Origin: Halobaculum sp. CBA1158 | GTDB lineage: Archaea; Halobacteriota; Halobacteria; Halobacteriales; Haloferacaceae | Assembly: GCF_021431925.1 (NCBI RefSeq) | Contig: NZ_CP090371.1 | Coordinates: 2,790,001 to 2,854,000, forward strand | Direction: 5' to 3' | Length of the DNA stretch: 64,000 nt | Part shown: positions 1-64,000 of the stretch, in pieces | Numbering within the stretch: position 1 is the stretch's first letter | How the letters are laid out: every line of letters begins with the position of its first letter | Made by a program: the position numbers and the translations under genes | The notes under the pieces: generated by a model | Told to the model about the DNA's origin: nothing | Database searches by the model: none | The model's input: only the letters and a program-made list of their open reading frames with translations

Positions 1-993
1 CGAGTAGAGCCGACGCAAGAGGAGGAAGAACACCGCGACGGTTCCGGCCTGGAGCGCGCCGGCCTCGCCGGCGATGATGTCGCTGCCGGCGACCCAGAGG
101 ATGGCGACGAAGACGACGCCCGTGAGCAGCCGGAGCCCCGAGAAGAACGCCCGGCGGGCGCGGATCGCGCCCACCTTCTCGTCGTGGTAGCGCTCGCTCT
201 GGGCGGCGACGCGGTCGAACTCGAAGTCGTGGCGGTTGAACGCCTTGATGACGCGCGCGCCGCCGATGTTGTTCTCGAGCCGGGAGTTGAGCCGCGAGAC
301 CGTCTCGCGGATGCCGCGGTACTTCGGCTCGATCCACGTGAGGAACCGCCCCGACGCCAGGCCGATGATCGGCACCGGCGCGAGCGCGATGAGCGCCAGT
401 TTCGGCGAGTAGTAGAACATGATCGCGGCGATGCCGCTGACGGTCACGACCACGCGGATCGCCTGCCGGATCTCCGTGTTGAGGAACTGCTCCAGCCGGT
501 TCACGTCCTGGTTCAGGACGGACATCATCGCGCCCGTCTGGTGGTCCGCGAAGAAGCCCAGCGAGAGGTGCTGCATGTGGTCGTACGTGTCGTTTCGCAG
601 GTCGCGCTGGACCTTCTGGGCGGTCGACTGGAACAGGTACCGCGAGGCGAACCGCGTCACCGACCGCACGAGGTACGCGAGCGCGGCGATGACCACCAGT
701 CGTTCCAGAAACGCCAGCCGGGCGGCCTCGCCCGCGATCGACCCGCCCGGCAGTATCCCCACGTCCGCGAGCAGTCCCGGGTCCCCGCCCGTCCGGATCA
801 CTCGGTCGATGGCCGCGCCGACGAGCAGCGACGGTAGCAGCCGGGCGAGTCGCGTGACGATGGCGGCCGCCAGCCCGACCGACAGCCGAGGCCAGTACGG
901 CACGCAGTACCGTAACAGCCCCGTCATCGGGTTGCCGTCGACGGACTCGCGGATCTCCGCGAAGTCGCCGTGTTCCTCCTCCGCGTCGCTCAT
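1..993 (-). CDS. ABC transporter transmembrane/ATPase protein, 3' part cut off by window edge
   Basis: The visible 331 residues begin MSDAEEE at 993 and match the membrane domain of a type I ABC exporter of the MsbA/lipid-multidrug kind, in which membrane domain and ATPase are fused. The conserved first coupling helix region is visible (DLRNDTYDHMQHLSLGFF), followed by the typical NQDVNRLEQFLN stretch and the ENN/GARVIKAF segment. Several hydrophobic segments alternate with charged cytoplasmic loops. The nucleotide-binding domain would lie beyond position 1, so its motifs cannot be checked. The gene starts about 85 bp from a small hypothetical gene and nothing nearby names its substrate. Family assignment is firm, cargo unknown. 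Confidence 0.88.
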   Translation of the reverse strand, partial: MSDAEEEHGDFAEIRESVDGNPMTGLLRYCVPYWPRLSVGLAAAIVTRLARLLPSLLVGAAIDRVIRTGGDPGLLADVGILPGGSIAGEAARLAFLERLVVIAALAYLVRSVTRFASRYLFQSTAQKVQRDLRNDTYDHMQHLSLGFFADHQTGAMMSVLNQDVNRLEQFLNTEIRQAIRVVVTVSGIAAIMFYYSPKLALIALAPVPIIGLASGRFLTWIEPKYRGIRETVSRLNSRLENNIGGARVIKAFNRHDFEFDRVAAQSERYHDEKVGAIRARRAFFSGLRLLTGVVFVAILWVAGSDIIAGEAGALQAGTVAVFFLLLRRLYS

Positions 994-1078
994 TACGATT
1001 CGAAACACGCCGACGGTACAAAGGCCCACGGAACGCGGAACGCCCCCGTGGCGTCCGCTGCGTGGGGACCCGGCGTGA

Positions 1079-1402
1079 TTACGCCCCGTCCAGCAGCCGC
1101 GTCTGATCGATCGGGACCGCGGTCACGCCCCCGGCGTTCCCGTTCGAGTAGGCGTACAGCACGACGCCGGCCTCGACGTCGACGGCGCGCTTGAGCGTCC
1201 CGCTGAAGTCGTCGTCGCGAAAGCGCGCGCCCACGAGCTTCGAGAGCGGGTCCTCGTCGCCGCCGGCGTCATCGCCGTCGCCGCTGACCGCGTCGTCGCG
1301 ATCGGCGGTGCCGGCGATCGGCTCGAACTGGGGACCGTCGCCGTCGTCGCCGTCGTCGTCAGCGTCGTCGCTCATGTCCGTGTCTCGGTCGAACAGACCC
1401 AT
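1079..1402 (-). CDS. small acidic hypothetical protein, 107 aa
   Basis: A 107-residue protein with an acidic, low-complexity first half (runs of Asp and Gly, residues 10-50) and a compact second half (about 52-107) that reads like a small beta-rich domain ending at a TAA stop. There is no signal peptide, membrane segment or cysteine pair. The composition and wobble-position GC are normal for a haloarchaeal gene, and the start MGLFDR is the only sensible ATG. I do not recognise the family. It lies between the ABC transporter and lpdA on the same strand, but the gaps (85 and 124 bp) argue against tight coupling. Confidence 0.72.
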   Translation of the reverse strand: MGLFDRDTDMSDDADDDGDDGDGPQFEPIAGTADRDDAVSGDGDDAGGDEDPLSKLVGARFRDDDFSGTLKRAVDVEAGVVLYAYSNGNAGGVTAVPIDQTRLLDGA

Positions 1403-1526
1403 GGCGGATCGACTCCGCGTCGTGTGAAAAGTGTGACGCGAGGTCGCCGTGTTGGGTCGGGTCGTGTCGCGTCGGGTCGCGTCGGGTCGGAGACCGGTGA
1501 CCGTTCCGTTCGCCGTCGGAGCCAGC

Positions 1527-2954
1527 CTACCGATTCAGCGTGTGGATCGCCTGCCCCATCGCGTTCTCGGCGGCCTCCATCGTCGCCTCCGCGAGCGTCG
1601 GGTGGGTGTGGATCGTCGCGGCCACGTCCTCCAGCGTCGCGCCCATCTCGACGGCGAGCGCGAGTTCGGCGATCAGTTCGGAGGCGTCGGGGCCGACGAT
1701 CTGCCCGCCGAGCACGAAGCCCGTCTCCTCGTCGGCGACGATCCGAACGAACCCCTCGGTGTGAGTCGTCGTGAGCGCCCGGCCGGAGGCGTTGAACGGC
1801 ATCTCGCCGACGGCGGGCTCGAAGCCCTCGGCGGCGGCCTCGTCCTCGGTCAGCCCCACCGTGGCGATCTCCGGTTCGGTGAAGACGGCCGCGGGCACGG
1901 CCTGGTAGTCCAGCGCCGCGGGCTCGCCGGCGGCCGCCTCGGCGGCGACGATCCCCTCTTTGCTTGCCTTGTGCGCGAGCATCGGCTCGCCGGCCACGTC
2001 GCCGACGGCGAAGATCGAGTCCACGTCGGTGCGGGCCTGGTGGTCCGTCTCGATGAACCCGTCCTCGTTCGGCTCCACTCCGGCGTTCTCCAGTTCGAGG
2101 GTGTCGGTAACGGGAGCGCGACCGACCGCGACGAGCACCTGGTCCGCGAGGTACTCCGAGGTCTCGCCCGCCTCCGTCTCGGTCTCGACGGCGACGCCGC
2201 CCTCGGCGGTCTCCTCCCAGCCGCTCGCGCCCTCGCCGAAGTGGAACTCGACGCCGAGCTCCTCCGCGCGCTTGCGGACGATCCGTTGCACGTCCTCCTC
2301 GTAGCCGGGGAGCACGTCGTCGAGCATCTCCACCACCGTCACGTCGGTGCCGAGCTTCGCGAGCATCGTCGACAGCTCCATGCCGATGTAGCCCGCGCCG
2401 ACGACGACGAGGCGCTCGGGGAGCGACTCCATCGCGAGCAGGTCGCGCGAGGAGAGCACGCGCTCGCCGTCGAACTCGAAGCCGGGGACCTGGATCGGCC
2501 GCGACCCGGTGGCGACGACGGCGTGATCGAACTCGATCGACTCGCTGCCCTGCCCCGCGCCCTCGTGGGCGACGCGCAGTTTGTTCTCGTCGGCGAACGT
2601 CGCCGTTCCCTCGACGAGGTTGACGCCGTTGGCCTTACAGAGCTTCTCGACGCCGCCGGTGAGACGGTCGACGACGCCGCTCTTCCAGCGCTGCATGCGC
2701 TCCACGTCGACGGCCGGGTCGGCGTAGATGCCCAGTTCCTCGGCGTTACCCGCCTCGTGGGCGACGTCCGCGCCGTGGATGAACGCCTTCGACGGGATGC
2801 AGCCGTGGTTGAGGCAGACGCCCCCGTAGGCGTCCTTCTCGATGAGGGTCGTGTCGAGTCCCTGCTGTGCCGCGCGGATCGCGGCGACGTAGCCCCCGGG
2901 ACCGGCCCCGATGACGGCGACGTCCGTTCCGGTCGAGATGTCTCCGACGACCAT
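1527..2954 (-). CDS. lpdA: dihydrolipoyl dehydrogenase (E3)
   Basis: A 475-residue FAD/NAD disulfide oxidoreductase that reoxidises dihydrolipoamide in 2-oxoacid dehydrogenase or glycine-cleavage complexes. The N-terminal FAD site GAGPGGY is at residues 17-22. The redox-active pair C47 and C52 sits in GGVCLNHGCIPSK. A second GxGxxG NAD site is VVGAGYIGMEL, the FAD-binding FAVGDVAG segment follows, and the C-terminal catalytic HTHPTLAE is near residue 449. Length is normal for the family. A TTTATC box at about 2979-2985, 25-31 nt upstream, supports the ATG at 2954 as a leaderless start. No E1 or E2 genes are in the window, so the partner complex is unknown. Confidence 0.96.
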   Translation of the reverse strand: MVVGDISTGTDVAVIGAGPGGYVAAIRAAQQGLDTTLIEKDAYGGVCLNHGCIPSKAFIHGADVAHEAGNAEELGIYADPAVDVERMQRWKSGVVDRLTGGVEKLCKANGVNLVEGTATFADENKLRVAHEGAGQGSESIEFDHAVVATGSRPIQVPGFEFDGERVLSSRDLLAMESLPERLVVVGAGYIGMELSTMLAKLGTDVTVVEMLDDVLPGYEEDVQRIVRKRAEELGVEFHFGEGASGWEETAEGGVAVETETEAGETSEYLADQVLVAVGRAPVTDTLELENAGVEPNEDGFIETDHQARTDVDSIFAVGDVAGEPMLAHKASKEGIVAAEAAAGEPAALDYQAVPAAVFTEPEIATVGLTEDEAAAEGFEPAVGEMPFNASGRALTTTHTEGFVRIVADEETGFVLGGQIVGPDASELIAELALAVEMGATLEDVAATIHTHPTLAEATMEAAENAMGQAIHTLNR

Positions 2955-3086
2955 TGAGTTCCCCTTTCTGATCCGGGATGATAAACTGGCAGGAATTGCG
3001 GACGACGGGGGCGGCGGACCGCCGCCGGCGACGGCGTGTGGGGCGGCGGACGGTCCTCGGCGACGGCGGGTGAGTCGACGTCCCGC

Positions 3087-5030
3087 TCAGTCGTCGGCGT
3101 ACATGCTCCCGATGTCGTCCTCGTACCGCTCGAGGATGTTGCGCCGCTTCTTCTTCATCGTGGGCGTGAGCAGGTCGTTCTCCTCGGAGAACTCCTCGGC
3201 GACGACGCGGAACTGCTTGATCGTCTCGTGGGCCTCGAAGTCCTCGTTGACGCGGTCGACCTCCGTCTGGATGAGTTCCCGTACCCGGTCGTCGCGACAC
3301 AGCGCGTCGTCGTCCGCGGGGAGGTCGTACCCCTCGCCGTCGGCCCACGCGCGCACCGCCGCGAGGTTCGGGACGACGATCGCCGAGACGAACTTCCTCG
3401 AGTCGCCGACGACCATGGCCTGCTCGACGTACTCGGAGGCCGCGAAGGCGTCCTCGATCGCGCCCGGCGGGACGTACTTGCCCGTCGAGAGCTTCATGAG
3501 CTGTTTGGCGCGCTCGCGGAAGCTGATGTAGTCGTCCGGGCGGATCTCGACCACGTCGCCGGTGCGGAACCAGCGCTCGCCGTCGATCTCCGTGAACGCC
3601 GCCTCGGTCTCCTCGGGGAGGTTCCGGTAGCCGCTGAAGACGTTCGGCCCGCGAACGAGCAGTTCGCCGACCGTGCCGTCGGTCCCGTCGTCGCCGCCGA
3701 CGGCCCCGGCCACCGCCTCGTCGACGCGCACGTCCACGTCGTGCACCGGCGGGCCGATCGTGCCGACCTTCGGCTCCTCCGGGGAGTTCACCGCGACGAC
3801 GGGGGCCGTCTCCGTGAGGCCGTACCCCTCGAGGATGGGGACGCCCATCCCGTGGTACAGTTCGCAGAGGTCCGCCGACAGCGACCCGCCGCCGGAGATG
3901 AAGAAGTCGACGTTGCCGCCCAGCGCCTCCTTCACCGTCGAGAAGACGAGGCGGTCGGCCAGACCGTAGCGCATCCGGAGTCCGACGCCGGGGTCGTCGG
4001 ATCGGTGGTGTTCGCGACCGACGCCGGTTGCCCAGTTGAAGATTCGCTCCTTCACGCTCGATTCGGACGCCTGCTCGCGGATCGCGGCGTACAGCTTCTC
4101 GTACACCCGGGGGACGCTCGTCGCCGTCGAGGGTCGCACGAGCCCGAAGTCCTCGCGGAGGGTGTCGGACGACTCCGCGTACGCGACGGTCGCGCCGACG
4201 GAGTACATCATGAAGTGCCCCGCGAGGCGCTCGAACACGTGCGCCAGCGGGAGGAACGACAGCGTGACCGCGGTCTCGTCGATGACCGGCACGTCGTCGG
4301 GCTTGTCCGGGCGGTCGCCGAAGCGGCGGACGCACTGATCGACGTTCGCGAGGAAGTTGCGGTGGCTCAGCTCCGCGCCCTTCGGCGTGCCGGTGGTGCC
4401 GGAGGTGTAGATGAGGCTCGCGAGGTCGTCGATGTCGCGGTCGATCACCCACCCGTCGCCGGGGTCGACCTCGGCCCCGATCTCGTGGAGTTCGCCGAGC
4501 GTGTACACGTCGTCGCGCTCGTGTTCTCCGCCGTCGACGAGGACGACGAACTCCAGGTCGAGGTCGTCCTCGACGGCCAGCACCCGCTCGAGTAGCTCCC
4601 GGTTCTCGACGACGACGCCGGACGCGCCGGGGTCCGCGAGGAGGTGCCGGACCTGATCGGTCGACGACGAGGTGTAGACGGTCGTGACGACCGCGCCCGC
4701 GCCCAGCAGCGCGAAGTCGGCGTGGGCCCACTCCATGCGCGTGTCGGCGAAGATCCCGACGCGGTCGCCGGCGGTCACGCCGAGCTCGCGGAAGCCGGCC
4801 GAGAGCCGACGGACGAGGTCGCGCATCTCGCGGTAGGTGAGGTCGGCGTAGTCGCCGTCGGGCGCGGCGTCGACGACGCCCGCCCGGGCCAACGAGCGAT
4901 CGTACACTCCGCCCTTGTAGCGCTGGGCGACTCGGTCGGCGTGCTCACGGCCGCTCGCGTCGAAGGTCGCCGCCAGCGAGTCCCGGGTGACTTCCGGATC
5001 GTACTCGCGTTCGGCCTGCCGCCAGTCCAT
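3087..5030 (-). CDS. long-chain fatty acid--CoA ligase (AMP-forming)
   Basis: A 647-residue adenylate-forming enzyme that activates a fatty acid through an acyl-AMP intermediate and transfers it to CoA. The P-loop-like A3 motif YTSGTTGTPKG is followed by HSTLP-region sequence LSFLPLAHVFER, the acyl-binding GYGLTETAPV motif, the adenylate-binding WFRTGD, and the C-terminal K-bearing RAKQLMKLSTGKYVPP, all in the order seen in FadD/Faa-type ligases. The frame stays open upstream, but the ATG at 5030 (MDWRQAE) is preferred: it has a TTAATA box near 5056-5062 and upstream codons are Arg/Pro-rich noise. Chain length preference cannot be read from sequence. Confidence 0.94.
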   Translation of the reverse strand: MDWRQAEREYDPEVTRDSLAATFDASGREHADRVAQRYKGGVYDRSLARAGVVDAAPDGDYADLTYREMRDLVRRLSAGFRELGVTAGDRVGIFADTRMEWAHADFALLGAGAVVTTVYTSSSTDQVRHLLADPGASGVVVENRELLERVLAVEDDLDLEFVVLVDGGEHERDDVYTLGELHEIGAEVDPGDGWVIDRDIDDLASLIYTSGTTGTPKGAELSHRNFLANVDQCVRRFGDRPDKPDDVPVIDETAVTLSFLPLAHVFERLAGHFMMYSVGATVAYAESSDTLREDFGLVRPSTATSVPRVYEKLYAAIREQASESSVKERIFNWATGVGREHHRSDDPGVGLRMRYGLADRLVFSTVKEALGGNVDFFISGGGSLSADLCELYHGMGVPILEGYGLTETAPVVAVNSPEEPKVGTIGPPVHDVDVRVDEAVAGAVGGDDGTDGTVGELLVRGPNVFSGYRNLPEETEAAFTEIDGERWFRTGDVVEIRPDDYISFRERAKQLMKLSTGKYVPPGAIEDAFAASEYVEQAMVVGDSRKFVSAIVVPNLAAVRAWADGEGYDLPADDDALCRDDRVRELIQTEVDRVNEDFEAHETIKQFRVVAEEFSEENDLLTPTMKKKRRNILERYEDDIGSMYADD

Positions 5031-5170
5031 GCCTCTCCCTGGCGAACGGGGGCGTATTAAGTCGGTCCCCATTCCCGGCGCGTTGTCACGGGTTTCTCGC
5101 GGTCGCCGACGGGGACGCGACGGTTCCGTACCGCGTCCGCGACGCCACCGCCTCCGCAACACCGCTCGCC

Positions 5171-6097
5171 TCAGACCGTCTCGCCGCGCTTCTCCTTGTA
5201 GTCGAGGTAGCCGAGGACGCCGCGCGTGTTCAGTCGCTCCTCCTCGCGGGCCTTCTCCTCGCCCCACACCTCGATGTGGTCCTCGGGGGCGTTCGCGGCG
5301 AAGTGCTCGATCACTGCCTCGTCGTCGCCCAACTCCTCGCGTTTCTGTCGGACTGCCTCGACCCACTCGGCGAGGGTGCGCTTGTACTCCGCGAGCAGTC
5401 GGTCCTCGAACTCACGGGGGCCGAAGTGGCCGAAGCAGACGTACCGCGGGTCGAGGTCGCGGATCGTGTCCGCGTCGTCCTGACAGCCGTGGAGGTCGAA
5501 CCGCGAGGGCGGGGAGGTCTGCTCGATCCGGTCGAGTTCGGGGATGTAGATCCCGGCGGCGTCGGCGGCGAACAGCACGTCGTCGCCGCGGTCGTGGAAG
5601 ATCACCTGGTGCGGGGCGTGCCCCGGCGCGTGGTGCACGTCGAGGTCGCGGTCGCCCAGATCGAGCGTCTCGCCGCCCGAGAGCGACTCGATCCGGTCGG
5701 CCGGCACCGGCTCGGGCTCGACGTAGTGTCGCCATTGGTCGCCGACGGCGGACTTGGTGCCGGCGACGAGTCGCTCGGGATCGACGAGGTGGTCGACGCC
5801 CGTCTCGTGGATCATCACCGTCGCGTCGGGGTAGCGCTCGGCGAGAAAGCCCGTCCCGCCGGCGTGATCGAGGTGGACGTGCGTCGGGAGGACGAACTCG
5901 GGGGTGATCCCGAGGCTGTCGAGCGCGTCGAACAGGTACTCGCGGTTGGTCCCGATCCCGGTGTCGATGACGGCGGGGCGTTCGGCGTCGACGAGGTACA
6001 CCGCGCCGTAGTTGGCCGTGTCGTACATCCCGGTGTCGAGGTAGTAGAGGTCCGTACAGCCGGGTATCGGCTCCACGTCTCCGGGCTCCATCTCCAT
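5171..6097 (-). CDS. MBL-fold metallo-hydrolase, 308 aa
   Basis: A metallo-beta-lactamase fold hydrolase. The zinc-binding signature THVHLDHAGG and the later metal ligands PGHAPHQVIFH and CFGHFGPR (third His) are all present, so the dinuclear site should be intact. The C-terminal part (about 215-308) is helical and charged, as in haloarchaeal glyoxalase-II-like hydrolases of unknown substrate. Two ATGs are possible; the one at 6097 (MEMEPGD) is chosen because a TTTTGG box at 6122-6127 lies 25-30 nt upstream, the leaderless arrangement usual in haloarchaea. The substrate is not predictable. Confidence 0.92.
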   Translation of the reverse strand: MEMEPGDVEPIPGCTDLYYLDTGMYDTANYGAVYLVDAERPAVIDTGIGTNREYLFDALDSLGITPEFVLPTHVHLDHAGGTGFLAERYPDATVMIHETGVDHLVDPERLVAGTKSAVGDQWRHYVEPEPVPADRIESLSGGETLDLGDRDLDVHHAPGHAPHQVIFHDRGDDVLFAADAAGIYIPELDRIEQTSPPSRFDLHGCQDDADTIRDLDPRYVCFGHFGPREFEDRLLAEYKRTLAEWVEAVRQKREELGDDEAVIEHFAANAPEDHIEVWGEEKAREEERLNTRGVLGYLDYKEKRGETV

Positions 6098-6260
6098 GGT
6101 CGCACCGGCGTTAGTCGGTACCAAAAGGGTTCGGGAGGCGGCCGAACCGTGGGAACGCGGAGCCGCCGCTGGCGACCCGAACGACGCGGAGGGCGCGGCG
6201 GGTGCGCGCGGGCGGTCGGGGACCGCGGCGAGGCGAGGGCGATCGGTGGCGGGGCGGGTG

Positions 6261-6366
6261 GCGGCGGTTCCTGGGGCGACCGTCGCGACCGACGGCGATG
6301 CCGGCGGCGGTTCCTGGGGTGACCGTCGCGACCGACGGCGATGCCGGCGGCGGTTCCTGGGGCGAC
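6261..6366. repeat. 43-bp tandem repeat, about 2.5 copies
   Basis: Units start at 6261, 6304 and 6347. The first two are full 43-bp copies beginning GCGGCGGTTCCTGGGG, differing at one base; the third diverges after about 20 bp, just before the stop codon of the next gene (6369). It lies in the intergenic space downstream of a minus-strand hypothetical gene and upstream of the MBL hydrolase promoter. Function unknown; probably replication slippage. Confidence 0.9.
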
Positions 6367-6368
6367 GG

Positions 6369-6662
6369 CTACGCGTTCACGTCCGGGCCGTCGTCGACGA
6401 ACCGAACCGTGAAGCGCTCGTAGCCGCCGTAGGCCGTCTCCAGCGAGCCGATCCACCAGTTCCATCGTTCCGCGAGGTCGTGGTCCTCGGGCGCGTCCGA
6501 TAGCTCCTCGAGCACCTCCTCGACGGTCAGCTCGTGGCCGCGGTCGGCGGCGATCCTCCCGGAGTCGGCCAGGTCTCGCGCCTGCCGGGCGACCGTACGG
6601 CGAACCGCCTCCGTCCCCCCGAACTCGCGCTCGAGGGCCGCCGTGAGTTCTCTGCTGTCCAC
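6369..6662 (-). CDS. hypothetical protein, 97 aa
   Basis: A 97-residue soluble, mostly helical acidic protein starting at GTG (MDSREL). It has no membrane segment or cysteine motif. A conserved-looking aromatic patch (ERWNWWIGSLETAYGGYERF) near the C-terminus suggests a small folded domain. A CTAAAAC-type box at about 6685-6692 lies 23-30 nt upstream of the GTG and supports the start. I do not recognise the family. It sits between the RNase P RNA gene and an MBL hydrolase, all on the minus strand but with separate promoters. Confidence 0.75.
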   Translation of the reverse strand: MDSRELTAALEREFGGTEAVRRTVARQARDLADSGRIAADRGHELTVEEVLEELSDAPEDHDLAERWNWWIGSLETAYGGYERFTVRFVDDGPDVNA

Positions 6663-6794
6663 ACCGAGGGTTGGTGGTCCATCGGTTTTAGTTAGTCGGG
6701 TGCGTGTCAGCCGTTCGCACGACCGTCGTCGGACGGTATGCGGGCGACTACCGTCGGTGATCGCGGCGTCCCGGCACCGCCGCTGGCGAGCGCG

Positions 6795-7249
6795 AGAGCG
6801 GCCGAGGGGAGTAAGCCCCCTTCTGTTCGGCCCGACATTCGGCTGAGCGTCCGCGTCGTTGCGGGGCGCGAGCCCCGGTCGTCCGCACGGGGACGCCGTG
6901 CGGGAACCCGGACTACCATCGGGGCGACCGCCGCGGCCGCCCGTCGACGCGGGCTTGCACCGGCGAGGATTCGCCGTTCCATCCGTTCCCGCCCGTCGGT
7001 CCTCGGTGGGTTCGCTCCCTCCCCTCTCGGGTCGGTTCGCGCGCCCGCGGCGGAGCCGCGAGCGCCGGCGGCGACGGATCGCCGCCGCACCTCATCGGTC
7101 GGGGCGGGGGGTCTCGTTGCTGTTCCAGAGCCAGCCGTCTCCGACTCCGGGCTTGCGCCCGGTCGCCCGTCCGGGGGTGGGGGGACTTTCCTCATGCGCC
7201 GTCGCCCGAGAGGGTCGAGCGCACGGGGGTCGGGCTCCCTCTGCCGAGT
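6795..7249 (-). ncRNA. rnpB: RNase P RNA, archaeal type A
   Basis: The catalytic RNA of ribonuclease P, which removes 5' leaders from pre-tRNA. Reading the minus strand, GAGGAAAGTCCCCCC (conserved region I) begins near 7197. It is followed by GGAACAGCAACGAGACC and later GGTGCAAGCC, both typical of archaeal RNase P RNA. AACAGAAGGGGGCTTACTCCCC (conserved region V) lies near 6805-6827. Regions I and V can pair (AGTCCCCC with GGGGGCT) to form P4. The 5' GGCAGAGGGAG can pair with 3' CTCCCCTCGGCC to close P1/P2. The ends are estimated from that pairing and from a TATA box at 7271-7276. Length about 455 nt, close to known haloarchaeal examples. Confidence 0.93.
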
Positions 7250-7270
7250 CCGGATAGATCGCTCGCTCTG

Positions 7271-7276
7271 ATAAAG
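7271..7276 (-). promoter_or_regulatory. TATA box of rnpB
   Basis: CTTTAT on the minus strand, centred about 26 nt upstream of the 5' end deduced from the P1 helix of the RNase P RNA. Position and composition fit an archaeal TBP site. Confidence 0.65.
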
Positions 7277-7406
7277 CGTTCGGGGTGATCGCGACGCCGA
7301 TCTGTTCCCCCCGTGATCGGACGCCTCGCGGGCCGTGGGACGCTGGTGTGTCACTTCGTATCACGGTGATGAAAGGCTTCAAGTCCGGTGGGCCCACAGT
7401 ACGTGT

Positions 7407-8009
7407 ATGTCCGAAGCGGAGACCGTGCGGCTCACCTACGAGGACGGTGCACGCGCGGTCGAACTCGCCCGGGAGTCGGTCGAGGCGTACGTACTGCAGG
7501 GCCAACGCGAACAACCGGGGAGCATGCGCGACGCCTTCTACGCGCGAACCGGTGCGTTCGTCCGCCTCCAGTCCACTCGAGGCAGGGGGCGCATGCGCGG
7601 CTGTGCCGGGTCGTATCGGGGGAAGGACCAGCTCGGCCACGCCATCGTCGACGCGGCGATCAAGGCGGCCTCGGCGGACTCCGGCGGCTCGGAACTCGAG
7701 CCCAAGGAACTCGACTCCGTGCTCGTCTCCGCGTACGTCGTCTCCGGCGTCACGCTCACCAACGACCCCGTCGAGGACCTCGAACTCGGCCGCCACGGCG
7801 TCGCGGTCGACCACAACGGTCACCACGGCTGGCTGTATCCGACGATCCCCGTCGAGAACGACTGGAGCACCGAGAAGTTCCTCTCGCGCGTCTGCCGGAA
7901 GGCCGGGCTCTCGCCGCTGGCGTGGCAGGACGAGGAGACGATGGTGACGCTCATCGACGGACAGGTGTTCCGCGAGCGCCGCGACGGCGGCAGCGTCGAA
8001 CAGCTGTAG
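7407..8009 (+). CDS. AMMECR1 family protein
   Basis: A 200-residue member of the AMMECR1 family, a widespread fold in archaea and eukaryotes whose biochemical role is unresolved. The diagnostic MRGCAG motif, normally LRGCIG, lies near residue 70. It is followed by a conserved Gly/Asp-rich VSGVTL and GRHGVAVDHNGHHGWLYP region close to the family's usual GlyGvxl segment. Length matches the family. The ATG at 7407 (MSEAETV) is chosen over upstream in-frame starts because homologues begin with this kind of short acidic leader and upstream sequence is not protein-like. It is divergent from rnpB. Confidence 0.92.
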   Translation: MSEAETVRLTYEDGARAVELARESVEAYVLQGQREQPGSMRDAFYARTGAFVRLQSTRGRGRMRGCAGSYRGKDQLGHAIVDAAIKAASADSGGSELEPKELDSVLVSAYVVSGVTLTNDPVEDLELGRHGVAVDHNGHHGWLYPTIPVENDWSTEKFLSRVCRKAGLSPLAWQDEETMVTLIDGQVFRERRDGGSVEQL

Positions 8010-8073
8010 GCGACCGACAGCGCCGACTTCTCCGCGACGCGCCGTGACTCACCGGCGACGCGACCGGGTCCGT

Positions 8074-8556
8074 TCAACAGCTGTCCTCGATCGGATCGGC
8101 GACGTCCTCGACCCGGTCGTCGAACTCGAACAGTCGCTCGTCGCCGCGACTGTGCCGGAAGATCAGTCGGTCCGGGACGTACTCCACCGGGGCGGTGAGC
8201 GTGTAGGTCGCGGTCGTCTCCTCTCCGTCACAGGGCGGAAGGAAGTCGGTGTCGTTGCTCGTGACCGTCGCCGTCAACGACAGTCCCTCGGGGCCCCGTT
8301 CGAGGGTGCTCGTGAGACGCCGACAGTCCGGCACGAACGCGGGGAACTGCCCGCGGAGACAGACGGACGACTCCTCGACCACGAACCGTATCGCGTGTCC
8401 GTCACAGTCGAACGCCGAGGGGTCCGGATCGGTGTCGACCTCGAACTCGTGGTCGATCGACGAGGGGGAGTGGAAGCCGCAGCCGGCGACGGCGGCCGTT
8501 CCGCCGGCGGCGAGTCCGGCCGCGGCGGTGCGGAGCAGGTCGCGTCTGGAGGGCAT
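8074..8556 (-). CDS. Tat-exported lipoprotein, 160 aa
   Basis: The N-terminus carries a twin-arginine signal (R4 R5 in RRDLLR), a hydrophobic Ala/Gly stretch and a lipobox AVAGC with the lipidated cysteine at residue 26, so the protein should be folded in the cytoplasm, exported by Tat and anchored by lipid on the cell surface. The mature part has four further cysteines that could form disulfides and an acidic surface. No domain is recognised. The start at 8556 is chosen because the Tat motif is then placed 3 residues from the N-terminus; a longer upstream frame adds only Arg/Pro-rich noise. Confidence 0.87.
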   Translation of the reverse strand: MPSRRDLLRTAAAGLAAGGTAAVAGCGFHSPSSIDHEFEVDTDPDPSAFDCDGHAIRFVVEESSVCLRGQFPAFVPDCRRLTSTLERGPEGLSLTATVTSNDTDFLPPCDGEETTATYTLTAPVEYVPDRLIFRHSRGDERLFEFDDRVEDVADPIEDSC

Positions 8557-8619
8557 CGCCGGACGGAGTCGCGGTCGCGGTAAACCTCTTGCGGGGATTG
8601 CCGACACGGACGCGACGAC

Positions 8620-9783
8620 CTACCCTCCGCCGAAGCCGACCGCCTCCGCGTCCGCCAGCGCCCGCCCCGCCGCGTCGTCGATGTCGAACTCCCGCACCAC
8701 GTCGCCGTCGCGGACCAGCGGTTCCATGAGCGACTCGCCGTCGGCGGGGCCCTCGCGGCCGCGGAGGCCGACGTGGTGGCCGCCGTCGGGCGTCCGGTAC
8801 ACCTCCTTGACTCCCGAGAGCTTCCCGCGCTTGGCCGCCGGGTCGCCGTCGACCTCGACGATGTCGAGCGCGAAGTCCACCGGGTCGGCGTTGGAGACGT
8901 AGCCGCCGACCCCGAAGCCGTCGGCGACGTCGCGGAGGTGGCGGAGGTCAGCGGGGCCGAGGCCGCCCGAGAGGAACACGTCCACGTCGCCGCGGCCGCG
9001 GGCGTCCAGTTCCCACTGCACCTCGCGGACGATGTGGCGGAAGTCGCCCCGGCGCGAGCCGGTCGTGTCGAGGCGGACGCCGTCGAGGCGGTCGCCGAGC
9101 GTCTCCACCGCCCGGATCACCTCGTCGACCTCGTCGGAGTAGGTGTCACACAGCGCGATTCGGGGCACCCCCTCGGGGACCGCCTCGTCGAAGGCGCGCC
9201 AGGCGTCTTCCTGGTTGCCGCGGCCGAAACAGATGAGCAGCGCGTGGGGCATCGTCCCCGACGCCTCCCGGCCGATCACCTCGCCGGCGGCGACGTGCGA
9301 GAAGCCGTCGAGGCCGCCCACGAGCGCGCTCCGCTCGACCATCGCGGCGATCGAGGGGTGGACGTGCCGGGCCCCGAACGAGAGCACGTTCGCGTCGGGG
9401 GCGGCGCGCCGACACGCCAGGGCCGCGGTGGCGACGCCGGAGGCGTGCGAGAGAAAGCCCAACAGCGACGTCTCCAGCGCCGCGAACTCGAGGTACTCCC
9501 CCTCGATTCGCATCACGGGACCCCCGTCGAACGCCGTGCCCTCCGGGAGCGCGTCGACGGTCACGTCGCGGCCCGCGAGGAGGGCTGCGGCGTCTTTCAG
9601 GCCCGCCAGCAGTTCGAACTCGCCGTCAGGGAACTGGTCAGCGGTCACCTCGGCGACGACGCGCGGGTTCCGGTCGGCGTGTCGGAGGGTCTCCGCCGTG
9701 CGCTCGAAGTACGCGTCCGCCGCCGATCCGTCCCGGATCGCGTCCGCCCCGACGATGTCGAAGTCGGAAGGCGTGGAACTCAT
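8620..9783 (-). CDS. pncB: nicotinate phosphoribosyltransferase
   Basis: A 387-residue enzyme of the nicotinate/quinolinate phosphoribosyltransferase fold that makes nicotinate mononucleotide from nicotinate and PRPP in NAD salvage. The family motif SFGARHVHPSIA (with the His normally phosphorylated or in the active site) is present, as are IALCDTYSDE, VRLDTTGSRRGDF and the phosphate-binding FLSGGLGPADL. The chosen ATG at 9783 (MSSTPSD) has a TTTTTGC box about 26 nt upstream near 9808-9814, giving a leaderless transcript. It lies next to a Tat lipoprotein and a secreted protein with no evident link. Confidence 0.92.
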   Translation of the reverse strand: MSSTPSDFDIVGADAIRDGSAADAYFERTAETLRHADRNPRVVAEVTADQFPDGEFELLAGLKDAAALLAGRDVTVDALPEGTAFDGGPVMRIEGEYLEFAALETSLLGFLSHASGVATAALACRRAAPDANVLSFGARHVHPSIAAMVERSALVGGLDGFSHVAAGEVIGREASGTMPHALLICFGRGNQEDAWRAFDEAVPEGVPRIALCDTYSDEVDEVIRAVETLGDRLDGVRLDTTGSRRGDFRHIVREVQWELDARGRGDVDVFLSGGLGPADLRHLRDVADGFGVGGYVSNADPVDFALDIVEVDGDPAAKRGKLSGVKEVYRTPDGGHHVGLRGREGPADGESLMEPLVRDGDVVREFDIDDAAGRALADAEAVGFGGG

Positions 9784-9888
9784 TGGGCGAGGTTCGACCG
9801 GGCGACGCAAAAAGTCACGCCATCGCCCCCGTGGGCGCGCCGTCCGTGCGAGGACCCCGCGTTCGTCGCCGGCGCGGCGGTCGCCCGG

Positions 9889-11619
9889 TCAGCCTCGCCG
9901 GCGCGCGAGCAGGCCCGCGACGGCGACGGCCGCGGCGGCGACGCCGAAGCCGAAGCCGGCACCGTCGGTCTCGGTCACGCCGTCGTCGGTGTCGCCGGTG
10001 TCGCCGGGCTCGGTGGTGTCCGCGGAGTCGTCCGGGGTGTCGTCGCCGCCGGCGTCACCGTCGCCGTCAGTCGGCGTCGCCGTCTCGTCTGCGGGCGTCT
10101 CGGTCGCCGGGTCGAGGCTCGGGCGGATATCCGCCACGTCCTCGACGGTGGGCCCGTTCACGATCGTCACGCGGTCGCCGTCGAGGCGGACGAGGAACGC
10201 GTCCTCGAAGGGACCGTCGGGGACGACGTAGTACCCCTCGTCGGTCTCGCGCACGTCGTGGGCGTCGAGCATGCGGAGGTACGTGTCGTGGAACTGCTCG
10301 GCGTCCTCCTCGGAGTCCCAGGCGGTCAGCCAGACGTAGCCGTACTCGGCGTCGTCGCCCTCCCCGTTTCGGTACGGGAACAGCCGGTCCCCGTCCCAGC
10401 CGTCGGACGGGGGCGACTCGTAGTTGTAGGTGTCGTACGGGCTCTCGGTCCCCTGGAACAGGCCGTTGGGGTTGATCGTGTTCGCCTGGTACTCGCGGGC
10501 CTGATACCAGAACATCGCGTAGATGGACGCCTCGCCGACGGTGTCGGAGCCGTTCTCCCCCAGCCGGGGATCGTCACGCGGGAACGTCTCCCAGCCGTTC
10601 GTCCCCTCGTCCTCGAACGACAGTTCGCGGGGCGTCTCGTCGGTCCGGTGGATCACCTGCTCGGTGGAGACGGGCGGGTTCCGGAAGCGCTCCTCGAAGG
10701 CGTCCCAGCCGCCCTCCTCGATCAGTTCGTTCACGTAGGCCGGGCCGTCCGAGTAGGGGTTCAACAGCGTGATCAGGATGCCGAGGTTCGGACCGGGACC
10801 GCCGCCTCCGCCACCGCCGCCGGCCTGGGGCGTGTCGACGCAGTCCCACTCGTCGCCGCAGCGCTGGGCGTAGCGCGTCTCGATGTAGTTCGCCTCGCCC
10901 TCGACGACGCCGTCGATCGCGAGGTCGCTATCCTGCGTCTGGCCCCGGTACGTCTCGTTGGTGAGGTCGTACTGCTGGTCCTGGAGGGCGTGAACAAGTT
11001 CGTGAACCAGCGTCGCGTTGTTGATCGTCGGGGAGTCCGGCGAGTCGGTGACGATCGTGATCGCGTCGTTCGTCGGGGAGTAGAAGCCCGCGACCGACGA
11101 ACCGGTCGTTCCGCCGATCGCCTCGCCGGAGCCGGTCGACTCGCCGACGATGAACAGCCCCTCCCACACCTGGTCGTTCCAGCGGTTGTATTCGTCGGAG
11201 CCGCCCCCGCCGGCGCTCTGGTTGCGGTACTCCTCTCGGGTGATGATCGAGACGGGGACTCGGGAGTCGAACTCCTCCTCGCGGATGTACTCGACGCGCG
11301 CCATCGCGCGGGCGACGTACGCCCGGAGTTCCTCGTCGCTGAGGCCGTCGGACTGGTCGACGTCGATGCTCTCGTTGTGCCAGTAGCCGTCCTCCCAGCC
11401 GATCACGTCGGAGTCGGGATCGGCGGGTGCGGACTGGGTGGCTCCGGAGTTGGTCGCCGGCTGACCGGCGGTGTCGGCCGAGACGGCGGGCACGCGGGCG
11501 GGGTCCGATGCGGAACGGGGGGTCGCCGCGAACGCCGGGGCGACCGCGCTGCACACGAGCGCGACCGCGAACGCGACGGCGACGAACCGCCCGACCGTCT
11601 GCGGGGACGGTGTTCGCAT
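9889..11619 (-). CDS. secreted surface protein with HExxH motif, Hvo_1808-like
   Basis: A 576-residue exported protein with a Sec signal peptide (residues 1-31, AFA-A cleavage). A Gly/Asn-rich ectodomain carries HELVHALQDQ at 206-215, the zincin HExxH metal-binding pattern. A C-terminal GFGFGV hydrophobic stretch with RRR tail (about 553-576) resembles a PGF-CTERM sorting signal, although the usual PGF tripeptide is not exact. Overall it resembles proteins annotated in haloarchaea as Hvo_1808 family surface proteins. The sequence favours a metallopeptidase-like surface protein, but no third zinc ligand was identified with certainty and activity is inferred only. Confidence 0.82.
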   Translation of the reverse strand: MRTPSPQTVGRFVAVAFAVALVCSAVAPAFAATPRSASDPARVPAVSADTAGQPATNSGATQSAPADPDSDVIGWEDGYWHNESIDVDQSDGLSDEELRAYVARAMARVEYIREEEFDSRVPVSIITREEYRNQSAGGGGSDEYNRWNDQVWEGLFIVGESTGSGEAIGGTTGSSVAGFYSPTNDAITIVTDSPDSPTINNATLVHELVHALQDQQYDLTNETYRGQTQDSDLAIDGVVEGEANYIETRYAQRCGDEWDCVDTPQAGGGGGGGGPGPNLGILITLLNPYSDGPAYVNELIEEGGWDAFEERFRNPPVSTEQVIHRTDETPRELSFEDEGTNGWETFPRDDPRLGENGSDTVGEASIYAMFWYQAREYQANTINPNGLFQGTESPYDTYNYESPPSDGWDGDRLFPYRNGEGDDAEYGYVWLTAWDSEEDAEQFHDTYLRMLDAHDVRETDEGYYVVPDGPFEDAFLVRLDGDRVTIVNGPTVEDVADIRPSLDPATETPADETATPTDGDGDAGGDDTPDDSADTTEPGDTGDTDDGVTETDGAGFGFGVAAAAVAVAGLLARRRG

Positions 11620-11764
11620 GTGTCGCCATTGGACTGGGGGTAGAAGTACCTTGTCCGAAATTCAAGGTCGAGATCGGACGGCGATTCCGTCGCCCGCGCC
11701 GTTCGGTCCGCCCCGTCGGCCGACGCGCCGAGCCGTTTTGTGGGCGCGGTTCGAACGGTCCGAC

Positions 11765-12352
11765 ATGCCAGCGGACGAAGCCGCCTTCGACCCCGACAGC
11801 ACCGCCGTCGTCGTCGTGGACATGCAGAACGGCTTCTGCCACCCGGACGGGAGCCTGTACGCCCCGCCCAGCGAGACGGCGGTCGAGCCCGTGAGTCGGC
11901 TCGTCGACCGCGCCGGCGACGCCGACGCGCCGGTGGTATACACCCGCGACGTGCACCCGCCCGAGCAGTTCGACGACGCCCACTACTACGACGAGTTCGA
12001 CCGCTGGGGCGAGCACGTCGTCGAGGGGAGCTGGGACGCCGAGCTGATAGACGACCTTCCGACCGAGGACGCCGCCCACGTCGTCGAGAAACACACCTAC
12101 GACGCCTTCTACCGCACCGATCTCGAGGGGTGGCTCGACGCACACGGGATCGACGACCTGGTGATCTGCGGGACGCTCGCGAACGTCTGCGTCCTCCACA
12201 CCGCCGGCTCGGCGGGGCTGCGCGACTACCGGCCGGTGGTCGTCGACGACGCCCTCGGTTACATCGACGAGGAGCACAAGGAGTACGCCGTCGAACACGC
12301 CGACTGGCTGTTCGGCGAGACGACGACGCTTTCGGACGTGCGGTTCGCGTAG
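11765..12352 (+). CDS. isochorismatase-family cysteine hydrolase (nicotinamidase-like)
   Basis: A 195-residue cysteine hydrolase of the isochorismatase/nicotinamidase superfamily. The catalytic triad is in place: D19 in VVVVDMQNGF, K109 in VVEKHTYDAF and C142 in GTLANVCVLHTA. Length is typical. The ATG at 11765 has a GTTTTGTG box about 27 nt upstream. It is divergent from the Hvo_1808-like gene. Nicotinate phosphoribosyltransferase lies 2 kb away, which makes a nicotinamidase role (producing nicotinate for NAD salvage) attractive, but the nicotinamidase metal-binding DxHxxxH motif is only partly matched (RDVHPPEQF), so the substrate is open. Confidence 0.9.
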   Translation: MPADEAAFDPDSTAVVVVDMQNGFCHPDGSLYAPPSETAVEPVSRLVDRAGDADAPVVYTRDVHPPEQFDDAHYYDEFDRWGEHVVEGSWDAELIDDLPTEDAAHVVEKHTYDAFYRTDLEGWLDAHGIDDLVICGTLANVCVLHTAGSAGLRDYRPVVVDDALGYIDEEHKEYAVEHADWLFGETTTLSDVRFA

Positions 12353-12387
12353 CGGTCGGCCGGTGGTCGGTCCGCGGTCGATCAGGC

Positions 12388-12924
12388 CTACTCGGCGGCG
12401 TCGCCGTCGAGGGAGTCACTATCGCCGCCTTCGGGAAACAGCGCGTCGGGCTCGCGCTGGGTGAACACGACGCGCTCGGAGTCGTCGAGGGGCCGGAGGT
12501 AGGTGTGGAGTTCGCCGGCGCGCTCGGCGCGATCGAGCAGCGGCTCGGCCTGGTCCTGCGAGTAGTACAGCGGGAAGACGACGGCCGTTCCCGCGGCCTC
12601 CGCCTTCATCGCGACGACGAGGAACACGACGTTCGAGCGCTGGGCGCGGTAGGCGTCGTACTCGTCGAAGCCGTCCTCGACGCCGGCGACCGTCTCCTGG
12701 ACGGTCTCGAACTCGTCGCCCGGAAGGAGCACGTCGAAGCCGAGGCGCTCCGCCTCGACGCCGGTCCCGGCGGTGCTGGCGTTCGGGAGCGGCGTCACGT
12801 CCCCGGGGTGGAGCTCGGTCACGTCCCACCCCGACTCGCGGTACTCCTCGGCTGTGGCCTCCATGTCGGCCATCACGTCGTCCCAAAAGTCGGTGAACCC
12901 GGCGAGCGGGTGGCTTCCGGCCAT
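12388..12924 (-). CDS. conserved-type hypothetical protein, 178 aa
   Basis: A 178-residue soluble acidic protein. It begins MAGSHPLAGFTDFWDDV and has a mixed alpha/beta look with a hydrophobic core strand (NVVFLVVAMKAEAAGTAVVFP, split by charged residues) followed by a conserved-looking PLYYSQDQAEPLLDRA. There is no signal peptide or cysteine motif. The tail after residue 160 is acidic and probably disordered. I do not recognise a function; the pattern is that of a haloarchaea-specific protein of unknown function. It converges on the isochorismatase gene with a 35-bp gap and is divergent from a small membrane-protein gene. Confidence 0.82.
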   Translation of the reverse strand: MAGSHPLAGFTDFWDDVMADMEATAEEYRESGWDVTELHPGDVTPLPNASTAGTGVEAERLGFDVLLPGDEFETVQETVAGVEDGFDEYDAYRAQRSNVVFLVVAMKAEAAGTAVVFPLYYSQDQAEPLLDRAERAGELHTYLRPLDDSERVVFTQREPDALFPEGGDSDSLDGDAAE

Positions 12925-13011
12925 GTCTCACCCGGGGCGGCGGGGCCTCAAAACGGTTGTCCTGTCGCCTCGCCGCCAACCCTTTGCGTCGTCGCCACCG
13001 AGACACCGGGC

Positions 13012-13314
13012 GTGACACGCGTCTCCGTCCTCACGGCCACGGCCGCGTTCGTGCTCGGAGTCGTCTTCTCCGGCGGCGTCGCCGCCCTCGACGACCCGTT
13101 CGGGGTCGGAGCGGCCGTCGTCGCGGGGGTCGTCGGAACGGTCGCGCTCGCGGCGGGGCTGCTCGGGTGGCTCCTCGCGCACGCGCTGGCCCGGCGCGAG
13201 GACGCCCCCGAGGGGACCGAGACGGCCGCCAGAGTCGCGTCCGCCGGGGCCGTCGCCGGGGCCGGATCGGTGACCGGTGCGGCGCTGACGCGGATCCTCC
13301 TCGCCGGGGGGTAG
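13012..13314 (+). CDS. small two-helix membrane protein, 100 aa
   Basis: A GTG-initiated 100-residue protein (VTRVSVLTATAAFVLG). It has two long hydrophobic segments at about 6-28 and 34-60, a charged RREDAPEGTE loop and a third weaker Ala/Gly segment at the C-terminus. TTTGC at about 12982-12986, 27 nt upstream, fits a leaderless promoter. No family recognised. It is divergent from the 178-residue hypothetical and converges on pyrC. Confidence 0.72.
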   Translation: MTRVSVLTATAAFVLGVVFSGGVAALDDPFGVGAAVVAGVVGTVALAAGLLGWLLAHALARREDAPEGTETAARVASAGAVAGAGSVTGAALTRILLAGG

Positions 13315-13382
13315 CCGACGGCCGACGCGGGCGGATCGACCGTCGGCGACGGTGTCGTCGCCGTTCTCGCTGCCGGCGTCGG

Positions 13383-14723
13383 CTACGACCCTCGCCGAAC
13401 GTTCTCGCCGACCGCCCCGCCGAACGCCTCGTCGCCGCCGCGGGCGTCGTAGGCGACGTGACCGCGCACGAGCGTCAACTCGGGAAAGACGGCCTCGCGG
13501 CCCTCGAACGGCGTCCACCCGCACTTCGAATGGAGGTCGTCGCCGCGGATCTCCCGGGCCTCGTCGAGGTCGACGAGCACGAGGTCCGCGTCGGCACCCT
13601 CCTCGACCCGTCCCTTCCCCGGCACGTCGAAGATCCGGGCGGGGGCGGCGGCGACCAGGTCTCTGACGCGCGTCAGGTCGAGGGCCCCCTCACGGACTTC
13701 CTGCAGCAGCAGCGGGAGCATCGTCTCGACGCCGGGCACCCCCGACGGGGCCTCCCGGACGCTCGCGTCCTTCTCCGCGCGGGTGTGGGGCGCGTGGTCG
13801 GTGGCGACGACGTCGACGGTGCCGTCGGCGACGCGCTCGAACACGGCCTCCCGGCGCTCCTCGCTCCGCAGCGGGGGGTTCATCCGGCCGAACGTTCCCA
13901 GGCCGTCGAGGTCCTCGCGCGACAGGAACAGGTGGTGGGGCGTCACCTCGCAGGTCGCGCCCGCGTCGCTGGCGGCGTCGATCCCCTCCGGCGTCGACGT
14001 GTGAGCGATGTGGACGTCGGCGTCGGAGTCCGCCCCGACAGCGAGGGCGCGCTCGACGGCCGCGGCCTCGGCCTCGGCGGTCCGGTAGGCGCTCCAGGCG
14101 TCGGCGTCCGCGTCGCGACCGGTCCCGTCGCCGGCGCGCTCCAGGGCCGCCCGGTCGAACAGGTCGGCGTCCTCGGCGTGGACGGTGACCGTCACGTCCT
14201 CGCGGGCCGCGCGTGCGACGGCGTCGCCGAAGAGGTCCGCCTCGATTCCCATGTCGCCGGTGGAGTCGGCGAGGAACACCTCTCCGAGCGCGAGGATCGG
14301 CCGATCGAACAGCGAGTCGGGGTCCCAGTCGGCGGTGACGCCGCCGTTGATCCCGAAGTCGACGAGCGACCGCGACGCGCGGTCGGCCTTCCCGTCGACC
14401 GCGTCGCCGGTCACCGTCGGCGGGTCGGTGTTCGGCTGGTCGACGACGGTCGTGACGCCGCCGGCGGCCGCCGAGCGCGACCCGGTGTGCCAGTCCTCCT
14501 TGTGCGGGAAGCCGGGCTCGCGGAAGTGGACGTGCGCGTCGATCGCGCCCGGCAGGAGGTGTTTTCCGTCGCAGTCGACGACGTCGACCGCCGTCGCGTC
14601 GCCCGCGGCGTCCTCGACGGCGACGGTGTCCGCGTCGGCGACCCGCGCGATCGTCCCGTCCGCGACGAGCACGTCCCGCACTCGCCCGTCAGCGAGCGTG
14701 GCGTGTCTGAACAGCGTGGTCAT
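13383..14723 (-). CDS. pyrC: dihydroorotase
   Basis: A 446-residue amidohydrolase that cyclises carbamoyl-aspartate to dihydroorotate in pyrimidine synthesis. The metal ligands H64 and H66 are in DAHVHFREPG, with R68 for substrate carboxylate binding. Later ligands appear in order: HAEDADLF, HIAHTSTPEG and the catalytic VATDHAPHTRAEK. This order and length are those of type I/allantoinase-like dihydroorotases. The protein starts MTTLFRHATL at 14723, 37 bp below the stop of the lipoate ligase-like gene on the same strand, so the two may be cotranscribed. No other pyr genes are in the window. Confidence 0.95.
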   Translation of the reverse strand: MTTLFRHATLADGRVRDVLVADGTIARVADADTVAVEDAAGDATAVDVVDCDGKHLLPGAIDAHVHFREPGFPHKEDWHTGSRSAAAGGVTTVVDQPNTDPPTVTGDAVDGKADRASRSLVDFGINGGVTADWDPDSLFDRPILALGEVFLADSTGDMGIEADLFGDAVARAAREDVTVTVHAEDADLFDRAALERAGDGTGRDADADAWSAYRTAEAEAAAVERALAVGADSDADVHIAHTSTPEGIDAASDAGATCEVTPHHLFLSREDLDGLGTFGRMNPPLRSEERREAVFERVADGTVDVVATDHAPHTRAEKDASVREAPSGVPGVETMLPLLLQEVREGALDLTRVRDLVAAAPARIFDVPGKGRVEEGADADLVLVDLDEAREIRGDDLHSKCGWTPFEGREAVFPELTLVRGHVAYDARGGDEAFGGAVGENVRRGS

Positions 14724-14762
14724 TGACGGACGGTGCGCGGGGGGCGGCGTAAGTCCGACGGG

Positions 14763-15494
14763 TCAGTCGCCGTCGATCGACAGGTCCGCCACGTCGCACA
14801 CGTCGGCCGCGCGGTCGCCGACGAACGCGGACTCGAGCGTCTCTCGGACCGCCTCGGGGTCGTCGGGGCCGCCCGCCAGCTTGACCGAGCCGACCGAGTC
14901 GGGGTCGAACGGCACGTCGAGCGCGTCGTAGACGGGCGACAGGACCGCCCGGATCGGGCCGCGCTCGGCGACGGTCACGCAGCCGGAGACGAGTGCGGCG
15001 TCCCGCCGCACGCGCTGGGCGATCCCCGACAGCTTTCCGCCGCCGGCGACGCGGACGGAGTAGTCGCCCGGGCAGTACGAGGCGGACGGCTCCCCGCGCG
15101 CCACGTCCGCGCCGGCGTCGCGGAGGGCCGCGAGGAGGGTCGCGACGGCCGACTCGTAGCGGTCGTTCAACCCCGTCCGGGCGTCGTCGAGGGGGATCGC
15201 GTGCGCGAACGCCAGCGTCGAGTCGGCGTACGCGACCGCGCGGCCGCCGACGGAGCGCTCGACCGGCGGGAAGCCGCGCTCGCGGGCCGCGGCTCGCGCC
15301 CGGTCGTACCCCGCCGCGCGGACGTCGCGCCGGCCGAACGCCAGCGACCGGCCGGGCGTCCACACCCGGAGCGCGGGGACGGTCGACTCGGCGGCCTCGG
15401 CGAGCATCGCGCCGGTGGCGGCGCGGTCGGCGTCGCGACGGGGTCGGCGACCGCGGTAGACGCGAACGCGACCGCCGCCGTCCTCGGCTGTCAC
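14763..15494 (-). CDS. lipoate--protein ligase-like (BPL/LplA/LipB fold)
   Basis: A 243-residue protein with the cofactor-transferase fold shared by lipoate ligases, octanoyl transferases and biotin ligases. The VERSVGGRAVAY segment corresponds to the RR-GGGxV lipoyl-AMP binding loop, and GGGKLSGIAQR contains the conserved lysine of the KxxG(I/S)AQ motif that contacts lipoyl-adenylate. It is shorter than full LplA, lacking the C-terminal adenylation domain, as in archaeal LplA-N types. It starts at GTG 15494. It would attach lipoyl groups to E2 or GcvH proteins whose E3, dihydrolipoyl dehydrogenase, lies 12 kb away. Whether it is a ligase or transferase cannot be decided. Confidence 0.86.
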   Translation of the reverse strand: MTAEDGGGRVRVYRGRRPRRDADRAATGAMLAEAAESTVPALRVWTPGRSLAFGRRDVRAAGYDRARAAARERGFPPVERSVGGRAVAYADSTLAFAHAIPLDDARTGLNDRYESAVATLLAALRDAGADVARGEPSASYCPGDYSVRVAGGGKLSGIAQRVRRDAALVSGCVTVAERGPIRAVLSPVYDALDVPFDPDSVGSVKLAGGPDDPEAVRETLESAFVGDRAADVCDVADLSIDGD

Positions 15495-15546
15495 GTCCGC
15501 CGCTGGGAGTCGGGTCGCCTAAGCGCTTGCGTCGCCTGCGACGGAT

Positions 15547-16557
15547 ATGGACGAGTCGGCGGGCGGACGCCGGACTGACGAAGGCGCGCCGAGATCGACC
15601 GACTCGGCCCCGGTCGTCCTCCCCGAGTCCCTGCTCGCGCGCCACCGGAAGTTCTCGCTGTACAACTCCCCGTACCCGGCCCACGACCGGGCCCGCGCTG
15701 TGGACCTCTACCCCGCCGGCGACGGCGACGCGGTCGGCTCCCCCGTCGCCGGCGAGGTGCTCGACGCCCGGACGGTCGGCTGTCCGGACCGCGAGTACGC
15801 CGTCGACCGCGACCACCTGATCGTGCTCGACGCCGGCGAGCACCTGGCGCGCGTGCTCCACGTCGACCCCGCGGTCGAGGCGGGCGACGAGGTCGCCGTC
15901 GGCGACCCGCTCGGCGATCTGGTGCGCTCCGGGTTCTTCGGCCGGTGGGTCGACAACCACCTCCACCTGGAGTTCCGCGAGCGCGAGAGGAACCCCTATC
16001 GAGCGTCGGGATCGCTCCCGCTCGTCGCCGACGCGCCCGTGACCCCGGTCGGCTGGGACGGCACCGGCACAGTCGTCGAGACGGGCGCGAGCCACGCCGT
16101 GCTGGACGCCCCTCGGCCGCCCTCCGCGGGCGAGGGGTTCCACGCGCTCGCCGGCGACGACGGGCGTCCCTTGGACGGGGGACTCGCCCACTACGCCGGC
16201 GGCGGCGTCCTCGCGGCCGGACCCGAAATCACGGTCGAAGCCGGAGTCGCAGTCGAAACCGAGGTCGATGACGGAACCGGAGTCAAGGCCGGAGCCGACG
16301 GGGACGACGCGTCGCCGGCGCTGTCGCTGCTCGGCACCGAGGTCGGCAGCCGAGTCGGCCGCCACGTCGACTGGGCCGACGTGGCCGTGCTGGCGAACGG
16401 CGAGCGGATCACCGGGCTGTCGCTGTTTGCCGCCCGCGGCGACGACCTCGGGGCGAAACTCGTGACTCGACCCGAGGCCGGCGACCCGACGTTCGCCGTC
16501 GGCGACGAGGTCCGCGTGCGGATCGTCCCCGACGACGACCCGGTCCGACTGGGCTGA
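15547..16557 (+). CDS. M23/LytM-like domain protein, 336 aa
   Basis: The first half shows the core of the M23 peptidase (LytM/duplicated hybrid motif) fold. H46 and D53 lie in PAHDRARAVDLYP. A lipoyl-like SPVAGEVLDA turn follows, then ARVLHVDPAVEAGDEVAVGDPLG, and the diagnostic HLHLEF with H138 and H140. These match the usual HxxxD, H, HxH metal-ligand layout closely enough to suggest a fold relationship, but spacing of the first pair is longer than normal. No signal peptide is seen and haloarchaea lack murein, so activity is doubtful. The second half (about 165-336) has no recognisable domain. Confidence 0.75.
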   Translation: MDESAGGRRTDEGAPRSTDSAPVVLPESLLARHRKFSLYNSPYPAHDRARAVDLYPAGDGDAVGSPVAGEVLDARTVGCPDREYAVDRDHLIVLDAGEHLARVLHVDPAVEAGDEVAVGDPLGDLVRSGFFGRWVDNHLHLEFRERERNPYRASGSLPLVADAPVTPVGWDGTGTVVETGASHAVLDAPRPPSAGEGFHALAGDDGRPLDGGLAHYAGGGVLAAGPEITVEAGVAVETEVDDGTGVKAGADGDDASPALSLLGTEVGSRVGRHVDWADVAVLANGERITGLSLFAARGDDLGAKLVTRPEAGDPTFAVGDEVRVRIVPDDDPVRLG

Positions 16558-16616
16558 GAGCGGCCGGCGACTGCGGGGGCCTCGTCGCACCCGCGGTCGC
16601 GTCGTCGCCGGCGGCC

Positions 16617-17108
16617 TCACCGCACAGCGACCGCGACGGCGACGAGGGCGAGCAGCGAGGTGCCGAGCGCGAGCGCCGCGACGACGGCGTCGCCGGCGTC
16701 CAGCCACACCGCCGGAATCAGGGGAAGCAGGAGGAGTCCACACCCCATCACCGCCGCGCCGAGTCGGCGGGCCGTCTCCCTGTCGGCGTTCGGTATCGTG
16801 AGCAGCTCCCGCCGGTCGCGGTAGCGGACGAGCCACCCGAGCGCGAGACACGCCGCGGCGCTGGCCGACAGCGTCGCGACGCCGACGACGCGGCCCGGGA
16901 CGCCGGCGGCGACCGCGCCGGCGAGCGCGAGCAGTCCGGCCCCGACGGCCGCGACGACGGCGGCGTTGCCGCGTGCCGCCGCGTCGTCGGCGGGATCGAC
17001 CGCGTAGGCGCGGCGGAGCCCGCTGTCGGGCTTCAGCGTGGCGAGCGCGAACGCGACGAACGCCCCGCCCGTGACCGCGAGCGCGACGACGCCGGCGTCG
17101 ACGACCAT
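16617..17108 (-). CDS. integral membrane protein, 163 aa
   Basis: A 163-residue protein with about five hydrophobic segments (roughly 4-22, 48-68, 75-92, 113-130 and 138-162) separated by short Arg-rich loops. No family motif is recognised. A run of six T on the minus strand at 17132-17137 lies 24-29 nt upstream of the ATG and can serve as TATA element; the same run lies 41-47 nt below the stop of the ABC ATPase gene and could also terminate that operon. Being the next gene in the same direction, it may be a late member of the ABC export operon. Confidence 0.78.
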   Translation of the reverse strand: MVVDAGVVALAVTGGAFVAFALATLKPDSGLRRAYAVDPADDAAARGNAAVVAAVGAGLLALAGAVAAGVPGRVVGVATLSASAAACLALGWLVRYRDRRELLTIPNADRETARRLGAAVMGCGLLLLPLIPAVWLDAGDAVVAALALGTSLLALVAVAVAVR

Positions 17109-17137
17109 GCTCGCGGATGAACGGCGGGGAGAAAAAA

Positions 17138-17185
17138 GCGTACCGCGCGGGTGGTTACGAAGCGTACCGCGCGGGCGGTTACGAT
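17138..17185. repeat. 24-bp direct repeat, two copies
   Basis: Two adjacent 24-bp units beginning GCGTACCGCGCGGG (17138 and 17162) differ at two bases and run into the last two codons of the ABC ATPase gene. They separate its stop from a T-tract at 17132-17137 and may extend the 3' untranslated region. Confidence 0.85.
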
Positions 17186-17853
17186 CCGTCGTCGCGGGCG
17201 GTCAACGCGCCGTCCACGAGGTCGAGTCGGCGGTCGAACCCGCCGCTCACGGCCGGGTCGTGGCTCACGACGGCGACGCCGGCGTCGAACGCCTCGCGGA
17301 GCGAGCGGAGGAGGTCGAGCACCGACTCGGTCGCCTCGGGGTCGAGTTGGCCGGTGGGCTCGTCGGCGAGCACGACCGCCGGGCGGTTCGCCAGCGCGCG
17401 GGCGATGGCGACGCGCTGTTTCTCGCCGCCGCTGAGGCTCGCGGGGTAGCGGTCCGCGAGGTCTGCGATCCCGAGGTGGTCGAACAGCCGCGCGAGCCAG
17501 TCGGGGTCGCGCTCGCCGGCGTGGTCCTGCGGGAGCGCGGCGTTGTCCCACGCGTCGAGGTCGGGGACGAGCTGGAAGTCCTGAAAGACGATTCCGAGGT
17601 GGTCGCGACGGAGAGTCGCCCGCTCGCGTTCTGACAGTCCCGAGGCGTCGCGGCCGGCGACGGCGACGACGCCGGCGTCGGCCGGCTCCAGCAGGCCGAG
17701 CGTCGCGAACAGCGTCGACTTGCCCGAGCCGCTCGCGCCCCGGATCACCACCCGGTCGCCGCGGTCGACGGCGACGTCGACGCCGTCGAGGACGCGCTCG
17801 CCGCCGCGGGTGACGACCAGGTCGCGCGCGGCGAGAGCCGGGGGGTCGCTCAC
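17179..17853 (-). CDS. ABC transporter ATP-binding protein (LolD/MacB type)
   Basis: A 224-residue nucleotide-binding subunit. Walker A GASGSGKS is at 39-46, the Q-loop at VFQDFQLVP (89-97), the signature SGGEKQR at 141-147, Walker B VVLADEP at about 160-166, and the switch His in VVSHDP. The layout is that of LolD/MacB/FtsE subunits, which partner FtsX-type permeases, exactly the type encoded first in this operon. The GTG at 17853 is used because sequence upstream is Arg/Ser-rich and unlike protein. It lies 64 bp below the 600-residue membrane protein gene on the same strand. Confidence 0.94.
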   Translation of the reverse strand: MSDPPALAARDLVVTRGGERVLDGVDVAVDRGDRVVIRGASGSGKSTLFATLGLLEPADAGVVAVAGRDASGLSERERATLRRDHLGIVFQDFQLVPDLDAWDNAALPQDHAGERDPDWLARLFDHLGIADLADRYPASLSGGEKQRVAIARALANRPAVVLADEPTGQLDPEATESVLDLLRSLREAFDAGVAVVSHDPAVSGGFDRRLDLVDGALTARDDGS

Positions 17854-17917
17854 GGCCGGGAGTGACGCCGAGCGGCTGTTAGTCCTGTCGGTCGGTTCGG
17901 GTGACCCCCGAGCCGGA

Positions 17918-19720
17918 TCAGCAGTCCGCGCCGCCGGGGCGACTCGGCAGCGACATCGCGACTCGGTCGCGGGTGCCGGCGTCGTAGACGACGTGTCGGT
18001 CGGCGAGCAGGCCCCGGTAGCGACCCGGGTCGACAGCGACCGCCGGCCGGGGGTACTGCTGCGCGCCGACCGTCGCCCACGACGCCTGCGAGACGACGGC
18101 GCAGTCGGGGGGCGGCCCGCCGGCGAGCCAGCCCGAGACCGGCGCGCGCCGGGCCGGCTCGTCCCGGTCGTAGTAGCCGGCGATCCGGACGAGGTGGTCG
18201 TCGCCGGCCCACGTGCCCGGCACGTGCGCGACCGCGTGGCTCGTGCCCGCGAACTCCGCCTCCTCGGTGATCCCCCGGTAGGGGACCACGTCGACGCCGG
18301 CGAAGGCGATCGGGAGGCTCGCGGCCGCACACGTCAGCAGGACCGCCGCCGCGACGGGGACGGCCGCGCGACGGAGACGACCGGGGCGGCCGGAGTGGCG
18401 GGGATCGACGGACCCCCCGGACCCAGTTGACCCGTCGCCGGCGGCGTCGCTTCCGGCGGCGTCGCTTCTGCCGGTAACGCCGCGAACGCGGGGGAGCCCG
18501 ACCGCCAGCGCGACGCCCGCGAGCACGGCCCACGGCAGGTGCGCGAACGTCTGCACCCGGTAGATGGTGTTGAGGTACGGCGGCGTGAGCGCGGCCGACA
18601 GCGAGAAGCCGATCGCCAGCGCGACCGCGGTCGCCAGCGCCGCCATCGCCCGCCCGTCCGGCCGGTCCGCGAGCGCGGTCGGCAGCGCCCACGCCGCCGC
18701 CAGCGACGGGATCGCGAGCGGGAGCAACGCCGCGAGGAGCACGCCCGGCGTCCGCGGCAGCCCCGGGAACACCGCGGTCGCGGCGTTGAGTGCCAGCAGG
18801 CCGAACGCGACGCAGACCGCGAGCGCGCCGGCGACCCGGACCCGCCGCGGTCGGGCGCGCGCCAGCGCCGCGAGCCCGAACGCCCCGAGGATCACCCAGG
18901 CGGCGAACAGGTCGAGCGCCTCGGTCAGCCTGGCGCTCTGGATGACGTACGCCGGCGTCAGCCGCGCGGTCAGCGAGAAGTAGCCGACCGCGTACGCCCA
19001 GAAGGCGACCGCGGCCGCGACGTGGCCGGCCAGTCGGCGCGGGGTGCGCCCCGGCGCGAGCACGGCCCAGCCGACGAGCACGAGTCCGAACACGACCGTG
19101 TCGAGGTTGTGCGTCGGCGGGAGCGCCAGCGCCAGCGCCGCCGTCACCGCGTACCAGCCGAGCCGGCCGGTGTGGCTCGCGCGGGCGTACGCGACCGTCG
19201 CCAGCGGAACCAGGAGGAGTCCCAACGTCTGCTCGTCGACCGCCATCGCCCGGTGGAGGGTGAGCCCGCCGACGGCGAGCAGGCCGGCCGCGACGCCCGG
19301 GCCGACCCGGCCAACTGGGACGGCAGTCCGGGTGATCCGGGCGGCGATCCGTCGGGCGACCGCGGCGGCGACAAGCACGGGCACGGCCCCGACGACCGCG
19401 ATCGCCGGCTGTGCGACGACCAGCGCCGACTCGCCCGTGACGGCGCTGACGACCGACAAGAACGCCGTGAACTGGAGGTCGTCGACGGGCATCCGCGACA
19501 GGGGGAGTCGCCCCGTCGCGGCGACCAGCCGGACGTGGCCCGCGTAGACGATCCCGTCGGGATTGAACGGGAGCGACGACCGGATCAGCGGACTCGCCCG
19601 GAGCGCGACCGCGACCGCGAACGCCGCGAGCACAGCCAGCGCGCCACGGCGACGGCCGCGGACTCCGGTACCCCCGTGACCGTCCCGATCGGCGGCGTTC
19701 GAGTCGGTCGGGTCACTCAT
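17918..19720 (-). CDS. polytopic membrane protein, 600 aa, glycosyltransferase-C-like topology
   Basis: A 600-residue protein with about eleven to twelve membrane helices through residue 450, then a TM near 455-475 and a C-terminal ectodomain of about 125 residues. The first ectoplasmic loop contains FNPDGIVYAGHVRL, and a PPTHNLDTVVFG motif sits in the middle. This layout, a multi-TM core with early acidic loop and extracytoplasmic tail, resembles GT-C type membrane glycosyltransferases, but I do not see a firm catalytic motif, so this is only a suggestion. Its start overlaps the end of the permease gene by 8 bp, implying translational coupling and a shared role. Confidence 0.78.
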   Translation of the reverse strand: MSDPTDSNAADRDGHGGTGVRGRRRGALAVLAAFAVAVALRASPLIRSSLPFNPDGIVYAGHVRLVAATGRLPLSRMPVDDLQFTAFLSVVSAVTGESALVVAQPAIAVVGAVPVLVAAAVARRIAARITRTAVPVGRVGPGVAAGLLAVGGLTLHRAMAVDEQTLGLLLVPLATVAYARASHTGRLGWYAVTAALALALPPTHNLDTVVFGLVLVGWAVLAPGRTPRRLAGHVAAAVAFWAYAVGYFSLTARLTPAYVIQSARLTEALDLFAAWVILGAFGLAALARARPRRVRVAGALAVCVAFGLLALNAATAVFPGLPRTPGVLLAALLPLAIPSLAAAWALPTALADRPDGRAMAALATAVALAIGFSLSAALTPPYLNTIYRVQTFAHLPWAVLAGVALAVGLPRVRGVTGRSDAAGSDAAGDGSTGSGGSVDPRHSGRPGRLRRAAVPVAAAVLLTCAAASLPIAFAGVDVVPYRGITEEAEFAGTSHAVAHVPGTWAGDDHLVRIAGYYDRDEPARRAPVSGWLAGGPPPDCAVVSQASWATVGAQQYPRPAVAVDPGRYRGLLADRHVVYDAGTRDRVAMSLPSRPGGADC

Positions 19721-22700
19721 CGCCGCCCCACCTCCCGGACGCGGCCAGCAGCGACGCCGGCGTCGCGCGGGTGACGCCGACGGCCGCGAGGAGTCCGCCG
19801 GCGGCGACGAGGCCGACGGAGGCGACCGCGAGGACCGCGAGCGTCGCCGGCGACGGGGTCGGGTCGACGGAGACGCCGTAGACAGTCAGCGCGCCGATGG
19901 CGTCGAGCGCGCGCACGGCGGCGACCCCGGCGACGCCGCCCAAAAGCGTCGCGACCGCGCCGACGCGGACCGCGTCGGCGACGACGAGCCGGCGGATCTG
20001 CCGGGGCGTCGCGCCCGCGGCCCGGCGGATCCCGAGGCTCCGCCGGCGGGCGTGGACGGCGCTGGCCATCGCCGTGGCGACGCCGCCGACGACCGTGACG
20101 GCCGCGACCGCCGACAGCGACGCGACCAGCAGCCTGAGGTTGCCGAACACGGTCGCGACCGCCCGGCCGATCGCCGAGGCGTCGCGGTCGACGCCGGCCG
20201 TCGCCAGCGCCGCCGCGAGCCGGTCGTCGCCGCCCACCTCGACGCGGCGCTCGGCGAGCGTCGTCCCGTCCGTCGCGACCGTCGCGTCGAAGCCGCCGGG
20301 CGGCTGGCGCGCCAGCGCGAGGTCGATCCGGGTGCGCTCGCCGGGCGCGAGCGCGACCGAGCGGTCGGTGCTCGTCCCCGCGGCCGCGACCGTCACCTCG
20401 CGCTCGACGGTCGCGTTCCAGGGGTTCGACAGCTCCGCCGTGACCGTCGGCGTCGACAGCACCGACGGCCGTTCGGGCGAGACGGCGACGCTCGCGACGA
20501 GATCCCGGCGCGCGTCCGCCGACACCTCGACGGTCGCCGACGCGGTCCGCCCGTCGGCCCGCGCGGTCACGGTCGCCGTCCCGGGGTCGCCCAGCGGGAG
20601 CCGCGCGGTGCCGTCCGGTCCCGTCGTGACCGTCCGCGACGCCTCGCCGTCTCCAGCGTCTCCGTCCCCGTCCCCGCCGTCTCCAGCGCCGCCGCCGTCC
20701 TCGGAGCCGTCGAATTCGACGGCGATCGTGGCGTTCGCGACCGGGTCGCCCCCGACGGTCACGACCGTCACCGCGGGCGTGCTGTTCGGCGGCGCGGTCG
20801 CCGGCAGCCCCCGGAGCGCGAGCGCGTCCGGGTCGCGCGAGACGAGCGTCGCCTCGCGGTCGCCGACGCGGAGGGCGTGCTCGCCGGCCGGGGGTGCGAC
20901 GAACGTGAGCGGGACGCGCCGCTGCTCGAACGCCTCGAGCGACACCGTGCGACTCCGCCGCTGGTCGCCCAGTCGGGCGGGCACCTCGACGGTCGCGGGG
21001 CCGCCGACGGCGACGAGCGTCGCCTCGACCGTGACGTTGCGGCCGGCGACGGCCGAACCCGGCGTGTCTATCGAGGTGACGACGACGCCTGACCCGTTCA
21101 CTCCGACGGCGTCGCCGGCGGCTCCGTCCGTCCCGGGGGACCCTCCGCCCCCGGCGTCGCCGCTTCCGTCGGTCCGGACGAACTGGACGGCGTCCCCGGA
21201 CTTCCCCGTGAGGTGGCGGGCCGTCGGGAGCGACACGATCAGCTGGTCGTCGACCGCGCCCGGCCCCGCGAAGACGCCGACGACGGTGACCGTCGTGACC
21301 GCGGGCTCCGTGCTCCCGCCGAGGGTCATCTCGTCCCCGGGGTCGAGGTCGAGGCGGGCCGCGAGGTCGGCACCGACGACCGCCTCGTCGGCGCGTTCCG
21401 GCTCGCGGCCCGCGGTCAGCGACACCGACGAGACGGACGCGAACGCCCCGTAGTCGGCCCCCCGGGTGAGGACGGCCTCGCCGTCGACGACCGAGAACGC
21501 GAGCAGCTCCGCGCTGGCGTCGGTTCCCGACGCCCGGAGCGCGTCGGCGTAGCCCTCGGGGACGCCGCTGGCGACGGGGTGGACCGCGCCGGGCTCCGTG
21601 ATCGTGTCGCCGGCGACCAGCGGCGCGAGCGCGCCCGCCCCGGCCGCGAGCGTCAGGCTCACAGCGAAGAACACGGCGAGCGCGCCGGCCGTCGGCACGA
21701 GCGGCCGCCACCCCAACAGCGACGGCTCGAGCGCCCGTCGGGCGCGCGCGGTCCCGGACCGAACCGCGGCCGCGACGCCGGACCTCGGGCCGCGTGCGGC
21801 GTCGTCGTCCGTGGCGGGATCTGCGTCGCGGTCGGCGACGGGAGCGCCGCCGGAGGCCCCCGGGTCGGCGAGCGCGTCGTCGATCGCTCCCGGCGGCAGG
21901 CGAGCGGTCCGCCAGCCGGCGAGGCCGCCGGCGGCGACGCCGACGAGCGCGACCCCGGCGTAGGCCGGGACGAGCACCCGCGCGGCCGCGGGCGACACCC
22001 CCAAGTCGAGGCTGGTCGGGACGCCGAGGAACACCGCCGCGTTCACCACGAGGTTCAACAGGACGACGCCGACGGCGTAGCCGAGCGCGGTCCCCGCGAG
22101 CGCGAGGACGCCGCCTCGGAGCGCGAAGGCGGCGACGAGGTGGCGCGGCGGCGCGCCGGTCGCGCGGGCGACGCGGATCGCGCGCCGGCGGTCGCGGACG
22201 GCGATCCGCGAGACGCTGTACACCGTGATCGCGGCGAGCGCGCCGACGCCGACCGAAAGCGCCGCGAGCGCGTCGACCAGGCCGCGCGAGCCGACCGCGA
22301 AGAAGGCGAACGCGCTGCGCAGGGGTGCCCCCCGGGACGGTACCGCCGTCGCGTCGGCGTCGCCGGCGTCGATCACGAACGCCGACTGCAGACCCAGTCT
22401 GTCGAGCGTCGAGCCGTTCACCCGGTACCAGCCCGGCGCGAGCACGGCGTCGCCGGCGCGGTCGACGCCGACTGTGGCGTTCCCCTCGGGACCGACCAGC
22501 GTGACGGCGTCGTCGGGGGGACGGTCGCCGGTCGCGGCCCCGGTCTCGACAGGGCGGATCGTCGCCTCGCCCGCGAGGGTCGGCACAGTCACCGGTTCGG
22601 GAACGGCGACGACTGTGACGGTCGAGAGCGACCGATCGGAGACGCCCTCGACGGTCGCGGTCGTCGCCGGGATCACGACCGCGTCGCCCGCGCTGTCTGC

Positions 22701-22946
22701 GTCGCCCGCGCGGTCGGCAGAGGGGGCGTCGCCGGCGGCCGTCAGCGCCGCGGGGTCGTCGACGCGCTCGACGGTGCCGCCGGTGCCGTACTCGGCGGCG
22801 AGCCCGAGCACCTGCGCGCTCGCGCCGACGGCGACGAGGACCGTGCCGGTGAGAAACGCGACCGTCACCGCGAGCACCGCCACCGCGAGCCAATCGCGCG
22901 CCGACCACCCCGCGACGAGCCGCCACCGGTAGCTCACCGCGGCCAC
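19713..22946 (-). CDS. FtsX/MacB-type ABC permease with very large extracytoplasmic insert, 1077 aa
   Basis: Both halves of an FtsX-domain permease are visible. One TM lies near 15-36 and a three-helix block near 230-345. A second TM is near 415, followed by a long extracytoplasmic part, and a final three-helix block lies near 945-1065 with the RRSLGIRRAAGATPRQI cytoplasmic loop characteristic of MacB/LolC permeases. The insert of about 500 residues contains a MacB-PCD-like portion and repeated beta-rich segments (CARDB/Ig-like, for example about 640-720 and 720-900) with a low-complexity Gly/Asp spacer. It starts at GTG 22946. Together with the ATPase gene it forms an export or lipoprotein-handling ABC system. 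Confidence 0.88.
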   Translation of the reverse strand: MAAVSYRWRLVAGWSARDWLAVAVLAVTVAFLTGTVLVAVGASAQVLGLAAEYGTGGTVERVDDPAALTAAGDAPSADRAGDADSAGDAVVIPATTATVEGVSDRSLSTVTVVAVPEPVTVPTLAGEATIRPVETGAATGDRPPDDAVTLVGPEGNATVGVDRAGDAVLAPGWYRVNGSTLDRLGLQSAFVIDAGDADATAVPSRGAPLRSAFAFFAVGSRGLVDALAALSVGVGALAAITVYSVSRIAVRDRRRAIRVARATGAPPRHLVAAFALRGGVLALAGTALGYAVGVVLLNLVVNAAVFLGVPTSLDLGVSPAAARVLVPAYAGVALVGVAAGGLAGWRTARLPPGAIDDALADPGASGGAPVADRDADPATDDDAARGPRSGVAAAVRSGTARARRALEPSLLGWRPLVPTAGALAVFFAVSLTLAAGAGALAPLVAGDTITEPGAVHPVASGVPEGYADALRASGTDASAELLAFSVVDGEAVLTRGADYGAFASVSSVSLTAGREPERADEAVVGADLAARLDLDPGDEMTLGGSTEPAVTTVTVVGVFAGPGAVDDQLIVSLPTARHLTGKSGDAVQFVRTDGSGDAGGGGSPGTDGAAGDAVGVNGSGVVVTSIDTPGSAVAGRNVTVEATLVAVGGPATVEVPARLGDQRRSRTVSLEAFEQRRVPLTFVAPPAGEHALRVGDREATLVSRDPDALALRGLPATAPPNSTPAVTVVTVGGDPVANATIAVEFDGSEDGGGAGDGGDGDGDAGDGEASRTVTTGPDGTARLPLGDPGTATVTARADGRTASATVEVSADARRDLVASVAVSPERPSVLSTPTVTAELSNPWNATVEREVTVAAAGTSTDRSVALAPGERTRIDLALARQPPGGFDATVATDGTTLAERRVEVGGDDRLAAALATAGVDRDASAIGRAVATVFGNLRLLVASLSAVAAVTVVGGVATAMASAVHARRRSLGIRRAAGATPRQIRRLVVADAVRVGAVATLLGGVAGVAAVRALDAIGALTVYGVSVDPTPSPATLAVLAVASVGLVAAGGLLAAVGVTRATPASLLAASGRWGGDE

Positions 22947-23102
22947 CCCGGCGAACGCGTGTCACGGCGGGCGGCGCGCGTCGGTCGCATCGGATCGGTG
23001 CCACCCTTTGCTCCGGCTCCCTTGTGTCTTTGTATTCCGCCGACCACCGGACGCGGGCGCTACCCGAACCCACTAAGGCGGTGCGGCGACCACGCTCTCG
23101 CC

Positions 23103-25316
23103 GTGAACGCCGTCCCGTCGCCGCGCGCGGTCGCGGCGCTGTCGATCGCGACCCTGCTGATCCTCGTCGCCGCGACGCCGGCGGCGAGCGCGGCCGCCGG
23201 CGGGTCGGGAGCGTCCGCGCCGGTCGTCGCCGGCGATTCGCCCGGTACCGACACGTCGCCGACGAGGATCGTCGACGGCGTGTCGATCGGCCAACAGACG
23301 GGAACGGCGACCCCGGCCAACGCGACGAACGCGACGAACACCAGTCACGAGAACCCCGACGAGGTCGACCGCGACGGCGACGCTGCGGCCGTGCGGTCGG
23401 CGCTGGCGAGCCGCCTCGCCGAGCGGCTCTCGGAGGGAAGCGTCCGGATCGAGCAGGGAGAGTACGAGGCGGCGCGGGGCGCGCTCGACGACGACTACGC
23501 GGAGCTGCTGTCGGCGTACGTCGAGGTCGCCGGCGACGCCGCCGACGCGTCGCCGGAGGCGTTCGAACGGGCCGGCGAGCGCCAGCGCGAGTACGCCGAG
23601 GCCGCCGCCGAGTTCGAGGAGACGTACGAGGCGTACCGCGAGGCCCGCCGCGCGGGCAACGAGTCCCGGGCGCGGGAACTCGCCCGGGAGCTTCGCGAGG
23701 ACGGCGAGCGCGTGAACCGGACGGGAACGAACCTGACGCGGTCGTTCGACGCGGTCGAGTCGACGACCGCGGCGAACCTGACGGACGCGACGTCGTCGGT
23801 CAGGAACGCGACCGCCTCGGTCGAGAACCGGACCGAGTCGGCCGTCGAGGCGACGTTCGTTCGGACGGTCGTCGAGGCGAGCGTCGCCCGAGAGTCGGCC
23901 GCGTTCGACGACCCCGTGGGCCTCAGCGGGCGGATCGCGACCGCCGACGGCGACCCCGTGGCGAACCGGACCGTGACGCTCGTCGTCGGGGAGCGTCGCC
24001 TGCGCGTCGCGACGGACGAGACCGGGGCCTTCGAGACGACGTACCGCCCGGTCGGGATCCGAACGGGGGATCGGTCGGTTCGCGTGGCGTACCGGCCGGC
24101 CGATGACTCGGTGTTCCTGGGCGCGAACGACACGGTCGCGCTGGCCGTGCGGCCGACGAACGCGACGGTCACTATCACCGCCTCCCCGGAGCGCGCCGCC
24201 GCCGGCGACCGGATCGCCGTGACCGGCACCGTGACCGCGAACGGGACGCCCGTCGCCGACGCGCCCGTCCGCGTGACCGTCGGCGGGACGACCCTCGGGG
24301 TCGTCCGCACCGCCGAGAACGGGAGCTACCGCCTCGCGGCGTCGCTGCCGGCGTCGGTCACCGCCGGCGAGGCGACGGTGACCGCGGGCGTCGACGGCGG
24401 CGACCGCGCCGTTCGCGCCGGACCCGCCGAGGCCGACGTGACCGTCGCGTCGACGCCCGTGACGATCGACGCGAACGCGACCGCGCCCAACGGTTCGACC
24501 GCGGTCGTCGCCGGGACCGTCGAGACCGAGAACGGCGACCCGGTGACCCGGGGAGCCGTCGAGATCAGCGTCGACGGCTCCGTCGTCGCCACGGCGCGAC
24601 TCGGCGACGACGGGACCTTTCGGCGGCTGATCGACCTCGAGGACGCCGTCGGTGAGGGGGACGGCGGCGACGGCGACCGGAGCGACGGGAGCGTCGCGAT
24701 CGCCGTCTCGTACGCCGATCCCGCGACGAGCCTCGAGCGCGCGTCGGCGACCATCAGGGTCGACCGCGACGCCGGCGACGAGGCGACGACCGCCGCGATC
24801 CGGTCGGCCCTGTCGTCGGTGCCGGTCCTTCCGCTGGGTGCGGTCGTCGCGACGGGGATCGGCCTGGCCGTGTTGATCCGCCGCGACCGGGGCACCGATC
24901 CCGTCGCCGGCGCGGTCGGTGGCGACGAGGCGACGGACGGGGACCGCGTCGGCGACGACGCCGCCGCGGGGGACCGATCGCCGGGGCGGGACCTCCTCGC
25001 GGCCGCGCGGCGACGCCACGAGGCGGGCGAGGAGCGCGCCGCCGTCGAGACGGCGTACCGCGCGGCCCGCCGGGCCGTCGCGGCCGGTGAGGGCGTGAGC
25101 GTCCCCGCGACCGGCACCCACTGGGAGGTCAACGCGGCCGCGGGGCGGGCGCTCCCCGCGGCGGCGGCCGACCGCTTCGAGCGGATCACCGAGCGGTACG
25201 AGCGGGTCGCCTACGGCGACGAGCAGGCCTCCCCGTCGGCGGTCGCCGACCTGCTCGAGGACTGCGAGGCGCTGGTGAACGCCGGCGACGCGGACCGCGC
25301 CAGCGACGACGAGTAG
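23103..25316 (+). CDS. DUF4129-like surface protein with coiled coil and Ig-like repeats, 737 aa
   Basis: Begins at GTG 23103 with a signal peptide (cleavage near residue 31). A Glu/Ala-rich coiled coil covers about 80-230, followed by two or three Ig-like/carboxypeptidase-regulatory beta modules (about 270-560) rich in Asn-x-Thr/Ser sequons. A TM helix near 575-597 is followed by an Arg-rich stop and a cytoplasmic helical domain (about 640-725). That C-terminal region (RHEAGEERAAVETAYRAARRAV) reads like the DUF4129 domain found beside MoxR and DUF58 genes in archaea and bacteria. It is likely to expose a long stalk outside while its tail meets the MoxR-linked machinery. It is the first gene of a plus-strand run with the DUF1616 gene. 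Confidence 0.82.
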   Translation: MNAVPSPRAVAALSIATLLILVAATPAASAAAGGSGASAPVVAGDSPGTDTSPTRIVDGVSIGQQTGTATPANATNATNTSHENPDEVDRDGDAAAVRSALASRLAERLSEGSVRIEQGEYEAARGALDDDYAELLSAYVEVAGDAADASPEAFERAGERQREYAEAAAEFEETYEAYREARRAGNESRARELARELREDGERVNRTGTNLTRSFDAVESTTAANLTDATSSVRNATASVENRTESAVEATFVRTVVEASVARESAAFDDPVGLSGRIATADGDPVANRTVTLVVGERRLRVATDETGAFETTYRPVGIRTGDRSVRVAYRPADDSVFLGANDTVALAVRPTNATVTITASPERAAAGDRIAVTGTVTANGTPVADAPVRVTVGGTTLGVVRTAENGSYRLAASLPASVTAGEATVTAGVDGGDRAVRAGPAEADVTVASTPVTIDANATAPNGSTAVVAGTVETENGDPVTRGAVEISVDGSVVATARLGDDGTFRRLIDLEDAVGEGDGGDGDRSDGSVAIAVSYADPATSLERASATIRVDRDAGDEATTAAIRSALSSVPVLPLGAVVATGIGLAVLIRRDRGTDPVAGAVGGDEATDGDRVGDDAAAGDRSPGRDLLAAARRRHEAGEERAAVETAYRAARRAVAAGEGVSVPATGTHWEVNAAAGRALPAAAADRFERITERYERVAYGDEQASPSAVADLLEDCEALVNAGDADRASDDE

Positions 25317-25379
25317 CGGGGAGTCGCCGAGGGCGGGCGGACCGACTTCCTTTTGTGAGCGGCACCGTTTGCGGGGCAC

Positions 25380-26510
25380 ATGACCGGGGACACGTCGTGG
25401 CGCTTGCTGCTCCCCGAGCCGGTTCGCCGGCTCCCGGCGGACCTGGCGGCGATCGTCGGCTGGGTGCTGCTCACGGTCGTCGTCGTGTTCGTCCCCGTAG
25501 TGAACGAGACGCCGGTCCGACCGGTCGTCGGGCTCGCGTTCGTGCTGTTCGTCCCGGGGTACGCGCTGGTCGCGGCGCTGTTCCCGGAGGCGGGCGAGCC
25601 GCCGGCGGACGACGCGGACGCCGCCGATGGCCGTGGTGCGGGCGTCGACGACGGCGGCAACGCCGACGACGACGGCGGCGACCGTGGCGATGACACCGAC
25701 GCCGTCAGCGACGACCTCGCCGACGCCCCCGGTGAGCCGGACACACGCGAGGGGATCGACGGGATCGAACGGGTGGCGCTGTCGTTCGGGCTGTCGATCG
25801 CGGTCGTGCCGCTGATCGGGCTCGTGTTGAACTTCACGCCGTGGGGGATCCGCCTCGCGCCGATCGTCGTCGCCGTCGGCGGCGTGACGCTGGCGCTGAC
25901 GGCCGTCGCGGCCGCCCGACGGCGCGCGCTTCCCGCCGAGGAGCGCTTTCGCGTGCCGTACCGCGAGTGGGGGGCGGCCGCGCGGACGGAGCTGTTCGAG
26001 CCGGAGACGCGGGTCGACGCCGCGCTCAACGTCCTGCTGGCGGTCAGCGTCGTGGTCGCGGTCGCCTCCGTGGGCTACGCGGTCGCGGTCCCGACTGAGG
26101 GCGAGTCGTTCACCGAGTTCTACCTGCTCACCGAGGGCGAGGACGGCGAGCTCGTCGCCGACGACTACCCGACCGAGTTGGTGCGCGGCGAGCCGGCGTC
26201 GCTGGTCGTCGGTATCGGCAACCACGAGCACCGACGGACCAACTACACCGTCGTCGTCGAACTGCAGGAGGTGCGGGTCGCGAACAACTCCACGACCGTC
26301 CTCGAGTCGGACGAACTCCGGCGCGACCGCGCGAGCCTCGCGGACAACGAGACGTGGACGCTCCCCCACACCGTGACGCCGACGATGACCGGCGAGCGTC
26401 TGCGGCTCCAGTACCTCCTGTATCGCGGGGAGGCACCCGCGGACGCGACCGCCGGGGACGCCTACCGCGAACTCCACCTGTGGGTGAACGTGAGCGATCC
26501 GGAGACGTAA
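25380..26510 (+). CDS. DUF1616 membrane protein
   Basis: A 376-residue protein with two N-terminal TM helices including the DUF1616 hallmark RPVVGLAFVLFVPGYALVAALFP (helix interrupted by the FVPGYAL motif). An acidic disordered loop (about 78-122) follows, then two more helices, one more near 220-240, and a C-terminal extracytoplasmic domain with N-glycosylation sequons ending at residue 376. DUF1616 proteins in haloarchaea occur next to glycosyltransferases and are thought to act at the cell surface; the exact role is unknown. A CCTTTTGTG box about 30 nt before the ATG supports its own promoter, 63 bp after the DUF4129-like gene. Confidence 0.88.
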   Translation: MTGDTSWRLLLPEPVRRLPADLAAIVGWVLLTVVVVFVPVVNETPVRPVVGLAFVLFVPGYALVAALFPEAGEPPADDADAADGRGAGVDDGGNADDDGGDRGDDTDAVSDDLADAPGEPDTREGIDGIERVALSFGLSIAVVPLIGLVLNFTPWGIRLAPIVVAVGGVTLALTAVAAARRRALPAEERFRVPYREWGAAARTELFEPETRVDAALNVLLAVSVVVAVASVGYAVAVPTEGESFTEFYLLTEGEDGELVADDYPTELVRGEPASLVVGIGNHEHRRTNYTVVVELQEVRVANNSTTVLESDELRRDRASLADNETWTLPHTVTPTMTGERLRLQYLLYRGEAPADATAGDAYRELHLWVNVSDPET

Positions 26511-26577
26511 CGCGTCCCGATACCCCCGAACGGTCGCACGCGCCCAGGACAGGGGCTTCCCGCCGATGGCTGTCGGG

Positions 26578-27879
26578 CTACTCCGAGCCCAGCGCAGCCA
26601 GCAGGAAGCTCCCGAACGCGACCTGGAGGCCGACCACGACGGCGGTGAACGCGAGCAGGCTGGTCGAGATGGGCGGCAGCGCGGTGAATCCCGTCGCGGC
26701 CCACCGGAGGACCGCCCAGGCGGCGTACGCGCCGCCGGCCGCGGCCGTCGCGAGTCCCAGCGTCGCGCCCGACTCCAGCGAGAGCCGGTCGGTCAACAGC
26801 CCGGTGACCGGGTCGGTCGGGCGGCGGACCGGGTCGCTCGCGACGGTCGCGAACACGCCGAAGCTGGCGACCTGGACGCCGGTGATCGCGAGGAGGCTCC
26901 CCGCGATGAGCGTCCGGATCCCGAACGACGCCGACGCGACGCTCACGTCGAGGGCGACGACCGCGATCAGCGCCGCGCCGACGAGCCCCAGCGCGATCCC
27001 GGGGGCCGAGAACAGGTAGCCCGGGGCGTTCAGCAACATGAACTTCACGTGTCGCCAGCCGTCGCTGAAGCTGTCGAGGGTCGCCTCGCCCTCGCGCTCG
27101 TGGTAGGTGATCGGCACCTCCGCGATGTCGAGGTCGCGCGCGCCGGCCTCCATGATCATCTCGGAGGCGAACTCCATCCCGTCGGTGTCACACTCCATCT
27201 CCTCCCACGCCTCGCGGGTGAACACCCGCATCCCCGAGTGGGCGTCGGAGACGCCGGCGTCGTAGAAGGCGTTGAGAAACCGCGTTAACAGGGGGTTACC
27301 CACGTGCTGGTGCAGCGGCGGCATCGCCCCGTCGCGGATCTCGCCATCGAGGCGCGAGCCCATCGCCACGTCGGCGTCGCCCTCGACGACGTGCTCGAAC
27401 AGCTTCGGGAGTTCCGTGAAGTCGTACGTCGTGTCGGCGTCGCCCATGGCGATCACGTCGCCGCGGGCGCGCTCGAACGCGTAGCGGTAGGCGTAGCCGT
27501 AGCCGGGCTCGTCGGGCTCGACGACGATCGCGCCCATCTCGCGTGCGATCTCCGGCGTCCGGTCGGTGGAGCTGTCGGCGACGACGATCTCCGCGGAGAC
27601 GCCCATCTCCCGGAACGCCGCCGTCGCCCGCCGGATGCACTCGGCGATGCCGGCCTCCTCGTCGAGCGTCGGCATCACGAGCGTCACAGCCGGGTCGCGC
27701 TCGCCGTCGGCCGAACACAGCGACCACTCGTCGTCCGGGTCGCCGGCGGCCGCGTCGGTCGGGTCGACCGCGTCGACCGCCTCGTCGCCGACAGCGGGGC
27801 CGACTGCCGGATCCTCCGACGGGTCGCCCTCCTCGACGCCTCGATCGCGTTCGGTCTCCGTCTCTGTCGTCGATGACAT
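26578..27879 (-). CDS. GT2-family glycosyltransferase with C-terminal membrane domain
   Basis: A 433-residue GT-A enzyme of the dolichol-phosphate-sugar synthase type. An acidic leader of about 60 residues is followed by TLVMPTLDEEAGIAECI, the nucleotide-binding start of GT2. The metal-binding DADTTYDF is near residue 145. Further on come the DAHSGMRVFTREAWEE acceptor motif and four TM helices (about 285-430). This architecture fits transfer of a sugar to a polyprenyl phosphate or a lipid-linked precursor on the cytoplasmic face, feeding N-glycosylation or surface glycolipid synthesis. It converges on the DUF1616 gene. The exact sugar cannot be read. Confidence 0.9.
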   Translation of the reverse strand: MSSTTETETERDRGVEEGDPSEDPAVGPAVGDEAVDAVDPTDAAAGDPDDEWSLCSADGERDPAVTLVMPTLDEEAGIAECIRRATAAFREMGVSAEIVVADSSTDRTPEIAREMGAIVVEPDEPGYGYAYRYAFERARGDVIAMGDADTTYDFTELPKLFEHVVEGDADVAMGSRLDGEIRDGAMPPLHQHVGNPLLTRFLNAFYDAGVSDAHSGMRVFTREAWEEMECDTDGMEFASEMIMEAGARDLDIAEVPITYHEREGEATLDSFSDGWRHVKFMLLNAPGYLFSAPGIALGLVGAALIAVVALDVSVASASFGIRTLIAGSLLAITGVQVASFGVFATVASDPVRRPTDPVTGLLTDRLSLESGATLGLATAAAGGAYAAWAVLRWAATGFTALPPISTSLLAFTAVVVGLQVAFGSFLLAALGSE

Positions 27880-28223
27880 TTCGGTGTCGACTCCGGTCGT
27901 GCACGCGCCGGCCGGCTCACCCCCACAGGCGGATCGACGGCGGCGGTACCGCGTCTGCCAGCAGTTATGCGATAGCTACCATAAGACTGTCCATACTGGC
28001 GATACGTTCATTTCATAGAAACGACCGCCGGAGGGATGGTCCGGCCGCCGACGAATGCTCGTGCCCCCGGATCCGGCGGGGAATGGCATCGGCGGATCGC
28101 ACCGACGGGTCGCGTGGCGTGACGGATTCGCAGCGCGACCGATCGCGGACTGACGGGCGGTCGATCGGGCGCGCGTCGCCGGCAGAGGGAAGATTGAATG
28201 CGGCGCGATAGCGAGGGACGGGC
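27880..28223. other. intergenic promoter region between divergent genes
   Basis: This 344-bp gap separates the divergent glycosyltransferase and DUF58 genes. No convincing gene is present. A less GC-rich core (about 27960-28020, with TTATGCGATAG and CCATAAGACTG) probably holds the glycosyltransferase promoter, while GATTGAA near 28193-28199 is placed correctly for the DUF58 GTG start at 28224. Confidence 0.5.
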
Positions 28224-29753
28224 GTGAATCCGACCGCGCGAACCCGGCGTGAGGCGGCCGTCGCCGCCGTGCTCGCGGCGATCGCCGTCCTCGCGGAGCG
28301 CCCGCTGCTCGTGCTCGCGGCGGTCGGACTGGGCGGGCTGATCCTCGCGCGGCAGTACGCCGCGGTCCGGGCGTTCCTCCGAGTCGACGACGCGCTGACG
28401 GTGACGGTGCGACCCGCGGACGGCGAGGCGGTCGTCGACGAACCCGTTCCGGTGACGGTTCGCGCGTCGCTGGAGTCGCCCGTCGCGTGTCGCGTCCGCG
28501 TGTCGGTGCCGCCGCCGGTGGGGGCGCGGGCCGCGGGCGCGTCCGGCGACGGTTCGGTGCTCACGCTGTCGCCGGGCGAGACGGAGGCGACGGGGGTCGT
28601 CGAGTGGACGATGCCGGTCGCCGGCCGGGTCGACGTACCCGATGTCGTCGTGGACGTCGACGGGCCGACCGGCGCGTTCCGCGAGACGCTCGGGCGGGCC
28701 AGCGACGCGGAGTTCGTCGTCGCGGCCCCGCACCCGCAGAGCGTCCACGTCGGTCGCGGGGGCGAGCGCGTTGCAGGGGCCTACGGCGAGCACACCGACG
28801 GCGCGTCCGGAAGCGGGCTGATCCCGCGCGAGATCCGGCCGTACGTCGCCGGGGACGAACTCGCGCGGATCGACTGGAACGCGACCGCTCGACTCGGCGA
28901 CCCTCACGTCCGCGAGTTCGAATCCCAGACCGACCGCCCGACCGCGCTCGTGGTCGACCGGCGGCGGACGATGGGCGAGGGACCGAGCGGCGAGGAGCCG
29001 CTGGCGTACGTCCGCGAGGTCGCGCTGGGCTACGCCGCCGCCGCCCAGGACCGTGGCGACCCGGTCGGCCTCTACGCCGTCGGCGACGACGCCGTGACCG
29101 ACGCCCTCGCGCCGGGGGCGACCCCGGAGCGCTACCGTCGCGTACGCGACGCCCTGTACCGGATCGAACCGGACGACGGCGTCGATCTCCGGGGCGTGAT
29201 GAGCGCCTCCCGCGGCGCGTCCGGCGACGCGTCCGACGGCGCGACCGCGGGTGGACCGACGGCCCCGACGGCGTCGTCGACACCTGCGGGGTCGTCGCCG
29301 GCGACGACAGCGCCGTCGTCGACAGCGACGGCAACGGCGACGACGGGCGACGGCTCGGCGTTCGATCGGGCGCTGTCGCCGTTTCTCGCGGGCGGGACCC
29401 GCGGGCGGCGTCGCGTCGACGGCGACCCGCTGGTCGCGGCCGTCGAGCGGGCGCGCGCGGAGACTTCCGAGGGCCGATGGATCGTGATCGCGACCGACGA
29501 CGCCGACCGAGACCGGGTCGGCGAGGCGGTCGGGCGGGCCCGCGCGGCGGCCGCCGGGGTGGTGGTGCTTCTCACCCCCCGGGCGCTGTTCGAGCCGGGG
29601 TCGCTCGCGGACGTGGAGGCGACGTACGACCGCTACCTGTCGTTCGAGGAGTTCAGACGGGGGCTCGACAACCTCGACGGAGTGCGCGCGCTCGAGGTCG
29701 CGCCGGGCGACCGCCTCGACGCCGTGCTCGGTGCGGCGGGTCGCCGTCGGTGA
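28224..29753 (+). CDS. DUF58 domain protein
   Basis: A 509-residue protein with two N-terminal TM helices (about 8-45), a beta-sandwich-like region, then the DUF58 signature GLIPREIRPYVAGDELARIDWNATAR (in two short conserved blocks) near 193-218. A VWA-like domain continues from TALVVDRRRTM. The first MIDAS-like residues (D-x-R-x-T) depart from the usual DxSxS, so metal binding may be lost. A Ser/Thr/Ala-rich linker (about 330-380) splits the domain. DUF58 proteins work with MoxR AAA ATPases, here encoded 19 kb away. It starts the operon continuing with two membrane proteins. GTG start at 28224. Confidence 0.9.
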   Translation: MNPTARTRREAAVAAVLAAIAVLAERPLLVLAAVGLGGLILARQYAAVRAFLRVDDALTVTVRPADGEAVVDEPVPVTVRASLESPVACRVRVSVPPPVGARAAGASGDGSVLTLSPGETEATGVVEWTMPVAGRVDVPDVVVDVDGPTGAFRETLGRASDAEFVVAAPHPQSVHVGRGGERVAGAYGEHTDGASGSGLIPREIRPYVAGDELARIDWNATARLGDPHVREFESQTDRPTALVVDRRRTMGEGPSGEEPLAYVREVALGYAAAAQDRGDPVGLYAVGDDAVTDALAPGATPERYRRVRDALYRIEPDDGVDLRGVMSASRGASGDASDGATAGGPTAPTASSTPAGSSPATTAPSSTATATATTGDGSAFDRALSPFLAGGTRGRRRVDGDPLVAAVERARAETSEGRWIVIATDDADRDRVGEAVGRARAAAAGVVVLLTPRALFEPGSLADVEATYDRYLSFEEFRRGLDNLDGVRALEVAPGDRLDAVLGAAGRRR

Positions 29754-29804
29754 CGCCGGCGCGAACCTACAACGCTAAGGACGGACGGCCGAAACGACCG
29801 CCGA

Positions 29805-30296
29805 ATGAGTCGCGTTCGCGCGCTCGAGCGCCGGGTCGCTCGCTCGATTCGACCGCCGTCGACGGCGGCCGGCCTCGCGTCTCTCGCGGCGATCGGGGGG
29901 CTGTGGGCGCTGTGGGGCCCGTCGGGAGGCGTCGCGGGCGCGGTCGCGGCCGGCGCGGGACTGCTCGGCGGTCCCGCGGCGGCGTTCGTCGTCGCGCACG
30001 TCGGCCTCCTCGCAGTAGCTCCAGCGCCCGTCGGCTGGCGGGTCGTCGCGAGCGAAGTCGCGCTCGGGCCGCTGCTCGTCGTCGCGGCGACTGAGTCGGG
30101 GACTGGGCAGACCGCCGCCGCCGTCGGCGTCTGCGTCGTGCTGCTGGCCGCGGAGGTGTTCGTGCTCGCCGAGGCCGCGCTCGACTCGCTGGCGCGGGCG
30201 ACGGTCGTCGTCGCCGCCGGCCTCGCAGCAGCGTCGTACCTGCTCCACCGGTACGAACTGGTCCGACTGGGGCTCGTGACGGAGGGCGAGTCGTGA
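29805..30296 (+). CDS. membrane protein, 163 aa, linked to DUF58
   Basis: An Ala/Gly/Val-rich membrane protein with five to six hydrophobic helices. The N-terminus is basic (MSRVRALERRVARSIR), giving a cytoplasmic start. It has no recognised motif. It lies 51 bp after the DUF58 gene, and its TGA overlaps the GTG of the next gene, so the three are very likely one operon. Equivalent small membrane proteins accompany DUF58 in other haloarchaea, and a role in the same surface-assembly system is the simplest inference. Confidence 0.82.
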   Translation: MSRVRALERRVARSIRPPSTAAGLASLAAIGGLWALWGPSGGVAGAVAAGAGLLGGPAAAFVVAHVGLLAVAPAPVGWRVVASEVALGPLLVVAATESGTGQTAAAVGVCVVLLAAEVFVLAEAALDSLARATVVVAAGLAAASYLLHRYELVRLGLVTEGES

Positions 30297-31279
30297 GCCG
30301 ACGCGACGGCGACCCCGGCTCGGGTCGCGGTGGTGACGGCGACCGCGACGGCAACGCGGAACGTGACGCGAACCGCGGCCGCGACGCCGATCGTGACGCG
30401 AACCGCGGCCGCGACGCCGATCGTGACGCGCTCTCGACCCCGGAGCTTCGCGCTCGCGTCGAGGTGTTGGAGGCTGAGCTCGACCGACTCCGCGAGCGCT
30501 ACCGGCGGTCGCGCCGGAGCCGCTACCGGCGAACCGCCGGCGGCCTCGCGGCCGTCGGCGGGGTCGCGGCCGCGCTTGCGGCGGCGTTCCCGACGGTGCG
30601 CTCGACGCTGGTCGTGCTCGCCGGCATCGGCCTGTTCGGCGCTGTGTTGACGCTCGTCATCACCCCGGAGCGGTTCGTCGCCGCCGGGACGGCCGAGCGC
30701 GTGAACCGCGCCCGAACGCGGTCGCTCTCGGAGATGGTCGACCAACTCGGGCTGTCGGCGGTCCGGGTGTACGTGCCCGTCGATGGGGCGACGCCGGCCC
30801 GGCTGTTCGTGCCGCTCCACGACGAGTACGCCGTGCCCGACGACGGCGCGCTCGCGGAGCCGTTCGTCGTCGACCACGCCGGCGACGGGGCCGGCCGCGG
30901 GCTGTCGCTGGTTCCCGCGGGCGCGCCGCTATTCGAGGCGTTCGAGCGGACCCTCTCGGAGCCGCTCGGGTCGTCGCCGACGCGGGTGCTGGCGCAGGCC
31001 GCCGACGCGCTCGTCGAGGCGTTCGAGCTGGCCGAGACCGTCGAGACCGACTGCGACCCGGGCGACGGCCGCGCGACCGTCGCAGTCGGCGGAAGCGCCT
31101 ACGGCGCGGCCGCGGACGTGGACGACCCCGTGGCGTCGTTCGTCGCCGTCGCGCTGGCTCGCGGGCTGGACGCGCCCGTCGAGGCCGAGGTCGTCGACGC
31201 CGACGGGGACGACGACCTCGTCGTGGCGGTCCGCTGGGACGCGACGGAGCGATCGGAAACTGAGCAATCAGCTGACTGA
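30293..31279 (+). CDS. membrane-anchored protein with coiled coil, 328 aa, linked to DUF58
   Basis: A GTG start at 30293 overlaps the previous stop (GTGA). The N-terminal 45 residues are charged and repetitive (RDANRGRDAD units), then a coiled coil (about 45-75), two TM helices (about 82-102 and 105-125), and a soluble C-terminal domain (about 140-320) of mixed alpha/beta character with a long helical stretch near 225-245. It is probably cytoplasmic. No enzymatic motif is seen. The family is not one I can name. It is the last gene of the DUF58 operon; the next gene lies on the other strand. Confidence 0.82.
   Translation: MSRRDGDPGSGRGGDGDRDGNAERDANRGRDADRDANRGRDADRDALSTPELRARVEVLEAELDRLRERYRRSRRSRYRRTAGGLAAVGGVAAALAAAFPTVRSTLVVLAGIGLFGAVLTLVITPERFVAAGTAERVNRARTRSLSEMVDQLGLSAVRVYVPVDGATPARLFVPLHDEYAVPDDGALAEPFVVDHAGDGAGRGLSLVPAGAPLFEAFERTLSEPLGSSPTRVLAQAADALVEAFELAETVETDCDPGDGRATVAVGGSAYGAAADVDDPVASFVAVALARGLDAPVEAEVVDADGDDDLVVAVRWDATERSETEQSAD
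30362..30430. repeat. 30-bp in-frame tandem repeat
   Basis: Two identical 30-bp units (30362-30391 and 30392-30421, beginning CGTGACGCGAACC) plus a 9-bp partial third copy encode repeated RDANRGRDAD decapeptides in the disordered N-terminus of the preceding gene. Copy number is probably variable between strains. Confidence 0.92.
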
Positions 31280-31309
31280 GCGATCGAGGACGTGATCTGC
31301 CGGGGTTCG

Positions 31310-31963
31310 TTACCGCCGAGCGCGACGGTCGATCGCGAGCCGGATCGCGACGACGAGCGCCGTCGAGACGACGAGCACGAGCCGGATCCCGTCGCCGACG
31401 ACCCAGATCTTCCGCTCGGCCGAGAGCGGGTCCGCGCCCATCGTCGGATCCAGGGGCGACGGATGGTGGGTGGTGTTAGTGGTGCCGTCGGGCTGAAGCA
31501 CGTCGATCGGCGGGATCCACCCGGCCGCGGCGATGCCCGGGTCGCCGACCAGGCCCCGGTGGGTCGTGATCAGCACAGTACCGTCGACGGTGTAGAATCG
31601 GTCGTGGATCGGGTACAGGAGGTTGACGCCGGTGTGGGCCAGGTCGGGGAGGATCCCCGCGAGCGCGATCGCGAGAACCGACACCGACGCGATCCGAACG
31701 CCGCGGTCGCCGTAGCGCGCGCGCAGGGTCGAGCGTTCGCGACGACAGTCGAACAGGAGGAGGGCCGCGAGCGCCAGCGGGAACAGCAGGGTGTGCAGCG
31801 CCGCGCGGTGGGTGCCGGGCACCGCGAGCGCGACCACCGCGTCGAGATCCGGCAGCGACACGGCCGCCAACACGACCGCGAGCGAGCGCGCGTCGAACGC
31901 CCGGTCGAGCAGTATCCCGGCGAACAGCGCCGCCAGCGCCAGGTGGACGAGCAGGGAGGGCAC
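31310..31963 (-). CDS. DUF457/YdjM-like membrane metal-dependent hydrolase
   Basis: A 217-residue polytopic protein. It starts at GTG with PSLLVHLALAALFAG, the usual N-terminus of haloarchaeal LexA-binding-inner-membrane-protein/YdjM relatives, and carries the SLPDLDAVV acidic motif and THRAALHTLLFP His motif characteristic of this family (PDxD and HR..H). A second PDLAHTGVNLLYP block follows. Catalysis has not been shown for most members. A TTACTA box about 29-32 nt upstream of the GTG at 31963 supports that start; longer frames upstream are Arg/Pro noise. It is divergent from the VPS62-like gene. A second family member lies at 50464. Confidence 0.83.
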   Translation of the reverse strand: MPSLLVHLALAALFAGILLDRAFDARSLAVVLAAVSLPDLDAVVALAVPGTHRAALHTLLFPLALAALLLFDCRRERSTLRARYGDRGVRIASVSVLAIALAGILPDLAHTGVNLLYPIHDRFYTVDGTVLITTHRGLVGDPGIAAAGWIPPIDVLQPDGTTNTTHHPSPLDPTMGADPLSAERKIWVVGDGIRLVLVVSTALVVAIRLAIDRRARR

Positions 31964-32052
31964 ACCTCGGGGGTCGCCGGAGCCGAGGATAGTAAGGAGT
32001 CGGCTACGCCCGCCCCGCAGGATACTTGTCGGGGTCGCCCCGATCGATTCGC

Positions 32053-33870
32053 GTGACGACACGTCTCCAAGTCGCGGCCGTGCTCGCGCTGGCGGTGGTG
32101 TGGACGGCGTCGCCGGTCGCCGCTGTCGGCGGCACGGCGCTCGCGGAACCGGGCGTCGACGGGGGCGTGGCGACCGCGGAGACGGGATCGGCCGAGGACG
32201 CCGCGACCGCGGAGACGGGATCGGCCGAGGACGCCGCGACCGCGGAGCCGGCGGATCCGAGGGCGACGCCGGCGGCGGTCGTCGACAGCGAGACGATCGA
32301 GGCCGAAACCGCCGACGCCGAGACGGCCGGTCGACTCCTCGCCTCGCGGACGACCACCCCGGTCGGGTCGCCGGTGTCGCTGGGCGTGGCGGACGCGAGC
32401 GCCGCGAACGAGTCGTGGACGCTGGCTGACGCCCCGGCCGAGAGCGACGCGCGGGTGTACGCCCACGGCGACACGGCGACGCTTCGGCCCGACGTCGCCG
32501 GGTCGTACACCGTGGGCGTCGAGACCGAGGACGGAACGACCCTGACCGCGACAGTACGGGCGCAAGGCACCGACCGGATCGACCTGCTGCGGCGGTACGC
32601 GCCGCTGGTGTCGTTCCACGAGAACGAGACGTACTACCCGACGCGCTACGAGTCGTTCGTGTACAACGCCGACCTGGAGGCACTCACCGCCGTCGACGAC
32701 CCGGAGCCGAGCATGTTCTCGCTCGCCGAGCGCAGCGACGGATGGGAGTTGGATCTCGACGACGGCGACTACGAGCGCTACGACGAGCGCTACCCGCCGA
32801 CCGTCTACGGGAGCGTCCACCGAGACGTCGAGTTCCGCGGCGAGACGTACACGGCGGTCACCTACTGGCTGTTCTACGTGTACGACCCGAAACAGCCGGG
32901 GTCGATCACCAGCCTGCTGGCCCACCAGAGCGACCTGGAGACGGTGACGGTGCTCGCGAACGACAGCGGGCCGCAGTGGCTGGCCGCCTCCCAACACTAC
33001 GGCGGCGAGCGCCGGGAGTGGCGCGCCGTCGACCGGGTCGACGGCCACCCGGCGGTGTATCCGGCGCTGGGGGCGCACTCGAACTACCTGCGTGACACCG
33101 GCGCGTTCGACGGCGACGGGATTCAGATCCAGCGCCAGTTCGTCAACGAGACGAGCACCGACACCGCGCTGTTCGAGCCCGCCGTCGGGATCCACGCCGA
33201 CCGCACGGGCGACGCGACGACGTGGAGCCACGACGGCTCGGTCGGCGTCGACTACCAGCTCGCGGTGCTCACCGGCGACGAGGTGTGGGCCAGTTACGAG
33301 GGGACGGTCGGACCCGAGGGCGAGGGCGGGCCGGTCCCGATGGCCCGCCAACGCTGGCGCGCGCCCGGCGAGTGGGTCGCCGGAAACACCGCAGCCGACG
33401 AGCGACAGATCGACGCCCGGTTCCAGTCGCTCCACTTCGACCACGCCCGCGACGCCGCAGCGGCGACGGTTCGGCTCGGGAACGTCGGCCCGAAGCCGCA
33501 CAGCTTCCGCGTCCGGTTGGAGGCGAAGCCCGTCGACGGCGGGTGGCACGAGGATGGGCGGGTGCTGAACGCGACGACGCTGCCGGTCGGTACCGACGCG
33601 ACGGCGGCCGCGACGCTCGAGGGGACGCCGCCGGCCGACGGCAGGTGGAACGTTCGCGTCCGGGTGCTCGCGTATCCGGAGTCGACGGGGGGGAGTGCGG
33701 AGTCCGTCGTCGTCTCCGATCCCGCGTCGTTCACGGTCGCCGTCGGTGAGGGACCGTTCGGCCTGCCGCTGTGGCTCCGTGAGCGCCTCCGAGAGGTCGC
33801 CGCGCCGCTCGCGCTCGCGGGCGTGCTCGGAGCGCTGTACGCGACGCTGTCACGGTTCGATAGCTCGTGA
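32053..33870 (+). CDS. exported VPS62-like surface protein, 605 aa
   Basis: A signal peptide (about 1-24), then an Ala/Glu/Thr-rich repeat segment, then from about residue 180 a domain beginning RYAPLVSFHENETYYPTRYE and including SQHYGGERREW and HPAVYPALGAHSNY. This set of motifs is typical of secreted VPS62/DUF946-like domains. A beta-rich module follows (about 450-560), and a C-terminal TM helix (about 575-597) anchors it outside the cell. Sequons are common. The GTG at 32053 is favoured over an upstream ATG because GATACTT lies 27-31 nt before it, and the signal peptide then sits at the N-terminus. Function unknown. Confidence 0.8.
   Translation: MTTRLQVAAVLALAVVWTASPVAAVGGTALAEPGVDGGVATAETGSAEDAATAETGSAEDAATAEPADPRATPAAVVDSETIEAETADAETAGRLLASRTTTPVGSPVSLGVADASAANESWTLADAPAESDARVYAHGDTATLRPDVAGSYTVGVETEDGTTLTATVRAQGTDRIDLLRRYAPLVSFHENETYYPTRYESFVYNADLEALTAVDDPEPSMFSLAERSDGWELDLDDGDYERYDERYPPTVYGSVHRDVEFRGETYTAVTYWLFYVYDPKQPGSITSLLAHQSDLETVTVLANDSGPQWLAASQHYGGERREWRAVDRVDGHPAVYPALGAHSNYLRDTGAFDGDGIQIQRQFVNETSTDTALFEPAVGIHADRTGDATTWSHDGSVGVDYQLAVLTGDEVWASYEGTVGPEGEGGPVPMARQRWRAPGEWVAGNTAADERQIDARFQSLHFDHARDAAAATVRLGNVGPKPHSFRVRLEAKPVDGGWHEDGRVLNATTLPVGTDATAAATLEGTPPADGRWNVRVRVLAYPESTGGSAESVVVSDPASFTVAVGEGPFGLPLWLRERLREVAAPLALAGVLGALYATLSRFDSS
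32170..32249. repeat. 33-bp in-frame tandem repeat
   Basis: Two identical 33-bp units (32170-32202 and 32203-32235, beginning GCGACCGCGGAGACG) and a partial third encode repeats of ATAETGSAEDA just after the signal peptide of the VPS62-like protein, extending a flexible spacer. Confidence 0.92.
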
Positions 33871-34010
33871 GGCGTGATCGGCGGTTGGAATTTCGCCTCC
33901 GAGACCCGGTCTCGACCGCCGGCCTCGCGCCGTCGGGGTATTATCGATCGCCTACCGAACGGAAACGAACCCAAAGGATGAATTTGTTCCGCATAACATG
34001 ACACGTCGTC

Positions 34011-35549
34011 ATGACAGAAACGGCCGGACAGTTCGGTGGCGGACTGTCGGGATCAGACGGGAAGAAGCTCATTATTCGCTTCCTCGCCATCCTGCTTGCC
34101 GCCCCGCTCGTCGGGTGGATGATGGCGCGCGCGTGGGTACCGAACAACCTCATATACGACCTCGTCGGGAACACGGTGCAGTCGATCCTCGAGGTCGACA
34201 ACAGGTTCATCGCGCTCCAGGTGGTCGGAAGCGCCGGGCTCGGCCTGTATCTCGGGTTCCTCCTCATCTTCCTGATCGACATCAAAAAGCGGGTACAGGG
34301 GACGCTGTTGCTGCTCGGAACGGTGCTCGGGCTCGTGGTGTTGACCGTCCAGGGCGTGTTGCTGCCGAACATCGACCTGGGCTACGTGCCGAACGTCGCC
34401 GCGTTCGCGCTGGCGTTCCTCGCGGCGATCGTCCTCGACATCGACAAACTGTTCAGCATCAGCCTGGAGGAGTCGACGCTCAAGCGACCCCGGACCGCGA
34501 GCGGCGAGATTCCCGAGTTCACCAACACCGCGCGGGCGCTGTTCGGAATCTTGTCGTTCGTGATCGTGCTCTCGCTCGTGCAGGTCGTGCTGGCTGGGGT
34601 GTTCCAGCCGACCGACGCGGTCGCGACGGTGGTGATGATCTTCCTCCTGTACAAGTTCATCCAATACGAGGTGAAGTCCAGCTACATGATGCTCGGCCCC
34701 TCGAAGTCGGGCAAGAGCATGGCGATGCTCGGCATGGCGCTGAAGATGTACGACACCGACGACGTGCAGCCGGACCCGAACCCGTACCTCCAGCGCGCGA
34801 TCGAACGCGCGAGCGACCCGGAGAACGCCGAGGACTGGCCGTTCCCGCAGACGGAGCAGCTGAACGAGACCAGCTTCCAGATGCTCGTCGGTAACCTCTT
34901 CCCGCGGCGCATGCGGCTGGTCGCGTACGACTACCCCGGACAGCTCCTCCCGCAGATCGCCGACCGCGTCGAGCACATGTCGTCGTCGTCGACGCTGTCG
35001 CGGCTCCCGTTCCTCGGCGGCGACGAGGCCCCGGACGTGCAGGCCGACGGTGGGGCCGTCGAGTCGGTCGACGACCAGGCGGGGCGGGTCGCGTCAGACC
35101 TGCTCGGCTCGGACATCCTCATGGTCGTGATCGACTGCGAGCGGCTCGTCCACCCCCAGGAGTTCGACGAGGCCGAGACGGGCGGACAGGACACCGGCCG
35201 GACGCTCGGGATCGAGTACTACAAGCCGATCCTGGAGAACTCGAACGTCGAGCACGTCGTCATCGCGGTCACGAAGGCCGACGTGTTGATCCACGACGAG
35301 TCGATCCCGGTCCAGCCGCCGTCCGCACACGGCGGCTTCACCGGCTTCAAGAGCGAAGTCAACGAGCTCCTCGGCGAGCGCTACGACATCCAGGAGCTCA
35401 AGCAGGCGCTCGAGGAGACGGAGGTCCAGCCGGTGTTCTACAAGACCGAGAAGCGCGACGGGGAGTACGTCCCCCTTCGCGACGCCTCGAACAACCTGAT
35501 TCCGGTGGGCTACGACAACCTCATCGAGTCGATTCAGCGGGGTGCCTGA
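34011..35549 (+). CDS. six-TM membrane GTPase-like P-loop protein
   Basis: A 512-residue protein with six TM helices (about 21-38, 68-90, 97-117, 125-143, 177-197 and 204-218), followed by a cytoplasmic NTPase domain. The domain has Walker A GPSKSGKS at 229-236, DYPGQ at 307-311 (a DxxG-like switch II), VVIDCE at 372-377 and TKAD at 421-424 (the guanine-specifying N/TKxD position). The order matches TRAFAC-class GTPases, and the general pattern (GPSxSGK, DxPG, TKAD) recalls the membrane-linked GTPases of multi-gene conflict systems, though that is inference. A Ser/Asp-rich insert lies at 324-358. The next gene starts 1 bp after its stop. It is the first gene of the trio. Confidence 0.8.
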   Translation: MTETAGQFGGGLSGSDGKKLIIRFLAILLAAPLVGWMMARAWVPNNLIYDLVGNTVQSILEVDNRFIALQVVGSAGLGLYLGFLLIFLIDIKKRVQGTLLLLGTVLGLVVLTVQGVLLPNIDLGYVPNVAAFALAFLAAIVLDIDKLFSISLEESTLKRPRTASGEIPEFTNTARALFGILSFVIVLSLVQVVLAGVFQPTDAVATVVMIFLLYKFIQYEVKSSYMMLGPSKSGKSMAMLGMALKMYDTDDVQPDPNPYLQRAIERASDPENAEDWPFPQTEQLNETSFQMLVGNLFPRRMRLVAYDYPGQLLPQIADRVEHMSSSSTLSRLPFLGGDEAPDVQADGGAVESVDDQAGRVASDLLGSDILMVVIDCERLVHPQEFDEAETGGQDTGRTLGIEYYKPILENSNVEHVVIAVTKADVLIHDESIPVQPPSAHGGFTGFKSEVNELLGERYDIQELKQALEETEVQPVFYKTEKRDGEYVPLRDASNNLIPVGYDNLIESIQRGA

Positions 35550-35550
35550 G

Positions 35551-36864
35551 ATGTCCGCGTTCACCGTCTACACCACCGACGCGAACCCGCAGTTGCTGTA
35601 CTCGGGCGAGCGCGCGACCGAAGCCGACGAGCGCGTCGACGGCTGGGTCGACCAGCTCGCGCGCGTCACCGGCCAGCCGGTCGATCTGTTCGTCGACGTG
35701 CCAGGCGGGCGCGTCGTCTGGACGATGCTCGCGACCCGCGGCGAGCGCGGGCGGACCGGGCGCTACCTCGCCGACTACACCGTCGACGGCGACGAGCCGA
35801 TCGCCGCGGTGTTCGACGGTCTCCACGACCGTCTCGCGGGCCTGCGCGACGGCGACGGGTGGACCTTCACCGCCGACGAGCCGCGCTGGCGCGCCGCCTT
35901 CGACCTGCCCGACCTGCCGGCGGCGTGTCCGGGACTCGACGACGCCGACGAGGACGCGCTCGCCGCGGCCGTCGGCGACGCCGACGGACAGCTCGTCGTC
36001 GGCATGTCCTCCTACGACGCGGCGCTTCGGACGGTGAAACACCTGACCGAACGCGGCGTCGCGGCGACGCTGGCGATCAACTCCGACGGCGCGACCGCCG
36101 AGACCGAGGGGGTCGATCTGGTGCTGTGGCCGGGTGCAGACGCCGATTTCGCGCCGATGGACGAGTCGACCCGCGACGCCCTCGTCGCGGCCGGGTTCGC
36201 CCCCGCACGCGAGACCGATGTCGTCGACGAGACGCCCGCCAGCGACCGCGCGGTCGTTCAGGATCGCCACGAGCGCCCCTCGGCGCTGGAGTCGTTCGTC
36301 GGCGACGGCATCGGTCGGATCGGCGTCGGCATGAGCGTCATCCTGTCGGTCGCGACCGTTGGGTCGCTGGCGGCGATCCAGTCGCTCTATCCCGCATCGG
36401 GTCTGTCGGCCATCGGCGGCGTTATCGGTGCCACCGCGGGGCTCGTCGCCTCCCGTGCCGGGCTTGACTCGATCGCGTCGGCGACACCCACGGAGACGGA
36501 TGGCGGCGCAGTCGACAGTAGCAACGACTGGGCCTGGCAGCAGTACGGCGCATTCTTCGGGTTCTACTTGCTGTTCGGGTACGCGTTCCTGACAGTATTC
36601 CGACTGGCGGGGTGGCCGTTCGGAGTAACGGAGTTTGTTGTACCGACAGCGCTATCAGCGGCCGTGTACGCGGGGGCGATCCTCCTGGTCAGCCTCGCGC
36701 TGCGCGTCGCCTGGGGCCTCCGGTCGGGCGAGTCCCCCGAGGCGACCGATCTGGTGCCGGTCGTCGCCATCAACGTCCTGTTCGGCGTCGGCCTCGTCGC
36801 TTCCACCGGGCTGGCGTGTGCGGTGTGGTACGGCGTGATCGGCTTCTCGGGCGGACCCTGTTGA
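35551..36864 (+). CDS. five-TM protein with N-terminal cytoplasmic domain, 437 aa
   Basis: Residues 1-245 form a soluble acidic domain starting SAFTVYTTDANPQLLYSGE, with alternating strands and helices. A stretch at 148-195 (VVGMSSYDAALRTVKHL, then VDLVLWPGADADF) could be a Rossmann-like half. Residues 257-430 hold about five TM helices. I do not recognise the family. The ATG at 35551 comes 1 bp after the GTPase stop, so the two are almost certainly translated together, and the soluble domain is a reasonable candidate partner or effector of the GTPase. An upstream GTG at 35542 would overlap and is less likely. Confidence 0.75.
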   Translation: MSAFTVYTTDANPQLLYSGERATEADERVDGWVDQLARVTGQPVDLFVDVPGGRVVWTMLATRGERGRTGRYLADYTVDGDEPIAAVFDGLHDRLAGLRDGDGWTFTADEPRWRAAFDLPDLPAACPGLDDADEDALAAAVGDADGQLVVGMSSYDAALRTVKHLTERGVAATLAINSDGATAETEGVDLVLWPGADADFAPMDESTRDALVAAGFAPARETDVVDETPASDRAVVQDRHERPSALESFVGDGIGRIGVGMSVILSVATVGSLAAIQSLYPASGLSAIGGVIGATAGLVASRAGLDSIASATPTETDGGAVDSSNDWAWQQYGAFFGFYLLFGYAFLTVFRLAGWPFGVTEFVVPTALSAAVYAGAILLVSLALRVAWGLRSGESPEATDLVPVVAINVLFGVGLVASTGLACAVWYGVIGFSGGPC

Positions 36865-36933
36865 GTCGCGAACCGGTCGGGTTCCCTCGTCGTCCGGTCG
36901 TTTCCCGGCCGGTAGCCGGGAACTAACCGGGAT

Positions 36934-36940
36934 CTTTTTG
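36934..36940 (+). promoter_or_regulatory. TATA box before the kinase-like gene
   Basis: CTTTTTG at 36934-36940 is about 20-26 nt upstream of the ATG at 36960, giving a leaderless or nearly leaderless transcript. It shows that the kinase-like gene can be transcribed separately from the GTPase pair. Confidence 0.55.
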
Positions 36941-36959
36941 CTATTCATTGTCTTACACT

Positions 36960-39065
36960 ATGCAACTCGTGGACGATCCCTCGTTTCAGACGTGGCTGCT
37001 CGGCTTGCCCGTCGGCGGGGCAGCGCTCTCGGCGGCCGTCGGCCTCGTCGTCCCCGGTGTCGGTCCGGTGCTGCTGGGCGGGGCCGGGCTCGCCGTCGGA
37101 GCGTGTCTGAGCGTCGCGATGGTGTATCTCGTGTCGACCGACGACTCGGCCTCGGATCCCGGCGGCAGCGGTCTCGCCGGAAGCGCTCCCGACGGACGCT
37201 CGAGTGCGACCGGGCCCGGGACGGCCCCGGTTCGGATCCGGGTCGTCGACGCGGTGAGCGGCGAGCTAGTGCGCGATCCGGTGTCGGTGCTGGCCGAGCA
37301 GTCCGTCATCGGTGACCGGCGCGAGTTCGCCGTCGAGAACGGCGAGGCGACGGTCGAACTCCGGACGCTGGGGTGGGATCTCACCGCCGCGTACGACGGC
37401 CGGCGGGCGACCGAGGCGGTCGCCGTCGGAGACGACGAGACCGTCGAGATCGCGATCCCGCCGACGCGGCTCCACGTCGCCGTCGCCGACCGCTCCGACG
37501 ACCCGCTCCCGACGGCGACGGTGTCGTGTCGGGCCGAGCCGACCGTCGCCGCCGCCGGCGACGCCGTCGCGGCCGAGCGCGACGACGCCACCCACACGGT
37601 CCCCCTCTCGGCGACCGCCGAGCGCGCGACCATCGCCGTCGAGCACCCGGAGTACGCGAGCGAGCGGACGGACGTGCTCCTCGACGGCGACGGCGACCAC
37701 CGGGCGACGGTGCGGCTCGAACGCCCCGCGACGACCGGCGAACCCGGCGGCGTCGACGACGTGGGGGCCGCCGCCGAGACGACGGCCGCGGACGCCGAGC
37801 CAGCGACGGCGGACGCGGAGCAGGCGGGCGCGAACGCGGAGACCGCGACCGCACCGGCCGCCGGGACGGGGGACGCCGGCGGCGACCCCGGTGCCGCCGG
37901 CGGCTCCGCGGCGTCGGCCGACGGGCGTGGCGACGGGGGAGCGGGCACGCCGAGCGCGTCGCCGGCGACCGGGACCGACCGACCGAGCGAGGGTGACGGG
38001 GAGAACGAGAGCGGCGGCGGAGCGCCCGGCGAGGGCGACGGTGCTTCCGGGACGGACGGCGACCCCGCTGCGGGGAACGACGATCCCGTCGTGGGGAACG
38101 ACGACCGGGCTGACGATCCGACCGACGACCCCGACGACGACGCGGGGAGCGACGGCGACCCGAACGTCGCCGACGGCGTCGAGATCGAGCGCGTCGGGGT
38201 GACTGGAATCGACCACCACCTCCCGTCGACCAGCCCGGACCCGCCGCGGATCGGTCTGGAACCGGCGCGCGTCGAGGCCGCCGACGAGGTGATCGCGGAG
38301 AACGACCACACCGCCCGCAAGCGGGTCGTCGCCGGCGACCGCGAGCTCGTCGTCACCGTCCCGAACGGCACCAAGGACGGCCGACGGACTGTGCGAACGA
38401 CCGCCGAGCGCGCCGACGAGTGGCGGGACATCGACCACCACCCGCACGTCGCGAAGCTGCTGGCGGCCGAGGCGGGTGACCGGCCGTATCTCGCGGTCGA
38501 ACGCGGCGACCGCACCGTCGAGAGCGTCGCCGGGGAGAGCGAACAGCGGACCGCGCTGTGGCTGGCCGCCTGCGTCGCCGACGCGGTCGCGACGGCTCAC
38601 CGTTCGGGCGTCTACCACCTGGATCTGGAGCCCGGGAACGTGCTGTTGCAGGACGTCGAGCGGGGCAGTTGGCCGGTGGCGAAGGTGACCGGCTGGGACC
38701 TCCCGCGGCTCACCGACCTCCCGTCGGACGTGTTCCGGCCGCTCGCGACCGCGCACGCGACGCCGGAGCAGTTGGACCACGAGGCGACCGTCGACGAGCG
38801 GACCGACGTGTACCAACTCGGCGTGTTGACCCACTACCTGCTCGTGGGCGAGACGCCGATGAACGGGGGCCACGCGGTCGATCGGACGAGCGCGTCGTCG
38901 GCTCCGATCCCGGCGATCACCGACCTCGACGCCGAACTCCACGGCGACCTCGACGCGATCCTCCGGCGCGCGACGGCCGTCGAGCCCGCGGCCCGCTACG
39001 GCACGGCCGACGAACTCCGCGAGGACCTCGTGGACGTGGCCGGGCGCGTCGCCGGATTCATCTGA
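36960..39065 (+). CDS. membrane-anchored protein kinase homologue, probable pseudokinase
   Basis: A 701-residue protein. Two TM helices (about 13-32 and 35-58) are followed by two beta-rich carboxypeptidase-regulatory-like modules (about 80-250), an acidic/Gly-rich disordered linker (about 250-400) and a Ser/Thr-kinase-like domain (about 430-700). HLDLEPGN at 553-560 is the catalytic loop and retains the Asp. ATPEQL, TDVYQLGVLTHYLL and a terminal ARYGTADEL match later subdomains. However, the usual VAIK lysine position reads VVTVP (T466), and the DFG position reads GWD (578-580), so ATP-Mg handling may be lost. It has its own promoter and converges on the VirB4 gene. It may be a signalling scaffold. 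Confidence 0.82.
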   Translation: MQLVDDPSFQTWLLGLPVGGAALSAAVGLVVPGVGPVLLGGAGLAVGACLSVAMVYLVSTDDSASDPGGSGLAGSAPDGRSSATGPGTAPVRIRVVDAVSGELVRDPVSVLAEQSVIGDRREFAVENGEATVELRTLGWDLTAAYDGRRATEAVAVGDDETVEIAIPPTRLHVAVADRSDDPLPTATVSCRAEPTVAAAGDAVAAERDDATHTVPLSATAERATIAVEHPEYASERTDVLLDGDGDHRATVRLERPATTGEPGGVDDVGAAAETTAADAEPATADAEQAGANAETATAPAAGTGDAGGDPGAAGGSAASADGRGDGGAGTPSASPATGTDRPSEGDGENESGGGAPGEGDGASGTDGDPAAGNDDPVVGNDDRADDPTDDPDDDAGSDGDPNVADGVEIERVGVTGIDHHLPSTSPDPPRIGLEPARVEAADEVIAENDHTARKRVVAGDRELVVTVPNGTKDGRRTVRTTAERADEWRDIDHHPHVAKLLAAEAGDRPYLAVERGDRTVESVAGESEQRTALWLAACVADAVATAHRSGVYHLDLEPGNVLLQDVERGSWPVAKVTGWDLPRLTDLPSDVFRPLATAHATPEQLDHEATVDERTDVYQLGVLTHYLLVGETPMNGGHAVDRTSASSAPIPAITDLDAELHGDLDAILRRATAVEPAARYGTADELREDLVDVAGRVAGFI

Positions 39066-39122
39066 GGGGTCGGAGAACGGGACGAGGCGAACAAAGCGCG
39101 TTGGAGGCGACGCGACGGAGCC

Positions 39123-41378
39123 TTATCCCTGCAGTTCCGCGCGGACGCCGGGGCGTTCCGCCTCGGGGATGTAGTCCCAGTCGATGAGCCCCTGGTCGTA
39201 GAGGTACGCCCAGGGGTTCTCGGCGGTCTCGATGACGCTGTGCTCGTAGCCGTTCGAGAGCACCTTGAGTCGGATCTTTCCGACGTCGGTGACGTACAGC
39301 AGCGACTGGCTGTAGTTGGCGGAGTTGCCGGCCTGTGCCTGGATGACGTACCGACGCTCGCGATCGGTCAGGTCCAGCGCCTCCAGCGCCTCGTCGCCGA
39401 TGTTCTCGTGGCGCATGAGCGCGCGGATGTCACACTGGTCGTAGATCGCCTTCGCCGACTCGTTTTTCATGAACTCGTCGACGGTCTGGCTGATGAGCGT
39501 CATGCCGGAGTCGTAGTGGCGGCTGTGGCGCGCGAACAGCTCCAGCATGCGAAGCGGCTCCTCCTGGCCGAGCATGTAGTGGGCCTCGTCGATGACGACG
39601 AGCGTCTTCCCGTCGTTGGCGCGGGCGCGCTGGAACAGCCAGTCGAGGACGACGTGCATCATCAGCGGCGTCCCGCCCTGCGTGCGGGCCTGCGAGAGGT
39701 CGAACTGGACGACGCGGTCGTGCAGTTGGACGTTGGACTCGCCGTTGAGGTTCTGATTCTGCCCGCCTTCCTGGAAGTCCTCGAGTCCCAGTAGGACGTT
39801 GTGCGCGTGGTCGGCGACCTTCTGGCCGGCCTCGCTGCCCTCGGCCATCTCGATCGACTCGATGAACGGTTCGTGCTCGGGTGGCACGTCCATGAACTCG
39901 CTGGGACTGTTGCCGTCGGCGAACGCCCTGAGTACGTCGAGGACGGTCTGGACGGTCGGACTGTCGTTGTGGTGAGTGGACACGTCCGGGGTGATCCCGT
40001 GGCGGAGGTACGCGAGCCGCACGGCCCGTCGGAGGATTCCCTCCTCTTCTTTGGTCAGCTCCCGGCGACCCTCGAAGTGGGTGTGGAACAGCCCCATCAC
40101 CGAGCGGATCTTCTGCTCGTAGGGGTTGAGGTCGAGCTCCTCGTCGGCCTCGTCGACGTCGCTGTCCTGCAGTTCGAGGGGATTGATCACGCTGGACCCG
40201 CCCACCTGGACGCGCTGGCCGCCGATGGCGTCGACGAGGTCGGACATCCCCCCGACGGGGTCGATGATGAGGACGTCCGTGTCGGGGTCCATCTGGAGGC
40301 GACGCCAGACCGCCAGCTTCGCCAGATAGGACTTCCCCGACCCGATCTTTCCGGAGATGAGCATGTTGTGCCCCGAGAGGTCGAAGCGGTCGACGACGAC
40401 CGGCGTACCGGTCACGTCGTGAAAGCCCAACAGGACGCCGGAGGGCTGAACGACGCTCGGCTCGATGAACGGGAACGTGGTTCCGAGCGCGTTCGTGTCC
40501 ATCACCTGCGTGTTGCGGACCTTGTCGCGACCCAGCGGGGCGACCGACGCCTGCCCGTCGAGCTGGCGGTCGTACAGCGGCGTGACGCGGGCGTTGCTCT
40601 GGGCGAACACCTGCCTGACGCGTGCGGTCCGCTCGTCGAGGTCCTCCTCGTCGTCGGCGATGACCTCGATGTACAGCGCGAAGTCGAACAGGCTGGTGTT
40701 GCCGCGAGTGACCTGCTCGCGGAGGCGCTCGATCTCCTCGAGCTGCTGCTCCTCCTCTGTGGTGTTGATGTTGCCCTTCTCGCGTTTGTCGCGGATCTGT
40801 CCCCGCAGGCGCGTGTTCCGGATGTTCAGCTTCCGGAGCATCGAGTCGGGGTCGCGCGGCCAGGTGTGATAGGAGATGCGGATGTTCGTGTCGCCGGCGA
40901 ACAGCTGGTCGAGCCAGCCGTAGGAGACCCGCGAGGGGAAACTGGAGACGATCAGTTGGCGGACGTACTTCTCCTCGCCGTTCTCGCCGCGGCGGACGAT
41001 GTGCGACTCGTGCTCCTCGACTTTGTCCGGTGCGACCGCGACGCGCTGGGCGTCGCCCTGCGTCTCCGGCGACCGCACGGCGCGCGAGGGCTTCTCCGAG
41101 GCCGCCTCGCTTCTGATCTCCTCGATGACCTCCCAGAGGTTCGCGCCGGTGACCTCCTCGCCGCGGCGGTCGAGGCGTCGCGCCGCCTCGTCCAGGAGTG
41201 CCTGGTCGAGGTCCTCGAAGTCGTCGTCGTCGTCCGCCTCCCCGGCGGCCTCGCTCTCGCCGCCGCCCGACAGTCCGGGGATGTAGTCGGCGATGCCGGC
41301 GACGAGCACGAGCGCGCCCGCGAGCGCGAGCGGTCCCTCGAGCGCGAGCGCCGGAACGGCGATGCCGAGTCCGGTCAC
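39123..41378 (-). CDS. VirB4-family type IV secretion ATPase
   Basis: A 751-residue protein with an N-terminal hydrophobic helix (about 8-30), an acidic linker, a VirB4-like N-domain segment (about 135-285), and a RecA-like motor. The motor has Walker A GKIGSGKS at 343-350, Walker B VVIDEAH at 594-600 and the TraC/VirB4 motif SGMTLISQTVDEF near 624-636. VirB4 proteins power assembly or substrate transfer in type IV secretion and conjugation. It is the last gene of its operon, and its ATG overlaps the preceding TGA (ATGA). No VirD4 coupling ATPase is nearby. Chromosomal context and partners make a dedicated apparatus more likely than a plasmid. Confidence 0.9.
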   Translation of the reverse strand: MTGLGIAVPALALEGPLALAGALVLVAGIADYIPGLSGGGESEAAGEADDDDDFEDLDQALLDEAARRLDRRGEEVTGANLWEVIEEIRSEAASEKPSRAVRSPETQGDAQRVAVAPDKVEEHESHIVRRGENGEEKYVRQLIVSSFPSRVSYGWLDQLFAGDTNIRISYHTWPRDPDSMLRKLNIRNTRLRGQIRDKREKGNINTTEEEQQLEEIERLREQVTRGNTSLFDFALYIEVIADDEEDLDERTARVRQVFAQSNARVTPLYDRQLDGQASVAPLGRDKVRNTQVMDTNALGTTFPFIEPSVVQPSGVLLGFHDVTGTPVVVDRFDLSGHNMLISGKIGSGKSYLAKLAVWRRLQMDPDTDVLIIDPVGGMSDLVDAIGGQRVQVGGSSVINPLELQDSDVDEADEELDLNPYEQKIRSVMGLFHTHFEGRRELTKEEEGILRRAVRLAYLRHGITPDVSTHHNDSPTVQTVLDVLRAFADGNSPSEFMDVPPEHEPFIESIEMAEGSEAGQKVADHAHNVLLGLEDFQEGGQNQNLNGESNVQLHDRVVQFDLSQARTQGGTPLMMHVVLDWLFQRARANDGKTLVVIDEAHYMLGQEEPLRMLELFARHSRHYDSGMTLISQTVDEFMKNESAKAIYDQCDIRALMRHENIGDEALEALDLTDRERRYVIQAQAGNSANYSQSLLYVTDVGKIRLKVLSNGYEHSVIETAENPWAYLYDQGLIDWDYIPEAERPGVRAELQG

Positions 41379-42715
41379 GGCTCCTCACCCCCCTCGCCCA
41401 CGTCGCCGTAGTCGGGGCGCATGAGGTCGTCCACCTCGAACCCCTCGACGTTCAACTCGGTGTCGGCGTCGAACTCGGTTCGGCGACCCACATCGAAGGC
41501 CGCTCGTTCGGGACGGGCGTTGTTGTAGTAGTGGTAGATCACGGAGAGCGCCTCGTCGCGGTCGGTGATCGGGTCGACGGTCACGTCGATCTGTCGGAGC
41601 GCGCTGCGGACCTGATTCAGGCGCTTGCTCACCTCGCGGACGCACTCCTCGCGGCTGGCCTCGCCCGCGTCGGCGTCGTCCGAGGAGAACAGCGACTCGA
41701 CCGCCGAGACGATCGACCCGAAGGCGGCCGCGCTCTCGCCGACCTTGTCCGAGAGGCTCTCGGACTCGTCGAACTGCCGCAGCGACGACGGGTCGACGCG
41801 GACGATCACGTAGTACTCGCGCTGAGTGAGCTCCTCCTCTTCGATGAAACTCGTGAGCCACCGGGGGTACAGCTGTCGGCCGTACTGGACCAGCGGCGAC
41901 TCGTCGGCCGCGTTCGACCGCTCGCGCATGCGCTCTTCGAGGCGGTCGATGTGCTCGCTGGTGTCGAACTCCGTCGGGTAACAGACGATCTGCGTGTAGA
42001 AGTCCAGCGAGGAGAGGAATCCCGACTGATACGACTGGAGGATCTGGTGTTTCTTCTCCTGCGTGTGGATGCTCCAGCTTCGCGGAGTCACCCGGGCCAT
42101 CCCGACGTAGTCGCCGCTTTGGGTCAACACGATCCCGTCCGCGTTGACCGACTGCGGGGCGAAGTCGTCGCCGGAGTCGAAGACGTACTCGAAGTCGACG
42201 AGGTCCTGCGTGTAGTTGCGCGTCCCCATCGGCCCCTGCAGCGCGGGGTCCGTCTCCTCGGGCCGCCGTCGCTCGGCGGTCTCGCCTGGCGAGCGCGACG
42301 CCTGATCGACCGCCGAACTCGCGGCCGTCGAGGGACCGTCATCGCCGAACGGCGACGAGTCGGGGGCCGGCGTCGGCTCCCGGCCGGTCTCGTCGGCCGG
42401 CTCGGTGTCCGTCGATTCTCCAGTATCGCCGTCGGCAGGTTCGACTCCGTCGACGGCTCCGCCGCCGACCGCGTCGCCGCCGGCGTCGCGGTCGGTCGAC
42501 ACCGCGGTCGCCTGCTCGAATCCCGACGCGTCGTCGCCGCCGCCGGCGGCGTCCGGTGTGCCCTCGTCGAACCCGTCGAAGCCATCGGCGTCGCCGGCGG
42601 AGCCGTCGCCGCCGGCGTCCGACGACCCGGACCCGGGGCCCGATCCCTCGTTAGTCGTGGACGTGTCGCCCCACGGGTTGTTCTGCTCGTCGTCGCCGTC
42701 GTCGTTCCCGCTCAT
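41375..42715 (-). CDS. separate VirB4 N-domain-like protein, 446 aa
   Basis: The first 160 residues are acidic, Gly/Ser-rich and probably disordered. From about 165 a folded domain begins (YTQDLVDFEYVF), with DGIVLTQSGDYVGMARVTPRSWSIHTQEKKHQILQSY split over short blocks. This resembles the N-terminal domain that precedes the motor in VirB4/TraC proteins (strand-rich, then a helical bundle), but no Walker motifs follow. The gene overlaps its neighbours by 4 bp at both ends, so it is translated in step with the VirB3-like and VirB4 genes. The likely interpretation is a VirB4 whose accessory domain is carried by a separate subunit. Confidence 0.75.
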   Translation of the reverse strand: MSGNDDGDDEQNNPWGDTSTTNEGSGPGSGSSDAGGDGSAGDADGFDGFDEGTPDAAGGGDDASGFEQATAVSTDRDAGGDAVGGGAVDGVEPADGDTGESTDTEPADETGREPTPAPDSSPFGDDGPSTAASSAVDQASRSPGETAERRRPEETDPALQGPMGTRNYTQDLVDFEYVFDSGDDFAPQSVNADGIVLTQSGDYVGMARVTPRSWSIHTQEKKHQILQSYQSGFLSSLDFYTQIVCYPTEFDTSEHIDRLEERMRERSNAADESPLVQYGRQLYPRWLTSFIEEEELTQREYYVIVRVDPSSLRQFDESESLSDKVGESAAAFGSIVSAVESLFSSDDADAGEASREECVREVSKRLNQVRSALRQIDVTVDPITDRDEALSVIYHYYNNARPERAAFDVGRRTEFDADTELNVEGFEVDDLMRPDYGDVGEGGEEP

Positions 42716-43104
42716 CGCTCGCTCCCGTCCGGGTCGGGTTGCTCGTCGATCGGTTCGCCGCCGTCGGTCGCGGCCGAGTGGCGCACCGACAGGTACGTGC
42801 TCCTGTCGTAGCCCATCTCGTCGGGGCGCAGGTAGTACGTGTCCGGGCCGAGTCGCCGCCGCAGCGCCGCCGGAGCCCACGAGGTCGGACTCTGACCCTC
42901 GGGCGTGCTGACGACGATACCGACCATGACGAGCCCGGCAACTACCGCGGTACCGATGCTCACGAGGAGCGGTACCTGTTCGATGAACAGACTCGGAAGC
43001 ATGACCACGAGCGGAATCGACGCCATCAAGATGATCTCGTCGAACGAGAGCCCGAAGGCCACGTCGTCCTCGAGGATCCGTCCGGGAATCGGGACCGTTC
43101 TCAT
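42712..43104 (-). CDS. VirB3/PrgI-like small membrane protein
   Basis: A 130-residue protein with two adjacent TM helices (about 24-41 and 45-66), preceded by a short polar leader and followed by a cytoplasmic tail containing YLRPDEMGYDRSTYL. Size, topology and position directly before VirB4 match the VirB3/PrgI proteins of type IV secretion, which recruit VirB4 to the membrane; sequence similarity itself is weak. Its own TATA box (43138-43143) lies upstream, and its TGA overlaps the ATG of the following gene. Confidence 0.7.
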   Translation of the reverse strand: MRTVPIPGRILEDDVAFGLSFDEIILMASIPLVVMLPSLFIEQVPLLVSIGTAVVAGLVMVGIVVSTPEGQSPTSWAPAALRRRLGPDTYYLRPDEMGYDRSTYLSVRHSAATDGGEPIDEQPDPDGSER

Positions 43105-43137
43105 ACTAGTTCAATCCATGATACTTCCTCTGGGTGT

Positions 43138-43143
43138 TATATG
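43138..43143 (-). promoter_or_regulatory. TATA box of the VirB3-VirB4 half operon
   Basis: ATATAA on the minus strand, about 34-39 nt upstream of the ATG at 43104, in a 95-bp gap of low GC. It predicts a transcript with a leader of about 10 nt and lets the ATPase genes be expressed apart from the upstream membrane genes. Confidence 0.55.
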
Positions 43144-43199
43144 TACCGTTAGGTATCAGATAACGCCGCGTGGAATTTGTCGGACGCGAGGGCGGCGGG

Positions 43200-43925
43200 T
43201 CAGTTGACCTGGTCCTCGAGGTGTTTCACGTCCTCGTAGTCGGGCATCTTCCCGTGGCCGTCGACCTGGCACTCCTCGGGGGGCTCCTCGCCCATCGAGA
43301 AGTAGATATCCCGTATCTGACACCGGAAGTGGTGAATCAGGAACTCCCGGAACCGCTCGCTGAACTCGAACTCGAAGTTCAGCTGCGGCAGTTCGATCGC
43401 GAGGTCGGCGACGCGCCCGCGCGAGGGCTGTTGGCCGACCCACTCGTACTCGTCGGGTGCCCGCTCGACGAGCACGAGTACGTCGGAGACGTGTTCGATC
43501 GAGCGGCGGTCGGGTGTGAGGTAGATCAGCTGTGTGATCACGTCGATCGCTTCGGGTTCGGCACCGACCGCCGGGTCCCGAAGCCGGTGGTACGTCTGCC
43601 GGAACAGCCGGGCGAACTCGTCGTCGCTGAGCGACTGGATCACCTCGATCCCGTCGGCGATGACCCGCGGATCCCAGTTGGGGTCGAAGACCTCGAGTCC
43701 GCCCTCCCAATGTGCTTCGTACTGTGCGCGCCGCTGGACGTGGTGGACGGTCTGCTTGCGCTCGTCACTCAAGTCATCGAATGACGCCGGCCAGTCGTCC
43801 GGTGACTCGTGTGTGCTGATCTCACCGTCCCCCTCCATGACAACGACCTTGTGCACCTCACCCTCGTTGTCGACAACCCGAACACCGACTCTGTCGTCCG
43901 CAGTTCCCAATATGCTGACGTTCAT
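43200..43925 (-). CDS. soluble acidic hypothetical protein in the secretion operon, 241 aa
   Basis: A 241-residue cytoplasmic-looking protein. A short beta-rich start (MNVSILGTADDRVGVRVV) is followed by a mainly helical body with a long charged segment and a cluster near the C-terminus containing HHFRCQIRDIYFSM and PEECQVDG. No family is recognised. Its ATG overlaps the TGA of the VirB6-like gene (ATGA), so expression is coupled. Given this position it may be a chaperone, substrate or regulatory subunit of the apparatus; there is no direct evidence for any of these. Confidence 0.7.
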   Translation of the reverse strand: MNVSILGTADDRVGVRVVDNEGEVHKVVVMEGDGEISTHESPDDWPASFDDLSDERKQTVHHVQRRAQYEAHWEGGLEVFDPNWDPRVIADGIEVIQSLSDDEFARLFRQTYHRLRDPAVGAEPEAIDVITQLIYLTPDRRSIEHVSDVLVLVERAPDEYEWVGQQPSRGRVADLAIELPQLNFEFEFSERFREFLIHHFRCQIRDIYFSMGEEPPEECQVDGHGKMPDYEDVKHLEDQVN

Positions 43926-45643
43926 TCAGCAATCACCTGTTGGTCGACCTCGTCCGTTCCGCTTTCGTATCCGGACTCGCCGGTGTCCGCGGTCCGACTG
44001 GACTTCGACGTGGCGAGCTCCTGCACCGAGCCGGCGATGTCCTTGCCGGCGTTGATCGAGCGGTCCGCCACGTCCATCGCCCCTCCCTTGGCCGACTCGA
44101 CGGCACTCTCGGCGCCGCCGAAGTCGTTATCGTACAGCGATTCGGACGCTGCCCCACCAGCCACCTTGATCGCCTCTCCCCCGACAGCGCCGGCAGCGCC
44201 CGTAGCGGCGCCTGCTACCGTCCCGAGTGGCGTGGCGGCTGACCCGATGGCCGCACCGCCGGCGGCTCCCTGCACGGCCGCTCCCATGAGGGAGTCCTTG
44301 TTCTCTTTGAGCTCCGAAACGGCGTCGCTCCCGGCCTGCTTCAGCTTCTCTCCCGTGCTCATGTTCTCGGCGTCGGCCTGCGCTCCGCCGCCGGCCGGCG
44401 ATTGCGTTTCGCCGCCTCCGGAAGCCCGGTCGAGTTTCTGTTGGGAGCCGGCCGCTGCGCCGGCCGCGCCGCCCCCGCCGAAGGAGTTCTGCGAGCTGCT
44501 CGGCTCGAACTCGGCGGTCGTGGCACCGCCGTCGGCGGTGACGCCGCGGCCGGTGTCGGGCGCGCCGCCGGCGTCGCCGGTGGCACCGCCGCCTCCGCCC
44601 CCAACGTCGGGTTCACCGCCGTCCCCGCCGCCGCCTCCACCGCCGAGCAGTCCGGAGCCCCCCGAACTACCGGATCCGCCCGAGCTACCGGTTATTCCCC
44701 CGGCGACCGCGCCGGCGACGGCCCCGCCGATCGCTGAGGTCGTTCCGCCGGTGAGCGAGGAGAGTCCGAACAACACGAGCGTCGTCGACAGCGTCATCGC
44801 GCCGCCGATGCCGATCACCGGCGTGATGTTCACGTACTCGAACGGTCCGGCGGTGATGATCTGCGTGTCGCTTTGCGCGATGACGATCCCCGCGTTCAGC
44901 GTCGCCGCGATGAACACGCCCGCGACGAGCGTCATCCCCGTCGCCTTGAGGAACAGGTCGCTCACCTTCTTTCCGTACTTTCCGACGCCCATGTCGAAGA
45001 TCCAGAAGGCGGCCAGCAGCGGAAACAGTCCGAACGTGGCGTAGACGATAAACACCCGAAAGAGCAACAACGCGAGGAAGATCGCGAGACCGACCAGGAT
45101 CGTCGAGCCGATCGTCAACGCGACGATGATCGCCGCGGCACCGGTGATGGCCGCCGACTCCGGGTCCGTGAGGATCGATCCGAAGGCGTCAACCACCGAA
45201 CTGGCGTTCGGATAGAAGAACCGCCCGAGGACGTTCGTGAACTCGACGGCAGTACTGACCGCCTGCCGGCCGACGACCGCCATCACGACGCCGACGAACG
45301 AGCGTTCGAGCAGCCGGTAGGGATCGGCTTTCGTGCTGGGGTACACCTGAATACTGAGTAGCGTGACGAGCCATCCGATCCCGAGAATGAAGACGAACGC
45401 CGTGAGCGACCGGTCGTAGAGGTCACCGAGGTCGTTCGCGGGGCCGGGCTGTCCGAACTCGCTCGGTTCGGTGAAGAACAGCAGTTGCTCGACGACTTCG
45501 AGGAGGAACTGGAGGATTCCGAAGAGCGCCTCGTAGGCGTTCCGCAACAGGTTCTCGAACGCCTGTCCGACGAGACTTCCGCCGAGGACAAGCGGAGAGG
45601 GTTGCGTCGCCGTGATCTCCGCTAACAGACTCGCTCCGATCAT
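43922..45643 (-). CDS. VirB6/TrbL-like polytopic membrane protein
   Basis: A 573-residue protein with about seven hydrophobic segments in the first half (near 38-57, 79-99, 115-135, 165-190, 190-215, 233-256 and 272-295), then a Gly/Ser/Ala-rich tail (about 300-480) and a charged C-terminus. The central membrane core with a long low-complexity tail is the architecture of VirB6/TrbL-type channel proteins of type IV secretion systems, and the gene sits where such a protein is expected. Assignment rests on topology and context rather than motifs. GGAG about 8 nt before the ATG could act as a ribosome-binding site. Confidence 0.72.
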   Translation of the reverse strand: MIGASLLAEITATQPSPLVLGGSLVGQAFENLLRNAYEALFGILQFLLEVVEQLLFFTEPSEFGQPGPANDLGDLYDRSLTAFVFILGIGWLVTLLSIQVYPSTKADPYRLLERSFVGVVMAVVGRQAVSTAVEFTNVLGRFFYPNASSVVDAFGSILTDPESAAITGAAAIIVALTIGSTILVGLAIFLALLLFRVFIVYATFGLFPLLAAFWIFDMGVGKYGKKVSDLFLKATGMTLVAGVFIAATLNAGIVIAQSDTQIITAGPFEYVNITPVIGIGGAMTLSTTLVLFGLSSLTGGTTSAIGGAVAGAVAGGITGSSGGSGSSGGSGLLGGGGGGGDGGEPDVGGGGGGATGDAGGAPDTGRGVTADGGATTAEFEPSSSQNSFGGGGAAGAAAGSQQKLDRASGGGETQSPAGGGAQADAENMSTGEKLKQAGSDAVSELKENKDSLMGAAVQGAAGGAAIGSAATPLGTVAGAATGAAGAVGGEAIKVAGGAASESLYDNDFGGAESAVESAKGGAMDVADRSINAGKDIAGSVQELATSKSSRTADTGESGYESGTDEVDQQVIAE

Positions 45644-45708
45644 CGTTGTTCTCCAGCCATTCGGTCTGGCCGATAGTTACCGATTAGTGTCATAATTGTT
45701 GTGGTCAG

Positions 45709-47460
45709 CTATCGTCGTTCGTTGATCCGGCGGACGAGGAAGTACCCGATGAAGAACGGAGTGGCGAACGCGAGCCACCTGACGAGGTCGATGATGCTGG
45801 CGATCAGGCCGTCGGCGTCGGTGGCGATCAGCCGTTCGCTACTCTCGCCGTAGTACGGTCCGTCGACCGTACCGGACCGGATATCCGCACGCCAGGGATC
45901 CCCGTCGAACGATGCCGAGACGTACGTCGACGTCTGTTCGACGGTCGCCGTCCCGTCGTCGCCAGTCACGACCGTATCGCTCGCGGCCCCTTGTACGGAG
46001 AGCTCACGATCAGCCAGTCCCGTCCCGGTGGTGGCGTTCTGCAGCCGGAACGTCACCTCGCCGTCGGACTGCTCGACGATCTCGATCGAGGATCGGCGAA
46101 CCGTCACGGTCGGCTCGGATTCGACCGGCACGTCGCGTCCGAACAGGTCGGTCGCATCCAGGATCTGACTCGGAACCCCGGCGATGAACATGCTGTCGAC
46201 CACCGTCGGCTCCGTCGTTGTCATGTTGACCTGCGGTCCGAGCGTCGGCTCCTCGTCGGCGATCTGCGACTGTTCGACCGTCTCGATTCGGGGGCTGGTC
46301 GGCTCGTCCACCGCCTCGGTGTCGACGACGCTCTGCGGGCGGGCGTACGAACTCGTCAACTTCGTCTCCAACACGTGCGGGAAGTCGAACGTCTCGGTGT
46401 CTCCGGAGTCCGTGGCGATGTGCCCGTGCGTGTACCTAGTCGTCGAGTAGATTCCCCAGTTGTTCTCGATCTGCGTGCCCGAACTGAAGTTGAGCCGCGA
46501 CCAGATCTGGCGGTCCGTGATCGACTCCGGACCGTCGAACCGTACCGCGAGATAGCCCGTGGACTGCCCCTCGATGTCGACGTACCGTTGGGAGATCGTC
46601 GCCTCCTGGTCGTCGACCACGCGGACGGTCGCAGTATCGCGAACAGTAACGCTACCGGCCTCTTGCTGTCTCGGTTCCTCGTCGACGATACTCCCGTTTT
46701 CGTTTCGGGTGATAACCGTGTAATCCATCACCGCGACGATGGTGGTCTCGATCGTCAGCGTCACCTCGCCATCGCCGTTCGCGCCGGCGTAGTCGATGAC
46801 TCGGCCCTCCGGGTCCTCGGTTGCACTCCCGACCTCGCGGCCGTTGATCGTGACGACTCGACGCTCCACGCCCGTCTCGTCCTCGTTTATCTCCTGATCT
46901 GTCACCTCGTTCGTGAAGTTCCCCGGGGCTGAGTCGACATCCGGTTCGGGGAGGTTTCCGTCGTCGATGCGGTAATCGAGGAAGTTGAGCACCCGGCCGT
47001 CGGCGGGAATGAACTCCTGATCGGTTCCGTCGATCGGGGTCACCGGAGTCGCACCTTCGACGGTACCGAGATACGTCACGTGTGCGTCCTTGATCACTCC
47101 GGTGGCTGAGTCGCGAAGCCGTGATTCGGGGAGGTACTTGCTCGTCGAGTCGTTTCGGTCAACGCCGCGGAGTTGTTCGATACGGTAGTCGCTGTAGGAG
47201 CGGTCGTCCGAACCGAACGACCGATCCGTGGTGCGGTAGTAGATGTCGAACGCGGCACCCAACTGGGCGAGGTCCGAGGAGTTCGTATCCGCGATCGACT
47301 GGTCATCCGGATCGTCGGCGTAGAATATTCGCTCGGGTCCCGTCGGCCACTCGTCTACCGGTCGGTCGTCGGCGAGCGCGAGCGGGGCCACGCCGGCGCT
47401 GAGTACCATCGCGACCGCGACGAGCGCGGCGAGTTGGCGATGCCGGGCCGAGCGAGCCAT
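45709..47460 (-). CDS. exported anchored surface protein of the secretion operon, 583 aa
   Basis: A Sec signal peptide (about 1-30, ending LALA-D), a large ectodomain of beta-rich character with many Asn-x-Thr/Ser sequons, and a single C-terminal TM helix (about 557-577) with a basic RRINERR tail. The ectodomain shows no recognised fold, but a late segment (TGTGLADRELSVQG with TGDDGTATVEQTS) looks like an Ig-like/regulatory beta module. It starts 1 bp after the stop of the pilin-like gene. A surface-exposed anchor or adhesin of the apparatus is the natural guess. Confidence 0.75.
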   Translation of the reverse strand: MARSARHRQLAALVAVAMVLSAGVAPLALADDRPVDEWPTGPERIFYADDPDDQSIADTNSSDLAQLGAAFDIYYRTTDRSFGSDDRSYSDYRIEQLRGVDRNDSTSKYLPESRLRDSATGVIKDAHVTYLGTVEGATPVTPIDGTDQEFIPADGRVLNFLDYRIDDGNLPEPDVDSAPGNFTNEVTDQEINEDETGVERRVVTINGREVGSATEDPEGRVIDYAGANGDGEVTLTIETTIVAVMDYTVITRNENGSIVDEEPRQQEAGSVTVRDTATVRVVDDQEATISQRYVDIEGQSTGYLAVRFDGPESITDRQIWSRLNFSSGTQIENNWGIYSTTRYTHGHIATDSGDTETFDFPHVLETKLTSSYARPQSVVDTEAVDEPTSPRIETVEQSQIADEEPTLGPQVNMTTTEPTVVDSMFIAGVPSQILDATDLFGRDVPVESEPTVTVRRSSIEIVEQSDGEVTFRLQNATTGTGLADRELSVQGAASDTVVTGDDGTATVEQTSTYVSASFDGDPWRADIRSGTVDGPYYGESSERLIATDADGLIASIIDLVRWLAFATPFFIGYFLVRRINERR

Positions 47461-47461
47461 G

Positions 47462-47827
47462 TCAGAACAGCGTCGCCTGGATCAAGCCGACCGCGACCTG
47501 GATGATCGCCGCACCGGCGAGCGCGATGAAGGTGTTCCGGATGCGCGTCTTGCCCTTCTGCAGTTTCTCCTCGTTCGCACCCGCAGTCATCCATTGCAAC
47601 AGGCCGAACGCGCCGTTCGGCACCGCGACCGCGCCGATGACGAGGACGAGCAGATCGGCGATCTGCTGGAACTGGTCCTGAATCTGCTGCTCGCGTTCCT
47701 CCTGCGTGGGCGTCGGTGTGTGATTGTCTGCTGCGACGGGAACGGCCATGATTCCCAAGACGATCGAAATCAGCGCGAGGAACTTCACCGCACGCATCGG
47801 AGCAGAACCGCCCGCAGTTGCTGTCAT
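47462..47827 (-). CDS. VirB2/TrbC-like pilin-type membrane protein
   Basis: A 121-residue protein with a signal peptide (about 11-33, cleavage after VAA), a short Thr/Gln-rich stretch, and two TM helices (about 56-80 and 98-120) joined by a basic cytoplasmic loop (EEKLQKGKTRIRN). The helix, glycine-containing WMTAGANEEKLQKGK turn and second helix match VirB2-type subunits of Gram-positive and archaeal conjugation systems. The ATG at 47827 is chosen; a TTG six bases upstream is also possible. A strong AT-rich TATA element at 47855-47865 lies about 28-38 nt upstream. It is the first gene of the secretion operon. Confidence 0.7.
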   Translation of the reverse strand: MTATAGGSAPMRAVKFLALISIVLGIMAVPVAADNHTPTPTQEEREQQIQDQFQQIADLLVLVIGAVAVPNGAFGLLQWMTAGANEEKLQKGKTRIRNTFIALAGAAIIQVAVGLIQATLF

Positions 47828-47854
47828 GAACAAATACGGCGTCGTCAGAGCATC

Positions 47855-47865
47855 AATTAAATATA
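47855..47865 (-). promoter_or_regulatory. promoter of the type IV secretion-like operon
   Basis: TATATTTAATT on the minus strand, one of the most AT-rich stretches in the window, predicts transcription start near 47834 and a leader of about 7 nt before the VirB2-like ATG. The strong box suggests this operon is transcribed on its own rather than from the MoxR operon upstream. Confidence 0.72.
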
Positions 47866-47927
47866 CTGGATTTCTACCCGACAGATAGTAGCAAATAATG
47901 TAGTAGTTACGTGGTATCTAAGCGGCC

Positions 47928-48902
47928 TCATTCGATCTCGCCGTCCGCCTCCACCGCCCGCGCTTCCGGCGGCTCGACCGACTCGACGGTTCGCTCGACG
48001 ATCTCGCGGGGCGACTCCCCGGCCAGTTCGGCGTCGGTGTTCACCACCACCCGGTGTGCCAACACCGGCTCGGCGAGCGCCTTCACGTCGTCGGGGATGA
48101 CGTACGACCGCCCGCGGATCGCCGCCCTCGCCTTGGCGGTGTGCAACAGCGCGAGAGTTCCTCGGGGGGAGGCCCCGTGTTCCAGCGAGGGGTCGTCGCG
48201 GGTCGCCGCGATCACGTCGAGGACGTACTCCGCGACCGCGCTCGCGACGTGCACGTCGGCGACGGCGTCGATCGCCGCGGACAGGTCCGCCTCGGTCACC
48301 ACCTGCGAGACGGCGTCGGGGCCGAGGTTCGGTTCGGCGTCGAAGCGGTCGATCAGTTCGCGCTCGACGTCGCGGTCGGGCAGATCGACGACGAGCTTGA
48401 GCTGGAAGCGGTCCCGCTGCGCCTCGGGGAGTTCGAACGTCCCCTCCATCTCGATGGGGTTCTGCGTGGCGATCACCATGAACGGCCGCGGCAGCGACAG
48501 CGTCTCCCCGCCGATCGTCACCGTCCGCTCCTCCATCGCCTCAAGCAGCGCCGACTGGGTCTTGGGCGTCGCCCGGTTGATCTCGTCGGCGACGACGACG
48601 TTCGCGAACACGGGGCCGCGCTGGAGTTCGAACTCGCCGGTGGACTCCCGGTACACCTTCGTACCGGTGATGTCGGCGGGGAGGATATCCGGGGTCATCT
48701 GGACCCGGGTGAACTCGAGGCCGGTGGCGCGGGCGAAGACGTTCGCGATCGTCGTCTTCGCGACGCCGGGAACCCCCTCGAGCAGGACGTGTCCGCCGGT
48801 CAGCGCGCTCACGGTGAGCCGTTCGAGGACGCGCTCGTTGCCGACGAGCACCTCGTCGGCCGCCTCCCGGATCGCCTCGTACACCGCCGCCGGATCACTC
48901 AT
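47928..48902 (-). CDS. MoxR-family AAA ATPase
   Basis: A 324-residue AAA+ ATPase of the MoxR chaperone family. Walker A is EGVPGVAKT (42-50) and Walker B lies in VVVADEINRATPKTQSAL near residue 105. Sensor-1 ATQNP and sensor-2 features follow, as do the typical helical lid and the SPRGTLAL block. MoxR proteins work with DUF58/VWA proteins to mature or assemble other protein complexes. Here the DUF4350 gene overlaps its start and the DUF58 gene lies 19 kb upstream on the other strand. The ATG at 48902 is used; a GTG 6 bases earlier is possible. Confidence 0.94.
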   Translation of the reverse strand: MSDPAAVYEAIREAADEVLVGNERVLERLTVSALTGGHVLLEGVPGVAKTTIANVFARATGLEFTRVQMTPDILPADITGTKVYRESTGEFELQRGPVFANVVVADEINRATPKTQSALLEAMEERTVTIGGETLSLPRPFMVIATQNPIEMEGTFELPEAQRDRFQLKLVVDLPDRDVERELIDRFDAEPNLGPDAVSQVVTEADLSAAIDAVADVHVASAVAEYVLDVIAATRDDPSLEHGASPRGTLALLHTAKARAAIRGRSYVIPDDVKALAEPVLAHRVVVNTDAELAGESPREIVERTVESVEPPEARAVEADGEIE

Positions 48903-50049
48903 CGTCACGCGATTGCGGTCCGCGCGGCAAAACGCCTCCTATCACGCGCCGGATCCGCCGACGGTCCCAGTCGGGGTGGCGACGCTCCAACAGCGCCACG
49001 AGCGCCTCCCGGTCGGCCGCCCGCTCGTCGTCGCCGACAGCCGCGGTTCCGGTTCCGTCGCCGACGGCGTCAGCGGTCTCCCCGTCGCCGTCGCCGGCGG
49101 CGATGCCTCGGCGGACGAGTCCCGTCGTCCACCGCCTGAGCGTCCGCCATCGGAGGATCCCGGCGACGCCGACCAGCGCGACCAGAGACTGGAGCCACGG
49201 CGTCGCGCGCAGCGTCGCCAGCGCGACCACGGCCGGCGGGCGATCGGACCGGTGTGAGAGGTCGAGGATGGCTCGCTCGTGAGCGCCGAACAGGTTCGCG
49301 GCGAGGCGTTCGTTGCCGGGGCGCTCCAGCATCGCGTTGAGGAACACGCTCGGGTCCGAGAGGACGTACACCGTCCCCGCACCGACGCGCTGGCGCACGA
49401 GCACCGGCCGTCGCTCCAGCGACTCGTCGTCGTCGAGTTCGCCGTCGCCGTCGGCGTCGAGATACGAGAAGCGCGACGAGCGAACCAGGACGGCGGTTTC
49501 CTCGCGGGAGTCGTCGACCACGACCGCAGTACCGTGGTTGAGAGTGAGTCTGTCGACGCCCTCCGTCTCGGGCGCGTCGGTGACGTTACTCGCGATCGGA
49601 AGCGCCGGTGCGCGGTGGTAGTTCCGCTCGTCGCGCAACGGCCGGCCGTCGAACCGGGCGCTCGCGCCGGCGGCGGCGGCGACGTCGTTTCCGTGACCGC
49701 CGAAGTCCGCCGCGACGAGGAGGGTGCCGCCGCGCTCGACGAACCGTCCGACCCGCCGGCGGTCGGTCGCGTCGTACGGGCGGTCCGGCGCGAGCACGAC
49801 GGCGATGGTGCCGTTCGGGTCGGCGTCGGCGTAGGCGGTCGTCTCGGTCGCGATCGACACGTCCGCGCCGGCGGCCTCGGCGACGCCGCGGAGGTCGGCC
49901 GCGCCGTCCCAGTCGGCGTCGTACACGCCGAAGTCGGCCGGCGACGTGCTCGCGCCGACGGCCCCGGCCAGCAGCAGCGCCGCGATCAGTCCGACGAGGA
50001 GCCACCGCGGGCCGGACCAGCCCCGGGGGTCGCGCCAGTCGTCAGCCAC
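48895..50049 (-). CDS. DUF4350 membrane protein with EF-hand-like loop
   Basis: A 384-residue protein with an N-terminal TM helix (about 15-35), a Rossmann-like ectodomain (about 40-290; GGTLLVAADFGGHGNDVA is typical of DUF4350), a second TM helix near 285-305 and a cytoplasmic tail. DUF4350 genes usually sit with MoxR and DUF58. Within the ectodomain D198-E209 reads DADGDGELDDDE, a perfect 12-residue calcium-binding EF-hand loop pattern. The GTG at 50049 is preferred over one at 50058 because GGAGG at 50058-50062 then has an 8-nt spacing. Its end overlaps the MoxR start. Confidence 0.88.
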   Translation of the reverse strand: MADDWRDPRGWSGPRWLLVGLIAALLLAGAVGASTSPADFGVYDADWDGAADLRGVAEAAGADVSIATETTAYADADPNGTIAVVLAPDRPYDATDRRRVGRFVERGGTLLVAADFGGHGNDVAAAAGASARFDGRPLRDERNYHRAPALPIASNVTDAPETEGVDRLTLNHGTAVVVDDSREETAVLVRSSRFSYLDADGDGELDDDESLERRPVLVRQRVGAGTVYVLSDPSVFLNAMLERPGNERLAANLFGAHERAILDLSHRSDRPPAVVALATLRATPWLQSLVALVGVAGILRWRTLRRWTTGLVRRGIAAGDGDGETADAVGDGTGTAAVGDDERAADREALVALLERRHPDWDRRRIRRVIGGVLPRGPQSRDDE

Positions 50050-50057
50050 TCGGGTCA

Positions 50058-50062
50058 CCTCC
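50058..50062 (-). promoter_or_regulatory. Shine-Dalgarno sequence deciding the DUF4350 start
   Basis: GGAGG on the minus strand, 8 nt before the GTG at 50049. As an internal operon gene it needs a ribosome-binding site, unlike the leaderless first genes, and the spacing rules out the GTG at 50058. Confidence 0.6.
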
Positions 50063-50071
50063 GTCTATCAC

Positions 50072-50344
50072 TCAGATCACCCCCGGCGGGAGGATGGCGA
50101 GCACCCGCCGGACGACGATGTAGGCGAACACGCACAGCCCCACCGCGATCACCGCTCGGAGGCGCGTCCGCCACCGCGGCGTCACCGCGATCGGAGCCGT
50201 GAGTTCGGCGACGACGAGCACGCCGATGAGCGAGACGACGACGAACAGTTCGTACTCGAGCGCGGACAGCAGATCGAGTACCAGCGCCGACGCGAGTAAC
50301 CAGGCGATCGACGCGTACAGAAAGCGCTCGCGCCGAGCCGTCAT
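50072..50344 (-). CDS. small three-helix membrane protein, 90 aa, upstream of DUF4350
   Basis: A 90-residue protein with three hydrophobic segments (about 8-27, 31-52 and 63-86) and basic ends. No family name is recognised. It heads the minus-strand operon with DUF4350 and MoxR, being 22 bp before the DUF4350 GTG. The tight arrangement suggests it belongs to the same MoxR-associated complex, perhaps as a membrane partner. Confidence 0.8.
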   Translation of the reverse strand: MTARRERFLYASIAWLLASALVLDLLSALEYELFVVVSLIGVLVVAELTAPIAVTPRWRTRLRAVIAVGLCVFAYIVVRRVLAILPPGVI

Positions 50345-50463
50345 CGTACCCGCATCTCGGGTATCGGACTACTAACTCTGTCGCCTCGACCGGTCGGTCG
50401 ATCCGCAGGTGACGCACGACCGACCGACAGCCACTTTGCCGCGTCGGCGGGACGTGGACCCGA

Positions 50464-51099
50464 ATGCTTCCGTGGGGACACGCCGCGCTCGGCTACCTTC
50501 TGTATTCGGCGTGGCGGCACCTCCGGACCGGACGGCCGCCCGGCGGGTGGGCCGTCGTCGGGCTGGCCGTCGGGACGCAGTTCCCCGACCTGATCGACAA
50601 GCCGCTGGCGTGGACCGTGCCCGTGCTCCCGTCGGGACGGAGCCTGGCGCACTCGCTCGTGGTGATCGTTCCGGTCACGGTCGCCGTCGCCGCCGCGGTG
50701 GTCCTCATCCGTCGCGCACGCCGGGACGGAGCCCCGGACGGCCACACAGCGGACGCGCCGGCGACGCCCGCGGTCGCGGCCGCCGGCGGGTTCGCCTTCG
50801 GGTGGTACGCGCACCTCCTGGGCGACGCCTACCGGGTCGTGCTCCCGGGCGAGGCGTGCGTCTCGTACCTCCTGTGGCCGGTCGCGCCCGTCTGCGGCTA
50901 CGCCGAGAGCGACGCCTCCATCCTCGGCTTCTTCCTCGAACTCACGCCGACTCCGGCGATCGTCGCCGGCCTCGCGCTCACAGCGGTCGCCGTCGGCGTC
51001 TGGTGTCGCGACGGGACGCCGGGACTGGCAGCGGTGCGCGCGGTCGCCGGCGGCGTCGCCGGCGCGGTCGCAGAGCGCGTCGGGAACGGGAGACCGTAG
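50464..51099 (+). CDS. DUF457/YdjM-like membrane metal-dependent hydrolase
   Basis: A 211-residue membrane protein that starts LPWGHAALGYLLYS. The GHxALGY opening, the QFPDLIDKPL acidic motif, GRSLAHSL and the later WYAHLLGDAYR are the conserved His/Asp elements of the YdjM/DUF457 (LexA-binding) family, which includes membrane-bound metal-dependent hydrolases. Four to five TM helices are evident. It is the second member in the window after the gene ending at 31310. It is divergent from the 90-residue membrane protein. Substrate unknown. Confidence 0.9.
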   Translation: MLPWGHAALGYLLYSAWRHLRTGRPPGGWAVVGLAVGTQFPDLIDKPLAWTVPVLPSGRSLAHSLVVIVPVTVAVAAAVVLIRRARRDGAPDGHTADAPATPAVAAAGGFAFGWYAHLLGDAYRVVLPGEACVSYLLWPVAPVCGYAESDASILGFFLELTPTPAIVAGLALTAVAVGVWCRDGTPGLAAVRAVAGGVAGAVAERVGNGRP

Positions 51100-51109
51100 C
51101 GCGACGGGC

Positions 51110-51438
51110 GCGTCCGACCCGTCCGTTCGTCGGGACTCTCTCGCGAGCGCGCCGTTCGCGAGACCGACGGTCTCGTGAGCGCACGAATCGCGGAGCGATT
51201 TGTGAACGCCGTTTCCCGTGGTCCTCGGCCTCACGGCCTCGGACCACGTTTTCGTTTCTGGGCGGCGCGCCCGCAAGCGCGCCGCACGTGGCCGTGGCCT
51301 CGGTCGCTACGTTCGCGGGTCACTCCGTTCCCCGCTCGGCTCGTGGCCTCACTCCGTTCGGCCACGCAGCGCTCGTCCTCGCATCTCTCGGCCACGCTTT
51401 CGACGGTCTTTTCTCTCACCGTCGAGCATTCACCCGTA
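51110..51438. other. non-coding region rich in perfect hairpins upstream of rps6e
   Basis: No credible gene. Four stem-loops follow each other: CGAGACC-GAC-GGTCTCG (51159-51175), GTGGTCC to GGACCAC (51218-51247, with an inner GGCC stem), GCGGCGCGC to GCGCGCCGC (51262-51285), and CGTGGCC to GGCCACG (51342-51366). A TTTTCT box near 51412 is suited to start the S6e transcript. The hairpins could be a terminator array for the upstream gene, decayed repeats or a structured RNA. Confidence 0.6.
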
Positions 51439-51885
51439 ATGGCCGAATTCAAGATCGTCGTCGGCGACGACACCGGCGACACGCGGCAGTTCGACGTGGA
51501 CGGACAGGACGCCAACCGATTCCTCGGGAAGGAACTCGGCGAGGCCGTCGACGGGGCCGCCGTCGACATCGACGGCGTCGACCTGACGCTGACGGGCGGC
51601 TCCGACAAGGCCGGCCGCCCGATGCGCGAGGACGTCCCCGGCAGCGAACTGAAGGAGCTCCTCCTCGAGGGCGGCGTCGGCTACAAGCCCTCCCGCGACG
51701 GCGAGCGCAAGCGCGTCACCGTCCGCGGCCGCCAGGTGTCCGAGGAGACCGTCCAGATCAACGCCCGCGTCGAGGGCTCCATCGCCGAGGCGCTCGGCGA
51801 GGAGACCGAGGACGAGGAAGCGGCCGACGCGGAGGCTGACGACGCCGAGGCCGACGGCGACGAGTCGGACGACGACGAGGAGTAA
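51439..51885 (+). CDS. rps6e: 30S ribosomal protein S6e
   Basis: A 148-residue S6e protein of the archaeal/eukaryotic small ribosomal subunit. The sequence begins [19 protein letters not shown] and contains the conserved [14 protein letters not shown] and [19 protein letters not shown] segments that contact rRNA. A strongly acidic tail after residue 120 is typical of haloarchaeal versions. Length is as expected. The ATG at 51439 follows a hairpin-rich non-coding region. The next gene lies 27 bp downstream on the same strand and may be cotranscribed. Confidence 0.96.
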
Positions 51886-51912
51886 CTCCCCGCCCTCACC
51901 GGTTTCGCGATC

Positions 51913-52365
51913 ATGAGCGACAGACTCGCCAGCGACGCCGCGGACGTGAACAGCCTGCGCGCCCGGCTCGCGCGCTCGGGAGGAACCAGACTCCCCTGCT
52001 TGCGGATCCCCGAGGAGGCCGCCCTCTCGGCCGGCGACGAGGTCCGACTCGTCCTCGACGGCCACCAGCGCCACGCCGAGGTGACGAGCGACTCCACGGG
52101 CCTGCTCGTTCGCGGCGCGTACGACGACCGGCGACGCATGCGCGAGGCGACCGACGCCGACGGCGCGGGCGACGGCGGAGCGAACCGCCTCGTCGAGTGG
52201 GCGCGCGAGCACGACCGGGAACCCGGCGACGCCGTGGACCTGGACGAGGTCGACCCGGGCTACCTCTACGGCCTGCGCGTCCCCGGCGACCGCGCCGTCT
52301 ACACGGTGACGAAGCGGCCCGACGAGGGGCTGCGGGACATCGCGGAGTCGCTGTACGACACCTGA
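51913..52365 (+). CDS. hypothetical protein, 150 aa, downstream of S6e
   Basis: A 150-residue acidic protein. The N-terminal half shows small-beta-barrel features (LPCLRIPEEAALSAGDEVRLVLDG followed by a HAEVT strand), reminiscent of AbrB/PDZ-like or SH3-like folds, and the C-terminal half contains DEVDPGYLYGLRVPGDRAVYTV. No named family is recognised with confidence. It lies 27 bp after rps6e, an arrangement that suggests a shared transcript, and it converges on the sensor kinase gene. A translation-associated role is possible but unproven. Confidence 0.8.
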   Translation: MSDRLASDAADVNSLRARLARSGGTRLPCLRIPEEAALSAGDEVRLVLDGHQRHAEVTSDSTGLLVRGAYDDRRRMREATDADGAGDGGANRLVEWAREHDREPGDAVDLDEVDPGYLYGLRVPGDRAVYTVTKRPDEGLRDIAESLYDT

Positions 52366-52418
52366 ACACGGAGCGTCGACCGGGCCGTCCCCCGACCGGT
52401 CGGCGGAGTCCGCCGCGG

Positions 52419-53864
52419 TCAGTCCGCGGAGCCCTCGACCGTCCCGCCGCACTCGACCCCGGTGACCTCGAAGCGCGCGCCGCCGTCGACGCTCTCGGTG
52501 GCTTCGATGTCCCAACCGTGCGCGTCGACGATCCGCGTGACGATCGACAGCCCGAACCCCGTCCCCTTCTCGATGGTGGTGTAGCCGTCGTCGAACACCT
52601 CCCCGCGCTGTTCCTCCGGGATCCCCTGTCCGTCGTCCTCGACGTAGAATCCGTCGCCGCCCGGGAGGACGCCCGCGGTCAGCCGGACCGTCGTCTCGTT
52701 GTGTTCGATGGCGTTGCGCAGGAGGTTCTCGATCGCTTCCTTGAGCCGGACGGGATCGCACTCGATCGGCTCGCTCGACTCGACCGCCAGACGTGCGTCC
52801 CCCATGGCGACGTTGTGCTCGGCCGACTCGATCACCTCCTCGAGCGCGACGGACTGGGCCTCGTTGACCGCCTCGCCCGTGCGTGCGAGCGACAGGAGGT
52901 CCGACAGGAGTTCGTCCATCCGCTCGATCGCCCGGGCGCTGGCGTCCAGGTGGGGGCTGTCGAACTCCTCTCGAGCCAGACCGAGATGGCCGTCGGCGAT
53001 GTTGACCGGGTTGCGAAGGTCGTGGGCGACCGTCGAGGTGAAGCGGTCCAACTGCTCGTTCGTGGTCGCCAGTTCGCGCTCGCGCGTCTTCCGGTTCGTG
53101 ATGTCGCGGGTGAATCCCGTCATTCGCTCGACCGTCCCCTCCTCGTCGACGACGGGTTCACACTGGGACTCCACCCACAGCTCGACCGACTCCGACGGCC
53201 GGACGCGGTACTCGACGCTCTGTGAGTGTCCCGCCGTGGCCCGCTCCATCGCCGCCCGGACCCGGTCCACGTCGTCCGGATGAACCCGATCCAGGAAGGA
53301 GTCCGGCTCCGCGTACAGCTCCTCGGTGGGCTGGCCGAACAGCCGCTCGTGGGCCTCGTTGATGAACAACAGCTCCGACCAGTCGGCCGAGAACACCCAG
53401 AGCGCGTCGTTGGCGACTCCCGCCAGCTCGTGGAGTCGGTCGTTGACCCGCTCGGCGCGGCGCTCGGCACGCTGCCGGTCGACGTACGTGGATATCTTCC
53501 GCGCCAGCAGTTCGTGTTGCGCACCGACGGCCTTCTCGATGACGTAGTCGGTGACGCCCGCCGAGATCGCCTCGCTGGCGACGTGCTCGCTGCCCGTCTC
53601 GGCGAACATGATGAACGGGAGCTCCGGGTCGGTCTCACGAACCGATCGGAGCAGTTCGACGCCGGTCCCCCCGGGCATCGAGTAGTCGCTCACGACGCAG
53701 TCGATCCCGCCCTCGTGGAACCGTTCCAGCGCCGCCGACGGCGAGTCCGCCGTGTCGACGGCGATCCGGTCCGACTGCCGCTCCAGTCCCTGTCGGAACA
53801 GATCGCGTAGCTCCGGCTCGTCGTCGACGTAGAGGACGGCGATCTGATCACCGGCCGAATTCAT
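52419..53864 (-). CDS. hybrid receiver-PAS-histidine kinase
   Basis: A 481-residue cytoplasmic signalling protein. The receiver domain has the acid pocket D14-D15 in YVDDEPE and the phosphoacceptor D60 in CVVSDYSMPG. A PAS domain spans about 145-260 (LWVFSADWSELLFINEA). The HisKA domain has H281 in VAHDLRNP, followed by HATPase motifs: N384 in LLRNAIEHN, DDGQGIPEEQ and GTGFGLSIV. All catalytic residues are present. The start at 53864 (MNSAGD) is chosen over a Met at 53885 because a TATATA box at 53893-53898 puts transcription start at about 53869, which would exclude the longer form. No cognate output gene is adjacent. Confidence 0.93.
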   Translation of the reverse strand: MNSAGDQIAVLYVDDEPELRDLFRQGLERQSDRIAVDTADSPSAALERFHEGGIDCVVSDYSMPGGTGVELLRSVRETDPELPFIMFAETGSEHVASEAISAGVTDYVIEKAVGAQHELLARKISTYVDRQRAERRAERVNDRLHELAGVANDALWVFSADWSELLFINEAHERLFGQPTEELYAEPDSFLDRVHPDDVDRVRAAMERATAGHSQSVEYRVRPSESVELWVESQCEPVVDEEGTVERMTGFTRDITNRKTRERELATTNEQLDRFTSTVAHDLRNPVNIADGHLGLAREEFDSPHLDASARAIERMDELLSDLLSLARTGEAVNEAQSVALEEVIESAEHNVAMGDARLAVESSEPIECDPVRLKEAIENLLRNAIEHNETTVRLTAGVLPGGDGFYVEDDGQGIPEEQRGEVFDDGYTTIEKGTGFGLSIVTRIVDAHGWDIEATESVDGGARFEVTGVECGGTVEGSAD

Positions 53865-53892
53865 CTGTCCGGTCCTGCTACTCATCTGACCT

Positions 53893-53898
53893 ATATAG
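53893..53898 (-). promoter_or_regulatory. TATA box of the sensor kinase gene
   Basis: TATATA within CCTATATAGG, 29-34 nt upstream of the ATG at 53864. It predicts transcription start inside the possible upstream coding region and therefore sets the start codon. Confidence 0.7.
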
Positions 53899-54064
53899 GA
53901 GTCGCGATCCAGCTATCAGGACTGAATCGAGCGTCGTCAGCGACCGCTCAGCCGGGCGATACCGACCGGTATGGCGCGGCTGGCGGACGACGGACTCTTC
54001 GGCGACCGATCGACCTCGGCCCGCGACGGACGACCTTTTACCACTCGACCGCCGATTCGGAGGC

Positions 54065-54565
54065 ATGACCGACGACGCCGCCGATCCCGGCACCGTTGAC
54101 GACGCAGGCGAGAAGCTCGCGGAGTTCCTCGCGGGCGAGCGCCTGGACGACGTGGCCATCTACCTCACCCACGACCACCTCGACGAACAGGGGAAGATCG
54201 CGAACATGGGCGAGGCCGTCGACGGCGGCGTCGTCCTCGTCGTCCCCGGCGACGACGGCCGGCAGGCGTTCGCCGCCGGCACCGGGATGGACCCGATGCA
54301 GTTCGCGAAGGGAGCGATGGACCGCAACGGCGTGATCCACCCCGACCTGGGCGGCGGCGAGTGTCCCGACGCGGCTGCGGACCCCGAGGCGGACCACCGC
54401 GCGGAGTTCCTCTTCGCGTTCGGCGAGGAGCGGAACGAGGGCGTCGGCGGCCTCTACGCCGAGGGCGACGTGATGCACGCGTACGCCCACTGTCGCTGCG
54501 GCACCGACTACTCCCACAAGTGGGTCATGGGCGAGTACAGCGAGGACGCCGTCGTCGAGGAGTAG
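54065..54565 (+). CDS. hypothetical protein, 166 aa
   Basis: A 166-residue very acidic soluble protein. The N-terminal half (about 15-90) has alternating helices and a strand-like VVLVVPGDDGRQAFAAG segment. The C-terminal half has CPD, HAYAHCRCGTDYSHKW with three cysteines and several histidines that could form a metal site. No named family is recognised with confidence; it reads like a haloarchaea-specific protein of unknown function. Cysteine spacing (CxC) differs from classical zinc ribbons. It lies divergent from the histidine kinase gene with about 200 bp between them. Confidence 0.82.
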   Translation: MTDDAADPGTVDDAGEKLAEFLAGERLDDVAIYLTHDHLDEQGKIANMGEAVDGGVVLVVPGDDGRQAFAAGTGMDPMQFAKGAMDRNGVIHPDLGGGECPDAAADPEADHRAEFLFAFGEERNEGVGGLYAEGDVMHAYAHCRCGTDYSHKWVMGEYSEDAVVEE

Positions 54566-54623
54566 CTCGGCAGATCGCGTCGCGGGCGCGGGTCGGGGAT
54601 CGGCTCGGTGGACGAGTTAACAC

Positions 54624-54648
54624 TCCGGTTCGAATCCGGATCCCACGA
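54624..54648 (+). other. tRNA T-arm-like fragment
   Basis: TCCGG-TTCGAAT-CCGGA (54624-54640) is a perfect five-pair T-arm with canonical TTCGAAT loop, followed by TCCCACGA, which could be an acceptor strand and discriminator. No matching 5' acceptor, D-arm or anticodon arm is found upstream, so it is not a functional tRNA. It may be a leftover of a tRNA gene or of integration at one. Confidence 0.45.
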
Positions 54649-54738
54649 CCGGTGCGCCGGTCGAAATCGACCGCCCATCAGACGACCGTTCGGTGATTCA
54701 CACTCATCGAGTCTGCTTCTGTGTGGTATCCACGGCGA

Positions 54739-54897
54739 TCATGCGAACTGGTTCTGAAGAACTTCGATCCACTCGACGGTTTCAAAATCGGACAGACAGT
54801 CTGCACAGATCACCACGTCTTCCAACACGGTATTGCCTTCTAGCAGCAGAGTACGGTGTTCTAAAGCAGAACCAGCACAGGAGAAACACTCGTCCAT
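54739..54897 (-). CDS. four-cysteine zinc-ribbon-like microprotein, 52 aa
   Basis: A 52-residue protein with two CxxC motifs (C4-C7 and C31-C34), the layout of a single zinc ribbon, starting MDECFSC. Haloarchaea encode many such small zinc-finger proteins. The start is backed by a clear TTTATT box at 54924-54931, about 27-34 nt upstream. Composition is much less GC-rich than flanking genes, in line with the low-GC patch around it, and codon usage suggests acquired DNA. No neighbours on the same strand are close. Function unknown; a protein-interaction or regulatory role is plausible. Confidence 0.72.
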   Translation of the reverse strand: MDECFSCAGSALEHRTLLLEGNTVLEDVVICADCLSDFETVEWIEVLQNQFA

Positions 54898-54923
54898 CAG
54901 AAGGAATCGTGACACCTGAGATG

Positions 54924-54931
54924 AATAAATA
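54924..54931 (-). promoter_or_regulatory. TATA box of the microprotein gene
   Basis: TATTTATT on the minus strand predicts a start of transcription near 54902 and a leader of about 5 nt, supporting the short reading over a longer upstream-extended frame. Confidence 0.65.
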
Positions 54932-55327
54932 GGCGCGTTATCGAAAAAGTGAGTGAATAGCTCACAAACGCGGTTAGTAGACGCTCCTGTACTGGCCGAT
55001 CCGAGTCCCCGTGGGTCCGAGAAGAGCGAATGCAGGATACACAGAAGGTTTCTAACAACTGTTTTACAGTCAATAGGACGGAATAAATCGGGGTCGGCGG
55101 GCGTGATTGTGTTTTGAACGACGAGATTCAAACAGAACCGAGTCCACCGAGAACGTGGCAAGCGCCGCCGCTCTCGAGTGTTGAGCGACGGGGTAGGTCA
55201 GTCGGCGATCGCCGTCGTGGCGGAACCACGTGGCTGAAAGGTGCCGCCTGACCGTGCCGTCGACTCTACCTTTCGGGCGTCCGTACAAAGGGCCTCCGGT
55301 CGGACGGCGTCGCGCGGCGCTGGTCGC
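54932..55327. other. low-GC intergenic stretch, no gene seen
   Basis: About 400 bp of mixed composition with a markedly lower GC part (54932-55140). Short open frames exist on both strands but lack haloarchaeal codon usage and promoters. I see nothing functional beyond possible remnants of foreign DNA. Confidence 0.5.
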
Positions 55328-56548
55328 CTACTCGGCGGCGTCGGCCGCGTCCTCGGCGGCCGCCTCGCTGGCGACGGCCTCGAACGCCCGGAGGATGACG
55401 CGCTTGGCCGTCGCGCCCTCGCTGCTCCAGTGGTGGGCGAAATCGAGCATGTCGTCGTAGATGTCCGGCATGCAGCCGGCGGCCTTCGGGTGGCCGCCGC
55501 CGTTCACTCGACCGGCGACCTCGTGACAGCGCTCGAACTCCTCGGAGCCGCGGATCGACGCCGAGCCGGAGGGCTTGACGATCACCGCGGCGTCCATCCC
55601 CTGCTCGCGGAGGGCGTCGGCGACCTCGTTCTGCGAGCACCGGCCGTAGGTGACGCCGACCGACCAGTCGCCGACCTCGTGTTCGACCGCGCGGCCGACC
55701 GCCTTCTCGATCAGGCGCTGCTTTTCCACGCGGCGCTGTTCGACGTACTCCATCGCGACCGGCGGCAGGTCGACGCCGTACGCGCCGACGACCGCGGCGT
55801 ACTCCTCGCCGCCGGTCCAGTAGGCGAAGTCGGCGAGGTCCTGGGAGCGCTCGTCCTCCTTCAGCCAGAGGTCGTGGTCGCGGGTGACCGCCGCGAGCTC
55901 GGCGAAGCGCTCGTCGAAGTCGTGTCCCAGCGAGCGGAGGGTCACGTCCGTCGAGCACTCCTCGTCGCTCTCGCCGACGACGAGGTCGATGCCGAGCTCG
56001 CGGACCGACGCCGCCAGCTCCTCGCCCCACTGGTGGTGGTCGAACCAGCGGACCGACTCGGCGCGGCGGACGACCGCGCGCAGGTCCTCGGCGATGTACT
56101 GGAACTCGTCGGGGCAGATGTCGCAGACGAACACGTCCGCTCCCTCCTCCAGGTACTCGGCGGCGTATCCGAGGTCCTCCTCGAAGGAGTGCGGTCCCGA
56201 GGGCAACAGCGCGACCGGCGACTCCGGGAGGTCGTCGCCGTCGTCGTCACCGTCGCCCTCCTCGCCGTACTCCTCCTCGTAGGTCCCGTCGAGTCTCGCG
56301 CGCCGACGCGCCTCGAACGGGTCGGGGGCGAGCGCGGCGTCGTACGCCTGGCGGATCAGCGCCACGCAGCCGAGGCCGTCGGCGTCGGAGTCGGTGATGA
56401 CGACCGCCTCCGCGCCCTCGATGGCCTCGCGAGCGCGCTCCTCGGCGCGGTCCTCGTCCAGCGAGTCCGGGTAGAAGAAGCCCGTCCCGGGGAGGCGCGA
56501 CTTGCGCTCCAGGGGAAGGGTGTCGCTCTCGATGAGTTCGTCGTCCAT
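55328..56548 (-). CDS. DHH-family phosphoesterase (RecJ/NrnA-like)
   Basis: A 406-residue DHH/DHHA1 enzyme of the RecJ/NrnA superfamily that cleaves phosphodiester or pyrophosphate bonds. The DHH metal motifs are visible: VVITDSDADGLG, VCDICPDE, WFDHHQWGEE, AVTRDHDLW. The C-terminal DHHA1 RNA/DNA-binding motif is RVNGGGHPKAAG. An acidic loop at about 92-108 is an insertion. It could act in nanoRNA/ssDNA turnover or repair; archaeal GAN-type nucleases share this fold. Normal length. It is followed at a distance by the low-GC region and preceded by a stress protein gene on the same strand. Confidence 0.92.
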   Translation of the reverse strand: MDDELIESDTLPLERKSRLPGTGFFYPDSLDEDRAEERAREAIEGAEAVVITDSDADGLGCVALIRQAYDAALAPDPFEARRRARLDGTYEEEYGEEGDGDDDGDDLPESPVALLPSGPHSFEEDLGYAAEYLEEGADVFVCDICPDEFQYIAEDLRAVVRRAESVRWFDHHQWGEELAASVRELGIDLVVGESDEECSTDVTLRSLGHDFDERFAELAAVTRDHDLWLKEDERSQDLADFAYWTGGEEYAAVVGAYGVDLPPVAMEYVEQRRVEKQRLIEKAVGRAVEHEVGDWSVGVTYGRCSQNEVADALREQGMDAAVIVKPSGSASIRGSEEFERCHEVAGRVNGGGHPKAAGCMPDIYDDMLDFAHHWSSEGATAKRVILRAFEAVASEAAAEDAADAAE

Positions 56549-56680
56549 ACCCTCCGAGTCACGGCGCTGAGTGAAAACAGGCGTGATCGGGGGCCGAGGG
56601 CCGGAGGGCGGGGAACGGGAGACGGGGGTGGTCGCGTCGACGGCGCGGGATACGACGGCGATGCAGTCGCCGTCGACCGC

Positions 56681-57151
56681 TCAGACGGGTGCGCTGTCGT
56701 AGCCGCCGGCGTCGCCGTTCTCGCCCTCCAACTGGCGGACGGTGAGCACCGGAACGGGACAGGTCCGGACGACGCGCTCGGCGACCGAGCCGATGAGGAA
56801 CCGGTTCTCGCCGTGGCGGCCGCGGGTGCCGGAGGCGACGAGGTCGGCGTCGATCTCGCGGGCGTAGTCGGCGATCTCGTTGGCCGGGCGGCCCTCGCGG
56901 ACGACGGCAGTCACGTCGCGGTCGGCGCGCTTCTGCACCTCGACGATCGCCTCGCCGCCGCGCTCTTGAAGCGCGTGGCGCATCTCCTCGCGCACCGCCT
57001 CCGGCGAGGAGTCGACCTCGCCGCTGTCGACGACGTACAGCGCGTGGACGGCCGCGTCGAAGCGACCGGCCAGGTCCAGCGCGGCGTCGACCGCGCGGCG
57101 CACGCTGTCGGAGCCGTCGGTCGCCACGACGATGGTGTCGATGTCGGGCAT
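56681..57151 (-). CDS. universal stress protein (UspA family)
   Basis: A 156-residue UspA-fold protein. It begins IDTIVVATDGSDSVRRAVD and carries the ATP-binding signature GTRGRHGENRFLIGSVAERVV (G-x2-G-x9-G-S), so it probably binds ATP. The short C-terminal tail is acidic. The ATG at 57151 (MPDIDTI) is chosen because the family begins with such a short leader before the first strand. It is divergent from the alpha/beta hydrolase gene with 170 bp between. Confidence 0.93.
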   Translation of the reverse strand: MPDIDTIVVATDGSDSVRRAVDAALDLAGRFDAAVHALYVVDSGEVDSSPEAVREEMRHALQERGGEAIVEVQKRADRDVTAVVREGRPANEIADYAREIDADLVASGTRGRHGENRFLIGSVAERVVRTCPVPVLTVRQLEGENGDAGGYDSAPV

Positions 57152-57321
57152 TACGCGAGTGTACTCCGGGCGATCCCTTAACTCCCGGCGTGTCCGGGTC
57201 TCGCTCGCGCGAACACGGAGCGCTGGGAGGCCTGTCGCGACCGGATCGACGGCCGATGAATAAAAACTCCCGGATGAATGCGGCACCACGCCGATGCGAA
57301 CCGCACGCCACTATCGACGTG

Positions 57322-58260
57322 ATGACGACACCGCCGGCGGGTCCCCTCGGCGAGCGAGCCGATCGAGGCGAGCGAGCGGGACGGCCCGACCGAACCGATC
57401 GGAACGATCGAGGCGACGCCGAGGCGACGACCGCCCCGGTTTCGGCCGAACGACGGGTGGCGTACACCGAGTACGGATCGCCCGACGGCGCGCCCGTCGT
57501 GTTCCTCCACGGGACGCCGGGATCGCGCCTGCTCGGCGGACTGTTCGATTCGGTCGCCGCGGACGCCGGAGTTCGACTGCTCGCGCCCGATCGCCCGGGA
57601 TACGGCAGGTCGCCGCCGTGGACCGGCCGGTCGGTTTCCGACGGCGCTCGGATCGTCGCCGCGGTCCTCGACGACGCCGGCGTCGCCGAGGCCGACCTCC
57701 TGGCGTTCTCCGGGGGCGCGCCGTCCGCGTTCGCGACAGCGGCGACGCGCCCGGACCGCGTCGGCCGGGTGGAGGTGGTCGCCGGCGCGCCGCCGCCCGG
57801 GATCGTCGACCACCGCCCGGCGGTACAGGCGGTCCTCGGCGGACTGGCGACGACGACGCCCACGCTTCTCCGGGGTCTCCTCGGCGGCCAGGCGTGGCTC
57901 GCGCGACGCCTCGATCCGTCGTTCGTCGTGGGGCAGTACACGACCGGCGATCCGGCGGAGGCCGTCCCCGAACGGACCGCGGCGATCGTTCGCGAGGACT
58001 TCCTCGAGGCGTTCTCGCGCTCCCGTCGCGGTGCGGTCACGGAGTTTCGCCACGCGGCGGACGGCTGGGACGTCGATCCCGAGGCGGTTCACGCCGAGGT
58101 CCGACTGTGGCACGGCAGCGACGACGCGAACGTCCCGATCGACGGGGCTCGTCGCCTCGCGTCGACGCTCCCGGCCGCCCGGCTCCGGGTGATCGACGGT
58201 GCTGATCACCTCCAGACGCTGCTTCGGGCCGCGCCGGCGGTCCTGAGGGGCGAGTCGTGA
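57322..58260 (+). CDS. alpha/beta hydrolase
   Basis: A 312-residue alpha/beta hydrolase. Its oxyanion motif is FLHGTPGSR, the nucleophile elbow AFSGG places the serine between A-F and G-G, the acid is in LWHGSDDANVP, and the catalytic histidine is in GADHLQTL. Residues 1-45 are charged and disordered. The ATG at 57322 (MTTPPAG) is preferred: an AATAAAAA box at about 57257-57265 would start transcription near 57287, after the alternative ATG at 57256. It is closest to TAP/haloalkane-like esterases, with substrate unknown. A 14-bp repeat covers its last codons. Confidence 0.88.
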   Translation: MTTPPAGPLGERADRGERAGRPDRTDRNDRGDAEATTAPVSAERRVAYTEYGSPDGAPVVFLHGTPGSRLLGGLFDSVAADAGVRLLAPDRPGYGRSPPWTGRSVSDGARIVAAVLDDAGVAEADLLAFSGGAPSAFATAATRPDRVGRVEVVAGAPPPGIVDHRPAVQAVLGGLATTTPTLLRGLLGGQAWLARRLDPSFVVGQYTTGDPAEAVPERTAAIVREDFLEAFSRSRRGAVTEFRHAADGWDVDPEAVHAEVRLWHGSDDANVPIDGARRLASTLPAARLRVIDGADHLQTLLRAAPAVLRGES

Positions 58261-58298
58261 AGGGCGAGTCGCGAGGGGCGAGTCGCGAGGGGCGAAGG
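58245..58298. repeat. 14-bp tandem repeat, about 3.5 copies
   Basis: Units GAGGGGCGAGTCGT, GAAGGGCGAGTCGC and GAGGGGCGAGTCGC start at 58245, 58259 and 58273, with a decaying fourth copy at 58287. The array spans the stop codon of the alpha/beta hydrolase and the space before the regulator gene. Confidence 0.9.
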
Positions 58299-58385
58299 CG
58301 GCCCGCGGGAGCGGCCTCGCTCGACCGGTCGGACACGATCACGGGGGTTGATACGCCGATCGGTCCGATCCCGTTCGACGCCGGC

Positions 58386-59030
58386 ATGAAACGCGTCCAG
58401 ATCTCGACGACGTATCCGGACCGCCTCATCCACCCGCTTCACCGGCGGGTCATCGAGGGGGAGGCCCTGACTCGGGCGGAACTGCTGACGTGGAGCCCCA
58501 CGGCGGACGCGACGACGCTGTTCTGGTGTGACGGGGAACTCGCGGCGACCGAGCGGGCCGTCGACGCCGTCGAATCGGTGGTGGACAGCAGACTCGTCGC
58601 TGACGGCGACGGGACCTACGCGTTCCTCAGACAGGACGACTACGAGTTCGCGTCGTCGATCCTGGAGGCGGTCTCGGACGCGCGGGTGGCGTTTCTCCCG
58701 CCGGTCGTCTTCCGCGAGACGGGCGACGTTCGGTTCGAGGCGGTCGGAGAGCCGGCGGCGCTCAGCGACTTCCACGGGGAGCTGTCCGAGTTGGGCGAGG
58801 CCGCCATCGAGCGGGTCCACGCGTTCGAGCGGAGCCGCTCGCCCTCGCGGCTCACCGACCGACAGCGGGCCGCGCTGGAGGCAGCCGCCGCGACCGGCTA
58901 CTACGAGATACCAAGGGAAGGCACGGTCGCGGACGTGGCGGAGGCCCTCGAATGTTCGACGAGCACGGCCGGGGAGTTGCTCCGGAAGGCGGAGGGCGCT
59001 GTGATCCGAGCGTTCCTCGCGTCCGAGTGA
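58386..59030 (+). CDS. HTH-10 (bacterio-opsin activator type) transcription regulator
   Basis: A 214-residue DNA-binding protein. A helix-turn-helix of the bat/HTH_10 type lies at the C-terminus: [25 protein letters not shown] in short blocks, then [23 protein letters not shown]. The N-terminal two thirds (about 1-150) is a sensory or dimerisation domain without a recognised fold. ATG at 58386 (MKRVQIS) is the first Met after a repeat-rich stretch; the frame upstream is repeat-encoded. Its target is unknown but it follows the alpha/beta hydrolase on the same strand and could be regulated with it. Confidence 0.9.
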
Positions 59031-59166
59031 TCACGTCCGTCGCTGTTGCGGTCGCCGTCGCCACCGCTGTTGCCGGCGCATCGTCGCCATCCTCTCCGTC
59101 GCCATCGACACCGTCGCCGTTCCCGGCTCCGACAGTTTAAACCCGAGAACCCCGCTACCTCGGGTA

Positions 59167-61668
59167 ATGAAACCCTCCGACGTGTCGACGCTCCCCGACG
59201 GCGTCCCCGAGGCGCTGGAGGCGGAGGGGATCGCGGAGCTGTATCCGCCGCAGTCGGCGGCCGTGGAGGCGGGCGTCGCCGACGGCGACAGCGTCGTCGC
59301 CTCCGTGCCGACCGCCTCGGGCAAGACGCTGATCGCCGAGCTGGCGATGCTGTCGTCGATCGCCCGGGGCGGGAAGGCGCTGTACATCGTCCCCCTGCGG
59401 GCGCTCGCCAGCGAGAAGAAGACCGAGTTCGAGCGCTGGGAGGAGTTCGGCGTCGACGTGGGCGTCTCCACCGGCAACTACGACTCCGACGGCGAGTGGC
59501 TCGCCTCCCGCGACCTCATCGTCGCCACCAGCGAGAAGGTCGACTCGCTGGTCCGCAACGGCGCGCCGTGGGTGGACGACCTCACCTGCGTCGTCGCCGA
59601 CGAGGTCCACCTCGTCGACGACTCCGGCCGCGGCCCGACGCTGGAGGTCACTCTCGCGAAGCTCCGGCGGATCAACCGAAATCTCCAGGTCGTCGCGCTC
59701 TCGGCGACGGTCGGCAACGCCGACGAGGTGGCCGGCTGGCTCGACGCCGAACTCGTCGAGTCCGACTGGCGGCCGATCGACCTCCGGACGGGCGTCCACT
59801 ACGGCAGCGCGATCAACTTCGACGACGGCAGCCAGCGGGAGGTGTCCGTCGGGACGGGACAGAAGCCCGAGGCGGCGCTGGTCGCCGACGCCCTCGACGA
59901 GACGGTCGACGGGACCCGCGGCTCCTCGCTGGTGTTCGTCAACTCCCGACGCAACGCCGAGGGCGCGGCCAAGCGCCTGACGGGCGTGACCGACACGCGG
60001 CTGGAGCCGGAAGAACGGGCCGAACTCGACGAGTTGGCCCGCGAGATCCGCGACGCCTCCGACACCGACACCGCCGTCGATCTGGCCGACTGCGTGGAGA
60101 CGGGCGCGGCGTTCCACCACGCCGGCCTCTCGAGCGAGAGCCGGTCGCTCGTCGAAGACGCCTTCCGCGACCGGCTGATCAAGTGCGTCTGCGCGACGCC
60201 GACGCTCGCGGCCGGCGTCAACACGCCCGCCCGCCGGGTGATCGTCCGGGACTGGCGCAGGTACGACGGCGAGTTCGGTGGGATGCAGCCGCTCGACACC
60301 CTGGAGGTCCACCAGATGATGGGCCGGGCGGGCCGTCCCGGGCTGGACCCCTACGGCGAGGCGGTGCTGCTCGCGAACGACCGCGACACCATGGACGAAC
60401 TGTTCGAGCGCTACCTCTGGGCCGAGCCGGAGGCGGTCCGGTCGAAGCTCGCGGCCGAGCCCGCGCTGCGGACGCACGTGCTCGCGACGGTCGCCTCCGG
60501 GTTCGCCACCACCCGCAGTGGACTGCTCGAGTTCCTCGACCAGACGCTGTACGCCAGCCAGACCGACGACGACGATCGGCTCGCGACCGTCACCGACCGG
60601 GTGCTGGAGTACCTCGCTGCCAACGACTTCCTCGAGCGCGACGGCGACACCCTCACCGCGACGGGGATCGGACACACGGTCTCGCGGCTCTACCTCGACC
60701 CGATGTCCGCCGCGGAGATCGTCGACGGCCTTCGCGAGGGCGTCGAGTCCGGCGGGACGGACGCGGCCGAGTCGCCGGCGCGGACCCGCCCGAGCGACGA
60801 CGGGGAGGCCCCCGACGACGCCGAGGTCGGTTTCGTCACCGGGAGCGACCTCGCGGCCGAGGCGGACGGCGACGCGGACAGCGGGGGCGAACCGGACAGC
60901 AGAAGCGACGCGGGCGGCGACGGAGAACACACCGTCGGGGACGGTCCGACGCTGTCGGCGTTGGGGCTGTATCACCTCGTCGCGCGGACGCCCGACATGT
61001 ACCAGCTCTACCTGAAGTCGGGCGACCGCGAGACGTACGAGGAGCAGTTCTACGAGCGCGAGCCGGAGTTCCTCGGTCACGCCCCCTCGGAGTTCGAGGA
61101 CGTGGCGTGGGAGGACTGGCTGGCGGCGCTCAAGACCGCCCGGCTGCTGGAGGACTGGGCGAGCGAACTCGACGAGGACACCATCGCCGAGCGGTACGGC
61201 GTCGGCCCGGGCGACATCCGGGGGAAGGTCGACACCGCCGAGTGGCTGCTGGGCGCGGCCGAGCAGCTCGCGAGCGAACTCGACCTGCCGGCGGTGCGGG
61301 ACGTTCGCGCGGCGAGAAAACGGGTCGCCGACGGCGTCCGCGAGGAGCTGCTCGACCTCGTCGGCGTGCGCGGCGTGGGCCGAAAGCGCGCCAGGCGGCT
61401 GTTCGAGGCGGGCATCGAGACCAGCGCGGAGCTTCGCGAGGCCGACAAGTCCGTCGTCCTCGGCGCGCTCCGCGGGCGCGAGAAGACCGCCGAGAACGTC
61501 CTGCAGGCGGCCGGGAGACAGGACCCCTCGATGGACGGCGTCGAGGCCGACGACGACGCGACCGCGAGCGCCGTCGCCGCCGACGGCGACGGAGAGAAGG
61601 GTGAGACCAGCGGCGGGGAGCGCGGGGACGCCGACGACGGACAGGCGACTTTCGGTGATTTCTCGTGA
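59167..61668 (+). CDS. hel308: ATP-dependent DNA helicase Hel308
   Basis: An 833-residue superfamily-2 helicase that remodels stalled replication forks. Walker A is SVPTASGKT with K53, motif II is ADEVH (about 144-148), motif III LSAT ends at 181, and motif [13 protein letters not shown] is near residue 383. A winged-helix and ratchet domain follow, and the C-terminal HhH-like module [18 protein letters not shown] lies near 735. An acidic insertion of about 65 residues near 525-590, absent in shorter homologues, is the only oddity. The start ATG at 59167 (MKPSDVS) has clear homologue-like spacing. The cgi121 gene overlaps its stop. Confidence 0.96.
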
Positions 61669-62207
61669 GGCTCGTCGAGGGGACGGCGCGGATCGACGAC
61701 CTCGACGACTTCCTCGGGGAGTTGACCGCGATCGGCGCGGCGACCGACTGCACCGTCCAGGCGTTCGACGCCCGGTACGTCGTCGACCGCGCGCACCTCG
61801 AACGGGCGCTCGAACGCGCCGACCGCGCCATCGCGCGCGGCGAAAACGTCGCCCGCGACCGCGGCGTCGAGGTCATGCTGTACGCCGCCGGCCGTCGCCA
61901 GATCGACCGCGCGCTCGCGATGGGCGTCGAGGAGGGCGAGGGGCCCGTCGTGGTGCTCGTCGCCGCCGACCCGGAGACGGAGACGGCGACGGGGACCGGG
62001 GCGGGACGCGACGACGAAGGGGAGCGGGAACGGGCGGCCGCCGACCGCGTCCGCGACCTGCTCGACCCGGGCGAGGCGCTCGGGGAGTACGACGAGGCGG
62101 TCGTGCGCGACTACTTCGACGTGACCGACGCCGAGTTGGCGGCGACCGCCGGCACGCTCGCGGACGTGATCCACGAGCGCGTCGCGCTGCTCGACGTGCG
62201 GAAGTGA
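61665..62207 (+). CDS. cgi121: KEOPS complex subunit Cgi121
   Basis: A 180-residue Cgi121/TPRKB-family protein. KEOPS makes the t6A modification at position 37 of ANN-decoding tRNAs, and Cgi121 recruits tRNA. The sequence shows the family's [19 protein letters not shown] and [18 protein letters not shown] blocks, and GDVTDAEL-like [14 protein letters not shown]. An acidic, probably disordered insert lies at about 100-125. The GTG at 61665 overlaps the hel308 TGA (GTGA), so the two are translationally coupled, an arrangement common in haloarchaea. Confidence 0.92.
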
Positions 62208-62332
62208 GGAGGCGAGGTCCCGGGAGAGCGCAGAGCCGAACGCGGGCCGGTCGCGCCTCGCGAGCGCGGAGCCGTCCGCCGTCGTTCCTCGTCTGCGGTC
62301 ACCCCTCGTCCGCAGTCACTCGCGGTCGGCGA

Positions 62333-63709
62333 TCACTCCTCGTCGGCGTCGTCGGCAGCGTCGCCGGCGGGGGAGTCGTCACCGAGAGAGTCGTCGCCAG
62401 GAGAGCCGTCGCCGGGAACGTCGCCGGCACCGTCGCCGTCGACCGCGGCCGTCCGCTGGAGGAACATGCGCCGGATGCGCTCGCCGTCGATCTGTTCGAT
62501 CGTCACGGCGACGCCGTCCAGGTCGATCCGTTCGTCCGCACGCGGGACGCGACCGAGGCGGTGGTAGACGTAGCCGGCGAGCGTCTCCGCCCCGGCGGGC
62601 GCGTCGGCCGCCATCGCCGTGTCGAAGACGGCGTCGATCCGGTTGAGGAACACGTCGCCGCGGACCATCACGCCGTCGGCGACCGTGCGGACGCTGGCCT
62701 CGACGCCGGCGTCGAACAGGTCGCCGACGACCTCCTCGAGCACGTCACCGACCGTGACGATCCCGACGACATCGCCGTCGTCGCCGGCGACTATCGCCAT
62801 CCGAACGCGCTCGTCTTGCATGCGCGTCAACAGCGCGTCGATCGGCTCGCCGCGCGACACGGTCAGCGTCGGCGTCGCGAGGCGTTCGACGGGCACGGAC
62901 TCGTCGAGCGCGAGCGTCCGCTCCAGGTCGCGCAGGTCGACGATACCCCGGGGCTCGTCGAGCGACCCGTCGTACACCGGGAGCCGCGTCACGCGCTCGT
63001 CGGCCGCCAGCGTCGCCGCGTCGCGGATCGAGGTCGCGGCGTCGACGGCGACGACGTTCTCACGCGGCACCATCACGTCACCGGCGGTGATCGTGTGGAG
63101 GCCCAGCACCGACTCCACCATCGCCCGCTCGTCGGCGTCGATCTCGCCGCCCCGCTCGGCCGTCCGCGCCAGCGCCGCCAACTCGTCGCGGGTGACGTAC
63201 GGGGCCTCGATCCCCGCTTCGCCGCCGACGGCCGCACTCAGCCGCCGGGTCACCGCGTCGAACGCGCTCACGACCGGGCCGGCGGCGCGCTGGAAGCGGC
63301 GGAGCGTCGGAGCCGACCGGAGCGCCCAGGACTCGGCGTTCGCCACGCCGTAGGACTTGGGGACGATCTCGCCGAACACCAACACGACGACGGTGAGCAG
63401 CACCGTCGACACGGTCACCGCAACGCCGGCAGGGAACGCGGCCACGAGGATCGCCGTCGCCACCGACGACATGGCGATGTTGACGACGTTGTTCCCGACG
63501 AGGATCGTCACGAGCAGCCGGTGGGGGTCCGAGCGCAACGCCTCCAGCACGGCTCCGGGACCACCGCGTTCGGCCAGGACGCCGATTCGGTGGCGCTCCA
63601 CGCTGAATATCGCGATCTCGCTGCTGGAGAAGAACGCCGAGCACGCGAGCAACACGAAGATGAGCCCCGAGCCGACGACGGGCAACGAGAGCGGATCGAA
63701 TGCGGCCAT
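62333..63709 (-). CDS. CNNM/CorC-type membrane protein (DUF21-CBS-CorC_HlyC)
   Basis: A 458-residue membrane protein. The N-terminal DUF21 core (about 1-145) has four TM helices with SSSEIAIFSVERHRI. Then come a CBS pair (about 205-325; MVPRENVVAVD and VVGIVTVGDVLEEVVG) and a CorC_HlyC-like C-terminal domain (about 335-420) ending in an acidic tail. This family affects Mg2+ or Na+ homeostasis, probably transporting or controlling transport in response to nucleotide. The ATG at 63709 is chosen because the first TM helix then follows within 12 residues and GATTTACG lies about 29 nt upstream; open sequence further upstream crosses a tRNA gene and is not protein. Confidence 0.91.
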   Translation of the reverse strand: MAAFDPLSLPVVGSGLIFVLLACSAFFSSSEIAIFSVERHRIGVLAERGGPGAVLEALRSDPHRLLVTILVGNNVVNIAMSSVATAILVAAFPAGVAVTVSTVLLTVVVLVFGEIVPKSYGVANAESWALRSAPTLRRFQRAAGPVVSAFDAVTRRLSAAVGGEAGIEAPYVTRDELAALARTAERGGEIDADERAMVESVLGLHTITAGDVMVPRENVVAVDAATSIRDAATLAADERVTRLPVYDGSLDEPRGIVDLRDLERTLALDESVPVERLATPTLTVSRGEPIDALLTRMQDERVRMAIVAGDDGDVVGIVTVGDVLEEVVGDLFDAGVEASVRTVADGVMVRGDVFLNRIDAVFDTAMAADAPAGAETLAGYVYHRLGRVPRADERIDLDGVAVTIEQIDGERIRRMFLQRTAAVDGDGAGDVPGDGSPGDDSLGDDSPAGDAADDADEE

Positions 63710-63871
63710 ACCACGAGCGTGACGCGGGGGACGTAAATCGGTCCGGGGCAGCGACGGTCTCGCGACGGCGACGCTCTGCCGAGGCGGTCGAGATCCGTAC
63801 ACCCCTTCGTTTCGTGTGGAAACCGCCGTACTACGCCCGTAGTTTCGTCGAGTAGAAACGGCCGAGAGAAG

Positions 63872-63945
63872 TAGTCCATCCTGGATTCGAACCAGGGTCG
63901 TTGCCCCCAGAAGGCAACAGGATTGGCCAGCTACCCCAATGGACT
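63872..63945 (-). tRNA. tRNA-Gln (anticodon CTG)
   Basis: The minus strand folds as a 74-nt tRNA. The acceptor stem AGTCCAT pairs perfectly with ATGGACT, and the discriminator is A. The anticodon stem TTGCC/GGCAA carries the seven-base loop TTCTGGG, giving anticodon CTG (Gln, codon CAG). The T-arm is CCTGG-TTCGAAT-CCAGG. No intron is seen and CCA is not encoded. Confidence 0.95.
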
Positions 63946-64000
63946 GCCACGTCGCCGGTCCGCGTTCGGATCTCGGCATCGGACGTATGCCGCTGGGAGT

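What the first reader, a model, noticed from the sequence alone, without database searches (positions are those of the whole stretch)
39123..47865. Reduced type IV secretion-like apparatus without relaxase or coupling protein
Seven genes on the minus strand read, in order of transcription, as VirB2-like, secreted C-anchored protein, VirB6-like, orphan 241 aa, VirB3/PrgI-like, VirB4 N-domain-like and VirB4 ATPase. Seen in sequence: intact VirB4 motifs, VirB2-like and VirB3-like topologies, ATGA overlaps at three junctions, and 1-bp spacing between the VirB2-like and anchor genes. No VirD4, relaxase, integrase or partition gene is visible within the window. This points to a chromosomally fixed secretion, uptake or cell-contact machine. 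The VirB assignments other than VirB4 rest on topology and order.
Basis: partly seen in the sequence, partly recalled or inferred. Interest (0 to 1): 0.85.

Follow-up and report, generated by a model that had tools for sequence, protein, structure and literature searches.

The report
Archaeal injection machine with built-in toxin-immunity pair
In a salt-loving archaeon, a stripped-down relative of bacterial DNA-transfer machines appears to have been turned into a cell-to-cell weapon: its channel protein carries a swappable tail that looks like a membrane toxin, and the next gene belongs to a large family that pairs with such tails, probably as the antidote.

Summary
The seven genes are real and are a minimal type IV secretion system (T4SS): VirB2 pilin, anchored surface protein, VirB6, '241-aa orphan', VirB3, and VirB4 split in two. 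VirB4 matches a solved VirB4 by sequence and VirB6 matches R388 VirB6 by fold. There is no coupling protein or relaxase nearby. It is not anciently fixed here: it lies in a ~16.6-kb, lower-GC island missing from the same site in sibling species.

The orphan is the key. It belongs to a multi-copy haloarchaeal family. In T4SS loci, nearly every copy follows a VirB6 with a long Gly-rich hydrophobic tail, or a tail-only fragment. VirB6 copies without that tail are not followed by it. The same family follows eCIS_core (DUF4157) effectors, including in the Haloferax larsenii contractile-injection cluster. Tail and partner co-diversify tightly (within-genome r=0.87-0.88, 0/2000 permutations), and VirB6 tails are swapped between close relatives while the cores stay 86-87% identical. 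This is the signature of polymorphic toxins with immunity proteins.

Best reading: a T4SS branch repurposed for contact-dependent antagonism, with the effector fused to VirB6. Toxicity, immunity and delivery are inferred, not shown.

The parts
47462..47827 (-). VirB2-like pilin (121 aa, signal-like N-terminus, two hydrophobic helices)
   Evidence: PF18895 T4SS_pilin E 5.4e-6 over cut-off; 51-56% identical over about 70 aa to the pilin of sister clusters
45709..47460 (-). Secreted, C-terminally anchored surface protein (583 aa) found in sister T4SS clusters
   Evidence: no Pfam, NCBIfam or PHROG family; homologues beside VirB2 in other clusters at 22-26%
43922..45643 (-). VirB6-like channel protein (573 aa) with C-terminal extension
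   Evidence: AF2 core residues 20-300 well predicted; best fold matches R388 TrwI/VirB6 (Foldseek prob 0.98, VIA Z 9.9 over 241 residues); homologue L038 matches TrbL_3 PF19590 E 3e-28
43922..44359 (-). C-terminal tail of VirB6 (about aa 429-573): Gly/Ala-rich hydrophobic helices, then amphipathic helix and short variable end; proposed toxin domain
   Evidence: layout shared by the tails next to the partner gene; predicted helices 430-464, 489-502, 510-551, low confidence
44360..44719 (-). Gly/Ser/Asp-rich disordered linker between VirB6 core and tail
   Evidence: sequence; pLDDT below 50 through most of aa 301-428
43200..43925 (-). 'Orphan' 241 aa: cognate partner of the VirB6 tail, proposed immunity protein; soluble, acidic
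   Evidence: family in 51 of 392 haloarchaeal genomes; nearly always directly 3' of tail genes; co-diversifies with tails; AF2 pLDDT 85.8, pTM 0.84
43791..43925 (-). Orphan N-terminal beta domain (aa 1-45), module that co-varies with the last 10 aa of the effector
43236..43766 (-). Orphan C-terminal alpha/beta domain (aa 54-230), module that co-varies with the tail body
42712..43104 (-). VirB3/PrgI-like membrane protein (130 aa)
   Evidence: PF12666 E 0.003 below cut-off; 31-46% identical to VirB3-position genes of sister clusters
41375..42715 (-). VirB4 N-terminal domain as a separate ORF (446 aa)
   Evidence: weak matches to N-terminal part of four VirB4-type models; matches the N-terminal part of the fused VirB3-VirB4 of L038
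39123..41378 (-). VirB4 ATPase (751 aa)
   Evidence: clade of partner-bearing VirB4s, support 100/99
31280..47927 (.). Approximate extent of the inserted island that holds the T4SS and a GTPase-like/kinase gene group
   Evidence: genes 30293-31279 and 47928-48902 are neighbours (72-105 bases apart) in siblings G150, G152, G154; GC 63-70% in the T4SS part against 71-79% in much of the flanks; exact ends not determined

Best explanation
A T4SS descended from haloarchaeal conjugation machines that has lost (or never had beside it) the coupling protein and relaxase, and works as a contact-dependent injector. VirB4 (in two pieces), VirB3 and VirB6 form the inner-membrane part, VirB2 a short pilus or conduit, and the anchored protein the surface part. 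The cargo is the C-terminal tail of VirB6 itself, a Gly-rich hydrophobic helical domain proposed to insert in the target membrane. Because the cargo is fused to a machine component, no coupling protein is needed. The next gene, translationally coupled by ATGA, encodes the cognate immunity protein, which holds the tail harmless in the producer and its kin through two modules: its C-terminal domain matches the tail body and its N-terminal domain matches the tail's last residues. Tails and immunity genes are exchanged as cassettes. Shown: gene identities, family pairing, co-diversification, tail swapping, kinship of the partner family with partners of contractile-injection effectors. Inferred: toxicity, immunity, translocation, membrane as target.
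For: VirB4, VirB6 and VirB2 assignments. The partner family lies directly 3' of VirB6-with-tail or tail-only ORFs in nearly all T4SS-type copies examined; two isolated copies (L097, L101) and a few array copies in L090 and L093 are exceptions. Intact long-tailed VirB6 are followed by it, those of 510 aa or less are not (the one apparent short exception, in L089, comes from an assembly gap; an 835-aa VirB6 in L090 has no partner directly behind it). Tail body and partner identity correlate r=0.74 (T4SS) and 0.62 (CIS), 0/1000 permutations; within single genomes 0.87 and 0.88, 0/2000; neighbour-cassette control falls to 0.35 and 0.09. VirB6 cores 86-87% identical but tails 28-38% identical between close relatives, and the other tail sits as a spare cassette in the relative. 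Same family follows eCIS_core effectors (8 of 8 tested) and sits in the contractile-injection cluster of Haloferax larsenii. Two of the DUF4157 proteins secreted by the Halogeometricum T6SS were toxic and were neutralised by their downstream genes (PMC11566945). T4CP homologue found in the sister plasmid clade but not in any fetched locus of the partner-bearing clade.
Against: No enzyme motif or known toxin family in the tail. It was not possible to check whether the proven H. borinquense immunity proteins belong to this family: its records were not held, and genomes with the other type of haloarchaeal sheath had no family member. Some relatives have decayed machinery beside intact cassettes. 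The window tail is only moderately hydrophobic (max KD 1.18) and is a single sequence without close relatives. A coupling protein is encoded on the same genome's plasmid C3, so supply in trans is possible.
Confidence: 0.6

Rival explanations
1. A domesticated DNA-exchange apparatus like crenarchaeal Ced/Ted: VirB2, VirB6 and VirB4 homologues without relaxase or VirD4 move chromosomal DNA between cells.
For: Same reduced set of VirB2, VirB6, VirB4 homologues as Ced/Ted (PMC9905601). A fixed version without the partner gene exists next to rfcS/ileS in a small uncultivated family.
Against: Ced/Ted are not described with polymorphic VirB6 tails or a cognate partner family; here the cluster is an island absent from siblings, and the partner's relatives sit with injected effectors.
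Confidence: 0.14
2. The 241-aa protein is a chaperone, adaptor or gate for the VirB6 tail, not an immunity protein; the tail regulates the channel or pilus.
For: Partner binds (by co-variation) both the tail body and its extreme end, as an adaptor might. Partner is cytosolic-looking and translationally coupled to VirB6.
Against: Spare tail-partner cassettes without a VirB6 core and partner-only tandem arrays behind one eCIS effector (L085-L087) are typical of immunity genes and hard to explain for a chaperone. Tails vary while the machine core is conserved.
Confidence: 0.17
3. A decaying remnant of a conjugative element, with coupling protein and relaxase lost and no present function, or mobilised in trans by the plasmid T4SS on contig C3.
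For: Sister VirB4 clade carries a T4CP-like ATPase and primase-like gene downstream. Island nature and lower GC. VirB4 is truncated in G003 and most of the machinery lost in G277.
Against: All seven window genes are intact, tightly spaced and overlapping. The partner-bearing clade spans several genera in at least two families and its fetched loci lack the T4CP, so loss is not recent decay in this genome.
Confidence: 0.09

Closest known systems
FATA-type (CD1110/TraC-like) conjugative T4SS of monoderm bacteria and archaeal plasmids
   Same: VirB4 ATPase of this lineage, VirB2/VirB3/VirB6 homologues, no outer-membrane parts
   Different: no T4CP or relaxase beside it, VirB4 split in two ORFs, VirB6 with swappable tail plus partner gene
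Ced and Ted DNA-exchange systems of Crenarchaeota (PMC9905601)
   Same: reduced archaeal T4SS on the chromosome with VirB2, VirB6 and VirB4 homologues
   Different: has VirB3 and a separate VirB4 N-domain, an anchored surface protein and the polymorphic tail with partner; island, not lineage-fixed
Xanthomonas/Stenotrophomonas bacteria-killing T4SS (PMC10933484, PMC6759196)
   Same: T4SS proposed to deliver toxins with adjacent cognate immunity genes
   Different: there effectors are separate proteins recognised through a conserved C-terminal signal; here the proposed effector is fused to VirB6 and no coupling protein is linked
Haloarchaeal contractile injection system/T6SS with DUF4157 toxin-immunity pairs (PMC11566945)
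   Same: partner gene of the same protein family directly behind eCIS_core effectors in related species
   Different: a T4SS, not a contractile tail; that the experimentally proven H. borinquense immunity proteins belong to this family could not be checked
Polymorphic toxin systems such as CDI and Rhs (PMC3482391)
   Same: conserved carrier, variable C-terminal domain, cognate downstream gene, spare C-terminal cassettes
   Different: carrier is a T4SS channel protein; one partner family instead of many unrelated immunity families; archaeal

Membership tests
Type IV secretion system | VirB4-type ATPase | tested here: met
Type IV secretion system | VirB6/TrbL polytopic channel protein | tested here: met
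   top Foldseek and VIA matches are R388 VirB6 (prob 0.98; Z 9.9, rmsd 5.2 over 241 residues, next unrelated row Z 9.4); homologue in f9 matches PF19590 E 3e-28
Type IV secretion system | VirB2 pilin | tested here: met
   PF18895 just over cut-off
Type IV secretion system | VirB3 | tested here: inconclusive
   PrgI match below cut-off; conserved position and fused in front of VirB4 in L038
Conjugative element (ICE/plasmid) | coupling protein VirD4/T4CP next to the MPF genes | tested here: not met
   none recognised among the neighbours scanned; T4CP of sister clade not found in partner-bearing loci; a homologue exists on plasmid contig C3
Conjugative element (ICE/plasmid) | relaxase and integrase | tested here: inconclusive
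   none recognised among the neighbours scanned; not all window genes and not the rest of the genome were scanned
Ced/Ted | VirB2+VirB6+VirB4 homologues without relaxase | tested here: met
Ced/Ted | imports or exchanges chromosomal DNA | not testable with these tools
   needs a mating assay
Polymorphic toxin system | conserved carrier with variable C-terminal domain | tested here: met
   core 0.86-0.87 against tail 0.28-0.38 identity in G131/G167 and G204/G207
Polymorphic toxin system | cognate partner gene directly downstream, co-diversifying | tested here: met
Polymorphic toxin system | spare C-terminal/immunity cassettes | tested here: met
   L088, L089, L091, L092, L093, L094, L095 and L037 in relatives; the window itself has one pair only
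Polymorphic toxin system | C-terminal domain is toxic and the partner neutralises it | not testable with these tools
   needs expression tests

The most novel reading that the evidence does not exclude
A branch of archaeal T4SS has been converted into a weapon whose payload is a swappable C-terminal extension of its own channel protein VirB6, neutralised by a two-module immunity family shared with the haloarchaeal contractile injection system; recombination reshuffles the payload body with the immunity C-domain and, separately, the payload's last residues with the immunity N-domain.
Probability: 0.5. Interest if true: 0.9.

Novelty: new variant of a known kind. Interest (0 to 1): 0.82.

Why it matters
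Archaeal weapons are barely known: contact-dependent toxin delivery by haloarchaea was shown in 2024, through a contractile system (PMC11566945). A T4SS-based counterpart with payload fused to VirB6 would be a new delivery logic for T4SS and would explain how such a machine works without a coupling protein. It would also link two unrelated archaeal injection machines through one immunity family, which can be used as a genomic handle to find further weapons. The tail-partner specificity code is directly testable in lab haloarchaea.

Tried and rejected
Pfam, NCBIfam, PHROGs and PADLOC gave no family for the partner, the VirB6 homologues of this clade or the anchor. Foldseek and VIA found no convincing PDB match for the partner (best E 0.17, best Z 4.6 over 62 residues); sequence search of the PDB gave only E 0.55; this does not prove a new fold. 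First idea that the effector's last residues alone decide the partner was wrong: the body dominates, and the last residues go with the partner's first 45 aa. The apparent VirB6-partner fusion in L089 is an assembly gap. H. borinquense records could not be found, and the sheath search gave no genome recognisable as it. A first alignment was too divergent for the collection scan. The region 36960-39065 kinase as an ancestral neighbour was rejected: it is absent from siblings too.
Full report
WHAT IS THERE. The window lies at 2.790-2.854 Mb of a 2.886-Mb main contig of a 3.32-Mb haloarchaeal genome. Its family also contains Haloferax larsenii and H. elongans: G247 and G351 carry the same loci as those named species, so the family is Haloferacaceae. 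All seven ORFs are present in the stated order on the minus strand. Two junctions are ATGA overlaps (VirB6/orphan and VirB3/VirB4N), the VirB4N/VirB4 junction is GTGA, and VirB2 and the anchor gene are one base apart.

IDENTITIES. VirB4: PF19044 E 1e-10, CD1110 VirB4 family E 3e-69, solved VirB4 4ag5 E 1e-13. The ORF before it covers the N-terminal part of VirB4: it has weak matches to the same region of four VirB4-type models and matches residues 138-326 of a natural VirB3-VirB4 fusion in another haloarchaeal family. VirB2: T4SS_pilin over cut-off. VirB3: PrgI, below cut-off, but conserved in sister clusters. VirB6: no sequence family of its own; a homologue matches TrbL_3 at E 3e-28, and the predicted model (core aa 20-300, pLDDT mostly 65-94) has R388 TrwI/VirB6 as its two best Foldseek hits and top VIA hit. 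The VIA Z of 9.9 is only slightly above a designed protein at 9.4, so I rest on the combination with Foldseek rank, homology and gene order. The anchor protein has homologues beside VirB2 in other clusters but no known family.

NOT FIXED HERE. Sibling species of the genus carry the DUF58-side gene (window 30293-31279) and the MoxR gene (47928-48902) as neighbours, 72-105 bases apart; in the window about 16.6 kb lie between them. The T4SS part has 63-70% GC against 71-79% in much of the flanks, and none of 10 siblings has a close VirB4. The exact ends and the way of insertion are unknown; no integrase was recognised. Elsewhere related clusters are chromosomal residents: three species of genus g43 have the T4SS or its remains at one site, and all four genomes of a small family have a partner-less version; in three of them its neighbourhood was read and it lies next to rfcS/ileS.

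NO COUPLING PROTEIN NEARBY. The sister clade of VirB4s (G098, G116, G108) has, directly after VirB4, a T4CP-like ATPase of about 1300-1400 aa (Walker A seen in the G098 copy), a primase-like protein and a 501-aa protein. A search for these in the fetched loci found them there and in other plasmid-type loci, but not in the loci of the partner-bearing clade. That clade (window, G131, G167, G201, G204, G207, G286) has support 100/99; long branches elsewhere in the tree do not touch it. The same genome has a conjugation-type T4SS with T4CP on contig C3.

THE ORPHAN IS A LARGE FAMILY. A profile of the orphan found members in 51 of 392 genomes of the order, often many per genome, and outside that order none in the phylum sample. 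In 16 loci with T4SS-type copies, the copy follows, within -26 to about 200 bases and on the same strand, either a full VirB6 with long tail or a tail-only ORF, with few exceptions (L097, L101, array copies in L090 and L093). VirB6 paralogues of 510 aa or less, which lack the tail, are not followed by it. Tails share a layout rather than close sequence: Gly/Ala-rich hydrophobic stretch, amphipathic stretch, short variable end. The same family follows DUF4157 proteins in Natrinema, Natrialba, Halomicrobium and Haloferax (eCIS_core confirmed in 8 of 8 tested). One copy lies inside the contractile-injection cluster of Haloferax larsenii. H. elongans, which also has such pairs, kills H. volcanii on contact (PMC11566945).

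CO-DIVERSIFICATION. Identity of tail bodies predicts identity of partners: r=0.74 for 38 T4SS pairs and 0.62 for 80 CIS pairs, 0 of 1000 permutations. On non-redundant pairs the coupling resolves into modules. The body goes with partner residues 81-end (r 0.57 and 0.52). The last 10 residues go with partner residues 1-45 (r 0.28 and 0.47); all four reach 0/1000. The two partner modules are nearly independent of each other (r 0.01 and 0.10). Within single genomes, where kinship of the organisms cannot explain it, body against partner C-domain gives r 0.87 and 0.88 (0/2000 within-genome permutations), and pairing each tail with the partner of the neighbouring cassette drops the correlation to 0.35 and 0.09. 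Since the body is coupled to the far module across an exchanged intermediate block, simple physical linkage is a poor explanation. Linkage could still explain the last-residues/N-domain coupling, as these are adjacent in DNA. The AF2 model of the window's protein independently splits at the same place: beta domain 1-45, alpha/beta domain 54-230.

TAIL SWAPPING. G131 and G167 VirB6 cores are 86% identical but tails 28%; the G131 tail type sits as a spare cassette (83%) in G167. G204 and G207: cores 87%, tails 38%; the G207 tail type is a spare cassette (81%) in G204. This is what defines polymorphic toxin systems (PMC3482391).

MECHANISM. Most likely the VirB6 tail is a membrane-active effector carried into the target by the machine, with the partner as immunity protein. 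Toxicity, delivery and target are inferred. Support for immunity comes by analogy: DUF4157 toxins of the H. borinquense T6SS are neutralised by their downstream genes (PMC11566945). I could not test whether those genes belong to this family, and several haloarchaeal genomes with another sheath type lack the family, so other immunity families exist. A chaperone or gatekeeper role is the main rival; partner-only arrays behind one eCIS effector (L085-L087) speak against it.

LIMITS. Literature searches of the open library found no description of VirB6-fused effectors in archaea, but subscription papers, including the 2019 survey of archaeal polymorphic toxins, were not held.

Noticed in passing
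L038 5030-12159; L181; L182 (G009, G037, G025; also G048): All four genomes of a small uncultivated haloarchaeal family have a VirB3-VirB4 fusion; in the three neighbourhoods read it sits with VirB6 (and pilin and anchor where the contig reaches) next to rfcS/ileS, without partner gene or coupling protein: a better candidate for a domesticated, Ced-like system than the window.
   Followed up: partly
L085 3593-9462; L086 7752-13084; L087 7227-11508: Tandem runs of five to eight partner-family genes behind one eCIS_core protein or its remnant, without further effectors: looks like an immunity array.
   Followed up: partly
window 34011-39065: In the same island: P-loop GTPase-like membrane protein, 437-aa membrane protein and a serine/threonine kinase whose kinase domain resembles PD-T4-6 defence kinases (PADLOC E 3e-23); possibly a separate defence or signalling group.
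   Followed up: partly
L199 4962-8559 (G148): The gap between the MoxR and DUF58-side genes holds a different insert in another sibling: a small insertion hotspot.
   Followed up: no
L104 8267-10143 and L088 1430-5509: The same flanking genes border contractile-type effector-partner pairs in one family and the T4SS-type locus in another, as if both weapons use one chromosomal site.
   Followed up: no
L046 28-11394 (G000:C3): Plasmid contig of the same genome carries a conjugation-type T4SS with anchor homologue, VirB4 and a 1469-aa ORF with T4CP homology.
   Followed up: partly
L037 9215-15529 and L095 5734-15892 (G003): Genome with a truncated VirB4 but eight partner-family genes, most with tail cassettes: machinery decays while cassettes stay.
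   Followed up: partly

Follow-up and report, generated by a model that had tools for sequence, protein, structure and literature searches.

A conserved, structured small RNA gene beside an AT-rich insert in Halobaculum

In the available part of one report (PMC3956466), 3 of the 27 Haloferax volcanii sRNA genes studied occur in more than 10 other haloarchaeal genomes, and one sRNA, H225.2R, is described as a 96-nt RNA that was predicted by comparison and is present in 19 other haloarchaeal genomes. The accessible text of another report (PMC6104027) describes the rancRNA s194 of the same species as an intergenic RNA of 97 nt; it has a TATA box of its own at 28 nt upstream, its shortest abundant read is 23 nt long and ends in four to six C, and it is reported as conserved only in other Haloferax. 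Here we describe a structured RNA of about 100 nt from Halobaculum sp. CBA1158, encoded within a 64,000-nt stretch of its genome (hereafter the window, from whose first letter coordinates are counted). By description rather than by sequence, this RNA is like H225.2R in its similar length and wide haloarchaeal presence (PMC3956466), and it is like s194 in its similar length, its own TATA box and its intergenic position but differs from it in having no C stretch at the corresponding place (PMC6104027). Since the C stretches do not fit, we rejected identity with s194, which is a less likely counterpart than H225.2R; the latter is a possible counterpart, judged by its description in the available text. 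In one genome of genus g49 a TBP gene stands at 2.2 kb from the RNA, which recalls the place of H225.2R beside HVO_1727, a TBP gene, but unlike in that arrangement two genes stand between TBP and the RNA. Literature searches with sequence strings of the RNA matched only papers that by title treat unrelated subjects, the titles and abstract openings of work on conserved haloarchaeal RNAs offered no obvious candidate, and nothing emerged from a search on the neighbours of Hsp20 in Haloferax. Our claim is of an RNA family missing from Rfam; with the known sRNAs compared by description, we claim no novelty for it as a transcript.

The RNA gene adjoins an AT-rich insert, at one side of which stands a string resembling the T-arm of a tRNA. 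Integrative elements that target tRNA genes make duplications of tRNA 3' ends. This locus is like those elements in having an insert with a T-arm-like string on one side, and unlike them in having no parent tRNA, no recognised integrase and no bracketing repeat. The insert encodes a 52-residue protein that, as far as the available descriptions go, resembles the HVO_0758-type zinc-finger micro-proteins of H. volcanii and Brz of Halobacterium salinarum, which have fewer than 70 residues and two CxxC pairs. In contrast to C(P)XCG micro-proteins, this one reads CFSCA and CADCL, with no G after CxxC; because the residues that follow its CxxC pairs are A and L, it falls outside the strict C(P)XCG motif as given there.

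We assign a probability of about 0.72 to a joint account of the locus, in which an AT-rich insert with a zinc-finger-type gene, a chance T-arm and an adjoining conserved sRNA gene lie side by side. The insert and the T-arm, most likely a chance match, are ordinary; what makes the locus interesting is the conserved RNA gene that borders the patch.

The conserved RNA gene

The locus appears to be a convergent intergenic spot between a DUF5807 gene on the left (54065..54565, plus strand; PF19123, E 7e-48) and a DHH-type gene on the right (55328..56548, minus strand; PF02272 (DHHA1) at 20 bits, below the family cut-off of 25.9). When the empty sites of relatives were read, a block beside the patch proved far more conserved than its surroundings. 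This block holds the RNA gene, at 55162..55261 on the minus strand with a 5' end at about 55261. The RNA starts with GACGGCACGGUC and folds into a long hairpin whose ACCUUUC bulge is conserved; a CUACCCCGUC stretch and a second, 3' hairpin follow, both likewise conserved.

Comparison among genomes gives the RNA its structure and strand. Five pairs change on both sides among nine Halobaculum sequences, and among 43 best-hit loci (42 distinct; the rows of the covariation analysis, which does not take in all 121 genomes with a match) 95.1% of cells are paired and 14 pairs show changes on both sides, the rows being aligned to a model that leans towards its own structure. None of 500 shuffles reached any of five covariation measures, and the signal was lost on sliding the partners. 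Helices 2 and 3 covary, and helix 4 shows no covariation, with 86% of its cells pairing. Across helices 1 to 3 there are 76 G-U cells and 2 C-A cells, and because G-U cells so far outnumber C-A cells, the minus strand and not its complement is read as the RNA.

Upstream, a TATA-like box with an upstream element lies at 55284..55299 on the minus strand (CCGGAGGCCCTTTGTA on the coding strand), with the TATA centre about 26 nt ahead of the RNA 5' end. Among 33 non-redundant loci, which form the rows of the promoter comparison, most positions from -38 to -24 are conserved, at up to 1.48 bits, as CCGGAGG followed by a T-rich box; positions -20 to -4 reach at most 0.58 bits, and conservation starts abruptly at the 5' G. 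Judged from these alignments, the region is arranged like an archaeal promoter with its start site.

A first covariance model found the RNA in 49 of 170 genomes of the family, and a second found it in 121 of 392 Halobacteriales genomes and 34 of 95 genera, in families f1, f4, f6, f7, f12 and f17 of the order; E-values from these models are rough, and absence from the remaining genomes is not proven because strict search filters lose weak matches. The 13 hits in a sample of 246 genomes from the phylum (own genome included) all fall within Halobacteriales. The RNA is mostly single-copy, with more than one match in 4 of the 121 genomes. No phage match was found by blastn, nor any in viral contigs by one exact pattern. 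Rfam 15 gave four chance-level matches at E<=5 on window positions 54000-55400, none of them on the RNA, and no match at E<=1 on three further loci (L028, L033, L026). A role as a guide of rRNA was tried and rejected: the longest exact complement to the genome's own rRNA operon is 11 nt, a length equalled by 50 of 300 shuffles. Inspection by eye for an H/ACA-type box at the set distance showed UACCCC after the stem.

The genes beside the RNA are common to close relatives and otherwise different, with three contexts in genus g49. Examples occur on plasmids of Halomontanus rarus, Halorussus halophilus, Halobaculum lipolyticum and H. marinum, all of them large plasmids because it was a plasmid collection that was searched; no annotated feature covers these matches, in a collection that lists no RNA genes. 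On the H. lipolyticum and H. marinum plasmids (L189, L190), which have similar gene order, an annotated site-specific integrase lies about 2 kb from the RNA. At L178 (genome G390) the RNA is 2.2 kb from a TATA-binding-protein gene and near genes read as tRNA methyltransferase, rfcC and rnz, the last two by eye.

Because of the promoter-like layout and the differing neighbourhoods, the RNA is most likely an independent, trans-acting small RNA. It could act by base pairing or by binding protein, through an exposed CCUUUC bulge and the loop of the 3' hairpin. We consider it probable, somewhat less firmly than the account of the locus as a whole, that this is a widespread structured haloarchaeal sRNA unlisted in Rfam: a trans regulator, mostly single-copy, that has a TATA box of its own, preserves two covarying helices as well as exposed motifs, and is encoded at varying places on chromosomes and plasmids across six families. 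Its presence in 121 of 392 Halobacteriales genomes compares with the mere 3 of 27 H. volcanii sRNAs noted in more than 10 genomes in the available part of that study (PMC3956466). An RNA kept so widely, for which the 5' end, the structure and exposed motifs have been predicted, is amenable to deletion and target search in a tractable archaeon.

The AT-rich insert and its gene

The patch spans 54691..55160, with a GC of 0.498 against 0.715, and the lowest-GC 470-bp stretch of the window begins at 54677 (GC 0.494; next lowest 0.577). An earlier, sequence-only reading had described a low-GC patch with a T-arm at its edge; the patch is real and slightly longer than then described, but the T-arm falls beyond it by about 50 bp, within a GC-rich flank (54566-54690, GC 0.672).

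That reading had also proposed looking for an empty site in close relatives, and one is present in seven of ten congeners (G001, G003, G005, G006, G007, G009 and G010), where the RNA block follows the DUF5807 gene without the patch. The interval between the DUF5807 stop and the end of the DHH match used for comparison measures 768 bp in this genome versus 244-421 bp in G007, G009, G005 and G006. The RNA block is absent from the DUF5807 locus in G004, which carries the RNA on another replicon, and in G008, an 85% complete genome in which the RNA model found no match. By this comparison the patch is a lineage-variable insert.

A patch at the same place, which the sequence-only reading had counted against its own proposal, was found in only one of the ten congeners, with related edges. 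This is H. gomorrense (G002), whose longer low-GC insert has a 1.9-kb middle; the left edges match at 82.5% over 40 nt and the right edges at 74% over 129 nt, and the middle of our patch (54677-55035) is unrelated. The H. gomorrense insert (L055:16890-18840) encodes a receiver-PAS protein and, by eye, a short HalOD1-like frame at 18356-18508. The DUF5807 gene, found in 32 of 40 genomes (own included), supplied our sole gene tree, of modest support, in which this genome and H. gomorrense are not sisters. Because that tree separates the patch-bearing genomes, one insertion with later losses, a transfer, or two insertions are all possible histories.

The one recognisable gene of the patch encodes the 52-residue microprotein (MDECFSCAG...ICADCL..., CxxC-N23-CxxC) at 54742-54897 on the minus strand (54739..54897 with the stop). 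The sequence-only reading had noted both this CxxC/CxxC gene and a TATA box, and both are present: the box, at 54924..54931 on the minus strand, reads AATAAATA, that is TATTTATT on the coding strand. In this genome, where alone it was read, TATTTATT stands about 31 nt ahead of the ATG, a distance that probably fits a leaderless haloarchaeal gene. At E<=0.001 the protein has matches in 6 of 392 Halobacteriales genomes (own included), in four families and one match to a genome, of which two are weak (E 7e-5 and 3e-4); the ten other Halobaculum genomes gave none at E<=0.1. The gene at L131 also sits in a GC dip (0.52, with flanks of 0.72 and 0.64), and that at L133 does not (0.71). By its distribution this is a patchy accessory gene, and horizontal transfer may have brought it here. 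A phage or plasmid source was looked for and rejected, since neither 72,556 plasmid records nor 50,697 phage records gave a match at E 0.1 and viral contigs yielded none.

The six sequences share 10 invariant columns, among them all four cysteines. At medium confidence (pLDDT 76.8, pTM 0.52), AlphaFold2 predicts a beta-beta-alpha-beta fold whose helix starts at the second CxxC. On that model the protein is probably a zinc finger of the treble-clef type, with its four cysteines as the likely zinc ligands. Neither Pfam nor NCBIfam gave a match, and among solved structures there was no relative, with one ferredoxin at E 0.57. By analogy with other haloarchaeal zinc-finger micro-proteins, as these are portrayed in the available literature, it might serve as a small regulatory adaptor.

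The T-arm string and rival explanations

The perfect T-arm of the sequence-only reading holds up as a string of letters: TCCGG-TTCGAAT-CCGGA stands at 54624-54640 on the plus strand, with a perfect 5-bp stem. A first-order Markov model of the window predicts 0.25 perfect T-arms per 64 kb by chance, and 22.5% of 200 simulated 64-kb windows held at least one, so that a single such string is weak evidence. The window contains one other, within a tRNA-Gln at 63871-63945. That gene is the nearest tRNA and was rejected as parent: it has a different 3' end and lies 9 kb off in the opposite orientation. An ARAGORN call of a 'tRNA-Arg' at 54556-54650 is spurious, as it overlaps the end of the DUF5807 gene and has no Rfam tRNA match at E<=5.

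The string together with its supposed acceptor strand makes up a 23-mer, TCCGGTTCGAATCCGGATCCCAC, which occurs once in the 3.32-Mb genome when 2 mismatches are allowed, and within that limit in this genome alone among 40 (own included). Three mismatches admit one further site in the genome, in a 3-kb locus where ARAGORN found no tRNA. When the last 25 nt were compared ungapped with 48 ARAGORN tRNA entries, a few of them spurious, the best match was 18/25, to Leu-TAG. A gapped comparison with 46 tails again placed Leu-TAG best, needing one inserted base and one substitution, and the Leu-GAG tail, which ARAGORN's end shortens, fits about equally by eye with one inserted base. Random flanks behind the same T-arm scored as high in 9.7% of 3000 trials. 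The aligned flank of H. gomorrense keeps ATCCCACGACCGG without an intact T-arm, and an alternative placing of the gap there retains 10 of 11 core letters (GGYTCGAATCC), so that the string may be a very old, blurred tRNA copy. Most likely it is a chance match, and not the remnant of a tRNA.

According to the sequence-only reading, a mobile element integrated at the 3' end of a tRNA gene and decayed, leaving behind part of a T-arm and a single cargo gene. Relatives do show an empty site, and the insert has one recognisable gene; an empty site, common to inserts of any kind, lends this history some support, as do the T-arm string on one side, the Leu-TAG and (by eye) Leu-GAG tails that fit with one inserted base, and the frequency of tRNA 3'-end copies in this genome. 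It is the link to a tRNA that lacks support. A genome-wide search found no tRNA sharing the 3' end, either nearby or elsewhere, in a list that may miss one or two, since the Rfam tRNA model, with 44 matches in the genome, omits ARAGORN's tRNA-Gln of the window; about 10% of random flanks do as well as the proposed acceptor strand, whose 23-mer lacks a second copy within 2 mismatches; and the T-arm is not intact in H. gomorrense. No repeat brackets the patch: there is no exact direct repeat of 10 nt between 54561 and 55170, and none of four imperfect pairs of 11-12 nt encloses it. Nor does an integrase-like sequence occur in five reading frames of the patch, which gave nothing above chance against Pfam and nothing against PHROGs (frames shorter than 40 residues were left out). 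We therefore give this reading very little credence.

Two further alternatives concern the history of the patch and the nature of the conserved block. The AT-rich stretch might be ancestral in a subgroup of Halobaculum and lost in most species, the microprotein gene being a later arrival inside it; the edges related in H. gomorrense around an unrelated middle point this way, as does a DUF5807 tree that does not join the two patch-bearing genomes, but several independent losses would be required and the case leans on one gene tree of modest support, so that we regard this history as possible but rather unlikely. That the block is instead a processed 3' UTR of the DHH-type gene is suggested by its place in this genome, 67 bp past the DHH stop and on the same strand. 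Against this, the RNA and its upstream box recur together next to different genes in further genera and in three contexts within g49, and the DUF5807 and DHH genes are more than 1.3 kb apart in G001, G003 and G010, which makes such an origin highly improbable. Under the joint account that we prefer, the intergenic spot holds, in most compared Halobaculum genomes, the sRNA gene on the minus strand under its own promoter; past the 3' end of that gene, this genome has about 0.5 kb of AT-rich DNA with one intact, probably leaderless gene for a 52-residue protein whose four cysteines likely bind zinc. From the upstream layout and the varied sites we infer that the RNA is transcribed independently and acts in trans.

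tRNA 3'-end copies elsewhere in the genome

Copies of tRNA 3' ends are real in this genome, yet none is found at 54624, and the idea of a tRNA-derived remnant thus fits the genome but not the locus. The core GGTTCGAATCC occurs 23 times: 11 times inside tRNAs, 9 times near a tRNA as a copy or inverted copy, and 3 times as an orphan, the string at 54624 included. Downstream of 14 of 43 tRNA genes, at 60-263 bp, lies a copy of the final 20 nt that agrees in 18 to 20 letters (11 copies are exact), in a test that left out ARAGORN hits longer than 120 nt, counted identical tails once and searched a downstream stretch that varied from 98 to 700 nt among the tRNAs with a copy. The Val-CAC copies form units spaced 135, 134 and 135 bp. 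Examples in this genome are L126 (G000:C1:759500-760700), L122, L114, L124, L068 and L076, and those in other genomes are L191-L220. Rfam on four of the copy loci returned tRNAs only.

In many copy units an inverted T-arm, GGATTCGAA, precedes the direct copy, which would allow the unit to form a long hairpin (three examples have z -4.5 to -5.9). These units are reminiscent of the rtT repeats at the tyrT locus of E. coli. The tRNA 3'-end hairpins may merit separate study. The pattern GGATTCGAA-N28-58-GGTTCGAATCC occurs in 177 of 293 Halobacteriales genomes, with a reversed control of 0 in every listed row, and 26 of 30 examined loci are no more than 400 bp away from the 3' end of a tRNA.
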